Below the pieces are notes generated by a model. The model was not told the origin of the DNA and did no database searches. It saw only the letters and a program-made list of their open reading frames with translations. The translations under genes were made by a program, and so were the position numbers. A stretch of DNA of 38,678 bases from Bacteroidota bacterium (GTDB lineage Bacteria; Bacteroidota; JABWAT01). The stretch covers positions 67,337-106,014 of the forward strand of contig JABWAT010000009.1 in NCBI GenBank assembly GCA_013360915.1, in the 5' to 3' direction. This document shows, piece by piece, positions 1 to 38,678 of the stretch. Each line of letters begins with the position of its first letter. The first letter of the stretch is position 1.

Positions 1-1
1 A

Positions 2-211
2 AAAACCATCGAAAAAGCCGATGTGGATTCGGTCATCATTGGCACCCCGATTGATCTGCGCAGGGTTTTGAAGATTAAGAAACCATCGGTTCGTGTGACC
101 TACGATCTGGCTGAAATCGGGACCCCCAACCTGACCGAGGTGCTGCATAACCTGTTCCGGCCGAAAAAGGCGGAAAAGAAACCTGCCGGTAAAAAGGCTG
201 CAACTCACTAA
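2..211 (+). CDS. C-terminus of COG2403-type predicted GTPase / cyclic 2,3-diphosphoglycerate synthetase-like protein (5' truncated by window)
   Basis: The open frame enters from the left edge without a stop, so this is the last ~69 codons of a longer gene. The readable segment VIIGTPIDLRRVLKIKKP followed by VRVTYDLAEIGTPNLTEVL matches, from memory of the family, the C-terminal signature of COG2403 GTPases related to archaeal cyclic 2,3-diphosphoglycerate synthetase (GTPIDLRR..KINKPAVRVRYEL). The tail is rich in Lys and Ala (PKKAEKKPAGKKAATH), a basic extension. The stop TAA at 209-211 is followed at once by a strong terminator. The nucleotide-binding part lies outside the window, so activity cannot be judged. 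Confidence 0.7.
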   Translation, partial: KTIEKADVDSVIIGTPIDLRRVLKIKKPSVRVTYDLAEIGTPNLTEVLHNLFRPKKAEKKPAGKKAATH

Positions 212-216
212 AAGAG

Positions 217-240
217 AAAGGGGCGTAAGGCCCCTTTTTT
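217..240 (+). terminator. Rho-independent terminator between convergent genes
   Basis: An 8-bp perfect stem AAAGGGGC (217-224) / GCCCCTTT (230-237) with a 5-nt loop is followed by a T run to 240. It lies 5 nt after the stop of the GTPase gene and reaches the stop of the convergent lipoprotein gene (239). The A-rich left arm would give a T-rich tail on the other strand, so it could work in both directions. Confidence 0.85.
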
Positions 241-622
241 AATAGGATTTTGACCAGGAACGGTCGTACTCGTCGGTCCAGTAAAGCTTTGAATCAAACG
301 TTCCATTCACTTTCTCATCATAAGCTGAGGTCAGCACCACGCTGATGACAATCGATTCGCCAGGCTCAAGCGTTCCTCCTGAACCTCCGCCTGTGGCGAC
401 AATTGTATTGCCGCTTTTAAGTTTGCTACTGATCCCGACATTGTAAGCCGTATAGGTGGTGCTGTAATTATGAATGGTTACCTTTCCTTCATACCAGACG
501 CCATTCCATGAAGGTCCCGATTGATTGGTAACACCCAAGTCGGGGTGCTGTGTGAAAAGCTCACAACCAGTCAGACCAGTCAATAAAAATGCAAGCAGCA
601 GGTTAAGCACGGCACGTGTCAT
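239..622 (-). CDS. Small lipoprotein with Ig-like (FxLYD/CARDB-like) domain
   Basis: A protein of 127 residues starting MTRAVLNLLLAFLLTGLTGC, a lipoprotein signal peptide with lipobox LTGC, so the mature protein is probably anchored by lipidated Cys at the cell surface or periplasm. The rest has one small beta-rich domain with the pattern YTAYNVGISSKLKSGN ... GTLEPGESIVISVVL, which resembles FxLYD/CARDB-type domains where GTLxPGE is the conserved turn. I chose the ATG at 622 instead of the in-frame ATG at 634 because GGAGA lies at the right distance before 622 and the signal peptide then starts directly. Function unknown. It is divergent from the SRPBCC gene and convergent with the upstream GTPase gene. 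Confidence 0.75.
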   Translation of the reverse strand: MTRAVLNLLLAFLLTGLTGCELFTQHPDLGVTNQSGPSWNGVWYEGKVTIHNYSTTYTAYNVGISSKLKSGNTIVATGGGSGGTLEPGESIVISVVLTSAYDEKVNGTFDSKLYWTDEYDRSWSKSY

Positions 623-758
623 CTTTGTCTCCATTGTATTGTTGGGATGAGTCTGTGTACGACTATCATCGGTGGAGAGATTCAGACAACAATTGGATTG
701 TTTTTTATGATGACACTTTCCATTTTAAGTAGAACGCATCTAAATAACAGGTCCACAC

Positions 759-1184
759 ATGGCACTTAACCTGACCAATCCTCTTTCCGTTTCTGTTCTG
801 GTAAACGCACCGCTGCAAACCGCCTGGCACTCGTTTACTGATCCGGACCATATCACTCAATGGAACCAGGCGTCACCCGATTGGCACTGTCCGGCAGCGA
901 CTCAGGATCTTCGCCCGGGCGGTAAGTTTTCATCAACCATGGCTGCCCGTGATGGCAGTGCTTCCTTTGAATTTGAAGGACTCTGGGAAACGGTTGAACC
1001 ATTCTCTTTGCTTGAATACCGGATGACCGATGGACGGGGTGTGACCATCCGTTTTGAGGAAACAACCAGCGGGGTTCTGGTTACAGAAGATTTCGAGGCA
1101 GAAAATGTTTATCCCCGGGAATTCCAGCAGCAGGGCTGGCAGGCTATTCTGGAGTCATTCAGGCAGCACACGGAATCGCTCTGA
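759..1184 (+). CDS. SRPBCC / AHSA1-like START-domain protein
   Basis: A 141-residue single-domain protein of the SRPBCC superfamily, AHSA1 (Activator of Hsp90 ATPase homologue 1-like) type. The family pattern is clear: VLVNAPLQTAWHSFTDPDHITQWNQASPDWHC at the N-terminus, then LRPGGKF (the conserved R-GG-F/W), FEGLWETVEP, and a C-terminal helix GWQAILESFRQHTE. These proteins form a helix-grip fold with a hydrophobic cavity; bacterial members often have unknown ligands. There is no signal peptide, so it is cytoplasmic. No strong ribosome binding site is visible. It is followed by the lipoprotein gene at 1271 in the same direction. Confidence 0.85.
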   Translation: MALNLTNPLSVSVLVNAPLQTAWHSFTDPDHITQWNQASPDWHCPAATQDLRPGGKFSSTMAARDGSASFEFEGLWETVEPFSLLEYRMTDGRGVTIRFEETTSGVLVTEDFEAENVYPREFQQQGWQAILESFRQHTESL

Positions 1185-1270
1185 TTTTTCTTCTGGCGTA
1201 ATCCGGTATTCATTTGTGGCGGAAACAAAAAGACCATATTATCCGTAAATGGGTTTTTTCCGGAGAACTC

Positions 1271-2116
1271 ATGAAACGCATGTCTTTTCTTGCAATAGCT
1301 GGTCTTTTCATCTGGGGATTGGTTTCCTGCCAATCGGTGCACTCTCAGTTTACTGATGGAGTAAAAGCCGAATTCAGGAAACAACCAATGGCACCCGGCC
1401 AGGTACTTACCATAGATGACATTCAACACCTGCCCGTACGGCTTCAGCAGTATCTGGTATTCGCCGGTGCCGTCGGAAAACCAGTCCCGGGTAATTTCAG
1501 ATTGGTGTTCGATGGACGGATGGTCAGGAAGCCAGGGGCAGAACCCATGGATATGCCCGTTGAACAATACAATTTTTTTGATCGGTATGCACGACATTTC
1601 ACCATGGGAAGTTCCATTTTTCTGATTCCCTTTGCTGCTGTTCACCAATATTCAGATGAATCTGCATTATTCCAGGTACGGATTGCCTCACTGTATAATA
1701 CGGTTGACCTGAAAGGGGATACTCTGACACAGGCCGAAACCGTTACCATTCTGAATGATTTGTGTCTGTACAATCCTGCTGCTTTAACCGACCCAAGAAT
1801 CAGGGCTGATGAAACCGATAGTGGGTGGGTGCGTATCCGGCTGAAAAATGGAAAACATGAGGTTTCTGCTGTATTGGACATTTCACAGGCTGGAGTTCTG
1901 AATAACTTTGTCTCCGATGACCGGTATGCACTTGAAGAAAACGGGTCCATGAGAAATGTCCGGTGGAGCACGCCGGTTACCAACTGGAAGGAAGTGGATG
2001 GCCGGCGCGTTCCCGGTTGGGGTGCAGCAGTCTATCACTACCCGGAAGGGGACTTTCAATATGCCGATTTTACTTTCCGGTCTGTTGAATATGATGTGAA
2101 AGGAGTGGTGGAGTGA
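1271..2116 (+). CDS. DUF6544-like lipoprotein
   Basis: I start this 281-residue protein at ATG 1271, preceded by GGAGAAC, instead of an upstream ATG at 1214 that lacks a binding site. The N-terminus MKRMSFLAIAGLFIWGLVSC is a lipoprotein signal with lipobox LVSC. The body resembles DUF6544 as I recall it: LPVRLQQYLVFAGAVGKPVP, the central MPVEQYNFFDR, the repeated 'initiation of helix' segment ILNDLCLYNPAALTD, and a C-terminal part WSTPVTNWKEVDGRRVPGWGAAVYHYPEGDFQYADF that is typical of this family. Function is unknown; such proteins are outer-membrane or periplasmic lipoproteins or membrane proteins. It lies 86 bp after the SRPBCC gene and may share its transcript. Confidence 0.7.
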   Translation: MKRMSFLAIAGLFIWGLVSCQSVHSQFTDGVKAEFRKQPMAPGQVLTIDDIQHLPVRLQQYLVFAGAVGKPVPGNFRLVFDGRMVRKPGAEPMDMPVEQYNFFDRYARHFTMGSSIFLIPFAAVHQYSDESALFQVRIASLYNTVDLKGDTLTQAETVTILNDLCLYNPAALTDPRIRADETDSGWVRIRLKNGKHEVSAVLDISQAGVLNNFVSDDRYALEENGSMRNVRWSTPVTNWKEVDGRRVPGWGAAVYHYPEGDFQYADFTFRSVEYDVKGVVE

Positions 2117-2192
2117 CCGGTCTGGATAGAAAAAAGCCGGTTGCATTTCATGATTCCTAAGACCCTGAAATGACCTTTTAAAAATTCCTCAG

Positions 2193-2678
2193 ATGATCAC
2201 CCTCCGCCCCGCAACACCCGATGATCTCCCCCTTCTTCTGGAATGGGATCAGCAGCCACATGTCATCGATTCCGATCCATCCGATGACTGGGACTGGGAA
2301 ACCGAACTAGTCCGTACACCAGACTGGCGGGAACAACTGATGGCCGAATGGAATGGCCGGCCGGTTGGTTTTATTCAAATCATCGATCCCGATCGTGAAG
2401 TAACCCGCTATTGGGGGGAAACCGGTCCTGGTTTCCGTGCCATTGATATCTGGATCGGATGGCCGGAGGATTTGGGGAAAGGGTACGGATCCATGATGAT
2501 GAAACAGGCCATTGCGCGCTGTTTTTCCGATCCGCTGGTTCATACCATACTGATCGATCCGCTACTGTCGAATATCCGCGCACAAAACTTTTACAGGCGA
2601 CTTGGATTTATACCGGTCGGTGAACGTCGGTTTAATGAAGATGACTGTCTGGTCATGGAGTTGAAGCGATCTTCCTGA
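2193..2678 (+). CDS. GNAT N-acetyltransferase, AAC(6')-like (Acetyltransf_8 type)
   Basis: A 161-residue acetyl-CoA-dependent N-acetyltransferase. The motif A pyrophosphate loop is LGKGYGS (residues 94-100), followed by the family helix, and the C-terminus has the usual NIRAQNFYRRLGFIPVGERR motif B. The segment FRAIDIWIGWPEDLGKGYG is typical of the branch that contains aminoglycoside 6'-N-acetyltransferases and RimJ/RimL-like proteins. The substrate cannot be told from sequence; resistance to aminoglycosides is only a possibility, since most environmental members act on unknown amines. It is a cytoplasmic, stand-alone gene. Confidence 0.8.
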   Translation: MITLRPATPDDLPLLLEWDQQPHVIDSDPSDDWDWETELVRTPDWREQLMAEWNGRPVGFIQIIDPDREVTRYWGETGPGFRAIDIWIGWPEDLGKGYGSMMMKQAIARCFSDPLVHTILIDPLLSNIRAQNFYRRLGFIPVGERRFNEDDCLVMELKRSS

Positions 2679-2842
2679 TTGTCGCAGATTTTCACCCGGT
2701 AAAAGGACACACGTTCATAATCGTTTAAACCCGGCCTCCTTTCTGTGCAATCGGATGGAAATAATCCCGGACCATGCCCATATTTAAAACCGACAATCGC
2801 AGTCACAATCATTTTTCCTTTCAACTAGTTCAGAGGTCTTTC

Positions 2843-5068
2843 ATGAACCGCTGGTTTATGGTCACGTTGCTGATTTTTGTACCACTCACTTGCTGGACAC
2901 AATCCAGGCCCATCAGCCAGAAAGTGGATTCAGTCCTTTCCCTCATGACACTGGAAGAAAAAATCGGACAGTTGAATCAGTACAACGATGACCAGTCTGC
3001 CACCGGGCCGGTCACCCTCGATCCCGACAAGGAAGGACAGGTCAGACGGGGTGAGGTTGGATCCATGCTCAATGCAGTCGGTACATTCCGCACCCGCAAG
3101 TGGCAGGAAATTGCCATGCAATCCCGGTTAAAAATTCCTCTGATCTTTGGCCAGGATGTTGTTCACGGCTACAAAACCACCTTTCCTGTTCCGCTTGCAG
3201 AGTCGTGTTCATGGGACCTTGATGCCATGGAAAGGGCGGCACGGATTGCGGCAATTGAAGCCAGTTCTGCAGGAATACACTGGACGTTTGCTCCCATGGT
3301 GGATATCAGCCGGGATCCAAGGTGGGGTCGGGTGATGGAAGGAGCCGGGGAGGATCCGGTTTTAGGAGCGAAAATTGCAGCGGCGAGAGTCAGGGGTTTT
3401 CAGGGAAACGGATATGGCTCGACCGACGCGGTTTTGGCTTGCGTGAAACACCTGGCAGCCTACGGAGCAGCCATTGGAGGGCGTGATTACAACTCGGTGG
3501 ATATGAGTGAACGGATGTTGCGCGAGGTGTATCTGCCCCCTTACAAAGCGGCGGTAAAGGCGGGCGCTGCCACTGTAATGACCTCGTTCAATGACATCAA
3601 CGGTATTCCGGCCACCATGAACCGGTTTTTATTTCAGACGGTGCTCCGTGATGAATGGGGATTTACCGGATTTGTGGTGAGCGATTGGGGCGCGGTGGGT
3701 GAAATGATTAACCACGGGACGGTGGCCAATGAATATGAAGCAGCCCGGGCCGCCATCCTGGCCGGTACCGATATGGATATGGAAAGCCGCAATTATAAGA
3801 ACAACCTCGCCGCACTGGTAAAAAAGGGTGAAGTCCCCGTTTCTGTCATTGATGAATCAGTCCGGCGTATCCTGAGGAAAAAGTTTGAATTGGGGCTGTT
3901 TGAGGATCCTTACAGGTTCAGCAATCCGGATCGGGAAAAGCAGGCATTGAACAATCCGGCACATGTGGAAGCAGCCCGGGACATGGCCCGGAAAAGTATC
4001 GTGTTGCTTAAAAACGATAAGGAAACCCTTCCCATCACTCCGAAAGTGAAAACCATCGCCGTCATCGGTCCGCTGGTGAAGGCGGTGAAACAGAACAAAG
4101 GGTTTTGGGATGTGGAAGTTCCGGGAGTGGATTCAAACTTTATTGTGACTCAATGGGAAGGGCTCCTTGACCGGGCGGGAAATGAAACAAAACTGATGTA
4201 TGCCCGCGGGTGCAACATAGAGGGAAGTGATCGGTCAGGATTTGCCGAAGCCGTTGAACAAGCCGGGAAAGCAGACCTGGTCCTTCTCAGTATCGGTGAA
4301 AGACGGGACCTGTCAGGTGAAGCAAAAAGCCGCAGCGATATCCGCATTCCCGGTGTTCAGACCGACCTGTTTCTCGAATTGGTCAAAACCGGGAAACCGG
4401 TGGTGGTGTTAATCAATGCCGGCCGCCCATTGGTCTTTCCGGAGATTCAGCAGAAAGCCTCTGCCATTTTATATACCTGGTGGCTGGGGTCGGAAGCAGG
4501 AAATGCGATCGCGGATGTGCTTTTTGGGGACGACAATCCATCTGGTAAACTGACCATGACCTTTCCCCGGAGTGTGGGACAGATTCCCATGTATCACGCC
4601 TATCTGAATACAGGCCGGCCGGCTACCAATGATCAGGACCGGTTTTACCGCAGTGCCTACCTGGATGAATCCATCTATCCGGCCTATGAATTCGGTTATG
4701 GCCTCAGTTACACTTCCTTCACTTACTCCGATCTGAAGCTCAGCAAATCCATGATGACTCCGAATGATTCGATTCTGGTTTCCATGAAAGTGACCAACAC
4801 AGGCAAACGGGATGGGGAAGAGGTGGTGCAATTATACATCAGGGATCGGGTTGCTTCGGTCTCCCGACCTGTTAAGGAGTTAAAGGATTTCAGGAAGGTA
4901 TTCTTCAGGGCCGGCGAATCGAAAACGGTTGAATTCCGGATTTCCATTGACCATCTCTCCTTTTACAATTCATCGCTGAAGTGGGTGGCTGAACCGGGAC
5001 TATTCGATATCATGATTGGAAGTTCCTCTGCAGATATCCGCCTTCGGGGCGTGTTGGAATTGAACTGA
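2843..5068 (+). CDS. bglX: Exported GH3 beta-glucosidase
   Basis: A periplasmic glycoside hydrolase family 3 enzyme that removes terminal beta-linked glucose from oligosaccharides. The start at 2843 has AGAGG six bases before it and gives the signal peptide MNRWFMVTLLIFVPLTCWTQ; the longer in-frame start at 2774 would add a non-signal leader. Visible parts: (alpha/beta)8 barrel with the KH pair K202-H203, the nucleophile Asp281 in VVSDWGAV, the alpha/beta sandwich domain with likely acid/base Glu493 in LSGEAKSRSD, and a C-terminal fibronectin-III-like domain (from about residue 630, VSMKVTNTGKRDGEEVVQLYI). Length 741 is near E. coli BglX (765). It stands alone, with no SusC/SusD pair next to it. 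Confidence 0.93.
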   Translation: MNRWFMVTLLIFVPLTCWTQSRPISQKVDSVLSLMTLEEKIGQLNQYNDDQSATGPVTLDPDKEGQVRRGEVGSMLNAVGTFRTRKWQEIAMQSRLKIPLIFGQDVVHGYKTTFPVPLAESCSWDLDAMERAARIAAIEASSAGIHWTFAPMVDISRDPRWGRVMEGAGEDPVLGAKIAAARVRGFQGNGYGSTDAVLACVKHLAAYGAAIGGRDYNSVDMSERMLREVYLPPYKAAVKAGAATVMTSFNDINGIPATMNRFLFQTVLRDEWGFTGFVVSDWGAVGEMINHGTVANEYEAARAAILAGTDMDMESRNYKNNLAALVKKGEVPVSVIDESVRRILRKKFELGLFEDPYRFSNPDREKQALNNPAHVEAARDMARKSIVLLKNDKETLPITPKVKTIAVIGPLVKAVKQNKGFWDVEVPGVDSNFIVTQWEGLLDRAGNETKLMYARGCNIEGSDRSGFAEAVEQAGKADLVLLSIGERRDLSGEAKSRSDIRIPGVQTDLFLELVKTGKPVVVLINAGRPLVFPEIQQKASAILYTWWLGSEAGNAIADVLFGDDNPSGKLTMTFPRSVGQIPMYHAYLNTGRPATNDQDRFYRSAYLDESIYPAYEFGYGLSYTSFTYSDLKLSKSMMTPNDSILVSMKVTNTGKRDGEEVVQLYIRDRVASVSRPVKELKDFRKVFFRAGESKTVEFRISIDHLSFYNSSLKWVAEPGLFDIMIGSSSADIRLRGVLELN

Positions 5069-5146
5069 ACCGATACGGACAGTCCTTCCGGTAACGGGTT
5101 GCCTCTCTGTCCGGCGAAGGGCCTGTTGCTGTTGGGGGATGATTTT

Positions 5147-5192
5147 TATATAATTTCGCAAATTGCGAAACGCATAGTGCGTAACGCATACT
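5147..5192 (+). repeat. Short dispersed repeat, left copy flanking the ATPase gene
   Basis: The stretch holds CGCAAATTGCGAAACGCA then TAGTGCGTAACGCA. A similar sequence is at 6355-6400, after the ATPase gene, in the same orientation. Words GCGAAACGCA and AGTGCG are identical in both. The words themselves are partly self-complementary (CGCAA/TTGCG). Confidence 0.6.
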
Positions 5193-5214
5193 GTGAAGAT
5201 CAGGGGAAATGATC

Positions 5215-6324
5215 ATGAATCCATTTTTGCTGAAAGGGTATCGGGGTCCCGACTATTTCTGTGATCGGGAAACCGAAACGGAAACCATCTGCATGTCGTT
5301 GAGGAATGGGGTGGATGTAACGCTCTATGCCTATAGACGGTTGGGAAAATCGGCCTTGATCCGGCATGTGTTTCATCATCTTGAGGATGAGTTCTACTGC
5401 ATTTTCACCGATCTGTGGGGAACCAAATCCATGCAGGATTTCTGTGCAGAGCTGGGGAATGCGGTTTTAAGAAGTCAGGCGTTTTCGGAACGCGGATTTG
5501 CCAACCGGCTGAAGGAATTTATTCAGGCGATCGGATTGTCGGTGTCGGTGGGTCCCGATGGAATGCCAGGTGTGGAAATGAGCCTGCTGTCTCCCGATCG
5601 GTCTTTCCGCAGTCTGGAAGAAACCTTGCGGTTTATCAGTTCGCTGGATAAGCCGGTCGTTCTGGCCTTTGATGAATTCCAGGATGTGAGAAAATACCGG
5701 GATGGCGCATCCATGGAGGTGAAACTGCGGACGCTGAGCCAGCAATTTACCAACATCCGGTTCATATACGCGGGCAGTGAAAAATATCTGATGTCGGATA
5801 TTTTCAATGATTATGCCTCGCCGTTTTTCCAATCCACGCGGATGCTGAGTCTGAAACCGGTGCAGGCCGATCTGTACGCCGCATTTATACTGAAACATTT
5901 CGAAAAGGGTGGCATCCGTATTCATCCGGAGGTGATCAGGCATATTTTGGAAATGACCCATCAGCATACCTATTACGTTCAGGCTATTTGTAATGCGCTT
6001 TACAGCCAGAAGCAGGATGTGGGGTCGGTTGCGGAATTCGGCCGGTTTTTCATCCCCTTTCTGGAGGAAAAACGGGTCTTCTATGAGGAACTACCTGCCC
6101 GGTTGTCTCACAATCAATTTAAAGTGCTTGTGGCCATAGCGCGTATCGGTGTTGTGGATCAACCCTTTTCGCATCATTTTCTGAAAGTGAGTGGCATCAT
6201 CGGTTCCAGTTCGATGAAACGCACGTTTAACACGTTGCTTTCCCAGCAATTGATCATTGAAGACACCGATGGTTACCGGTTGTATGATGTGTTTCTGGAA
6301 CAATACCTGCGTGTGGGAAGGTAA
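5215..6324 (+). CDS. AAA/STAND-like ATP-binding protein (COG1672 type)
   Basis: A 369-residue predicted ATPase of the family seen in many Bacteroidota, starting NPFLLKGYRGPDYFCDRE. The Walker A site is YRRLGKSAL (residues 40-48; the family loop has RR in place of the first Gly), and the Walker B strand is VVLAFDEFQDV (about residues 149-159). The C-terminal third looks like winged-helix DNA-binding repeats, and QHTYYVQAICNALYSQ is the typical end of the ATPase lid. I chose ATG 5215 over 5209 because AGGGG is then eight bases away. No membrane segment. The role is unknown; related proteins are proposed NTP-dependent regulators. Short direct repeats flank it, which could mean it moved as a cassette. 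Confidence 0.85.
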   Translation: MNPFLLKGYRGPDYFCDRETETETICMSLRNGVDVTLYAYRRLGKSALIRHVFHHLEDEFYCIFTDLWGTKSMQDFCAELGNAVLRSQAFSERGFANRLKEFIQAIGLSVSVGPDGMPGVEMSLLSPDRSFRSLEETLRFISSLDKPVVLAFDEFQDVRKYRDGASMEVKLRTLSQQFTNIRFIYAGSEKYLMSDIFNDYASPFFQSTRMLSLKPVQADLYAAFILKHFEKGGIRIHPEVIRHILEMTHQHTYYVQAICNALYSQKQDVGSVAEFGRFFIPFLEEKRVFYEELPARLSHNQFKVLVAIARIGVVDQPFSHHFLKVSGIIGSSSMKRTFNTLLSQQLIIEDTDGYRLYDVFLEQYLRVGR

Positions 6325-6354
6325 GAAATTGGTCCTCTGGCAAAGGGGTTTTGG

Positions 6355-6400
6355 AATGTAAAATTGCGCAATATGCGAAACGCAAAGTGCGCAATGGATG
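6355..6400 (+). repeat. Short dispersed repeat, right copy flanking the ATPase gene
   Basis: Contains ATTGCGCAATATGCGAAACG then CAAAGTGCGCAAT. It matches the copy at 5147-5192 in word order and orientation, with several substitutions. Confidence 0.6.
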
Positions 6401-6474
6401 CGGGAGTGGGATAAGTTCACTTGCTTTGGTTGAAAAAATTGAGTTGTTTAATCATCATTAAAGGATACAAAACT

Positions 6475-6915
6475 ATGAGATGCTTATTTCTGTTGGTTGG
6501 ACTGCTGGTTTCCGGAACCGTGGTTGCACAAACCGACACTCTGAAATCCGCTCAGTTGAAAGAACAGGTCCGGCAGAGGGAGATTGCATTCGCTCAAACC
6601 ATGGCCGACCGTAAACCCGACCTCTTCATGTCCTTTGTGTCTGAGGAGGCGGTTTTTCTGAACGATGGAGATCCCCTGGTGGGAAAGGAAGCCATCGCAG
6701 CCCATTGGATGCGGTACTTTGAAGGTGAAAAGGCGCCGTTTTCATGGAAACCTGATCAGGTGGAGGTTTCCGGGTCGGGGACACTCGGACAGACCACCGG
6801 TCCGGTTTATTCACCTGAAGGGAAACTCATCCTCCGGTTTTATTCGACCTGGAAGCTGGAACCGGATGGCGTCTGGCGGATCGTGTTTGATAACGGATAC
6901 ATGGTTTGTGAATAA
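6475..6915 (+). CDS. Exported NTF2-like (SnoaL / DUF4440) protein
   Basis: A 146-residue protein with signal peptide MRCLFLLVGLLVSGTVVAQ. The start at 6475 has AAGGA nine bases before it; the upstream ATG-like start at 6421 would bury the signal peptide. The mature part has the DUF4440/SnoaL pattern: an N-terminal helix (REIAFAQTMADRKPDLFMSFVSEEAVFLND), GKEAIAAHWMRYFEG, and strands ending in LRFYSTWKLEPDGVWRIVFDNGY, where W..IVFDNG is the characteristic last strand. Members of this fold are either small enzymes or ligand-binding proteins; nothing here shows which. Stand-alone. Confidence 0.85.
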   Translation: MRCLFLLVGLLVSGTVVAQTDTLKSAQLKEQVRQREIAFAQTMADRKPDLFMSFVSEEAVFLNDGDPLVGKEAIAAHWMRYFEGEKAPFSWKPDQVEVSGSGTLGQTTGPVYSPEGKLILRFYSTWKLEPDGVWRIVFDNGYMVCE

Positions 6916-6942
6916 CGACTGGCTGAGGAAGACCCGGTTCAT

Positions 6943-7098
6943 ACGTTTTAACGCGGAAAACGCAAAGAATATGGACGCAAAGGCGCGAAGCCGCAAAGAT
7001 TTTTTGATTTTCAATACATAAACCTCTGCGGTCTTTGCTATTCTCTGCTGCCTTTGCGGTTAAATTCCTTCACCTCAGAGAGCACAAAGGCGTTTTGC
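6943..7098 (+). repeat. Dispersed intergenic repeat, CGCAAAG family (copy 1)
   Basis: Begins TTTTAACGCGGAAAACGCAA and contains GACGCAAAGGCGCGAAGCCG, then CTCTGCGGTCTTTGCTATTC and CTCTGCTGCCTTTGCGGTTAA. It fills the space between the convergent NTF2-like and TonB receptor genes. The same words in the same order recur in five other gaps of this window. Confidence 0.8.
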
Positions 7099-7106
7099 GT
7101 TCCGGT

Positions 7107-9320
7107 TTAAAAGGAAACGGACGCTCCGATTACCACCGTCCGGTTGCCGAAGAAGCTTTGAATCGGCGTTTTTCTGGTATAATCCGAATTCCATGAATAG
7201 CCCATCGGATTGCTGGTATCCAGACAATTGAGCAGTTCTGCATATCCAACCAGAAACAGGTGATCAAAAAAAGTATTGGTATAGGTGATCCGGAAATCCA
7301 GACGATGGTAGAACGGAAGCCGGGCTGAATGTGTTTCTCCGTAGACCGGTGAGAAGAGTCCGGAGGTGCTGTCCTGAATTCCGGCTGAGACGGGTGTGTA
7401 GGGTTTCCCGGTAGCCAGTTTCAGATTCCAGCCGATCTGCCAGAACGGATTCAGGTATTTCTTTGCAACCCAGGTCAGGTTGTGGGTAATATCGGCAGGT
7501 GAGGGAGCCTGTTGGGTATAATCGAGCCATTTTCGCTCTGAAACGGCCCACCCGTAACTGATCCATCCTTCAATTTCCATTCCGATTGTTCCCTTGTAAA
7601 CCACATCCAGGCCACGGGCATATCCCGTTCCCTCTGAAGTGAAGCTGGCTCCCGATTTCAGTGGCAGATCGTGGTAAGTTTTATTCCAGATTTCCAGGCG
7701 GCAGGTTCTGTCGTCAGATCCTTCCCAGGTCACCGAACCCACGGTGTGGATAGCCGACATGGCAGGCAGGGGCGTGGTGATCAGCGGTCGATCTGAAATG
7801 GGTATCCATGCAGATTGATGGAAAATGCCCCAATTCAGACTGGCAGTCCATTGTTTGGATAGCAGTCCTGAAATGGTCAATCTGGGGTCGGCAGTGGGAG
7901 ATCGCCGGTCGGCGCTGTGATCGAGACGGACTCCGGCACGGGTGGCAAGTGCAGGTATCCCAAACCAACCGGCTTGCTCCCATTCAACATATCCGCCACC
8001 CGACGTGATGGATTGAACGGGATGAATGGTCTGGTAAGCGGCACCCAAACGGTAATCATTCTGTGAGGCTGGTACTTTCCCGATAAATTCATCCTTCCGG
8101 AGTCTGAATTCCCCGCCTGTATACCACTTTTGACCGTTTTTTCCGATCCATTCCAGATCGGTCCGGGTTTGCAGCGACCGGTCCTTCTCATCGAGGTCCA
8201 GAACACCGAGTTTCCAGTTTCGGAGAAATTGGGTGACGGAAATATTGGATTTTATAATCAGCTGACGATTCCACACATCGGAAACGGCCATCCCCACATG
8301 CTGATTACCCGATTGTCCTTCGAATTGGGAGCTTCCTTCCGGACGGTCCACATGGACGCCCTGCTGATCGGATGACGCCAGCACCGTTGCTTTCATTCTC
8401 CCTGTTTCTGAATAGCTGTAGCTGAAGGTTCCGCCGGATGTCCAGCCGGAAGGATAGGATGTGAAGGGCCGCGTGTTCTGGTTAAGTTTCATCAGAAGTC
8501 CGGTTTCACTTTTTTTGAAGTACAGATTCAATCCGGCCTTTTCTCTGACCAGGGGAAGGGTGGTCTGAATGTCCCAGCCAGCCACATTCCAGCCCGTGTT
8601 GATCCGGAAATCGGTCGGTTCATTCCGTGTCTCTATATCGAGAACTCCCGACAGGGCATTGCCATATTTGGCCGGAAATCCGCCGGAAGAGAACCAGAGA
8701 TTTTTTACCATGGTAGGAGGAAGTAGTGAAAAAAGTCCGCCATAGGCCGATTCAAACGTGGTCGGATGGAAAATGGCTGACTGATCAACCAGAACCGTTG
8801 ATTCCATGGGATCGCCGCCACGGATGTACAAATCGGCACTTTCAGAAACAGGAGTCAGACCCGGAAGGGTTTTCAGCATTTGAAAAATGTCGGCAGCACC
8901 GCCCGGTGTGGTTACAATTTCCATCGGACTGACGGGTAATCCCGACACGGACTCGGTGCTGTAGGACGACCCGGTCACCACCAGTTCAGATAGTGCGATA
9001 TCCTGTTCCTCAAGAACCACCCGAACCTTGACTGGCTTGCCGGTACCCAGTTTCACAGTGACCACTTTCCGCTGGTAGCCTACCAGACTGATCTGAATCT
9101 GACCCACGCCGGTTTCCCTGGTGAGAAAGGAGAAGGACCCTGTTTCATCTGTCATGGCACCAGAGGTGGTTCCCAGTAAAATGACATTCACATAGCCAAG
9201 CGGTTCTTCAGAAACAGACGTCACTGTTCCAGAAACCGGAGTCTGTGCCAGGACCCTTTCCGTCGTTGCTGATAAAAGGATTCCGGTAAGGATGAGGGGA
9301 AAATGGAATCGGGTTTTCAT
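7107..9320 (-). CDS. TonB-dependent outer-membrane receptor with CarboxypepD_reg-like domain
   Basis: A 737-residue outer-membrane receptor. Order of parts: signal peptide to about residue 25 (ends RVLAQ), a carboxypeptidase-regulatory-like Ig domain (about 27-105, VSGTVTSVSEEPLGYVNVILL), a plug (about 115-235, with the typical IFQMLKTLPGLTP and LYIRGGDPMESTVLVD), then a 22-strand-type barrel ending in the aromatic C-terminus VVIGASVSF. It is shorter than SusC proteins (about 1000) and has no SusD partner, so it is a general transporter, substrate unknown. No TonB box can be named with certainty. It begins 3 nt after the stop of the TPR protein gene, so they are one operon, apparently controlled by the palindrome at 10091-10104. 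Confidence 0.92.
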   Translation of the reverse strand: MKTRFHFPLILTGILLSATTERVLAQTPVSGTVTSVSEEPLGYVNVILLGTTSGAMTDETGSFSFLTRETGVGQIQISLVGYQRKVVTVKLGTGKPVKVRVVLEEQDIALSELVVTGSSYSTESVSGLPVSPMEIVTTPGGAADIFQMLKTLPGLTPVSESADLYIRGGDPMESTVLVDQSAIFHPTTFESAYGGLFSLLPPTMVKNLWFSSGGFPAKYGNALSGVLDIETRNEPTDFRINTGWNVAGWDIQTTLPLVREKAGLNLYFKKSETGLLMKLNQNTRPFTSYPSGWTSGGTFSYSYSETGRMKATVLASSDQQGVHVDRPEGSSQFEGQSGNQHVGMAVSDVWNRQLIIKSNISVTQFLRNWKLGVLDLDEKDRSLQTRTDLEWIGKNGQKWYTGGEFRLRKDEFIGKVPASQNDYRLGAAYQTIHPVQSITSGGGYVEWEQAGWFGIPALATRAGVRLDHSADRRSPTADPRLTISGLLSKQWTASLNWGIFHQSAWIPISDRPLITTPLPAMSAIHTVGSVTWEGSDDRTCRLEIWNKTYHDLPLKSGASFTSEGTGYARGLDVVYKGTIGMEIEGWISYGWAVSERKWLDYTQQAPSPADITHNLTWVAKKYLNPFWQIGWNLKLATGKPYTPVSAGIQDSTSGLFSPVYGETHSARLPFYHRLDFRITYTNTFFDHLFLVGYAELLNCLDTSNPMGYSWNSDYTRKTPIQSFFGNRTVVIGASVSF

Positions 9321-9323
9321 GAT

Positions 9324-10076
9324 TTACTCAGGAAATTTTTCGTTAATCATGGGCAGCAGTCGTTGTCTGATCATCCCGTAGTCGGGTTGAATAGAAAGGG
9401 CGCGTTCGCACCATTTCCGGGCAGAATCTCCGTTCCCCAGTTTAAACTCTGCCTGAGCAGCCCAGGCGCAGGATTCTGCAAACCCGAGATGGTCGGCCGG
9501 AGGTGCCTGTCTGGCCACTGCCTCAAATGACTTAACGGATTGGGTGAAGAAACTGAGGGCCTTTTCAGCACTTCCGCCAAACATGGCCGGGGTAAAGAAA
9601 TACATCATTCCTCTGATCAGATGGAGGCGCGGGTGATCGGGCCGGAGATCCTCAGCTTCATCGAGCCATCCGTGAATCTTAAATGAAAGCAGGGCGGCCG
9701 AGGCTCCGCCCGAAACCGATAGTTTATTCATGGTGATCGCCGCTTTGAGAACCAGACCATCCGCTTCAAATCCTTTTACCTCGCTGAGTTTTTCGGCCAC
9801 TTTCATGTTGGCGTCGTAGGAGTCGGTAACCTTGTCTCCCATTTTCCTGGTCATGTAGTACGTCCCCAACTGGTACCGGGCCCATCCGGCCCCGATCAGG
9901 GCCTGTCCGTTTCCGGGCTGACGTTCAGACAGGCTGTCAAACCGATTTATGGCCTTCAGCAGGGTGGTTTCATCAAACCGGTTTATACCAGTCTGAAGCA
10001 GCGTGTAAGCAGAACGGATGTCGTCAGATTCCGGACTTCCGGTCAGCAGCATGAGGGTAAGCATGGTCGTAAGCAT
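9324..10076 (-). CDS. TPR-like exported helper protein of the TonB receptor operon
   Basis: A 250-residue mostly helical protein with tetratricopeptide-like repeats. The start is well supported: AAGGAG is six bases before ATG 10076. The first residues MLTTMLTLMLLTGSPES form a short hydrophobic segment that may act as a signal peptide, though weak. TPR-type pairs include NGQALIGAGWARYQLGTYY near residue 55 and FAESCAWAAQAEFKLGNGDSARKWCERALSIQPDYG near the end (W..RAL.I.P is a TPR helix B end). Proteins like this are often found next to TonB receptors of unknown cargo. Its role, likely periplasmic, cannot be assigned. It is first gene of the two-gene operon with the receptor. Confidence 0.75.
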   Translation of the reverse strand: MLTTMLTLMLLTGSPESDDIRSAYTLLQTGINRFDETTLLKAINRFDSLSERQPGNGQALIGAGWARYQLGTYYMTRKMGDKVTDSYDANMKVAEKLSEVKGFEADGLVLKAAITMNKLSVSGGASAALLSFKIHGWLDEAEDLRPDHPRLHLIRGMMYFFTPAMFGGSAEKALSFFTQSVKSFEAVARQAPPADHLGFAESCAWAAQAEFKLGNGDSARKWCERALSIQPDYGMIRQRLLPMINEKFPE

Positions 10077-10089
10077 GTGATTCTCCTTT

Positions 10090-10114
10090 GATAAAGTACT
10101 TTATAAAACAAAGT
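10090..10114 (-). promoter_or_regulatory. Putative operator, copy 2 (in front of the TPR/TonB receptor operon)
   Basis: A perfect 14-bp palindrome ATAAAGTACTTTAT (10091-10104) continued by AAAACAAAGT. All 25 bases are identical to 11031-11055. It lies 7 bp upstream of the Shine-Dalgarno of the TPR gene. Read on the minus strand, TACTTTG just before it resembles a -7 box (one base short in spacing of TAnnTTTG). Confidence 0.7.
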
Positions 10115-10134
10115 ATTGGTGTAAAAAAAGGGGC

Positions 10135-10431
10135 CTATTTTCCCAGAAGTTTTCCGATCTGATCGATGTAGACCTTAAAAGCGGTACGTCCCTCTTCGGT
10201 CAATTGATATTTGCTTGAAGGTTTCCGTTCGATAAACGATTTGGTCACCTTCAGATAGCCGGCTTCTTCCAGTTTCTTCAGGCTGACGCTCAGATTGCCA
10301 TCGGTGGCGTTCACCTGTTTTTTTAAAAAGGTGAAATCAGCCTCTGTGACGGTCATGAGAACGGCCATGACCGCCAGTCGGATCCGGGAATGAATGATGT
10401 CATCCAGTTTTTTGTAATCGAAATCGGTCAT
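10135..10431 (-). CDS. Winged-helix transcriptional regulator (HTH_34 type, MarR/PadR-like)
   Basis: A 98-residue single-domain DNA-binding protein matching, as I recall it, PF13601 (winged helix, HTH_34): KKLDDIIHSRIRLAVMAVLM, FTFLKKQVNATDGNLSVSLKKLEEAGYLKV as helix-turn-helix with recognition helix, and the wing FIERKPSSKYQLTEEGRTAFKVYIDQI. Regulators of this kind bind as dimers to palindromes. It starts 2 nt after the stop of the membrane protein gene and has no strong binding site of its own, so it is probably translated by coupling. The identical palindromes before this operon and before the TonB receptor operon make it the natural candidate to bind them (inference). Effector unknown. 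Confidence 0.9.
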   Translation of the reverse strand: MTDFDYKKLDDIIHSRIRLAVMAVLMTVTEADFTFLKKQVNATDGNLSVSLKKLEEAGYLKVTKSFIERKPSSKYQLTEEGRTAFKVYIDQIGKLLGK

Positions 10432-10433
10432 GG

Positions 10434-11021
10434 TCAGGAGACTTTTCGGGCTTCACGGTACAGAATAATTCCCGGAATGATCTGACCGGTTATGAGAATG
10501 AAGGACATGACCAGCAGACTTTCCAGATTAGGGAAAAAGAATAAATAGATGGCACCTGCCCACCAGTAAAATGACAGGGCTGTTACCCATTTTTTCTGAT
10601 AAACGATGCCGGAAAGGTAGTAGGCAATGGCCATAACGGTTGCAATGGCCGGTGATATATAAGCGTTTTGAAGTGCACCCGACCATGGTGCAATGAACCC
10701 GAAAATGGTGGCGGCAATACCGACCGACAGCCAGGTCCCTTTCAGGATTTTTCCTGCAAGGGTCGGGGCGGTTTCCCGTTTCTTAAAGCTCCCTCGGGTG
10801 AAGGCAAATACCCATCCGGAGGCAACCAGAAGGATCCACATCCAGGTTCCGATGCTCTTATAAAAGCCGAACAGAATACCAAAATAGGTGCCGATCAGGC
10901 CAGTGGTGATCAGGATTCCCCACACCATAAAATCAATGGTTCGTTCCCTGATAATGATCTGACTGTCCGCCATGAGTTGCCTGATGAAGGTCAGATCATC
11001 CAATGCTTTCTGCTGGTCCAT
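10434..11021 (-). CDS. Six-helix integral membrane protein, co-transcribed with the winged-helix regulator
   Basis: A 195-residue membrane protein. About 28 N-terminal residues are soluble and charged (MDQQKALDDLTFIRQLMADS), followed by six predicted transmembrane helices near residues 31-51, 57-74, 94-112, 121-140, 144-162 and 168-188. No catalytic motif seen. The start at 11021 has GGAGG four bases before it. In Bacteroidota, pairs of an HTH_34 regulator with a small membrane protein of this size are common (from memory). A role as membrane partner or sensor for the regulator is a guess from the operon only. Confidence 0.8.
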   Translation of the reverse strand: MDQQKALDDLTFIRQLMADSQIIIRERTIDFMVWGILITTGLIGTYFGILFGFYKSIGTWMWILLVASGWVFAFTRGSFKKRETAPTLAGKILKGTWLSVGIAATIFGFIAPWSGALQNAYISPAIATVMAIAYYLSGIVYQKKWVTALSFYWWAGAIYLFFFPNLESLLVMSFILITGQIIPGIILYREARKVS

Positions 11022-11030
11022 GGTACCTCC

Positions 11031-11055
11031 GATAAAGTACTTTATAAAACAAAGT
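11031..11055 (-). promoter_or_regulatory. Putative operator, copy 1 (in front of the membrane protein/regulator operon)
   Basis: A perfect palindrome ATAAAGTACTTTAT at 11032-11045 within 25 bases identical to 10090-10114. It lies directly downstream of a well-formed -7 element (11050-11057), so it would cover the transcription start, which fits repression. Confidence 0.7.
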
Positions 11056-11080
11056 TATAGGTCAAAAATAAGGTTGTCAA
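11050..11080 (-). promoter_or_regulatory. Bacteroidota-type promoter of the membrane protein/regulator operon
   Basis: On the minus strand: TTG (11080-11078), 20-nt spacer, TAACTTTG (11057-11050), an exact match to TAnnTTTG. A 7-bp inverted repeat GGTTGTC/GACAACC (arms 11072-11078 and 11084-11090) overlaps the TTG element and could be a second regulator site. The start codon is about 25 bp downstream of the expected transcription start. Confidence 0.65.
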
Positions 11081-11130
11081 GCAGACAACCAACGGGTTCT
11101 ACGGTGGGGAGGTTGAAATGGTTGCAATTC

Positions 11131-11250
11131 GGTTAAACGCAATGGCGCAAAGAATATGGACGCGAAGGCGCTAAATTCAATGCATTTTAACGCGGAGAGC
11201 GCAAAGGGTAAATTCAGAAGAACACAAAGGGTTTCTTGTTTTAAGTACAG
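11131..11250 (+). repeat. Dispersed intergenic repeat, CGCAAAG family (copy 2)
   Basis: Words such as GGCGCAAAGAATATGGACGC, then TTTTAACGCGGAGAGCGCAA and GAACACAAAGGGTTTCTTGT are shared with copies 1 and 6. It occupies most of the space between divergent genes 11021 and 11274. Confidence 0.75.
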
Positions 11251-11273
11251 GAAAATCAGCTCAATCTGTTGGG

Positions 11274-11897
11274 ATGATGTATGCACTAAGAGGATTTTTT
11301 AATGACCGGGTTGAAGAATATCGGGCCTCAGAGCATCGGTTTAAAGCTTTATATGATGCATTCTTTCATACAATCGGAGAATGGCGATACCAAATGAATA
11401 AGGCGAAGGCTGCAAAAGAAAGATACATCGTTTCAAGAAGGGCAGTTGATAACCTTGATATTGCAACTCAAGACCTGACCAACGACCTTAACATTGAAAC
11501 TGAAACCGTAACTTTGCATATGCAAGGAATAAGTAAGGGGTGGCAGGATTACTGCCGTCAGACGCAGTTTGAAGATGTTGGGTTCAAAGTGGAGAACTAT
11601 TCGGTGTTGCCAGAATTGTTGACTTATGATTGCAATGAACCCCTTACCTATGACTATTATGTAACCCGAACGAATATCCTTTCCATCAACACGGTTGAAA
11701 CCGATGGGATGATTGCCTTGAAGAACCAGAAACCAACCAATGCTGAGGGGGCGTGGTATTTGGCACCAAACACAAACTCAAACGATGGCCATAACCATGC
11801 TGCTGCCCTGTGGGTCGTGAAACCCTGGAACAAACAGGAAACCGAAACCATGCGTGAAGCGAAAAGGTGGATCAGGCTTAAATCACAGAATAATTAA
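11274..11897 (+). CDS. Unknown protein, AT-rich, paired with the PQQ-propeller lipoprotein
   Basis: A 207-residue open frame that I do not recognise. The N-terminal half is charged and helical (RVEEYRASEHRFKALYDAFF, NKAKAAKERYIVSRRAVDNL), the C-terminal half is mixed and Trp/Asn-rich (HNHAAALWVVKPWN). There is no signal peptide, membrane segment or known catalytic motif. No clear binding site precedes ATG 11274, which follows directly on a dispersed repeat, so the true 5' end could be lost and this may be a gene remnant. Codon use is visibly more AT-rich than the neighbours. It ends 1 nt before the start of the lipoprotein gene, which suggests a two-gene unit that arrived together. Confidence 0.5.
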   Translation: MMYALRGFFNDRVEEYRASEHRFKALYDAFFHTIGEWRYQMNKAKAAKERYIVSRRAVDNLDIATQDLTNDLNIETETVTLHMQGISKGWQDYCRQTQFEDVGFKVENYSVLPELLTYDCNEPLTYDYYVTRTNILSINTVETDGMIALKNQKPTNAEGAWYLAPNTNSNDGHNHAAALWVVKPWNKQETETMREAKRWIRLKSQNN

Positions 11898-11898
11898 T

Positions 11899-13113
11899 AT
11901 GAAGTGGTTGAATATCTTATATTTTTTGTTATTTGCCTTACTTCATTTTTCATGTGAAAATAATGGGGGGGGCTCCTCATCTGTCATAAAGAAAATCTGG
12001 TCAATCAAGCTAAATAAACTTGAGGGATCACAAGGTTTTGAATTGCCATCCATTGATGGTAACTATGCCTACTTTCCGAATGGTCCAAATATCGAATGCA
12101 GGGAACTTTCAACAGGAAAACTGATCTGGAGTTATAAAATAGTTGGTGGAGGAAGAGACTATCATGGCTCCAATTTCTCATTTAACTCCAATTTAATTGT
12201 AATAAATGATCTATTCTCAACCGTTTCCCTAAATAAATTTACAGGTGAGTTTATTTGGATGGCCCCTGATTCAGGTATACAACGGGATTATGGGGGAATG
12301 AGTTGGATTGATGAGGATTATGGTTACCGGCATCCATTCGTGACTACTCCAAAGACATTTATTCAATATGATTTAATAACTGGAAACACAATCCGTTCTA
12401 TTATTTCCGATTCAGGGGGCGTTCAATCAATCATTTCCAATCAAGGCGGAATATTTATTGGAACTATTAAAGAAGTTAGAAACGCTAATAATGAACCTTT
12501 AATGGAATTCGGAACCGTAACAAGATACAATAATAATTCAGGGTTATTGGAATATTCAATTAAAGCAAAACCACGCTGGTTCGTAAATACGAATGGATAT
12601 GGATTCTATTTGCAAACATATCAGAATACATTTTCTGTTCCAGTCCTGAAAGATAAAACAGGGTATAATGTCTTTTATGATGGTACAACGATTAAATTCG
12701 ACCTTGAGACTGGTGAATTAGTTTGGAAGTATGAGTTGCCTATAACAAACTACCGACGAGATTTTCCCGGAGCCATCAGTGTATTCCCAGATGAAGAAAA
12801 AGGCCTTGTCTTCGTCACCGGCGGCAGGGATAGCTGGTTCTGTCTGGATATGGAAACCGGCAAGCAACTCTATTGGAAGCGGTTGTCGGAATATGATGGC
12901 ATGATTGATCCATCCAGTTACGATGGCAACCGGTATGTGTTTAAGCCGCATACCTATGGCCAGTATGAATGGTACATCATCGACATCACCACCGGCGAGG
13001 TGGTCGAGGAATTCGATATCCCCGATGATTCCATCCTCTCGCAGGATGTGAAGAACGGGTACGTGGCTGCCTTCGGGGTCGGGAGTTTCTACGTATTTAA
13101 AATCGTCCGGTAA
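11899..13113 (+). CDS. PQQ-like beta-propeller lipoprotein with mosaic base composition
   Basis: A 404-residue lipoprotein starting MKWLNILYFLLFALLHFSC (lipobox HFSC). The body has outer-membrane-assembly/PQQ-type propeller repeats in which each blade ends in 'T.TGxLIW': ELSTGKLIWSYKI, FTGEFIWMAPDSG, DLETGELVWKYEL, METGKQLYWKRLS and ITTGEVVEEFDI. It is probably on the periplasmic or outer face; such proteins are scaffolds or of unknown use. I prefer start 11899 to the longer frame at 11854, because of the signal peptide. DNA up to about 12770 is AT-rich; from there to the stop it has the G+C-rich composition of the rest of the window, with no break of frame. Confidence 0.8.
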   Translation: MKWLNILYFLLFALLHFSCENNGGGSSSVIKKIWSIKLNKLEGSQGFELPSIDGNYAYFPNGPNIECRELSTGKLIWSYKIVGGGRDYHGSNFSFNSNLIVINDLFSTVSLNKFTGEFIWMAPDSGIQRDYGGMSWIDEDYGYRHPFVTTPKTFIQYDLITGNTIRSIISDSGGVQSIISNQGGIFIGTIKEVRNANNEPLMEFGTVTRYNNNSGLLEYSIKAKPRWFVNTNGYGFYLQTYQNTFSVPVLKDKTGYNVFYDGTTIKFDLETGELVWKYELPITNYRRDFPGAISVFPDEEKGLVFVTGGRDSWFCLDMETGKQLYWKRLSEYDGMIDPSSYDGNRYVFKPHTYGQYEWYIIDITTGEVVEEFDIPDDSILSQDVKNGYVAAFGVGSFYVFKIVR

Positions 13114-13119
13114 AATACA

Positions 13120-13411
13120 TTTTAACGCGAAGGACGCAAAGTGTTCATAACCAAGGGCGCAAAGTTTTTCAATTTTAAAACGCTGCGTCTTGGCGTTCCT
13201 TCCTGGCGACTTTGCGTTTAAATCCTTTTACCGCTAAGGGCGCAAAGTGTTCATAACCATGAATGCAAAGGTTTTTTGGTTTTTCGATGCCTGAACCTCA
13301 CCGGTCTATGCGAATTCGTTGTGTCATTGCGTTTAAATGCATTTAACGCGAAGGCGCCATGGATAAAAAACTTTGCAGCTTCGCGACTGAGCCTCCAAAT
13401 CTTTTCTTTGG
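13120..13411 (+). repeat. Dispersed intergenic repeat, CGCAAAG family (copy 3)
   Basis: Fills the 298-bp convergent gap. Contains TTTTAACGCGAAGGACGCAA, GGGCGCAAAGTGTTCATAAC (GGCGCAAAG twice) and inverted copies such as GGCGACTTTGCGTTTAAATC. No open frame of its own. Confidence 0.75.
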
Positions 13412-14347
13412 TTATTCACCCGCTTTCTGGAAACTCACTACCATCCGGATTCCCTCTGAAGCTGTAGTCACCCGAAAATCAGGGAAGCGTTTACGGAACT
13501 TGTCATCTTTGAACCGGTAATCCTGCGCATTCTGATACATCATTTCGGGCATTTCACGCAGAAACGGTACAAACAATCCGATTAACCGGACCATCATTTT
13601 CGGAAGAACTGTTAATTTCGGCTTCACGTTCAGTTCGATTGCAATGGCCTGAGTCCATTGCCGGCCTGTCCATTCCACCTGATCGGTTGGCAAATGCCAG
13701 GTCTGATTCCATGTGTCATTTTGCTGCGCCAGAATGGCAACTGCCCTGGCTGCATCGGGGGTATAAATGTATTGGTGAATTTTGTCGGCTGAGGAAAACC
13801 ACATGGCTGCTTTTCCTGCCTTTAATGGTTTAAAAACCGTTTCGAACAGTGCACTGTTGGCGATGGCAGGTCCGTAGAAATCGGGGGCACGGGCAATAAG
13901 AGCTGTTAGCGTACCTGCTTTCACTTCATCCAGAATCAGTCTGACCACCTCTGCCCTTACTTTTCCTTTTTCACTGGATGGATTGATCCGGCTGGATTCG
14001 GTCATGGAAGGGACATCGGACGGATCGTAGCAATACATGTTGTCGAAAAAGACCAGTTTTGCGGAATGCTTTTTACATGCGTCGACCACAGCCTTCATAA
14101 ATGGGGGCCAGGTTTTTTTCCAGACGGCTGTGTTGTAGTCAAAACCCACCGTGACATAGACAACGGAAGATCCGGCAACGGCTCCATCAATGGTTGAAAA
14201 GTCAGTCAGATCGGCGGCATATAGCTGATCGGTGGGATTGATGGCTTTCGGATTGCGGCTGACCAACCGGATCTGAGTGGTGATGGCGGCCAGTTCCCGG
14301 GCTAGTTCCCGGCCAATTGATCCGCCCGAACCTAATACGGTGTGCAT
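13412..14347 (-). CDS. NAD(P)-binding epimerase/dehydratase-like protein (atypical SDR, NmrA-like)
   Basis: A 311-residue Rossmann protein with the nucleotide-binding loop at its very start, HTVLGSGGSIGRELARELA (G-GG-IG variant of GxxGxxG). Further family marks are YAADLTDFSTIDGAVAG (xxADLxD after strand 3), VVYVTVGFDY, and an extended substrate part with ARAPDFYGP, like other NAD-dependent epimerase family members (PF01370). The conserved catalytic YxxxK is not obvious: the segment is MYCYDPSDVPSMTE, so it may be a non-canonical reductase or a binding protein. Start 14347 has AGGAGA in front; the longer start at 14374 does not. Cytoplasmic. It ends at a repeat. Confidence 0.85.
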   Translation of the reverse strand: MHTVLGSGGSIGRELARELAAITTQIRLVSRNPKAINPTDQLYAADLTDFSTIDGAVAGSSVVYVTVGFDYNTAVWKKTWPPFMKAVVDACKKHSAKLVFFDNMYCYDPSDVPSMTESSRINPSSEKGKVRAEVVRLILDEVKAGTLTALIARAPDFYGPAIANSALFETVFKPLKAGKAAMWFSSADKIHQYIYTPDAARAVAILAQQNDTWNQTWHLPTDQVEWTGRQWTQAIAIELNVKPKLTVLPKMMVRLIGLFVPFLREMPEMMYQNAQDYRFKDDKFRKRFPDFRVTTASEGIRMVVSFQKAGE

Positions 14348-14384
14348 GTATTCTCCTGAATGATAGTTGTTCATTGAAAAGGTT

Positions 14385-14718
14385 TTTTTAATATGGACGC
14401 AAAGACGCGAAGCCGCAACGTATTTTAAGTTTACAATACAAGAATCTCTGCGGTAAATGCCTTTCTTAGCGAACTCTGCTGTTATATACGGTTAACGCAA
14501 AGAGCGCGAAGGTTTCGTACCAAAGAACGCAAAAAGTCTTTTGGTGTTCAATACAAGAATCTCTGCAGTCTCTGCTATTCTCTGCTTTCTCTGCGGTTAA
14601 ATGCTTTCACCGCGGAGAGCGCCGAGGATAAATACAGAAGAGCGCAAAGATATTTTGGTTTTCAATAATGGAACCGATGCGGACTTTGTGAATTCTTTAT
14701 GTCGTTGCGTTTATATCC
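14385..14718 (+). repeat. Dispersed intergenic repeat, CGCAAAG family (copy 4, two units)
   Basis: This 373-bp gap between the epimerase and serine hydrolase genes holds two successive repeat units. Each contains a CGCAAAG/GCGCGAAG block, TTCAATACAAGAATCTCTGC (or close variant with TTTACAATAC) and TCTCTGC words ending GCGGTTAAA. No gene is seen in it. Confidence 0.8.
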
Positions 14719-14720
14719 GT

Positions 14721-15830
14721 TTATTTTGCTTTAACTGCATTCAGTAACTCATTCACCAACCGGAATGAAACAGAAGGAGATGTGACCTGATTCGATGTAC
14801 CAACGATAAAAATCTGATTTTCCGGATTGTATACGGCGACCACCCCCGACAGTCCGACATATCCGATCAGGTCGGGTGACAGTCCAAACGGATCCATGAA
14901 CCACGGGTAATGAATCCGTTGAATTCCCAGCCCTGATTGCATCGGGAAGAATATGGAATTCCACTGTTGCAATTCAGTCAGATATTCTATGGGAAACAAG
15001 TCTCCCGTGAAAAAAGCCTTAAGAAAACGCACAAAGTCGGATGGTGTGGAAACCAGTCCGCCATCGGGGCCAAAAGACACCATGGCCTTTGGGATGGATA
15101 GTGGTTTCCCATTGTGATAAATGGCGGCAGGCCGTTGGTCTGTTGGATCTTTGTATAGCCAGGTCGATTTCAACTGAAGAGGATGAGCAATCCGTTCAAT
15201 GATCAGGTTCTCCAGAGGCATTCCGGTCAGGTTTTCCAGAATGCGGCCCAGCAGCTGAAAATTGGTATCTGAATAATGGGCTTTTCCTTTTTTTCCCGGA
15301 ATAAACTGAGGTTCCATTTCTTTCGACCATTGAATGCAGTCGGTAAAGGTCCATGACTGGTCGTTTCCGTTGAACAGGTCGTCCTGAAGGGAAGATCCAT
15401 CCGCTTGTTCATCCTCAAAATAATCGGGTAACCCGGATGTGTGTGAAAGCAGGTGCCGAATGGTAACAGAGCTGGAATAGTCGATTCCATCGATCACATG
15501 TAATCGGGAGGTAACATCTGCTGGCAGGTATTTGGTAACCGGATCCTCGAGCGACAGTTTTTCTTCTGCCTTCAATTGAAGGACGAGTGCGGTGATTATC
15601 AGTTTGGTGGCACTTGCCATAAAAACAGGGGTATCTGTCTTCAGGTTACCTGCCGCTCCTGCCCAGGACTGACCATTCTGAATGATAGCAAAGGATAGTC
15701 CGGGCACCTCGGGTGAATCGAGATAATCGGTCAGAATTTCCTGAAGGTGCTCATTTTCCTGAGAAAAGGCCTTTGTTCCGGTCATTATTAACAGAATTGA
15801 AATCAGCGTTACAGAGGAAAGAGTTCGCAT
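14721..15830 (-). CDS. Exported serine hydrolase of the class C beta-lactamase fold
   Basis: A 369-residue protein of the beta-lactamase/transpeptidase-like family PF00144 with signal peptide ending KAFSQ (residue 24). The nucleophile motif SxxK is S73-A-T-K76 in VFMASATKLIIT. The second motif is Y185-S-D (usual YSN), and the family HLLSHTSGLPDY segment is at 125-136. The usual HxG/KTG third motif appears as GLSG in IGYVGLSGVVAVY, without His or Lys. Most such proteins are D-aminopeptidases or esterases rather than true beta-lactamases, so antibiotic resistance cannot be inferred. AAGGA lies before ATG 15830. A promoter-like site lies at 15901-15931. Confidence 0.88.
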   Translation of the reverse strand: MRTLSSVTLISILLIMTGTKAFSQENEHLQEILTDYLDSPEVPGLSFAIIQNGQSWAGAAGNLKTDTPVFMASATKLIITALVLQLKAEEKLSLEDPVTKYLPADVTSRLHVIDGIDYSSSVTIRHLLSHTSGLPDYFEDEQADGSSLQDDLFNGNDQSWTFTDCIQWSKEMEPQFIPGKKGKAHYSDTNFQLLGRILENLTGMPLENLIIERIAHPLQLKSTWLYKDPTDQRPAAIYHNGKPLSIPKAMVSFGPDGGLVSTPSDFVRFLKAFFTGDLFPIEYLTELQQWNSIFFPMQSGLGIQRIHYPWFMDPFGLSPDLIGYVGLSGVVAVYNPENQIFIVGTSNQVTSPSVSFRLVNELLNAVKAK

Positions 15831-15900
15831 GGGAAGTCCTTATGCGTTCGACAGGGTCAAAAGTCGGTAAACGCCATCAGACTTGGCAACTATCCGGATT

Positions 15901-15931
15901 CAAACGTAGAAATCACCCGATGAAGGATGAA
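15901..15931 (-). promoter_or_regulatory. Putative Bacteroidota-type promoter of the serine hydrolase gene
   Basis: Minus strand: TACGTTTG (15908-15901) is an exact TAnnTTTG match; 20 nt upstream is TTC (15931-15929), one base off TTG. The expected start gives a leader of about 60 nt. Confidence 0.4.
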
Positions 15932-15955
15932 AATTTCCCGATGAAACCTTTTTTG

Positions 15956-16200
15956 ATATGAACGCAAAGTCGCGAAGTCGCAAAGTGTTTTAAGTTTTCA
16001 ATACAAGAATCTCTGCAGTCTCTGCTTTTCATAGCGAACTCTGCGGATAAATACGGTTAACGCAAAGTGCGCAAAGGTTTTTAAAATGGACGCAAAGTCG
16101 CGAAGCCGCAAAGAAAATTACTTTCACCGGAAAGGACAAAAAAAATAATTTCGTTGTGTTCATTTTTTGTCACCGTGGCGGACTTTGTGTTGAAGTGAAT
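15956..16200 (+). repeat. Dispersed intergenic repeat, CGCAAAG family (copy 5)
   Basis: The 389-bp gap (15831-16219) has a promoter-like site near 15905 and then this repeat: GAACGCAAAGTCGCGAAGTC, TTCAATACAAGAATCTCTGC, AACGCAAAGTGCGCAAAGG, GACGCAAAGTCGCGAAGCCG. The end is decayed. No gene seen. Confidence 0.8.
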
Positions 16201-16219
16201 TTGCCCCTCGTCCACATTT

Positions 16220-17347
16220 TTAATCCAGAGTTTTTCTGAACCGGAAGACGGCGATGGAAAAAATGATCACCGAGAAAACAAACAGCGCCAGGAACTCGGG
16301 CCACAGGGTTTCCAGTCCGACGCCTTTCAGGAATATACCGCGGATAATCACCAGGAAATATTTCATGGGGATGACGGTGGATATCCACTGAATCACCGTT
16401 GGCATGTTTTCTACCGGGAAAATAAATCCGCTGAAAAAAACCATGGGTGGAATTAAAATAAAGACGGCTGTAAGGGCAGCCTGTTGCTGGTTATTCGATA
16501 CGGTGGATATGAGCAATCCAAGTCCAAGCGTGGTGATGAGATACACATAGACCAGAAGCATCATGACCAGAAAGCTTCCCCGGAAGGGTGCTTCCATTAA
16601 CACCGAATTGAGTCCCAGAATCACGAGAACCACAATGGTGGCGGTGATGGAATAGGGAATCATTTTTCCCAGCATAATTTCCCAGGACCGGATGGGGGTT
16701 ACGATTAATTGTTCGAGATTTCCATTTTCCTTTTCCTTTACAATGGAAAGTGCCGTGGTCAGGGTGGTTACAATAAGCAACACCATACTGAGCACACCCG
16801 GAACCATAAAATTCATGGTTTCGAGTTCGGGGTTGTACCAGACCCGGGTTTCAGCCTGAACCTGACCAATTTCCATCCTGAGACCGGATCGGTCAATCCG
16901 TTCTGACAGAATGGATTGACTGATGCTGCTGAGCAGTCCGGCTGCATATCCCACTGCAATGCCTGCGGTATTTCCATCGGCCCCATCGACGAGTAGCTGA
17001 ACGGTTGCCGTGTTTCCTCCCAACCGGTGTTTCGAAAAGTCGGCGGGTAAAATCAGCGCCATCCGGATTTTCCCTGCATCGAGCCAATGATTGACATCGC
17101 GGTCGGTGGTTGCGGTTTCCACCACGGTAAACAACCCGCTTGCTTCGAATTTTTCGCGGATTTCACGTGAATGAACTGTTGGGTTCGGATCGATGATGGC
17201 TAACCGGATGTCTTTCACATCAATCCGGGCAGCGTAAGAGAGCAGGACTACCTGAAAAATGGGAGCCACCAATGACAATGCCAGCAATTTTTTATCCTGC
17301 CTGAGTTGCAGAAATTCTTTTCGGATCATGGCCAGAACAGTTTGCAT
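16220..17347 (-). CDS. ABC-2 type exporter permease, YbhR/YbhS-like (second)
   Basis: A 375-residue membrane protein with the ABC-2 permease plan: an N-terminal cytoplasmic helix and TM (LALSLVAPIFQVVLLSYAARI), a large periplasmic domain (about residues 45-170), then five C-terminal helices ending SVIIFSIAVFRFRKTLD. The conserved cytoplasmic E-loop ENGNLEQLIVTPIRSWEIMLGK sits between TMs 2 and 3; it contacts the ATPases. It pairs with the permease gene upstream, 10 nt away, as a heterodimer (as for YbhS/YbhR). AGAGG precedes the ATG. It is the last gene of the seven-gene operon. Confidence 0.9.
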   Translation of the reverse strand: MQTVLAMIRKEFLQLRQDKKLLALSLVAPIFQVVLLSYAARIDVKDIRLAIIDPNPTVHSREIREKFEASGLFTVVETATTDRDVNHWLDAGKIRMALILPADFSKHRLGGNTATVQLLVDGADGNTAGIAVGYAAGLLSSISQSILSERIDRSGLRMEIGQVQAETRVWYNPELETMNFMVPGVLSMVLLIVTTLTTALSIVKEKENGNLEQLIVTPIRSWEIMLGKMIPYSITATIVVLVILGLNSVLMEAPFRGSFLVMMLLVYVYLITTLGLGLLISTVSNNQQQAALTAVFILIPPMVFFSGFIFPVENMPTVIQWISTVIPMKYFLVIIRGIFLKGVGLETLWPEFLALFVFSVIIFSIAVFRFRKTLD

Positions 17348-17357
17348 GGTGTGCCTC

Positions 17358-18503
17358 TTAGCGGAAAATCGAATTCAGTTTAATTCTGGCCACGTTGACC
17401 ATGACAAGCAAAAAAATGAAGAGTGCCAGTACATCGTGCCAGTAAGCCGATATATCTGCTCCCTTGATGACAATGAAGCGGAGACTTTCAAGAAAGTAAC
17501 GGGCCGGGAAAATCATGGATATTCCCTGAAGCACCGGGTGCATGGATTCAAGTGGGAACATAAAGCCAGACAGAAGCAAAGTGGGAAGCACCGATATGAA
17601 TGTTGCCGCCAGAAAGGCCACCTGCTGATTGGGCGCCACAGTAGAAACCACCAGACCGAGAGCCAATCCGCCAATGAGAAACAGAATCAGTACAAAAAAC
17701 AATTCGATGTGGCTGCCCTTGACCGTTGCACCAAAGAGAATGTAGCCAAAAGTGAGAATGGCATAAGCGGCCACAATGGAAATAAGCAGATAGGGAAGGG
17801 TTTTTCCGATAATCAGTTCAATGGGCCGAAGAGGTGAAATCATCAGTTGTTCCAGGGTCCGGCGTTCCCGTTCCCTTACCACCGAAACGGCTGTTGAGAT
17901 TACTGCCGTGATCATAAGAATATATACCACCAATCCGGGCACCAGATAGACCGAACTTTTTAATTCGGGGTTGTACCAGATGCGTGCCCTGATATCGAGA
18001 GGAAGATCGAGGTGCATACCCCGGCTGTTCAGAAAATCCTGACGAATCTCCTGATTCACCGATCCGACTATCTGTTCAATGTAGGTTTTGATCAGTGTGG
18101 CTTCATTGGCATTTGATCCGTCAATTAAAATCTGAACAGGCGCCCGACGTTTGGCCAGTAAATCAGCCGAATAGCCAGAGGGAATGATGATGACACTGGT
18201 TGCCTTGCGGCTGTCGAGTAACCATTCGGCTTCGTGAGTGTTATTCACCTGCGGACCGGGACCGAAAAAGTCGGTCTGGTACAACGCCTCAATCAATGCA
18301 CGGGAGGCAGGGGTTTTATCCTCATCCAATACCGACAAGGGTGATTCAGATACGTCAAAAGTGAGGGCATATCCAAACATGATCAGCATAAAGACGGGCA
18401 GGAAAATGAGGATACCCAGACTTCGTTTATCCCGGCTGATCTGAATAAATTCCTTCCGAACCATGGCCGCGATCCGGTGACGTGCCCGCGAGGGTGTTTT
18501 CAT
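17358..18503 (-). CDS. ABC-2 type exporter permease, YbhS/YbhR-like (first)
   Basis: A 381-residue protein with the same plan as the next permease: short N-terminal helix rich in basic residues (MKTPSRARHRIAAMVRKEFI), TM1 LGILIFLPVFMLIMFGYALTF, periplasmic domain with FDVSESPLSVLDEDKTPASR, and five C-terminal TMs. The coupling segment ERRTLEQLMISPLRPIELIIGK matches REREGTLEQLLVSP of the family. It overlaps the ATPase gene by 4 nt (18500-18503), with AAGGAG in front, so translation is coupled. Probably one half of the exporter channel. Substrate unknown. Confidence 0.9.
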   Translation of the reverse strand: MKTPSRARHRIAAMVRKEFIQISRDKRSLGILIFLPVFMLIMFGYALTFDVSESPLSVLDEDKTPASRALIEALYQTDFFGPGPQVNNTHEAEWLLDSRKATSVIIIPSGYSADLLAKRRAPVQILIDGSNANEATLIKTYIEQIVGSVNQEIRQDFLNSRGMHLDLPLDIRARIWYNPELKSSVYLVPGLVVYILMITAVISTAVSVVRERERRTLEQLMISPLRPIELIIGKTLPYLLISIVAAYAILTFGYILFGATVKGSHIELFFVLILFLIGGLALGLVVSTVAPNQQVAFLAATFISVLPTLLLSGFMFPLESMHPVLQGISMIFPARYFLESLRFIVIKGADISAYWHDVLALFIFLLVMVNVARIKLNSIFR

Positions 18504-19459
18504 GCCGGTAACTCCTTCCTGCTCGATTCAATCAGGTGGATAAACACATCTTCCAGGCTGGGAACGATGACCTCGAGGGATTTAACCACGATTCCAGACC
18601 CGGTCAGGGTGGTGGTAATGTCACCTCTGATCCTGTCGGTGAACCGTTCACCCTCCTTGAGCATAATGTGGAGATGAAGCCCGAATACCGAGGTTTCACT
18701 GACGACTGGAAGCGAGTTAATCACAGTCATAGCCTCCAGTGGCTGATCGGTGAGCAGTTCGAGGGAAACGGATTTCATTTCACGGGTTTTCAGTTCCTGC
18801 GGAGAACCGAGTGCAATCAGCCGTGCATTGTAAATCAGACCAATCGTGTGGCAATATTCGGCTTCATCGAGAAAATGCGTGGTGACAAATACGGTGGTTC
18901 CTGCAGCAGACACCTGATCGATAATCGACCAGAAATTGCGGCGCGAAACCGGATCGACTCCACCGGTCGGTTCATCCAGAAAAATCACATCGGGTTCATG
19001 GACCATGGAGGCAGCCAGTGCGAGCCGCTGTCTGATTCCACCCGGCAACCCGGCCACCATGCGGTTTTCGTATCCGGTCAGTTGCACCAGATCGAGAAAG
19101 TGACGGATTCTGGTTTGCCGGACCTCGGACGGCACTTTGTATAACGTGGACCAGAATTCCATGTTTTGCTGAACGGTGAGGTCCTGATACAGACTGAACC
19201 GCTGGCTCATGTAACCGATCCGTGTTTTAATCCGCTCTGCTTGGTTCCGGATGTCCAGACCGGCCACAGTCCCATTTCCTCCGGACGGATTCAGCAAGCC
19301 ACACAACATCCGGATGGTGGTGGACTTTCCTGAACCATTCGGTCCGAGGAAGCCGAAAATTTCACCCTTTTTTACCGTGAAGCTGACATCATCCACAGCC
19401 TTGAAGGTGCCGAAATGCCGGCTGAGGTGGTCGACGGATATGGAAACCGGTGCATTCAT
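18500..19459 (-). CDS. ABC transporter ATPase subunit 2 (YbhF C-terminal-half-like)
   Basis: A 319-residue ATPase. A longer upstream reading frame exists, but the ATG at 19459, overlapping the tolC stop by one base, is the start that gives MNAPVSISVDHLSRHFG. Walker A GPNGSGKST (39-47), Walker B VIFLDE (158-163) and H-loop His195 in TTHFLDEAEYCH are intact, while the signature is LPGGIRQ (138-144) instead of LSGGQ. The C-terminal ~80 residues form the extra domain seen in drug-export ATPases. Together with the ATPase at 20952-21866 it corresponds to the two halves of E. coli YbhF, here encoded separately. Confidence 0.93.
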   Translation of the reverse strand: MNAPVSISVDHLSRHFGTFKAVDDVSFTVKKGEIFGFLGPNGSGKSTTIRMLCGLLNPSGGNGTVAGLDIRNQAERIKTRIGYMSQRFSLYQDLTVQQNMEFWSTLYKVPSEVRQTRIRHFLDLVQLTGYENRMVAGLPGGIRQRLALAASMVHEPDVIFLDEPTGGVDPVSRRNFWSIIDQVSAAGTTVFVTTHFLDEAEYCHTIGLIYNARLIALGSPQELKTREMKSVSLELLTDQPLEAMTVINSLPVVSETSVFGLHLHIMLKEGERFTDRIRGDITTTLTGSGIVVKSLEVIVPSLEDVFIHLIESSRKELPA

Positions 19460-20955
19460 CAGAGCAACCGTCCCCAGGCTTTTGCCTGAACCAACCGGTC
19501 GGTCATCCAGTTTATCCGGGCAGCCTCGGCCTGAAGTGCGGCTTGTGTGGCCTGTACATCGGCATCGAGCAGATCGGCAACCGGAATCAGTCCGGCGCGA
19601 AACTGATTGGCAACCTGTTCTGCACGTTTCCGGGTCTGTTCTGAGAGCAATTGCATCACAGCCACCAGTTTTTCCGAACGCGCCAGTGCTGCATCGGCTG
19701 CCTGTTGTTCCAGTGTGATGGACTTCCTCAGTAGTGATTCCTGGAGATCCATCTGATTTCTGGCCAGATCGGCCTGCTGAGTTTGCAGAAACCGGGTATT
19801 CCATGTCCAGATTTCATAGGAAAGGACCAGAGAGACATCCCAGGTGGATTTCCATGCCTGCTCAACCGGGAAATACCGCGGGTTCGGATTGGCCAGATCA
19901 TAGTTGGCCTGTAAAGCAATGGTGGGAAACCAATCGGACCGGGCCACTTTTATTTGCTCTGAAATGGCCGATTTCCGGAAGGTCAATCCAGAAAGTTCAG
20001 GTCTTTCGGAAGGCTGGGGTGAAAGGACCGGTATTTCCATGGGTGCCAGTGTTCCGGTGAAAGCTGTTGAACTTCCAAGCCATTGACCCAGACCAAGCCG
20101 GGCAACCTGTAACCGATCAGCCGCATAGATGGCCTCGGCTTCCGTTTCCGTTTTTTTAACGCGGATGGCGAGTACTTCGGTTTCGGTCAGGAGTCCCTGG
20201 GCGGCCATGGATTCTGCATCGGAGAGTCGTTTAGTCAATAAATTGACAAGTTGACTGGTCAATTCCACCTGTTTTTCTGCGAGGAGAACCTGTCCGTAGG
20301 CACGGGTAACCTGAAGGGACAGTTCCTGCTGACGGGTTTTAACGTCCATGCCGGCTGCTTTGGCCTGCCATTCAGCTGCCTGTTCGGCGGCGGTCAGTTT
20401 GAAGCCGGTGAAAAGGGGTTGGGTCAACGTTAAACGGAAAGCGGCTGCATCTTCAATGGATTCGGATACCACCCGGTTTATGGTTCCGACCGGCGGCGGA
20501 AGGGTGAGTGAAATCGCGAAAGGATCCACTTCGGACTGACGGGTGAACCGGCCGGATGCTTTCAGGGAAGGTAAGCGATTATTGAAGGCCTGATCAGACG
20601 TCAGGGCTGCCGATTCGGCTTTGAGTTGTTCTATGCGGATTTGCTCATGAGCGGCCCGTGCTTTTTCAATGGCTTCGGGCAGGGAAAGCGTGGATTGGGA
20701 GTGCCCGGGAATGGCTGAAAAGAGCAGAAGTGCTGCTAAAATTCCGGGGAAAGAGAATCCACGGGTCTGATGTATTTTCTGGTGGCTTCGACTCCGCTCA
20801 GCCACCGGGTTCCCGGTAGCTTCCCCGATTGTATCGGGGTAAACAACCACCTCAGCCACCGGGTTAAATAACTTCAGGGAATCCGACTTGGTAATTTTAT
20901 TCCGTACTATACCTTCTGACTTCTGAATTCTGAATTCTGAATTCTTCCTTTTCAT
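19459..20955 (-). CDS. TolC-family outer-membrane efflux protein with repeat-derived N-terminal extension
   Basis: Outer-membrane channel for the exporter. Two OEP repeats are visible: first from about residue 90 (LSLPEAIEKARAAHEQIRIEQLKAES, ALTSDQAFNNRLPSLKASGRF) and second around 300-480, with the helical segments RKSAISEQIKVARSDWFPTI. The start ATG 20955 overlaps the ATPase stop by 4 nt (ATGA), with GGAGAAGAAAGG before it. Oddly, the signal peptide (GFSFPGILAALLLFSAIPGHSQ) begins only near residue 66; residues 5-15 and 31-59 are read from dispersed repeats (20913-20947 and 20781-20865). No good alternative start lies between. Whether the long leader still allows export is uncertain. Confidence 0.88.
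   Translation of the reverse strand: MKRKNSEFRIQKSEGIVRNKITKSDSLKLFNPVAEVVVYPDTIGEATGNPVAERSRSHQKIHQTRGFSFPGILAALLLFSAIPGHSQSTLSLPEAIEKARAAHEQIRIEQLKAESAALTSDQAFNNRLPSLKASGRFTRQSEVDPFAISLTLPPPVGTINRVVSESIEDAAAFRLTLTQPLFTGFKLTAAEQAAEWQAKAAGMDVKTRQQELSLQVTRAYGQVLLAEKQVELTSQLVNLLTKRLSDAESMAAQGLLTETEVLAIRVKKTETEAEAIYAADRLQVARLGLGQWLGSSTAFTGTLAPMEIPVLSPQPSERPELSGLTFRKSAISEQIKVARSDWFPTIALQANYDLANPNPRYFPVEQAWKSTWDVSLVLSYEIWTWNTRFLQTQQADLARNQMDLQESLLRKSITLEQQAADAALARSEKLVAVMQLLSEQTRKRAEQVANQFRAGLIPVADLLDADVQATQAALQAEAARINWMTDRLVQAKAWGRLL
20781..20865 (-). repeat. Hairpin-rich dispersed repeat inside the tolC reading frame
   Basis: Contains the 13-nt direct repeat CAGCCACCGGGTT at 20799-20811 and 20853-20865, a perfect hairpin CCCCGAT-TGT-ATCGGGG (20823-20839), and an inverted repeat GGTGGCT/AGCCACC (20781-20787, 20800-20806). 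In frame it encodes NPVAEVVVYPDTIGEATG and NPVAERSRSH, which I recall from spurious proteins in other Bacteroidota, so it is most likely a dispersed element. Confidence 0.7.
20913..20947 (-). repeat. GAATTCAGAATTCAG-type short repeat inside the tolC reading frame
   Basis: On the plus strand TTCTGACTTCTGAATTCTGA continuing in the same 7-nt rhythm (CTGAATT repeated). In frame it gives NSEFRIQKSEG. The same words occur at 27681 on the opposite strand. Confidence 0.7.
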
Positions 20956-21866
20956 CCTTTCTTCTCCGCCAATTGATGAATAAAAATGGTTTCCATGGTT
21001 GGTTCGGTTTCTCGCCAGTGAGAAATGGTAATCTGGTGACTTTCAACACGGCTGATGAGGGGAAGGGGATCCTCATCCGTTGGGAGCAGCAACTGAACCC
21101 GTTCGCCCAGTAAATGGGATTCATACTCTGAAAAATAAGTCTGTAACACCGATTGCAGCCGGCGCGGATCGTTGGGGATCATTTCAAGCAGTTTCCGGTT
21201 CAGCTGACGACGCAGCATTTCGGGAGAGGCAACAGCAAGCAGTGAACCCTGATTCATGAGCGCGACCCGGTGACAACGTTCTGCTTCATCCATGTACGGG
21301 GTTGCGACCAGAATGGTCAGCCCCTGGCGGATCAGGTCGGAGAGAATTTTCCAGAAATCGCGCCGGGAAATGGGATCGACTCCAGTGGTCGGTTCATCGA
21401 GGATGATCAGGCTGGGGTGGTGAATCAATGTACAGGCAAGGGCCAGTTTCTGCTTCATTCCACCCGAGAGCTGACCGGCCAGCCGGTTACCAAATTCAGA
21501 CATCCGTGTGAATGCCAGTAATTCCCGTTTGCGTGATTCATGATCGGTTACACCGTGAATCGCAGCAAAAAAATCGATGTTTTCGTTCACCGTCATGTCT
21601 TCATACAAAGAAAACTGCTGGCTTAAATAACCCACCTGATCCTTGATCACCAGCGGATTTTTCACCCGGTCTTCTCCAAGCACCGTGAACGTTCCTTCAT
21701 CCGGATTCAAAAGACCCAGAATGCTGCGGATCAGAGTGGTTTTTCCGGCGCCATCGGGTCCGATCAGCCCAAAAAGTTCACCGGGTTTTACCGACAAAGC
21801 CACCCGGTCAAGGGCCTGGACTGCACCGAACCGATGTGAACAGGGTGTGATGGTTAAGGCCGACAC
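20952..21866 (-). CDS. ABC transporter ATPase subunit 1 (YbhF N-terminal-half-like), GTG start
   Basis: A 304-residue ATPase starting at GTG 21866, 2 nt after the hlyD stop. Walker A GPDGAGKTT (36-44), signature LSGGMKQ (133-139) and Walker B LIILDE (153-158) are intact, but the H-loop His is replaced by Pro190 in VATPYMDEAERCH. The companion ATPase has the opposite defects (altered signature, intact H-loop), which suggests a heterodimer with one degenerate and one consensus ATP site. Its stop overlaps the tolC start by 4 nt. It energises export of an unknown compound through the permeases at 16220-18503. Confidence 0.93.
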   Translation of the reverse strand: MSALTITPCSHRFGAVQALDRVALSVKPGELFGLIGPDGAGKTTLIRSILGLLNPDEGTFTVLGEDRVKNPLVIKDQVGYLSQQFSLYEDMTVNENIDFFAAIHGVTDHESRKRELLAFTRMSEFGNRLAGQLSGGMKQKLALACTLIHHPSLIILDEPTTGVDPISRRDFWKILSDLIRQGLTILVATPYMDEAERCHRVALMNQGSLLAVASPEMLRRQLNRKLLEMIPNDPRRLQSVLQTYFSEYESHLLGERVQLLLPTDEDPLPLISRVESHQITISHWRETEPTMETIFIHQLAEKKG

Positions 21867-21868
21867 GG

Positions 21869-22828
21869 TTATTCCGATTTGCGGTTGATAAAGGCGTCGC
21901 CAGGCATGCCTGCTTTTAGAGCACCATTGTAATTCGGAACATCGAGGCGTGCTTCGAACACCAGCTTCACGCGGTCATCGCGCGATTGAATATTTTTCGG
22001 TGTGAATTCGGCCGTTGGGGACAGGTAGCGGATAATGCCGGTAAAAGCCCGGTCCTCAAAGGAATCCACTCTGATGGTCACTGAATCACCCAGCTGAACG
22101 AGTCCCAGATCGGGTTCTCTCAGATAGACGCTCATGGTCAGAATCTGGTTGCTGGTGACCAGGGCCACCTGAGATCCTGGTTGAACCAGTTCGCCGGGAT
22201 CGACAGACACCGTGCTGACGAGGCCGGATTGCATGGCTCTGATTCTGCAATCAGACAGTTTTTTCCGGGCAAGCATCCATTGGGCTTCAGCCTGATCGGC
22301 CCTGGCCTGGGCCATGTCGATGTCCTCACGGCGGGCGCCCCGAACCAGTTTATTCCAGCTTTCTTCGGCCTGCTGAAAGGTTGCTTTGGCCACCTCGAGC
22401 CGGGTCGACGCGTCATCGGCTTGTTTCTGTGAGGCGGATTGGGTTTTCAGAAGTCCGGCAAGGCGGTCATGGTCGCGTTGTGCGGCGGTCAGGTTAGCAC
22501 GGGCCGCTTCCTTTGCTTCTGCAGCCACCCGGATGTCTTCGCGACGGGCTCCATTCTGAATCAGGTCGAGTGCGGCCCTTGCCTGTCGGTAAACTGCATG
22601 AGCCTGAAGGACATTCAGGTAGTAGTCTGTGGTATCGATCTGAAGAATCACCTCACCAGCCCGGATTGAATCACCTTCGGATTTCAGAACAGATTTGACC
22701 AGGCCGGCCACTTGTGAACTGACGATCTGATCGTTTCCTTCCAGCGTACCGGTCACTTCAATGGTGTCGCCATTGTCACAGGCGATGGCGAGAGGAAACA
22801 GGGCAGCGAGTAAGCAGAATCGTTTCAT
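21869..22828 (-). CDS. HlyD/YbhG-type periplasmic adaptor lipoprotein
   Basis: A 319-residue membrane-fusion protein. The N-terminus MKRFCLLAALFPLAIAC has lipobox AIAC, and Asp follows the Cys (C-D), a pattern that in E. coli retains lipoproteins in the inner membrane; whether the rule applies here is unknown. Next come the lipoyl half (GLVKSVLKSEGDSIRAGEVIL), a long helical hairpin with an internal repeat (NGARREDIRVAAEAKEAA / RGARREDIDMAQARADQAE), the second lipoyl half (SGLVSTVSVDPGELVQPGS) and a beta-barrel. GGAG lies eight bases before the ATG. It overlaps tetR by 4 nt. It should bridge the permeases and the TolC channel. Confidence 0.93.
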   Translation of the reverse strand: MKRFCLLAALFPLAIACDNGDTIEVTGTLEGNDQIVSSQVAGLVKSVLKSEGDSIRAGEVILQIDTTDYYLNVLQAHAVYRQARAALDLIQNGARREDIRVAAEAKEAARANLTAAQRDHDRLAGLLKTQSASQKQADDASTRLEVAKATFQQAEESWNKLVRGARREDIDMAQARADQAEAQWMLARKKLSDCRIRAMQSGLVSTVSVDPGELVQPGSQVALVTSNQILTMSVYLREPDLGLVQLGDSVTIRVDSFEDRAFTGIIRYLSPTAEFTPKNIQSRDDRVKLVFEARLDVPNYNGALKAGMPGDAFINRKSE

Positions 22829-23400
22829 GGATGAGTCTCCGTTTTCCTTAAAATTCCAAATAGAAATAGATCATGAAGCTGGGTGAAGGCCGTTTTGGGT
22901 GAATGGGGGGAGTTGATCAGATAAGCCGGTACCATGATGGTATTAACCACAGCCAGAAACGCATCGATGGCCAGGGTGGCGTCAATTTCCTGACGGATCA
23001 GACCTTGTGCCTGACCCTCCTTCAGCAAAGTGGTGAGCCGGCTGCGGATGTTATGCTCCCGGAAAGCCAGGATCCGTTGAAACAGATCGGGGCGATTCCG
23101 CTGAAGATCCTGCATCATGGCTGGCGATACCCGCCAGACATAGGTTGAAATGATTTCGAAGAAAGCTTCCATTTTCTCGACGGGATTCAGGTCGGGACGT
23201 GCCATGACTGCGTCGAATATGGAGGCCAGATTCGACATGACGTAGTCAAGAACGGCATCGACCAGTTTGTCCTTGGTTTCGTAATACTTGTAAAGGGTTT
23301 TCTTACTGATGCCCAGTTCCTGGCTGATTTCATCGGTGGTCACCCGACTGAAACCATGCGCCATGAACTTTTCCATGGCTTTTTCGACAATTGTAATCAT
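22825..23400 (-). CDS. TetR-family repressor of the efflux operon (CecR-like position)
   Basis: A 191-residue regulator. The N-terminal HTH is compact: ITIVEKAMEKFMAHGFSRVTTDEISQELGISKKTLYKYYETKDKLV, the TetR signature with recognition helix SKKTLYKYY. The start at 23400 leaves almost no residues before helix 1. The rest is the helical ligand and dimer domain. It is the first gene of the operon and overlaps hlyD by 4 nt, the same order as E. coli cecR-ybhGFSR, where the regulator controls the pump. An 8-bp inverted repeat over its promoter (23443-23472) is a likely site for self-control. Inducer unknown. Confidence 0.92.
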   Translation of the reverse strand: MITIVEKAMEKFMAHGFSRVTTDEISQELGISKKTLYKYYETKDKLVDAVLDYVMSNLASIFDAVMARPDLNPVEKMEAFFEIISTYVWRVSPAMMQDLQRNRPDLFQRILAFREHNIRSRLTTLLKEGQAQGLIRQEIDATLAIDAFLAVVNTIMVPAYLINSPHSPKTAFTQLHDLFLFGILRKTETHP

Positions 23401-23432
23401 GGAAACGATTCCGGTGTTATTAGTTTCTTTGA

Positions 23433-23472
23433 CAAAGGTAGCAGGAAACTATTTCAGTGTCAAGAGTTTCCT
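23433..23472 (-). promoter_or_regulatory. Promoter and TetR operator candidate of the efflux operon
   Basis: Minus strand: TTGACA (TTG at 23463-23461), a 20-nt spacer, TACCTTTG (23440-23433), an exact TAnnTTTG. A perfect inverted repeat AGGAAACT / AGTTTCCT (23443-23450 and 23465-23472, 14-nt spacer) surrounds the TTGACA; a further partial half-site TAGTTTC is at 23421-23427. Binding there would block the polymerase. Confidence 0.65.
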
Positions 23473-23482
23473 TTGCAATACT

Positions 23483-23700
23483 TTTAACGCGAAGGGCGCA
23501 AAGTGAAATACAAGGAGAGCGCAGAGGTTTTTTGGTTTTCAATACAAAAATCTCTGAGGACTCTGCTTTTCTCTGCTCCCTCTGCGGTAAAATTCCTTCA
23601 CCGCAGAGAGCGCAAAGGGTAAATACAGAAGAACGCAAAGGTTTTCTTGTTTTAAAATCAATAAACTTAGCGCCTTGGCGTCTTCGCGTACATATTTTGC
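23483..23700 (+). repeat. Dispersed intergenic repeat, CGCAAAG family (copy 6)
   Basis: The 358-bp divergent gap between tetR and the DsbA-like gene holds the promoter (23433-23472) and then this repeat: TTTTAACGCGAAGGGCGCAA, GGTTTTCAATACAAAAATCT, CTCTGCTCCCTCTGCGGTAA, CTTCACCGCAGAGAGCGCAA, GGCGTCTTCGCG. About 58 bp after it is the DsbA-like start; no gene seen. Confidence 0.8.
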
Positions 23701-23758
23701 ACCCTCCCTTAAAGCCCCTGATCCAAACTTTTCCAGCCAGATCATTGTTTAGTGACTC

Positions 23759-24400
23759 ATGCACACACTCTACTACTTCATGGATCCGCACTGCGGATGG
23801 TGTTATGGCTTCAAGCCGGTGATGAACCAGATCCGCAGGGACTTTCAGGATCGGCTCGAATTTAAACTAATTCTGGGCGGAATGATCACGGGTGATCGCG
23901 TCGGTCCGGTGGGGCGGATGTCGGATTATCTGAGGACGGCCATTCCGCGTCTGGAGGAAATGACAGGCGTGACCATGGGCGAGTCGTACAAGCACCAGGT
24001 GATTGAAATCGGGACCCTGATTACTGATTCGACCCCACCGAGTCTGGCCGTGCTTGCCATGGCCAGTCAGAAACCCGGTCAGGAATTCACGTTCATGGAA
24101 ACGGTTCAGGATCGGTTGTTCCAGGACGGTGCCGATCTGAATGTGGCTGAATCTTACCAACCAGTGGTTCTTGCCAATGGTCTCGATTGGGATCAATGGC
24201 TGGCCGACTGGAAGTCCGATCCGGTCCGGTTTGCGTTCAGTCAGGATGTGCAGTTTACCCAACAGATCGGTGTCAGCGGATTCCCCACGGTGGTTTTGGT
24301 CAACGGGAATACAGGACATCTGGCGGCGAGGGGTTACGTTCCCTACGCAGAACTGAAGGAGCGGGTGGAAACCTGGCTGCAGAATCAGAACCGGAGCTGA
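23759..24400 (+). CDS. DsbA-family thioredoxin-fold oxidoreductase (cytoplasmic, COG3531-like)
   Basis: A 213-residue thioredoxin-fold protein with active site C12-G-W-C15 in YYFMDPHCGWCYGF, the inserted helical domain of DsbA proteins (about residues 60-150), and the cis-Pro loop GVSGFPTVVLVNG. It has no signal peptide, so it probably works in the cytoplasm, like FrnE-type or COG3531 proteins, possibly as thiol-disulfide isomerase; the physiological substrate is unknown. No strong binding site is visible upstream. It is convergent with the aldo/keto reductase gene, 25 bp apart. Confidence 0.88.
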   Translation: MHTLYYFMDPHCGWCYGFKPVMNQIRRDFQDRLEFKLILGGMITGDRVGPVGRMSDYLRTAIPRLEEMTGVTMGESYKHQVIEIGTLITDSTPPSLAVLAMASQKPGQEFTFMETVQDRLFQDGADLNVAESYQPVVLANGLDWDQWLADWKSDPVRFAFSQDVQFTQQIGVSGFPTVVLVNGNTGHLAARGYVPYAELKERVETWLQNQNRS

Positions 24401-24425
24401 TCGGAATCAGCCCCGGTATTGGTAT

Positions 24426-25409
24426 TTATCTTAAAACGAGCCCCATTTGCTGAGCAGCATACCGTTCACCGGCAAAAGTGCCTTCCGGGTAGGCATCAGA
24501 TAATTTGTTCAATTCCTCACTGGTTAATCGGATGGATTGAGCAGCCAGATTTTCATTGAGACGTGCCGTGCTGGTGGTTCCGATCAGAGGAAGAATATCC
24601 GATCCCTGATGCAATACCCAGGCAATGGCCAACTGAGCAGGCGTGCATCCCTTGTCTTTGGCCATGTGTTCCAGGACAGACATCTTCTGCTGATTTACCG
24701 AAAAGTTTTCACCGGAAAACCGCGGTGAATGCGCCCGGAAATCGGTCGGGTCGAAGGATCCCGACAACGATCCGGAAAGCAAACCCCGGGAAAGGACGCC
24801 GTACGCCACAATACCCACTCCCAATTCGCGCGCCGTTTTCAACAGGTCCCTTTCAAGAACCCGCGTTGCAAGGGAATACTCCACTTCCACAGCCGTGACC
24901 GGATGAACGGTGTGTGCCCGGCGCAGCTGTTCTGAATTGACCTCGGAAAGCCCGAGATACTTCACTTTACCCTCACGGATCAGATCGGCAATGGCCCCGA
25001 CGGTGTCCTCCACCGGAACAGACGGATCCAGACGTCCCGGCTGATACAGATCAATCACATCGGTCCCCAGTTTTGACAGGGTCTGTGCGGCAAAATTTTT
25101 AAGTGCCTGAGGTCGGGTATCCAGACCAGCGAATCCGCCGGTTGGCGTGCGGAGAATTCCCGTTTTAACACTGATTGCTGGCCGGTCCGACCGGCCGCGG
25201 AGGGCTTCGCGGATAAGCAGTTCATTGTGTCCCGATCCATAAAAATCGCTGGTATTTAGGAACGTAATGCCCTTGTCCAATGCGGCCTGAATGGTCCGGA
25301 TGCTTTCGGCGTCATTCCGTGTGGATTTGCTGCCATAAAAGTCCGACATCCCCATGCAACCGAGTCCGAGGTCGGCGGTTTGCAGACCCTGATTTCCAAT
25401 TTTCTTCAT
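24426..25409 (-). CDS. Aldo/keto reductase with two replaced catalytic residues
   Basis: A 327-residue (alpha/beta)8-barrel oxidoreductase that would use NADPH. Family marks are GLGCMGMSDFYG at residues 15-26, the Tyr57 site in LNTSDFYGSGHNE, Lys82 in ISVKTG, and GVGIVAYGVLSRGLLSG. Of the usual Asp-Tyr-Lys-His tetrad, Asp aligns with Asn52 (LNTSDFYG instead of xDTAxxYG) and His aligns with Gly125 in YQPGRLDP (usual YYQHRVDP). I recall a bacterial subgroup with LNTGDFYG that shares these changes, so it need not be dead, but the chemistry may differ. AGGAG precedes the ATG by six bases. Substrate unknown. Confidence 0.9.
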   Translation of the reverse strand: MKKIGNQGLQTADLGLGCMGMSDFYGSKSTRNDAESIRTIQAALDKGITFLNTSDFYGSGHNELLIREALRGRSDRPAISVKTGILRTPTGGFAGLDTRPQALKNFAAQTLSKLGTDVIDLYQPGRLDPSVPVEDTVGAIADLIREGKVKYLGLSEVNSEQLRRAHTVHPVTAVEVEYSLATRVLERDLLKTARELGVGIVAYGVLSRGLLSGSLSGSFDPTDFRAHSPRFSGENFSVNQQKMSVLEHMAKDKGCTPAQLAIAWVLHQGSDILPLIGTTSTARLNENLAAQSIRLTSEELNKLSDAYPEGTFAGERYAAQQMGLVLR

Positions 25410-25565
25410 CTGATGCTCCTGATTGTTTGATGAAACAAAGGTCCAGCAAACCGGAAACAGGTAACAGGTAGGTTTTCAAGTAATACTGGTCAGTTTCTAA
25501 GAATTGGTCTATTGGTTGAATTTTCCGGACGGAACTCCGTTAACCGGAAACCCGTTGTGACAACC

Positions 25566-25580
25566 AGGAGGTCATCTCTG
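25566..25580 (+). promoter_or_regulatory. Shine-Dalgarno deciding a CTG start
   Basis: AGGAGG at 25566-25571, then six bases, then CTG at 25578-25580. No ATG, GTG or TTG is at a suitable distance in the frame; the in-frame GTG at 25557 lies upstream of the AGGAGG and TTG 25590 is 18 nt downstream. Confidence 0.6.
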
Positions 25581-25970
25581 AATCCGATTTTGCTTGCTGA
25601 TTGTCTGGTTGTTTTTCATGCGATCCTGGTTGGGATTACCGTGGCAGGTGGTGTTGCTGTTTTTACCGGCCGGTTCTCAAAATTTCAATCATCAGACTGG
25701 TTTGCCTGGTCGTTTATAACTGCCGCCGCCAGTCAGCTGATTTCTCTTGTGTTTACAGGTGGTTGCGTTCTGACTCAGTGGGAAAAAGACCTGCGTCTTT
25801 CGTCCGGGATGGCCACCGACTATAAAATGACCTTTCTGGAGCAATATCTGCCTTTTTTACCATCGTGGTTAATTGATGGTATTCCGATGCTGACTCTTGG
25901 CGCACTCATTGGTGCGTGCATCCAGTTTTTCCTGATCCGTAAACGGAAACAACTCCGGCGACCGGAATAG
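25578..25970 (+). CDS. DUF2784-like small membrane protein, probably CTG-initiated
   Basis: A 130-residue membrane protein with three to four helices. It follows the DUF2784 plan: ILLADCLVVFHAILVGITVAGG at the start (family: LLADxVVxxHxxFVxFxVxGG), a second helix pair, GGCVLTQWEKDLR (family CPLTxLExxLR), and FLEQYLPFLP. Start choice: the only frame start by usual codons is TTG at 25512, with no binding site and 22 residues not in the family; CTG 25578 has AGGAGG six bases before it and matches the family's first residues. Function unknown. It is convergent with the AraC gene, one base apart. Confidence 0.8.
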   Translation: MNPILLADCLVVFHAILVGITVAGGVAVFTGRFSKFQSSDWFAWSFITAAASQLISLVFTGGCVLTQWEKDLRLSSGMATDYKMTFLEQYLPFLPSWLIDGIPMLTLGALIGACIQFFLIRKRKQLRRPE

Positions 25971-25971
25971 C

Positions 25972-26883
25972 TTACTTTCCTGCTCTCAGTTCCCCCGGAC
26001 TTTTTCCTGTCTGCCGGCGGAAAAAGCGGGTAAAGTTCGACGCATCGGTAAACGCGAGTTTCCAGGCAATTTCTGAGATGGGGAGGGCCGTTGTTCTGAG
26101 CAGCCGGATGGCTTCATCCGTTAATTTACCATCAATCCAGTTACCAACGGTTTTGCCGGTTTCCTGCCGGATGGTGTTACTCAGGTGATTGGGATGGATG
26201 TTCAGAACCGATGCATAATCCCGGATTTGCCAGATTTGTCTGGTCTTTCCTTCAAAAACAGAGCGGAAATGCCGGTTCATGGCCAGTTTGAAATTACGGG
26301 TAATTTCCGCAGGACGGTTCCGGATCCGGCGATCAACGGTGCTGGTGATCAGAAGTTCCCGGGTTTGCAGCAGCAGGGCGGCCAGATGCATTCCGAGCAG
26401 GCGTTCTTTCAGCGGGGAAGCAGCCAGATATTCCTGACGGATCTGGGTCATCTGACTGGCCAGGCGGGCGACGGTTGGTTCATCCACCTTCATAACCGGA
26501 ATGGTGTCTTCATACAGGAACGGGAAATCGGCTTCCGTTTCACCCGGGTAGTTGGCCTTCAGGAATGAGTCCGAAAAGGTGATCATGAAACCCGAGAGTT
26601 CCTCAAAAATCGAAAACGATTTTACGTGGCCCGGCGTAGTGAAATAGAAGGAGCCCGGACCCAATTGATACCGGAATCCGTCAATGGTGTACTCACTTGA
26701 TCCCGATTGAATCAGAAGAAAGGCATGGTAATTCGTTCGGAAATCGGGTGAACGGAAGGGGACCGATCCATGCAGACCTTCCAGCGGATGAATGGTGAAC
26801 TCCAGAAACTGGTCGATGGGAAGTCCCACTGATTGAAAGAAGGCAGAAATGGAATCGTAGTTCCGGATGGATTTGGTTGACAT
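25972..26883 (-). CDS. AraC-family transcriptional regulator
   Basis: A 303-residue regulator. The N-terminal half is a cupin-like AraC ligand domain (YHAFLLIQSGSSEYTIDGFRYQLGPGSFYFTTPGHVKSF). The C-terminal about 95 residues are the double HTH: RDYASVLNIHPNHLSNTIRQETGKTVGNWIDGKLTDEAIRLL and the signature ISEIAWKLAFTDASNFTRFFRRQTGKSPGELR. No binding site is visible before ATG 26883. It is divergent from the superoxide dismutase gene, sharing a 117-bp control region with a hairpin at 26941-26960, so dismutase control is possible but unproven. Confidence 0.92.
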   Translation of the reverse strand: MSTKSIRNYDSISAFFQSVGLPIDQFLEFTIHPLEGLHGSVPFRSPDFRTNYHAFLLIQSGSSEYTIDGFRYQLGPGSFYFTTPGHVKSFSIFEELSGFMITFSDSFLKANYPGETEADFPFLYEDTIPVMKVDEPTVARLASQMTQIRQEYLAASPLKERLLGMHLAALLLQTRELLITSTVDRRIRNRPAEITRNFKLAMNRHFRSVFEGKTRQIWQIRDYASVLNIHPNHLSNTIRQETGKTVGNWIDGKLTDEAIRLLRTTALPISEIAWKLAFTDASNFTRFFRRQTGKSPGELRAGK

Positions 26884-26940
26884 ACCGGCAGAAATGTGGC
26901 AAGTTTTAAAGGATTATGCAAACCCGGCAGAAAAGAGACT

Positions 26941-26960
26941 GGCTGTTGAACCCAACAGCC
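26941..26960 (+). promoter_or_regulatory. Hairpin or operator between araC-type gene and superoxide dismutase gene
   Basis: Perfect 8-bp inverted repeat GGCTGTTG / CAACAGCC with 4-nt loop AACC. There is no T run, so it is more likely a regulator site or leader hairpin than a terminator. Confidence 0.5.
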
Positions 26961-27000
26961 CGGTGAAATGTTATAGGGACAATAATCAGGAGATGCAGTT

Positions 27001-27675
27001 ATGAAAGGTTTGTTTTTCAGTATTATTTTTTTGGGATTTTCCGCGGTTAGTGCGCAGGGTCCGTACACCATGGCTCCACTTCCATACGCTTACAACGCAC
27101 TGGAGCCGTTCATCGATGCCCAGACCATGGAAATCCATTACAGCCGGCATCATGCCGGTTACGTCCGGAATCTGAACGCCGCGCTGGCGGGAAAAGAAGC
27201 CGAAAAATGGTCGCTCACCGATCTGATGAGCCGGATGTCCACCCAGAGCGAAGCCATCCGGAATAATGGGGGCGGTCATTACAACCACGACCTGTTCTGG
27301 AGCATTCTTACCCCGGAAAAGGATACCCGTCCATCCGCCGATCTGGAAAAAGCCATTTTGTCTCAATTCGGATCGCTGGATAGTCTGAAAACGCTGCTGA
27401 ACAAAGCGGCTTCCACCCGGTTCGGATCGGGATGGGCCTGGCTGGTGGTCACCTCAGATGGAAAACTGGCAGTGGGTTCCACACCCAATCAGGACAATCC
27501 GCTTATGGATATTTCTCCCTTCCGGGGCATTCCGATTCTCGGGATTGATGTGTGGGAACACGCTTACTACCTGAAATATCAGAATAAACGAGGTGATTAT
27601 CTGCAGGCGATCTGGTCGGTGATTAACTGGAAAGAAGTGTCGCGGCGGTACGAAGCAGCACGGGAGAAAAAGTAA
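27001..27675 (+). CDS. Exported superoxide dismutase (Fe/Mn family)
   Basis: A 224-residue SOD with signal peptide [19 protein letters not shown], so it should act in the periplasm, whereas most bacterial Fe/Mn-SODs are cytoplasmic. Metal ligands from the family pattern: His46 (MEIHYSRHH), His96 (HYNHDLFW), Asp183 and His187 (DVWEHAYY). Gln164 in TPNQDNPLM is at the place typical of Mn-type enzymes, but the metal cannot be settled from this. AGGAG is eight bases before the ATG. It converts superoxide to peroxide and oxygen; no catalase is nearby. Neighbours: divergent AraC regulator; downstream is a repeat block. Confidence 0.93.
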
Positions 27676-27680
27676 AAAAT

Positions 27681-28121
27681 TCAGGAGACAGAATTCAGAA
27701 TTCAGAATACGGAATACGGAATACAGAATACGGAATACAGAATACAGAATTTCTCCCTCTCGGCCGGAGAGGGAAGGGTTGAGGGTCTATTGAATTTCAA
27801 CCTGAAAAACCCAGCTGTCATTCCGGCCCGGACGGAGTGGCCGGAATCTCGTTTTTATCATGAAGTTAACGCGCTCTGCCTAGAATTAAGAGATCCCGGT
27901 TTTTCTGTCTTCGCCTGACTTTCAGTGTCGGGATGACGCATTGTGTGTGGTTTTTCCAACCACCACTGACTGATCATTGATCTCTTGAATTTTCTTTTAA
28001 CTTTTAACCCGTAACTTTTAACTTGAAAAACCCTCTCATTTCGATCGGTCCCTGAGGTACCTGAAGGGCAATGTCCGGGTTTTTCTCTATTCACGAATCA
28101 CCACTCACCAGTCACCGTTCC
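27681..28121 (+). repeat. Composite dispersed repeat block A
   Basis: A 446-bp gap with no gene. Modules in order: GAATTCAGAATTCAGAATAC then alternating GGAATAC / AGAATAC 7-mers (27691-27750); CCCTCTC-GGCCG-GAGAGGG hairpin (about 27755-27775); inverted repeat ATTCCGGCC / GGCCGGAAT (27820-27828, 27839-27847); GACTTTCAGTGTCGGGATGA; CTTTTAACTTTTAACCCGTA; and CACCACTCACCAGTCACC running into the end of the sensor kinase gene, whose last four codons (VTGG) are read from it. The same module order is found at 38101-38345. Confidence 0.75.
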
Positions 28122-31100
28122 TCACCCGCCAGTCACCTGCTTCGCTTCGGGTTGTTCCAGAGGCAGCAGAATCCGGAAGGTGGTACCTTTGCCTTCCTCA
28201 CTGGTAACGGTAATGGTACCGTGGTGGGCCTGAATGATTCCGTAACTGATGGCAAGGCCGAGTCCTGTTCCTTTTCCCACCGGTTTTGTTGTAAAAAACG
28301 GGTCGAAAATGTGTTTCATCACCGGTTCAGGAATGCCGGTACCGGTATCAGTGAAGTCTATAAAAACCTGATCGCCATCGAGTCCGGTGGTAATGGTAAG
28401 GGTTCCTCCCGCCGGTAACATGGCATCCATGGCATTCACCACAATGTTCATGAAGACCTGATTGATTTGACCAGCATGACAAGGTACCTCGGGCAGCGGA
28501 CTGTATCGGCGTTCCATGACGATTTTGTCACGGGCTTCTGACCGGCACAGCATCAGGGTGGCTTCCAATCCTTCATGAATATCAGCCGGTTTAAATCCGC
28601 CGGAGTCACGCCGCGAAAAACTCCGCAGGCTGCGCACAATGTCGGCTGTGCGTTTCGAGCCGGTTTCAACGCCTCGGAGAAGGGTATCAATCTCGTCGCA
28701 GATATCCTGCAGGTCGGCTTGCCCGGCCACGGTTTTCAGCCGTTCCAGCAGATCGGATTCACCGTTGCCACCCGAAGCAGCCAGCAGTTCCCTGATCTGC
28801 CTGATAACCGACTTCAGTTCTGAAATGTCATCTTTCAGCGGATGGATGCTGGCATTGATGTAATTGACCGGGTTATTAATTTCATGTGCGATTCCAGCCA
28901 CCAATGTTCCCAGTGAAGCCATCTTTTCCGATTGGATCAGTTGCATCTGCATGGCCGACATTTCGGAAAGGGTCTGGTTCAATTGTTGATTGACTTCTTC
29001 CAGATGGTCCTTTTGTTTTCTGATTTCGCGGCTCTGCTCGAGGATCTGATTGTTTTTCCGTTGTGATTCTGAGAGCAGGAGGGATTTTTCCTCGAGCATG
29101 CTGGCTTTTGCAAAAGCATACTGAATATTCGATTTCAGATTGCGGAGCATGGAAAGATCCCGTTCGAGGAACGCTTCCGCCTGGCTCATGTTATCGAGAA
29201 TGATATAAGCGGCCGTGTACTGAGAGGCGGGAATACGCAGAACCACCAGCGATTTTGGTAATTCCAGTCCCCTGAATTTTTCATTGACTGGTAATTCGGT
29301 CACCGAGGTGAAACTGAAAATATCCTGAAACACTTCGGTTCCTGTGGAAACATAACGAGACCAGGCTTCGCTTTCGGTAAGCGTCACAGTCCGCAGATCC
29401 TCCAGATCCCATCCGTGGGCTGCTCTGAATTCGAACAGATTGGTATGTGGATTAAAGACCAGAACTGAAGATTTTTCCACACCGGGAATGGCAGATAAGT
29501 GGTCGAGAATGGTCTGGATCAGATCATCGAACCGCCATTCCGAATTAATGGCGCGGATGATGCCGTTCAGCCGCTCGAGTTCCTCATTTCTCTCCTTCAG
29601 TTCGGTGGTTCTGATCGCCACCATGGCTTCAAGCTGACGGTTTCTTGCTTTGAAGGACCGGAGGATCATCATGAGCAGACCATAGACGAGGGACGAGGCC
29701 AGCAGGAAGATCAGCGCAAGGGCCCACCACGTCAGATACCATGGGGTGGCCACCCGGAATGAAAATGAAACGGTATCAGACACAAGCCCTGCACCATTCC
29801 TGGCCACCAGACTGAAAGTATATCGGCCCGGCGAAAGGTTGGTGAATTCTTTCCGGTTTTCCGAGGTCCATGCAGACCAGTTTTCATCAAATCCACTCAG
29901 CCGGGTGCGGTAAACGGAGGGCTGGTCACTGATTTGTGAGGTTCCTGAAAAGGAGAACCGGATTCCCAGCAGACGGTCGGGAATGACCGGTTCGGTTTGG
30001 TCGGGGAGAGTGTACCAGGCGGGTCCGCTGAAAAAGACCGAGTCCTGACCGAATTCAATCCGGCTGATGACAGCACGGTTTAACAGTGGTCGTCCTGCAT
30101 CAGGAATGCGTTTAATGCTGAACAAGCCGGCTGTTCCTCCCACATAGAGGTGGTCTTTGTCTGCATCGAGCCAATACACCTGAAATTGGGGAATGCCGCC
30201 GGCTGCATCCTGTTTCCAGGTTTTGTCGGCAAGCCGGTACCGGTACAATTTACTTCCTGACCGGGCATAATAGACCGAGTCTCCCAGTGAAACCAGACGA
30301 AAGACATCAGAGGCCGTTCGCTTGAACCCCGTTTCGAGAACAGGGTCGGTAATCAGGCGAAGATGATCAGGTCCGGGTGAGAGCAATCCCTGCCGGGTTC
30401 CGAAGACAATGCGGCCGCCGGCAGAGAAGGGGGTGGACCATCCGGTGGGGTGACCGGCTGAGGTATCGATGACCGAAAAGGACCACAGGCCGGTTCCCGT
30501 TTTATTGAACCGCAAAGCCATGGAATTGTTGGTTCCAGCCCAGAGGTCACCTTTCCGGTCCTGATCGAGCTGCAAAATTTCACCAGGTGTTTTGAGGGTT
30601 TGAATGACCGGATATCCGGGAACATCTCTTAAAAACACCACCTGATCTTCCTGCCCGGCCACAAGAATCTGACGGTCGGTTTTTAGCCGGAACAAGGTGT
30701 AGGTGGTTCCCTTCAGAATCCTTTCAGGAGTTTGGCCCGAAACCAGCCAGACACCAGTGTAATTTCCTGCCAGAATCCCTGCATGACTTTCGATGACGGA
30801 CCAGGCCTGAACATCGAGACCGGGAACCAGTTTCGCTTTCGGTTCTCCCCGGGACAACCGAGGTTTTATGTCGATGCGATACACACCCTGACTGGTGGCG
30901 GCCCACCAATCGGTTTTTCCTCTGACCACATCGTTGACCGTTCCGTTCAATCCGTCTTTTCCGCTCAGACTGATGACCCCGTTTCCGAGATCGATGGCCG
31001 CCAGACCATTGTTCGTGGCCACCCACAATCTGCCATCCGGTGACCAGGTCACTGCCCGCACGGCCGGGTCGGGTAATCCGTTAGACTGATCAAAGTGGTG

Positions 31101-31952
31101 AAGGAGGGTCCCATCCGACCCGGTGATGACCAACCCGGATTTGGATGAACCAAAAACAAACCGTCCGTCGGGCAGTTGGATACCACAATACAGATTTCCG
31201 GTCAGGCTCCAGGTCCGGACCGGTTCGGGAAAGGGAATGACTCCGGAGCCATTTCTGAAAACCAGTCCGGTCTGCCGGTCGCCGGTGACCCACGATCCGT
31301 CCCCGCGCCGTAAAAGAACAAACTGAAGTTCGCCTGGTAAGGAGGGAAGATCACTTCCCGATTGCAAACGGCCGTTTTGGTAACGAAACAAGCCGCTGTC
31401 CTTAACCTGAATGTAAAAGTCCTTTCCGATCGCCCGGCTGGTCAGAAAACCCCGATCCGATTTAATGACGGTCAATGCGGAATCGGACCAGCGGAACAAA
31501 TGATGATCGGCCAGAAAAAAAACGCCCTCGCCGGTCACCCAGGTTTCCCAGATATTTGAGAAGGCTGGAAAACCAGCAGGAAGATGGCTGGTGAGACTTG
31601 AAAAAGAGGGTGCCTGGCTGTTTCGAAGGTCTACAATTCCAAAATCACCCTTCAGACCGGCAAAGAAAATACCATCCTGCAAAACCGCCACCGACCGCAC
31701 CACCTTCTGGGACGGCATGGGGATAAGAGACCAGGAGTTTCCGTTGAAAATCAACAAGCCGGAATTGTTTCCGGCAGCCACCAATCCATCCGGACTGGCC
31801 GAAATGGACCAATTCTGATTGTGAGCCTGGTACTCTGATGGAGGGACGACCCTGATGGCCGGAGATCCGGGAGGATCGGGTTCATGGGCATAAAGCAACT
31901 GACTGATCAGAAGTGCCGCGAGGACACCGGGTAAAAGATGCAGAAAACTCAT
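28122..31952 (-). CDS. Large periplasmic-propeller sensor histidine kinase with GAF domain (second kinase)
   Basis: A 1276-residue membrane sensor kinase. Parts: signal peptide (MSFLHLLPGVLAALLISQLLYA), periplasmic beta-propeller (about 30-650; blades such as SPDGRLWVATNNGLAAID), Y_Y_Y domain (about 655-730), TM helix at about 736-762 (WYLTWWALALIFLLASSLVY), coiled coil, GAF domain (about 800-945), second coiled coil, HisKA with phospho-acceptor His1023 (GIAHEINNPVNY), HATPase_c with N-box NQVFMNIVVNAMDAM, G1 DTGTGIPEP and GTGLGLAISYG. It has no receiver or AraC domain, unlike classic hybrid systems, and no response regulator is near. Its start overlaps the previous kinase stop by 4 nt. Confidence 0.92.
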   Translation of the reverse strand: MSFLHLLPGVLAALLISQLLYAHEPDPPGSPAIRVVPPSEYQAHNQNWSISASPDGLVAAGNNSGLLIFNGNSWSLIPMPSQKVVRSVAVLQDGIFFAGLKGDFGIVDLRNSQAPSFSSLTSHLPAGFPAFSNIWETWVTGEGVFFLADHHLFRWSDSALTVIKSDRGFLTSRAIGKDFYIQVKDSGLFRYQNGRLQSGSDLPSLPGELQFVLLRRGDGSWVTGDRQTGLVFRNGSGVIPFPEPVRTWSLTGNLYCGIQLPDGRFVFGSSKSGLVITGSDGTLLHHFDQSNGLPDPAVRAVTWSPDGRLWVATNNGLAAIDLGNGVISLSGKDGLNGTVNDVVRGKTDWWAATSQGVYRIDIKPRLSRGEPKAKLVPGLDVQAWSVIESHAGILAGNYTGVWLVSGQTPERILKGTTYTLFRLKTDRQILVAGQEDQVVFLRDVPGYPVIQTLKTPGEILQLDQDRKGDLWAGTNNSMALRFNKTGTGLWSFSVIDTSAGHPTGWSTPFSAGGRIVFGTRQGLLSPGPDHLRLITDPVLETGFKRTASDVFRLVSLGDSVYYARSGSKLYRYRLADKTWKQDAAGGIPQFQVYWLDADKDHLYVGGTAGLFSIKRIPDAGRPLLNRAVISRIEFGQDSVFFSGPAWYTLPDQTEPVIPDRLLGIRFSFSGTSQISDQPSVYRTRLSGFDENWSAWTSENRKEFTNLSPGRYTFSLVARNGAGLVSDTVSFSFRVATPWYLTWWALALIFLLASSLVYGLLMMILRSFKARNRQLEAMVAIRTTELKERNEELERLNGIIRAINSEWRFDDLIQTILDHLSAIPGVEKSSVLVFNPHTNLFEFRAAHGWDLEDLRTVTLTESEAWSRYVSTGTEVFQDIFSFTSVTELPVNEKFRGLELPKSLVVLRIPASQYTAAYIILDNMSQAEAFLERDLSMLRNLKSNIQYAFAKASMLEEKSLLLSESQRKNNQILEQSREIRKQKDHLEEVNQQLNQTLSEMSAMQMQLIQSEKMASLGTLVAGIAHEINNPVNYINASIHPLKDDISELKSVIRQIRELLAASGGNGESDLLERLKTVAGQADLQDICDEIDTLLRGVETGSKRTADIVRSLRSFSRRDSGGFKPADIHEGLEATLMLCRSEARDKIVMERRYSPLPEVPCHAGQINQVFMNIVVNAMDAMLPAGGTLTITTGLDGDQVFIDFTDTGTGIPEPVMKHIFDPFFTTKPVGKGTGLGLAISYGIIQAHHGTITVTSEEGKGTTFRILLPLEQPEAKQVTGG

Positions 31953-34900
31953 TGGGGAGATCCGTGCAGAGGAATGGTGATATCGGCCTGAATTCCGACA
32001 TCAGGATGATTCCGGAGAGTGAGTGACCCCTGATGGCGTTTCACCATGGCCAAAGCAAGAGTCAGTCCCATGCCCTGGTGCCTTCCCACCGGTTTGGTCG
32101 TGAAAAACGGATCAAAAACCCGTGGCAGAACAGGTTCCGGAATGCCGGGACCGGTATCGGAGATACTGATGACAATCCGGTTCTGATCGAGTCGGGTCGA
32201 AATGGTAATGGATCCGCCGGTGGGTTCAACTGCTTCGATGGCATTGATCAGAACGGCGAGAAACACCTGATTCATTTCCTGATGGTTCAGTTCAACGGCC
32301 GGCAGGGTTTTGTCAAAATGGGTGTCGATCCGGATGTCGGGTGTTAAACGGTGCTGAAGCAACGAAATGGCCATACTCAATCCCGAATGAACGTAATCGG
32401 TTTTCAGGACCGATTCATCCAACCGGGTGAATTTACGCAGGTCAGCAACAATGGCCGCCGTTCGTTTCGCCCCGCTTTCAATTCCATCGAGCACCTGTCG
32501 CGATTCGGTAAAAACATCGTGAACGTCCTCGGGTAATTTCTCCGGGACCCTGGCAGTCAGCATCGACTCGATTTCCTCCAGATTCCGACGGATGATCACA
32601 GCGCCTGACGTGATAAAATTGATGGGGTTGTTCATCTCATGAGCCAGCCCGGCCGTCAGTTGACCCACCGAGGCCAGTTTTTCCGATTCAACCAACCGGA
32701 CCTGAGCCTCCTTCAGATCGGAAAGCGTTGATTCCAACTCACGGGTTCTGACTCTGACCTGGTCTTCGAGCATGATTTTCTGAAGACTGATTCGGCGAAA
32801 CCGGATCCACACAATCAACCCTGCCAGTCCTCCGATCACGGCAATCAGCAGAAGACGGAACCAAAGGGTCATCCAGAAAGGCGGATGAACCACGATGGAC
32901 AGTTCCTTTTCGAACCGGCTGATTTTTCCGTCATGATTGGTCCCCCGAATCCTGAGAGTGAAAGTTCCCGGGTCCAGATTGGTGAAGGTGATCACTCCGC
33001 CGGCGCCCGCCTGCATCCATTCACGGGAAAACCCTTCCAGGAAAAAGTAAATCCGGTTAGAGGCCGGCCGGGTGAAATCCAAAGCAGATGCCCTAACCGT
33101 GATCACGTTTTCATCGTAGTTCACCTCGAAACCTGGAAGGAAAGAAGCTTCGCCCGAGGCAGGAACCACCCGGTCGAGAACATGAATGCGGCTGATGACC
33201 ACTGGTGCGTCATAGGTGAAGTCGGTGACCGAATCGGGATAGAATCGGTTGAATCCGTTAATTCCGCCGAAGAACAACTCGCCATCCGGTGATTCAAACA
33301 CCGAATTTGTATTAAACTCCATGGCCTGAAGTCCGTGCTGAGTGGAAAAGTGGCGGATGGAGCCCGAAACCGGATCCAGCCGGATCAGACCCAGATTGGT
33401 ACTCATCCAAATCCGGTTTTTTGCATCGCCTGCCACGGCGTAAATGTAAGTATTTATCAATCCTTCACGGGTGGTATAGCGGGTGAAGGTGCTGCTGTCC
33501 GGATTCATCCGGTTCAGTCCGTTGTTAGAGCCGGCCCATAAAACGCCCTGTCTGTCCACATAGACCGACCGGATGGTTGAATTGGAAAGGGAAAGTGTGT
33601 CGCCGGGATTATGAACCCATGATCTGAACCGTCCGGCTGCATCGGAATATCGGTGCAGTCCGGCAGGTGTGGCCACCCAGATGCTGCCATCCGGTCCTTC
33701 TGCAAGAGAGAAAACAGTACCATCCAGCAATCCGGAATCGTCGTCTGGTTCGAAATGTCTGATCAGCCGGCGATTCTGGTCGAGCAGTGTGACCCCGTGA
33801 TCGGTTCCAATCCATAATCTGTTCTGACGGTCTTCCAGAATAGCCCTGACAATCGGATCAACCAGAATCTGCTGATTTTTTTTATCGTCGAGCCAGAAGC
33901 CGGCTGGTTTTCCATCGGGACTCAGGCGGTTGGCACCCCGGCTGGTTCCCACCCAGATATACCCCTGACGATCCTCGGTCAGTGCCCAGATGTTGTGATG
34001 TCCGATGGAGGCGGGACCAACCGGGTAAGTGCGGAACCGGTCAGATTCCGGTTCCAGCAAATTCAGTCCGCCCCCCAGGGTGCCAACCCAAAGCCGGTTC
34101 TTCGAATCACGAAGCATACTGCGGATGTTGTTGTCAGAAAGTCCGGAACCGCCTGCCGATTTTCCCTGAACAAGGTTAAAAGGTTTTTTCTTCAGATCGG
34201 TACGACTCAAACCGCCCGCCGCCGTTCCCACCCACAGATTACCGGAACGATCGGCAAGCAAGGACCGGACCAGATCATTTGAAAGAGATTGATCCGATCC
34301 CGGATCATGCCGGATTTCCCGGATCCGTCCGGTTTGAGGATGAAGCAATTTCAATCCGTTGTCGGTACCCAGCCACAACCAGCCTTCCGGGTCTTTCAGA
34401 ATGCTGCGGATGGTGCCATCTCCAAACCGGTTAAGTGAGGAATATCGCGATGGAGATGAAACCGATTCCTTGAAAACCAGCCAGGTCCGGATGGAGGCCT
34501 CTTTCCACCGGTAGGCATTTAACCCGTTGGTGGTACCAATCCACAGAGTTTCCGCGTCATGGTCGTCATACAGCGAAAGAATCAGGGAATTCGACAGGCC
34601 GCCGGGTCCGGTTCCGATCACGGAAAAAGTACCATCGGACGGGCGGTACAGACTAAGGCCACTGGCTGTTCCAATGACCAGTTGACGGGTTTTTTCATGC
34701 CAGAGAAGTGCGAGTACCGAATTGGCAGGCAGAAAGGGATGGGTTTCGGAGGTGAACAGCCGGATGGTGCCGCTGTCAGTATCGATACGGTAGAGTCCCG
34801 ACTCGGTTCCCGCCCATAACACGCCATCGCCTCCGGTAGCCAGTGTCCAGATTCTGATATCCGGCAGCACAGTATGAAAGGTTCCGGTTGCATGGTGGTA

Positions 34901-35209
34901 CCGTTGCAATCCGCGCTGATGGGTACCAACCCAGAGCCGGTCCTTCCGGTCGGTCAGCAAGCTGGTTACCCATTCATCCGCCAGAGAGAGTGAGTCTCCG
35001 TTCACCGGCCGGAAAACCGTAAACTCATGCCCGTCATACCGGTTCAGGCCATCCTGTGTACCGATCCAGAGAAAACCGGTCGAATCCTGAACCATTGAAA
35101 AAACCGAACTCTGAGAAAGTCCTTCCTCCATGGAAATCCGGTTGAACACCGGGGTCTGAGACCAGACCTCTGATAGTGCAAACAGAGGAAGAAGGACGAT
35201 CAGCCGCAT
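31949..35209 (-). CDS. Large periplasmic-propeller sensor histidine kinase (first kinase)
   Basis: A 1086-residue sensor kinase. I use ATG 35209, which overlaps the UbiA stop by one base and gives signal peptide MRLIVLLPLFALSEVWSQ. The propeller has about 13 Reg_prop blades of the type GFLWIGTQDGLNRY, RLWVGTLGGGLNLL, ELFFGGINGFNRFYPD (about residues 25-695). Y_Y_Y about 705-770, TM at about 782-802, short coiled coil, HisKA His857 (GLAHEMNNPINF), HATPase_c with NQVFLAVLINAIEAV, DTGPGIPEP and HQGMGLTLALAMV. No GAF, receiver or DNA-binding domain. It senses something in the periplasm; the partner regulator is not in this window. Confidence 0.92.
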   Translation of the reverse strand: MRLIVLLPLFALSEVWSQTPVFNRISMEEGLSQSSVFSMVQDSTGFLWIGTQDGLNRYDGHEFTVFRPVNGDSLSLADEWVTSLLTDRKDRLWVGTHQRGLQRYHHATGTFHTVLPDIRIWTLATGGDGVLWAGTESGLYRIDTDSGTIRLFTSETHPFLPANSVLALLWHEKTRQLVIGTASGLSLYRPSDGTFSVIGTGPGGLSNSLILSLYDDHDAETLWIGTTNGLNAYRWKEASIRTWLVFKESVSSPSRYSSLNRFGDGTIRSILKDPEGWLWLGTDNGLKLLHPQTGRIREIRHDPGSDQSLSNDLVRSLLADRSGNLWVGTAAGGLSRTDLKKKPFNLVQGKSAGGSGLSDNNIRSMLRDSKNRLWVGTLGGGLNLLEPESDRFRTYPVGPASIGHHNIWALTEDRQGYIWVGTSRGANRLSPDGKPAGFWLDDKKNQQILVDPIVRAILEDRQNRLWIGTDHGVTLLDQNRRLIRHFEPDDDSGLLDGTVFSLAEGPDGSIWVATPAGLHRYSDAAGRFRSWVHNPGDTLSLSNSTIRSVYVDRQGVLWAGSNNGLNRMNPDSSTFTRYTTREGLINTYIYAVAGDAKNRIWMSTNLGLIRLDPVSGSIRHFSTQHGLQAMEFNTNSVFESPDGELFFGGINGFNRFYPDSVTDFTYDAPVVISRIHVLDRVVPASGEASFLPGFEVNYDENVITVRASALDFTRPASNRIYFFLEGFSREWMQAGAGGVITFTNLDPGTFTLRIRGTNHDGKISRFEKELSIVVHPPFWMTLWFRLLLIAVIGGLAGLIVWIRFRRISLQKIMLEDQVRVRTRELESTLSDLKEAQVRLVESEKLASVGQLTAGLAHEMNNPINFITSGAVIIRRNLEEIESMLTARVPEKLPEDVHDVFTESRQVLDGIESGAKRTAAIVADLRKFTRLDESVLKTDYVHSGLSMAISLLQHRLTPDIRIDTHFDKTLPAVELNHQEMNQVFLAVLINAIEAVEPTGGSITISTRLDQNRIVISISDTGPGIPEPVLPRVFDPFFTTKPVGRHQGMGLTLALAMVKRHQGSLTLRNHPDVGIQADITIPLHGSPQ

Positions 35210-36111
35210 CAGAACAACCAACCGGACCGGATGATCAGGTGAATTATAAAGACGAGGGACAAACTGACCGATGACCAGCGGTTCATCCACATGGTGTTTT
35301 CAAAATCAGCTTCTGCCGGATCTTTCCTGACGCGGTAAAACCACAATTCGAAGTATGCAAGAACCGGAATCATTCCAATGATAAATACCATGGCATTCCA
35401 CGGACCGGTGAACAGGATCAGCATGACAGTCAGGGCCAATCCTGCCAACCCCAGCACCAGTCTGGCGAAGAAAAAGGTGCCGTTGATTCCGAGAAGAAGG
35501 CTGAGCGTCTTGTCACCCCGCCTGGAATCTTCGGCATGCTGATACACCTGGGTGAGCGGGTAAGAACCCAGTAAAAACAGGGTGGAAATGAGTGCAAATC
35601 CCACATTTACAGGAGCGGATAACTGATCGGTGGAATACCCCAATCCGACCTGAATGGTCAGAAACATCCAGAAACCCTGAAAAACCGAAACCACACCGGC
35701 TGAGAGGATGGGGTACTTTTTCAGACGGATGGTGGGTTGGGAGTAGGCTTTGGATACAAGTGTGTAAACCAGAATTCCGGCAAAGAACAAGGGCGATATC
35801 AGCCAGGAAAGAATCAAACCCAGTCCATCGAACAGAAGCACCAGCCAGAACAGTTCTTTGGTGACCCGGGGTGGGGTTTTCAGGCCGCCAATGCTGCCTT
35901 CATCACGGTCATGCCAGGAATTATATCCGTTGCTGGCCGGGTAAACCAGTAAATGAATGATGGCAAAAACCACTACGGCATGAAGGGGGACCGCACCATC
36001 GGTCAGGCTGAGGGCCATCCAGAAGACGGGCATGAGATAAACCGAGAAGGGAATCCGCATCAGCCTGAAGGCAGATATCCATCTGGAAAGGGAATTGGGG
36101 TGGACCGTCAT
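35209..36111 (-). CDS. UbiA-family prenyltransferase
   Basis: A 300-residue polytopic prenyltransferase with eight or nine TM helices. The first Asp-rich motif is N61-GYNSWH-D68-R-D70, the second HAED195SRRGD200KTLSLLLG; between them is KAYSQPTIRLKKYP, the YS.PP.RLK loop of the superfamily. It would transfer a prenyl chain from a diphosphate to an aromatic or other acceptor in the membrane. I use ATG 36111; a longer frame to 36216 has no TM and no binding site. It is divergent from the type III polyketide synthase (152-bp gap) and its stop overlaps the first kinase, so it leads a three-gene operon. The product of the PKS is a plausible acceptor (inference). Confidence 0.88.
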   Translation of the reverse strand: MTVHPNSLSRWISAFRLMRIPFSVYLMPVFWMALSLTDGAVPLHAVVVFAIIHLLVYPASNGYNSWHDRDEGSIGGLKTPPRVTKELFWLVLLFDGLGLILSWLISPLFFAGILVYTLVSKAYSQPTIRLKKYPILSAGVVSVFQGFWMFLTIQVGLGYSTDQLSAPVNVGFALISTLFLLGSYPLTQVYQHAEDSRRGDKTLSLLLGINGTFFFARLVLGLAGLALTVMLILFTGPWNAMVFIIGMIPVLAYFELWFYRVRKDPAEADFENTMWMNRWSSVSLSLVFIIHLIIRSGWLF

Positions 36112-36263
36112 GATTTCTTTTTCGGATAAATATGAGGAATCCCAGAAGTAAATGGCAAAAACGCGAAGGGTGCCGGGGGGTTCTCTGGTAAAAATGTGGG
36201 GTTTGCCACATATCATTCCGGCTGGATTGAACCAAAGTCGGGTGACTCAATGTTTAGTACCTC
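36112..36263 (+). promoter_or_regulatory. Divergent control region between UbiA and type III PKS genes
   Basis: 152 bp serve both transcription units. An inverted repeat ATGTGG / CCACAT (36194-36199, 36206-36211) with a 6-nt spacer lies near the middle and may be a regulator site. I see no good TAnnTTTG box in either direction. Confidence 0.45.
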
Positions 36264-37373
36264 ATGAGTCAGATCGTTTCTATTGGCACGGCCGTGCCTG
36301 ATTATCAGCTTAAACAATCCCAGGTTGCAGACTGGATGGTCTCGCAATTACACCTGATGGGAAGAGATGCCGACCGGCTGCGGATTCTGTATGAACGGAG
36401 TGCCATCGATACCCGGTATTCGGCCATTCCCGATTATGGCTGCGAACCCGGCGATCGGGTCCTGTTTCCCGAAACGGCTGATCTGGAGCCATTCCCCGGG
36501 GTTTCAGCCCGAATGGCGCTTTTTCATCCACCGGCCAGAGAACTGGCCCTGGCTTCAGCCCGGCAGGCTCTTGAAAGAGTCCGGGTATCGCTGCAACCGA
36601 CTCATGTGATTTCGGTGACCTGTACCGGCCTGGCTGCTCCCGGACTCGATATCGATCTGGTTACCGGACTCGATCTGCCCGGGTCAACGATTCGCACATC
36701 GGTTAACTTCATGGGATGTTATGCCGCCTTTCACGCTCTGAAACTGGCCGATGCTTTTTGCAGGGCCGATCAGGAAGCCGTGGTGCTGGTTGATGCCGTC
36801 GAATTGTGCACCCTCCATTTTCAGAAACTGAACGAACCCGATCATCTGCTTGCCAATTCGCTGTTTGCCGACGGATCGGCTTCTGCCCTGATCATGAGCG
36901 ATCAAAAGGCACGTCGGCTGGGACTCCCCGGTCTTACCATTGCCGGCTTCTGGTCCGAACTGGCGCTTCACGGCCGGTCCGACATGGCCTGGGCCATCGG
37001 CGATACGGGATTTCTCATGACCCTCAGCTCGTACATTCCCGATCTGGTCAAACATGGAATCGGACCGCTGACCGACCGGGTGTTTCAGGCGGCCGGACTG
37101 ACGACCAGCGAGATTCACCATTGGGCCATTCACCCCGGTGGCCGCAAAATTCTGGAATCCACCGCATCTGCCCTCGGGTTAAATCCGGAAAAGCTCGCCT
37201 CCTCTTTCCGGGTTTTGCGCCAGTTTGGAAACATGAGTTCTCCGACAGTTCTGTTTGTTCTGAAAGACCTGTGGGATTCCACGCTGAATTTTGACCGGCA
37301 GGAAACGGTCTTTTCGGCCGGATTCGGTCCCGGTCTGACGCTTGAATCGGCCGTTTTTAAAACCATTTCATGA
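36264..37373 (+). CDS. Type III polyketide synthase (chalcone/stilbene synthase-like)
   Basis: A 369-residue homodimeric ketosynthase. Triad residues: Cys152 in NFMGCYAAFHAL, His290 in HWAIHPGGRKIL, Asn323 in FGNMSSPT. The N-terminal thiolase-like domain covers about 1-225 (THVISVTCTGLAAPGLDIDL), the C-terminal one 226-369, ending FSAGFGPGLTLESAVF with the GFGPG loop. It would extend an acyl-CoA starter with malonyl-CoA and cyclise the chain to a resorcinol, pyrone or phloroglucinol; the starter cannot be predicted. The gene overlaps the methyltransferase start by 4 nt (ATGA). The UbiA gene is divergent. No strong binding site precedes the ATG. Confidence 0.94.
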   Translation: MSQIVSIGTAVPDYQLKQSQVADWMVSQLHLMGRDADRLRILYERSAIDTRYSAIPDYGCEPGDRVLFPETADLEPFPGVSARMALFHPPARELALASARQALERVRVSLQPTHVISVTCTGLAAPGLDIDLVTGLDLPGSTIRTSVNFMGCYAAFHALKLADAFCRADQEAVVLVDAVELCTLHFQKLNEPDHLLANSLFADGSASALIMSDQKARRLGLPGLTIAGFWSELALHGRSDMAWAIGDTGFLMTLSSYIPDLVKHGIGPLTDRVFQAAGLTTSEIHHWAIHPGGRKILESTASALGLNPEKLASSFRVLRQFGNMSSPTVLFVLKDLWDSTLNFDRQETVFSAGFGPGLTLESAVFKTIS

Positions 37374-38068
37374 TACGAAGTCTGAAACAGCGGGTGGATG
37401 AACCCGAATTACTGGATGATCCCGGAATTCCGGAAGGGGAACTGATTGATAATCTGAAGGAACTGGAGTGGATCAACCGGTTGCTGGGCGGTCATGCCAT
37501 TACCATTTCCGGATTGAAAGGGCTGATTGGCGGCGACCGTTCCCGGACCTGGACCATCACCGATCTGGGATGCGGGGGAGGAGACACGCTGCGGGCCATC
37601 AGTCACTGGGCAGGGAAGCATCAGATTCCGGTCAGACTGGTTGGAATCGATCTGAATCCAGCCTGTATCCGGTATGCGCAACGGGCGTCTCAATCATATA
37701 ATATTGAATGGATCTGTGCCGATTTCCGGGAAGCAATTCCGGCTGATACCGACATTCTTATCAATTCGCTGTTTTGCCATCATCTGGATGATTCCAGTCT
37801 GAAAGAGTTGTTGCTGCTGATGAAAAACAAGGCCCGGCGTGGATTTGTTATCAACGATCTGCAACGGCATCAGGTCGCATTCGCGTCCATCTGGATATTA
37901 ACCCGGCTGCTGAACGGTTCACGACTGGTTCGTCATGATGCCCCTCTGTCGGTGGCTCGGAGTTTTCATCGCCATGAATGGCTGACCCGGTTGTCAGAGG
38001 CCGGTCTGGCTTCGTCCCGCCTGTCCTGGAGATGGGCATTCCGCTGGCAGGTGGTTTATGAAAAATAG
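37370..38068 (+). CDS. SAM-dependent methyltransferase coupled to the type III PKS
   Basis: A 232-residue class I methyltransferase. Motif I is DLGCGGG (65-71) and the acidic residue binding the SAM ribose is Asp94 in GIDLNPACI; CHHLDD (136-141) is the region after strand 4, and FVINDLQRH is strand 5. The N-terminal ELLDDPGIPEGELIDNLKEL and the C-terminal HDAPLSVARSFHRHEW are marks I recall from methyltransferases that accompany type III polyketide synthases in Bacteroidota. It would methylate the PKS product, on O or C, not determined. It overlaps the PKS stop by 4 nt. After it comes a repeat block rather than the oxidoreductase often found in such clusters. Confidence 0.88.
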   Translation: MIRSLKQRVDEPELLDDPGIPEGELIDNLKELEWINRLLGGHAITISGLKGLIGGDRSRTWTITDLGCGGGDTLRAISHWAGKHQIPVRLVGIDLNPACIRYAQRASQSYNIEWICADFREAIPADTDILINSLFCHHLDDSSLKELLLLMKNKARRGFVINDLQRHQVAFASIWILTRLLNGSRLVRHDAPLSVARSFHRHEWLTRLSEAGLASSRLSWRWAFRWQVVYEK

Positions 38069-38100
38069 GAGTCAGGCCCTTCGACATGCTTTGGGACCGG

Positions 38101-38345
38101 GAGTCAGGAGACAGAAGACAGAATTTCACTCTCTCCGCCGGAGAGGCCGGAATCTTGTTTTTTAAGTCATTTATTGGCAGGACTTCCTTAAACAGACACA
38201 GGTCCTGACTTTTTTGTGAATGCCGGACTTTCAGCCACGGGATGACACGGTTTGTTGGATTTTTACCATCACCAATCTCTGGTCACCCATCACCACTTAC
38301 CTGTTTTTCCTTCTAACTTTTGCCCGTAACTCTTAACTGGGAAAT
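38101..38345 (+). repeat. Composite dispersed repeat block B
   Basis: Same module order as block A but shorter: GTCAGGAGACAGAAGACAGA, CTCTCCGCCGGAGAG hairpin, GGCCGGAATCTTGTTTTTTA, GACTTTCAGCCACGGGATGA, CACCATCACCAATCTCTGG-like words, CTAACTTTTGCCCGTAACTC. A 6-bp stem CAGGAC / GTCCTG (38178-38183, 38202-38207) followed by ACTTTTTT could end the PKS/methyltransferase transcript (weak). No gene in this 280-bp gap. Confidence 0.7.
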
Positions 38346-38348
38346 CCC

Positions 38349-38678
38349 CTACAATCCCATCAGTTGCTTCACATATTTCGGCGCAGGAGATCCGAACGAA
38401 AGAATCTTGTCGTGAAAGGTTTTCAGTGAAGTCTGGGTACCATATGTGGTCTCATACCGGCGGCGGATATCGTTGATTTCCAGATTCCCGACATAATAAG
38501 TCGAAAGCTGCGACGACGACAGGCAGGCCCGGATCCACTTGCCGGCCGCTTCGCCTTCTTCCTGAAAGCCTTCATTCATCATCAGGGCCATGGCTTCTGC
38601 CTCGGTCATGTTTCCGGCATGAATACTCTGGTCCAGAATGGCATTGATAATCAGCCGTAAACGCATTTTTAATTGCTG
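38349..38678 (-). CDS. C-terminus of a DUF885 protein (5' truncated by window)
   Basis: The frame runs off the right edge without a stop (QQLK before MRLRL), so this is the last about 110 residues of a longer protein. The segment ILDQSIHAGNMTEAEAMALMMNEGFQEE, a helical repeat, then QLSTYYVGNLEINDIRRRYE and SLKTFHDKILSFGSPAPKYV match the C-terminal end of DUF885, proteins of about 550-600 residues with an HExxH-like metalloprotease-type core upstream (family memory). The active site is outside the window. It ends TAG at 38349, just beyond repeat block B. Confidence 0.8.
   Translation of the reverse strand, partial: QQLKMRLRLIINAILDQSIHAGNMTEAEAMALMMNEGFQEEGEAAGKWIRACLSSSQLSTYYVGNLEINDIRRRYETTYGTQTSLKTFHDKILSFGSPAPKYVKQLMGL

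Follow-up and report, generated by a model that had tools for sequence, protein, structure and literature searches.

The stretch of Bacteroidota DNA analyzed here, 38,678 nucleotides long and referred to as the window, contains genes for a type III polyketide synthase (PKS) and a methyltransferase (MT) facing a gene for a UbiA prenyltransferase, which is followed by genes for two sensor kinases, K1 and K2 (Table 1). This arrangement raises the question of what the enzymes make and whether the kinases belong with them. Read directly from the sequence, the PKS/MT and K1/K2 junctions are both ATGA, a 4-nt overlap, and the UbiA/K1 junction is TGATG, a 1-nt overlap; on re-reading, these overlaps and the gap between the two units are as a first-pass annotation had described them. 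The layout is not a product of chance, because the order DUF885, MT, PKS, UbiA, K1 and the overlaps recur in a second genus, where identity is 43-72%. The window ends with its contig (C9 of the source genome, 106,014 bases), where the DUF885 gene is cut; contig C28 begins with most of the remainder of this gene.

Table 1. Features of the locus, in window coordinates
Feature	Position	Strand	Description
PKS	36264-37373	+	type III polyketide synthase, 369 aa; Pfam Chal_sti_synt_N and _C
Methyltransferase (MT)	37370-38068	+	SAM-dependent, 232 aa, PRK06202-like; Pfam Methyltransf_25
UbiA	35209-36111	-	membrane prenyltransferase, 300 aa, ATG 36111; Pfam UbiA
K1	31949-35209	-	sensor kinase, 1086 aa, ATG 35209; Reg_prop + Y_Y_Y + HisKA + HATPase_c
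K2	28122-31952	-	sensor kinase, 1276 aa; weak propeller + Y_Y_Y + GAF-like stretch + kinase core
Divergent intergenic region	36112-36263	.	152 bp, between the UbiA and PKS units
DUF885 gene, C-terminal end	38349-38678	-	Pfam; cut by contig end

The PKS is a type III enzyme: its N- and C-terminal Pfam domains both score above cut-off, and the Cys-His-Asn triad within the thiolase fold, already recognized in the first-pass annotation, is present as C152, H290 and N323 and invariant in an alignment with nine homologues. The closest solved structure is PKS18 of M. tuberculosis (PDB 1ted, E 1.5e-45), a long-chain pyrone synthase. For the MT, the best NCBIfam model is NF004851 (PRK06202), matched at 149 bits, below its cut-off of 243.

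Membership of the UbiA superfamily is well supported by Pfam (PF01040, 72 bits against a cut-off of 34.2) and by structure. An AlphaFold model with a pLDDT of 95 finds its best Foldseek match in A. fulgidus UbiA (4tq3, a structure with GPP and Mg; E 1.4e-5, TM approximately 0.7); a five-sequence profile search against PDB chains gave no sequence match. Both Asp-rich motifs had been credited to this protein. Two motifs can indeed be located, but each departs from the canonical form by one Asp. The first, NSWHDRDEG (N64SWHD68RD70E), has the last Asp of NxxxDxxxD replaced, and the second, QHAEDSRRG (Q191HAED195SRRGD), has Gln in place of the first Asp of DxxxDxxxG. Residues N64, D68, D70, Q191 and D195 are invariant in 32 members of the UbiA clade. 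Thus, the assignment to the UbiA fold stands and the claim of canonical motifs falls, since each motif lacks one Asp and the clade members share the variant.

The fold and the Pfam family would also suit a housekeeping quinone or heme enzyme that merely adjoins the PKS gene, an identity that the first-pass annotation had itself named as a phylogenetic argument against its reading. We regard this as highly improbable. The source genome encodes four further UbiA proteins, and in the tree the window UbiA groups with none of them, falling instead in a separate clade (support 0.98) that co-occurs with type III PKS across the phylum. One of the paralogues passes the cut-off of TIGR01475 as an MqnP-type enzyme, and another is a heme O synthase-like protein encoded amid cytochrome oxidase genes; the window UbiA matches no curated NCBIfam model for menaquinone biosynthesis (MqnP) or heme O synthase. 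It is also missing from G001, a genome of the same family that is 97% complete. The separate clade and the dedicated paralogues led us to reject the housekeeping assignment. The window UbiA belongs to a distinct Bacteroidota clade, associated with type III PKS and carrying variant Asp-rich motifs. No member was found on plasmids.

Relatives of this UbiA are present in 46 of 296 phylum genomes, and also in many named Bacteroidota (Pontibacter, Hymenobacter, Rufibacter, Adhaeribacter and Flavobacteriales MAGs). Outside the source family, we surveyed the surroundings of 91 UbiA loci. Genes were taken from open reading frames, which leaves room for small errors, and a PKS counted if it lay within 5 kb. 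A PKS was found at 19 of these loci, accompanied by an MT in every case and by an FAD oxidoreductase in 18. PKS, MT and UbiA are therefore part of a four-gene module that recurs across Bacteroidota, with the FAD oxidoreductase as its fourth gene, and the comparison of gene order proposed in the first-pass annotation bears out its enzyme part. Examples such as L040, L263 and L272 contain the same four protein families as the source genome, and UbiA is often divergent from the PKS across a short gap, as in the window. They differ from it in two respects: the FAD gene is linked, and there is no Reg_prop kinase beside UbiA. Among 15 genomes whose UbiA has no adjacent PKS, 14 encode a type III PKS elsewhere, including nine of the nine high-quality genomes. 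The prenylated, methylated aromatic polyketide suggested earlier is the best reading of the enzyme set, as UbiA and type III PKS co-occur even when they are not adjacent.

In the source genome the FAD oxidoreductase is encoded apart from the window (G000:C7:21066-22181), and orthologues of 42-43% identity occupy separate loci in G000 (the source genome), G002 and G003; the gene is absent from G001. Neither this fourth gene nor the wide spread of a kinase-free module akin to described clusters had figured in the first-pass annotation. The nearest NCBIfam model of the FAD enzyme, the geranylgeranyl reductase superfamily, is matched at 97 bits, below the cut-off of 158.8, so that both ring hydroxylase and prenyl reductase are possible roles.

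Two other arrangements were seen in the survey. In six genomes (L042-L047, families f16 and f14), type III PKS and MT are closely preceded, in the same orientation, by genes for a MATE transporter and a large sensor kinase (about 1280 aa) that is unrelated to K1. At L130:9165-9959, and at equivalent places in L055, L077, L265 and L266, UbiA comes after a further conserved gene whose product, judged by eye, resembles a class I SAM methyltransferase; in the Hymenobacter and Pontibacter loci with this putative methyltransferase, the type III PKS is elsewhere in the genome.

The enzyme set is of a known kind, as described clusters combine the same families. The actinobacterial agq genes reportedly encode a type III PKS, a methyltransferase, a flavin enzyme and a UbiA-type prenyltransferase that together yield a prenylated methoxyhydroquinone lipid. 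To our knowledge, agq includes no sensor kinase. Its likeness to the window is one of enzyme families, by description and not by sequence, and it differs in its actinobacterial origin and in that the FAD gene of our organism is unlinked. The agq cluster of Actinoplanes missouriensis and its alkyl-O-dihydrogeranyl-methoxyhydroquinones (Awakawa et al., 2011) are cited in passages of PMC7587189, PMC4044012 and PMC10896814. Passages of PMC8086630 and PMC10896814 describe hidABC, for hierridin in cyanobacteria, and a planctomycete MT-FAD-PKS operon, each with a type III PKS, a methyltransferase and an oxidoreductase; the alkylresorcinol core of these clusters was demonstrated by heterologous expression, and, as stated in PMC10896814, planctomycete PKS genes from PKS-MT-FAD operons make alkylresorcinols. 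According to the same passages, a hierridin-like cluster of Raphidiopsis also has a prenyltransferase. UbiA is not standard in these clusters, and the passages mention no kinase; this comparison, too, is by description and not by alignment. All families of the type III PKS-MT-FAD(-prenyltransferase) set are encoded in the source genome, but in G000, G002 and G003 they are not gathered in a single cluster as in agq or hid, the FAD gene being unlinked. No description of a Bacteroidota-wide type III PKS-UbiA pathway was found in the literature searched.

In contrast to the enzymes, the kinases are not known to have a counterpart in these pathways. In K1, which has an ATPase domain, H857 is the phosphoacceptor histidine, and K2 has H1023; Pfam finds no receiver and no DNA-binding domain in either. 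In the hybrid two-component systems (HTCS) of Bacteroides, a single protein unites a Reg_prop sensor with a kinase, a receiver and HTH_AraC. K1 and K2 share with them the periplasmic Reg_prop propeller, Y_Y_Y and kinase core, but are not HTCS themselves, having no Response_reg or HTH domain, and they lie beside lipid genes, whereas HTCS are found at polysaccharide loci. A literature search by one phrase returned no paper on Reg_prop sensor kinases in Bacteroidetes, which does not prove that none exists. The earlier description of two giant Reg_prop kinases needs revision. Pfam recognizes Reg_prop in K1; in K2 the summed score is above cut-off with no single repeat passing, and the GAF-like stretch was read by eye and not found by Pfam. 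Their size is ordinary, as the genomes of the source family encode 19-24 Y_Y_Y proteins each, most of them about 900-1500 aa.

Four genomes of the source family were sampled, three of which carry the module; these represent two genera, two genomes being congeneric, so that very few events underlie the co-occurrence of K1 with the pathway. In each of the three, the K1 gene overlaps that of UbiA. The locus in G003 (L037, JAIUNL010000015.1, a Bacteroidetes MAG) keeps DUF885, MT-PKS and UbiA-K1, with a K1 orthologue of 43-44% identity in the same position. In G002 a short contig (L038) keeps MT-PKS and UbiA-K1 and ends before DUF885, and K1 is in fragments, split over two contigs. The UbiA/K1 junction in both genomes is ATGA, a 4-nt overlap, compared with TGATG in the source genome. 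The K1 orthologues form one clade (support 1.0), and no match in a search of 247 phylum genomes came near that of G003. G001 is without UbiA, FAD and K1 (best K1 match 31%), and its PKS is only a distant superfamily hit (2.4e-5). Between G003 and G002, dN/dS is 0.08 for MT, 0.04 for PKS, 0.06 for UbiA and 0.10 for the K1 N-terminus; such low values indicate that all four are under selection, without telling their function.

Outside the source family, no kinase lies directly downstream of UbiA at any of the 91 loci. Two of the outside modules have co-oriented kinases of other types, a hybrid kinase upstream of PKS (L106) and a PhoR-like kinase after FAD (L275). The kinase link is local to one small family and not part of the phylum-wide module. 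This restriction is consistent with K1 having been inserted behind UbiA in the family ancestor and having kept a function of its own, the overlap reflecting no more than compact gene order. Y_Y_Y genes are abundant in these genomes and often in tandem, and none of the 63 response-regulator domains in the source genome adjoins K1. Against this, the overlap is kept in two genera although the junction sequence differs and K1 has diverged, purifying selection acts on the K1 N-terminus, and K1 is missing together with the pathway in G001. K1 could be a passenger that was lost with the whole segment in that genome. On balance, we consider an independent K1 a serious possibility, somewhat short of an even chance.

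The position of K2 is different. No K2 orthologue is found beside UbiA-K1 in G003, and there is no clear orthologue in the source family. The first-pass annotation had taken the presence of kinases beside UbiA in one genome only as a sign against a link; K1 adjoins UbiA in two genera, but K2 does so in the source genome only. By tree and comparison, the two kinases have sensors of different classes, which rules out a tandem duplication. Different sensors could respond to different things, and together with the co-orientation and the 4-nt K1/K2 overlap this would suit a single UbiA-K1-K2 signaling device in which both kinases jointly sense the lipid or the envelope state. We find this, the strong form of the first-pass reading, very unlikely, given the absence of K2 from the equivalent place in G003. 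Moreover, G001, a genome without the module, has at the equivalent position in L257, between DUF885/DsbA and a TetR operon, a kinase with the same class of sensor as K2 and about 26% identity to it over the sensor part; K2 or a forerunner may therefore predate the link to UbiA. Membership of K2 in the UbiA-K1 system is doubtful, and it is probably a neighbor and not a dedicated part. K2 itself looks chimeric: the class with which its sensor part groups (about 26% identity) is not the one nearest to its kinase core (about 50%).

The convergently oriented DUF885 gene, also found in G003, G002 and G001, is conserved at the flank of the module and serves as a synteny anchor outside the pathway. 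L257 keeps the flanks, namely DUF885, the DsbA-like gene and the TetR operon. The operon (TetR-HlyD-ABC-TolC-ABC-permease-permease, window 16220-24400) and the DsbA-like gene are conserved with L257:8527-19634, most at 54-77% identity, and flank the site where G001 is without the module. In the divergent gap there is a 6-bp inverted repeat, ATGTGG-N6-CCACAT (36194-36211), possibly a candidate operator. No Bacteroidota-type promoter matched in the gap, which gave no useful alignment with G003, and the repeat was not seen there. On these grounds, the idea of a conserved operator or promoter between the two units was set aside.

Based on these observations, we suggest a known kind of prenylated phenolic-lipid pathway joined in one clade by a sensor kinase that is probably translationally coupled, a reading to which we give about an even chance. 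The type III PKS would extend a long acyl starter to an alkyl or alkenyl phenolic (resorcinol-type) or pyrone lipid, the MT would methylate this polyketide lipid, the FAD enzyme would hydroxylate the ring or reduce the prenyl chain, and the membrane-embedded UbiA would add a prenyl group to give a quinone-like membrane meroterpenoid. K1, a histidine kinase with a periplasmic propeller, would signal an envelope or extracellular condition to a response regulator whose gene lies elsewhere. Because the genes overlap, UbiA and K1 would be made together, and the acquisition of an overlapping sensor-kinase gene in one family suggests that lipid production may be linked to an external signal. In favor of this pathway with a coupled kinase we count the 19 outside module loci, the co-occurrence in 14 of 15 genomes, the shared absence in G001, the K1 clade and the likeness to PKS18; against it, the few genomes, the split K1 of G002, the lack of an adjacent response regulator and the non-canonical UbiA motifs. 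The narrower proposal that K1 is translationally coupled and dedicated to sensing the pathway's membrane lipid, or a stress answered by that lipid, is tentative and, in our judgment, rather unlikely.

What is new at this locus is the conserved overlap of UbiA with a gene for a Reg_prop kinase, the meaning of which rests on few genomes. If K1 does sense the lipid, a Reg_prop kinase would serve the control of a lipid or quinone and not the use of polysaccharides. The enzyme genes point to a Bacteroidota-wide type III PKS-UbiA pathway with a distinct UbiA clade, and one family offers a testable link from an uncharacterized lipid to sensor kinases of a large class, few of whose signals are known.

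Follow-up and report, generated by a model that had tools for sequence, protein, structure and literature searches.

Organization of the locus

The window, which is the whole stretch of 38,678 nucleotides analysed here, encodes two propeller/Y_Y_Y histidine kinases next to each other on the minus strand, hereafter K1 and K2. K1 (28122-31952) is an ORF of 1276 aa. K2 (31949-35209) has 1086 aa when read from an ATG that opens a signal-like peptide, or extends over 31949-35290 when the GTG that is its first possible start is used. Both ORFs are intact and full length. K2 and K1 overlap by a 4-base stop/start, ATGA (31949-31952), and the stop codon of a UbiA-family prenyltransferase gene (35209-36216, minus strand) overlaps the ATG of K2 as TGATG. 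UbiA, K2 and K1 follow one another in this order on the minus strand as three genes, each overlapping the next, and form a single unit. Divergent from UbiA, the plus strand carries a chalcone/stilbene-synthase-like (type III polyketide) synthase gene (36264-37373) and a methyltransferase gene that overlaps it (37370-38068), in agreement with a sequence-only reading of the same DNA in which the neighbours of the kinases had been called biosynthetic. Scans around the UbiA-K2-K1 unit returned 4 promoters (6.0 expected) and 17 terminators (12.0 expected, sd 3.8). An Fe/Mn superoxide dismutase with an N-terminus that looks signal-like by eye is encoded at 27001-27675.

Architecture of K1 and K2

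According to Pfam, K2 contains Reg_prop (187.4 bits), Y_Y_Y (43.2), HisKA (27.7) and HATPase_c (68.1) domains, arranged as a propeller/Y_Y_Y sensor, a transmembrane helix near residue 784, a DHp region with His857 and HATPase_c. Its sensor sequence matched 4a2l at E=1e-93, and 3v9f and 3ott were also matched. K1 consists of a double-propeller/Y_Y_Y periplasmic sensor, a transmembrane helix near residue 746, a GAF-like segment, a DHp region with His1023 and HATPase_c (90.8 bits); Y_Y_Y scored 34.6 bits, and its propeller is weak by sequence (Reg_prop, 30.4 bits). In each protein, the transmembrane helix is the single strong hydrophobic helix after Y_Y_Y. HisKA exceeded the curated cut-off only in K2 (27.7 vs 26.9), and the DHp region of K1 was recognised through its HEINNP box and by alignment. 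A structural model of residues 1-760 of K1 (pLDDT 80.8) matched the BT4663 periplasmic domain (4a2l) over its whole length with a TM score of 0.71, the best match in the PDB; the sensor of K1 is thus modelled as a BT4663-like fold. The model of the cytoplasmic half reached a pLDDT of 54.3, with the GAF region below 50.

The GAF-like segment of K1 (29136-29531, minus strand, residues about 808-939) matched GAF_3 at E=4e-4 with 21.2 bits, under the curated threshold of 27. It is homologous to segments of two other sensors, L110 and the orphan C2:305146 of the same genome, the latter having no Pfam GAF match at E<=0.05. The GAF domain of K1 is therefore weak but real, and the earlier observation that just one kinase of the pair has a GAF domain holds, K1 being that kinase. 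Relatives of the K1 sensor share 22-25% identity across the aligned sensors; L044 and L130 have kinase cores, while the C-terminal ends of L117 and L118 contain LuxR-like HTH regions (GerE below cut-off). L110 (L110:286-4509) joins a propeller/Y_Y_Y sensor of the K1 type and the GAF-like segment to a SpoIIE phosphatase and HATPase_c_2.

Receivers around the pair

Pfam revealed no receiver and no HTH, including the AraC type, in the K1 or K2 chain at E<=0.001, and no receiver ORF was found in the window using a receiver profile built in this analysis. These results, together with the ORFs, bear out the initial description of two neighbouring non-hybrid propeller kinases that both end at HATPase_c and have no regulator nearby. 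The closest receiver on the contig, C9:65117-65452, is separated from K1 by 30.0 kb and from K2 by 33.8 kb. Beyond K2, the contig continues for another 3.5 kb.

We compared four genomes of one family, namely that of the window (G000) and G001, G002 and G003. No receiver was found in the syntenic region of G003 that covers the side beyond the contig end, nor in the two G002 contig ends around K2. The 37 kb read around K2 in G003 contained one receiver protein, located 18 kb away in a separate gene group. Thus, no response regulator gene was found in the same operon as K2 in G003 or G002; for K1, the statement that no regulator is nearby applies to its own genome.

The protein with this closest receiver, encoded at C9:65084-66049 (321 aa), was considered as a partner. 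It consists of a receiver followed by a part without Pfam match and is conserved in G003, where it is 18 kb from K2. Given its own gene group and its distance, it is a weak candidate. It is preceded by genes that look STAS-like and hemerythrin-like by eye.

Receiver-less propeller kinases are frequent in the genome

A census of the genome revealed 20 propeller/Y_Y_Y signalling proteins, corresponding to 19 Y_Y_Y places at E<=0.001 (17 above cut-off) and C23:12664, which has Reg_prop only; C20:3237, a 936-aa Reg_prop protein without recognised signalling domain, falls outside this count. Five of the 20 have a receiver in the chain, four have a receiver gene within 60 bp, one is an MCPsignal chemoreceptor and ten are kinases with neither. 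These ten comprise K1, K2 and 8 of the 18 others, none with a receiver within 10 kb. For the eight, one of which sits 401 bases from a contig end, the distance to the nearest receiver ranges from 10.3 to 103 kb, or the contig has none. Pfam domains were scanned in 18 of the 20 proteins (K1, K2 and 16 others); one of these 18, C13:79815, has an AraC HTH and is a classic receiver/AraC hybrid. Genome-wide, a receiver was absent within 5 kb of 24 of the 66 HATPase_c matches, some of which are not kinases, and HATPase_c was likewise absent within 5 kb of 15 of the 63 receivers.

The propeller/Y_Y_Y sensor kinase family is expanded in this Bacteroidota lineage. The missing receiver and AraC domains had been taken to set the pair apart, a view that the eight other receiver-less kinases do not support. 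The contrast with classic hybrids is correct, yet it says little here because receiver-less propeller kinases are frequent in this genome. Outside the family, the orphan state is a minority among kinases with a K1-type core: for 99 related cores on public genome contigs, the receiver was in the chain in 7 cases, within 300 bp in 41 and within 5 kb in 21, 14 had no receiver within 5 kb and 16 were undecidable.

The propeller/Y_Y_Y sensor encoded at G000:C22:20721-23951 (L021:8222-11452) carries a chemoreceptor signalling domain in place of a kinase, and G000:C6:109487-111058 (L204) encodes a receiver-PglZ protein with no kinase within 5 kb.

Conservation and phylogeny of K1 and K2

K2 lies behind UbiA, in the same position, in three of the four family genomes (G000, G002 and G003), and in G002 and G003 K2 also overlaps UbiA, there by 4 bases. 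Next to the methyltransferase-synthase/UbiA-K2 block of G003 come unrelated, oppositely oriented genes and, after these, TetR/efflux genes that are also present in the window. G002 has the same arrangement without K1, at two contig ends. In G001, UbiA was not found at E<=1e-20 (best two candidates scored), and no K2-group member was found either, the best matches to K2 falling in other groups. With K1 the best 8 candidates of each genome were scored, with K2 the best 9; in G001, G002 and G003, none of the best 8 was a K1 orthologue, although a remote one could escape at this depth. Co-occurrence of K1 and K2 was not observed, as G002 and G003 have K2 without K1.

A tree built from 40 of the 46 collected kinase cores, the 6 remote ones being left out, grouped K2 with its two orthologues (support 99/96) on a long branch for K2 (1.54). 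The K1 core was closest to group D, and no supported group comprising half of the rows or fewer included K1; none of the rows from G001, G002 or G003 was a K1 orthologue. The K1 and K2 cores, 35.7% identical, are not sisters. Five further groups (B to F) are represented once in every one of the four genomes. The members of groups B and D lack a receiver within 10 kb in the genome of the window and, in G001 to G003, within the surrounding sequence that was fetched; both groups are conserved orphan propeller kinases.

All four genomes also contain another tandem pair (C2:442345/C2:445719 in the genome of the window; groups F and C). As with K1 and K2, its two propeller kinases are encoded one after the other on a single strand; the pair differs in that one of them is a hybrid with a receiver and in that a REC-HisKA-HATPase gene (C2:441082-442332) follows, this gene adjoining C2:442345 and its orthologues in all four genomes.

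K1 and K2 differ in the partner-determining stretch

The choice of the phosphotransfer partner is determined by the DHp stretch from His+6 to His+20. K1 and K2 are identical at 2 of these 15 positions. K1 shares 8-10 of 15 with several kinase groups of the family, its phosphotransfer stretch being similar to that of other propeller kinases of the family, and K2 shares 5 of 15 with its own orthologues. The match of 2/15 argues against a shared receiver and against K1/K2 heterodimers.

Heterodimers, or convergence of both kinases on a single remote response regulator, had been proposed from the DPFFTTKPVG core common to the two C-termini. This core is indeed present in both, but it is the ordinary F box of this kinase class, found in many unrelated members. 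In favour of the proposal, both proteins are of the HExNNP class with an identical F box, and their overlapping unit makes co-expression likely; against it stand the presence of K2 without K1 in two relatives, the non-sister cores, the divergent DHp stretch and a GAF-like linker found in K1 only. We therefore consider the proposal unsupported and very unlikely.

For K1, the best guesses at a partner would be the receiver-kinase adjoining the related C2:442345 or one of two orphan NtrC-type regulators. The criteria conflict: architecture points to an NtrC-type regulator, the DHp stretch of L027/L028 (8/15 with K1) to a receiver-cyclase and group F to a receiver-kinase. The architectural argument comes from L030, L041 and L042, three FG-GAP-propeller/GAF kinases with K1-related cores located beside NtrC-type regulators. 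They resemble K1 in their periplasmic propeller, GAF domain and related core, but have a propeller of another family and an adjacent regulator gene. Sigma-54 sites as a hint of an NtrC-type partner gave no support: 18 matches with <=2 mismatches were found in the window and 18.0 were expected, one match being at 36284-36299 within the synthase gene.

Of the two NtrC-type genes, G000:C2:216030-217415 (L200:8031-9416) encodes a receiver, a sigma-54 domain and a Fis HTH with no kinase near, in a gene order that is the same in G001, G002 and G003. The second, G000:C2:535177-537498 (L201), is followed by a receiver-DUF4388 protein gene and has no HATPase_c within 13 kb.

K2 lacks the first asparagine of the N box

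The H box with an acidic H+1 residue and the G1, F and G2 boxes are present in both kinases, the G2 box of K2 reading GRHQGMGL. K1 has a complete N box with both asparagines, the first being Asn1169 (28446-28448, minus strand). In contrast, alignment to solved kinases and to 45 other cores places Ala985 of K2 (32255-32257, minus strand) at the first N-box position, equivalent to Asn356 of CpxA, while the second asparagine (Asn989) is retained. Degeneracy of one kinase, which would count against the sequence-only reading, is partly touched on by this conserved N-box change in K2. Among 153 distinct matched cores, a set collected with the K1 core as query and not a general sample, 149 have Asn-Asn and 4 rows have Ala-Asn, these being K2 itself (twice) and its G002 and G003 orthologues; the other cores of the first alignment likewise have Asn at this position. 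Because Ala is found in all three K2 orthologues, the change is old. The missing N-box asparagine in K2 is the one unusual feature of the pair.

In a study of CpxA, Asn356 is described as touching the Glu next to the phospho-His, the N356Y mutant as strongly kinase-deficient, and Asn360, the equivalent of which is kept in K2, as strictly conserved and essential (PMC3904827). Another report ties the H+1 Glu and the H+4 Asn to kinase and phosphatase action (PMC8292422); K2 retains both. The K2 core is 46.2% identical between G000 and G003, which represent two genera, the lowest value of six orthologous groups (48.1-64.3% for the others). Between G002 and G003, two pieces of K2 gave dN/dS values of 0.10 and 0.095, indicating purifying selection in the sister genus, with 0.073 for UbiA, 0.044 for the synthase and 0.076 for the methyltransferase.

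These observations bear on whether one or both kinases are decaying remnants, as the N-box Ala and the long branch of K2 could suggest. Two full-length ORFs, a dN/dS of about 0.1 for K2 and an Ala common to its three orthologues make such decay highly improbable. K2 may be a weak kinase or a phosphatase-biased sensor tied to the UbiA/type III polyketide locus. A specific form of this idea, in which K2 is kinase-impaired and phosphatase-biased while K1, with its intact boxes, supplies the kinase activity in its own lineage, is conceivable but rather unlikely. It would agree with an Ala in K2 and both orthologues where the other 149 of 149 matched cores have Asn, with the CpxA N356Y phenotype, with the retention of the catalytic second Asn, of the H+1 Glu and of the H+4 Asn, the last being required for phosphatase action, and with the least conserved core being nevertheless under purifying selection. 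However, the CpxA change is to Tyr and that of K2 is to Ala, so the effect is not directly transferable, and the comparison set was gathered with the K1 core. Furthermore, K2 is not accompanied by K1 in G002 and G003, and the divergent DHp stretches make action on a common receiver doubtful. We regard as unlikely the broader proposal that the K2 group, co-translated with UbiA, is a conserved kinase-impaired sensor whose main role is to dephosphorylate a receiver, or which works by a route not involving phosphate, and which reports on a prenylated polyketide lipid, the complete kinase K1 having been added behind it in this genus.

The biosynthetic set is older than its association with K2

Eight genomes of other families had a UbiA match, and the neighbourhoods of five were fetched (all but G041, G064 and G068). 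UbiA, synthase and methyltransferase genes were found together in four of the five (G048, G075, G032 and G063, not G071), and none of the five contained a K1/K2-like ORF. The presence of the biosynthetic set without a K1/K2-like gene in other families makes K2 a family-level addition to an older set. The gene order in three genomes suggests that K2 may sense the product of the UbiA locus.

The UbiA/type III polyketide-like synthase/methyltransferase set (window 35209-38068 and L184-L187) is common to several Bacteroidota families. In one of the five neighbourhoods, a receiver gene (G048:360495-361247, 250 aa) lies about 1.4 kb from the methyltransferase gene, behind a 721-aa ORF on its own strand; between it and UbiA come the oppositely oriented synthase and methyltransferase genes. 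It could provide a lead for a regulator near the lipid locus.

Orphan propeller kinases in a broader context

We propose that K1 and K2 are separately derived, non-hybrid orphan members of an expanded propeller/Y_Y_Y kinase family, and assign a probability of roughly 0.7 to this account, including the following mechanism. Each kinase would homodimerise, and its double propeller would sense a periplasmic ligand. Y_Y_Y and then the membrane helix would relay the resulting change to the DHp helices, and phosphate exchange would occur in trans, with a receiver from another locus. K2, which is translated together with UbiA, would most likely report on the product of the UbiA/synthase/methyltransferase locus, be it an envelope lipid or a prenylated polyketide. 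K1 would be a mosaic added behind K2 in its own lineage, with its own sensor type, a GAF-like linker and a core of the 'SIxPL' interface type.

Orphan propeller kinases are not exceptional, being frequent in this genome and already published in the case of ReeS, an orphan sensor histidine kinase of Clostridium perfringens with propeller and YYY domains and a kinase C-terminus (PMC3762733). That report describes ReeS as sharing 26-29% identity with BT3334 and BT4663, both of them hybrids, with no receiver or DNA-binding domain and with no signalling genes found around it (PMC3762733). K1 and K2 resemble ReeS, as described there, in their propeller/Y_Y_Y sensor, their kinase end and the lack of a receiver or effector domain and of a nearby regulator. 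ReeS differs in being a single gene from another phylum linked to sialidase expression and not to a UbiA/polyketide locus. K1 and K2 also share the periplasmic double propeller and Y_Y_Y of the hybrids BT4663, BT3049 and BT4673 but, unlike these, have no receiver or AraC domain and are not located beside carbohydrate genes.

If the N-box Ala does bias K2 toward phosphatase action, proteins of this kind could be recognised from sequence by a single residue. Most of what is known of propeller sensors comes from carbohydrate-sensing hybrids. The lineage studied here keeps several receiver-less propeller kinases as conserved groups, one of which is fixed behind a lipid/polyketide enzyme gene. These groups therefore offer a tractable case for the study of non-glycan ligands and of how orphan kinases find their regulators.
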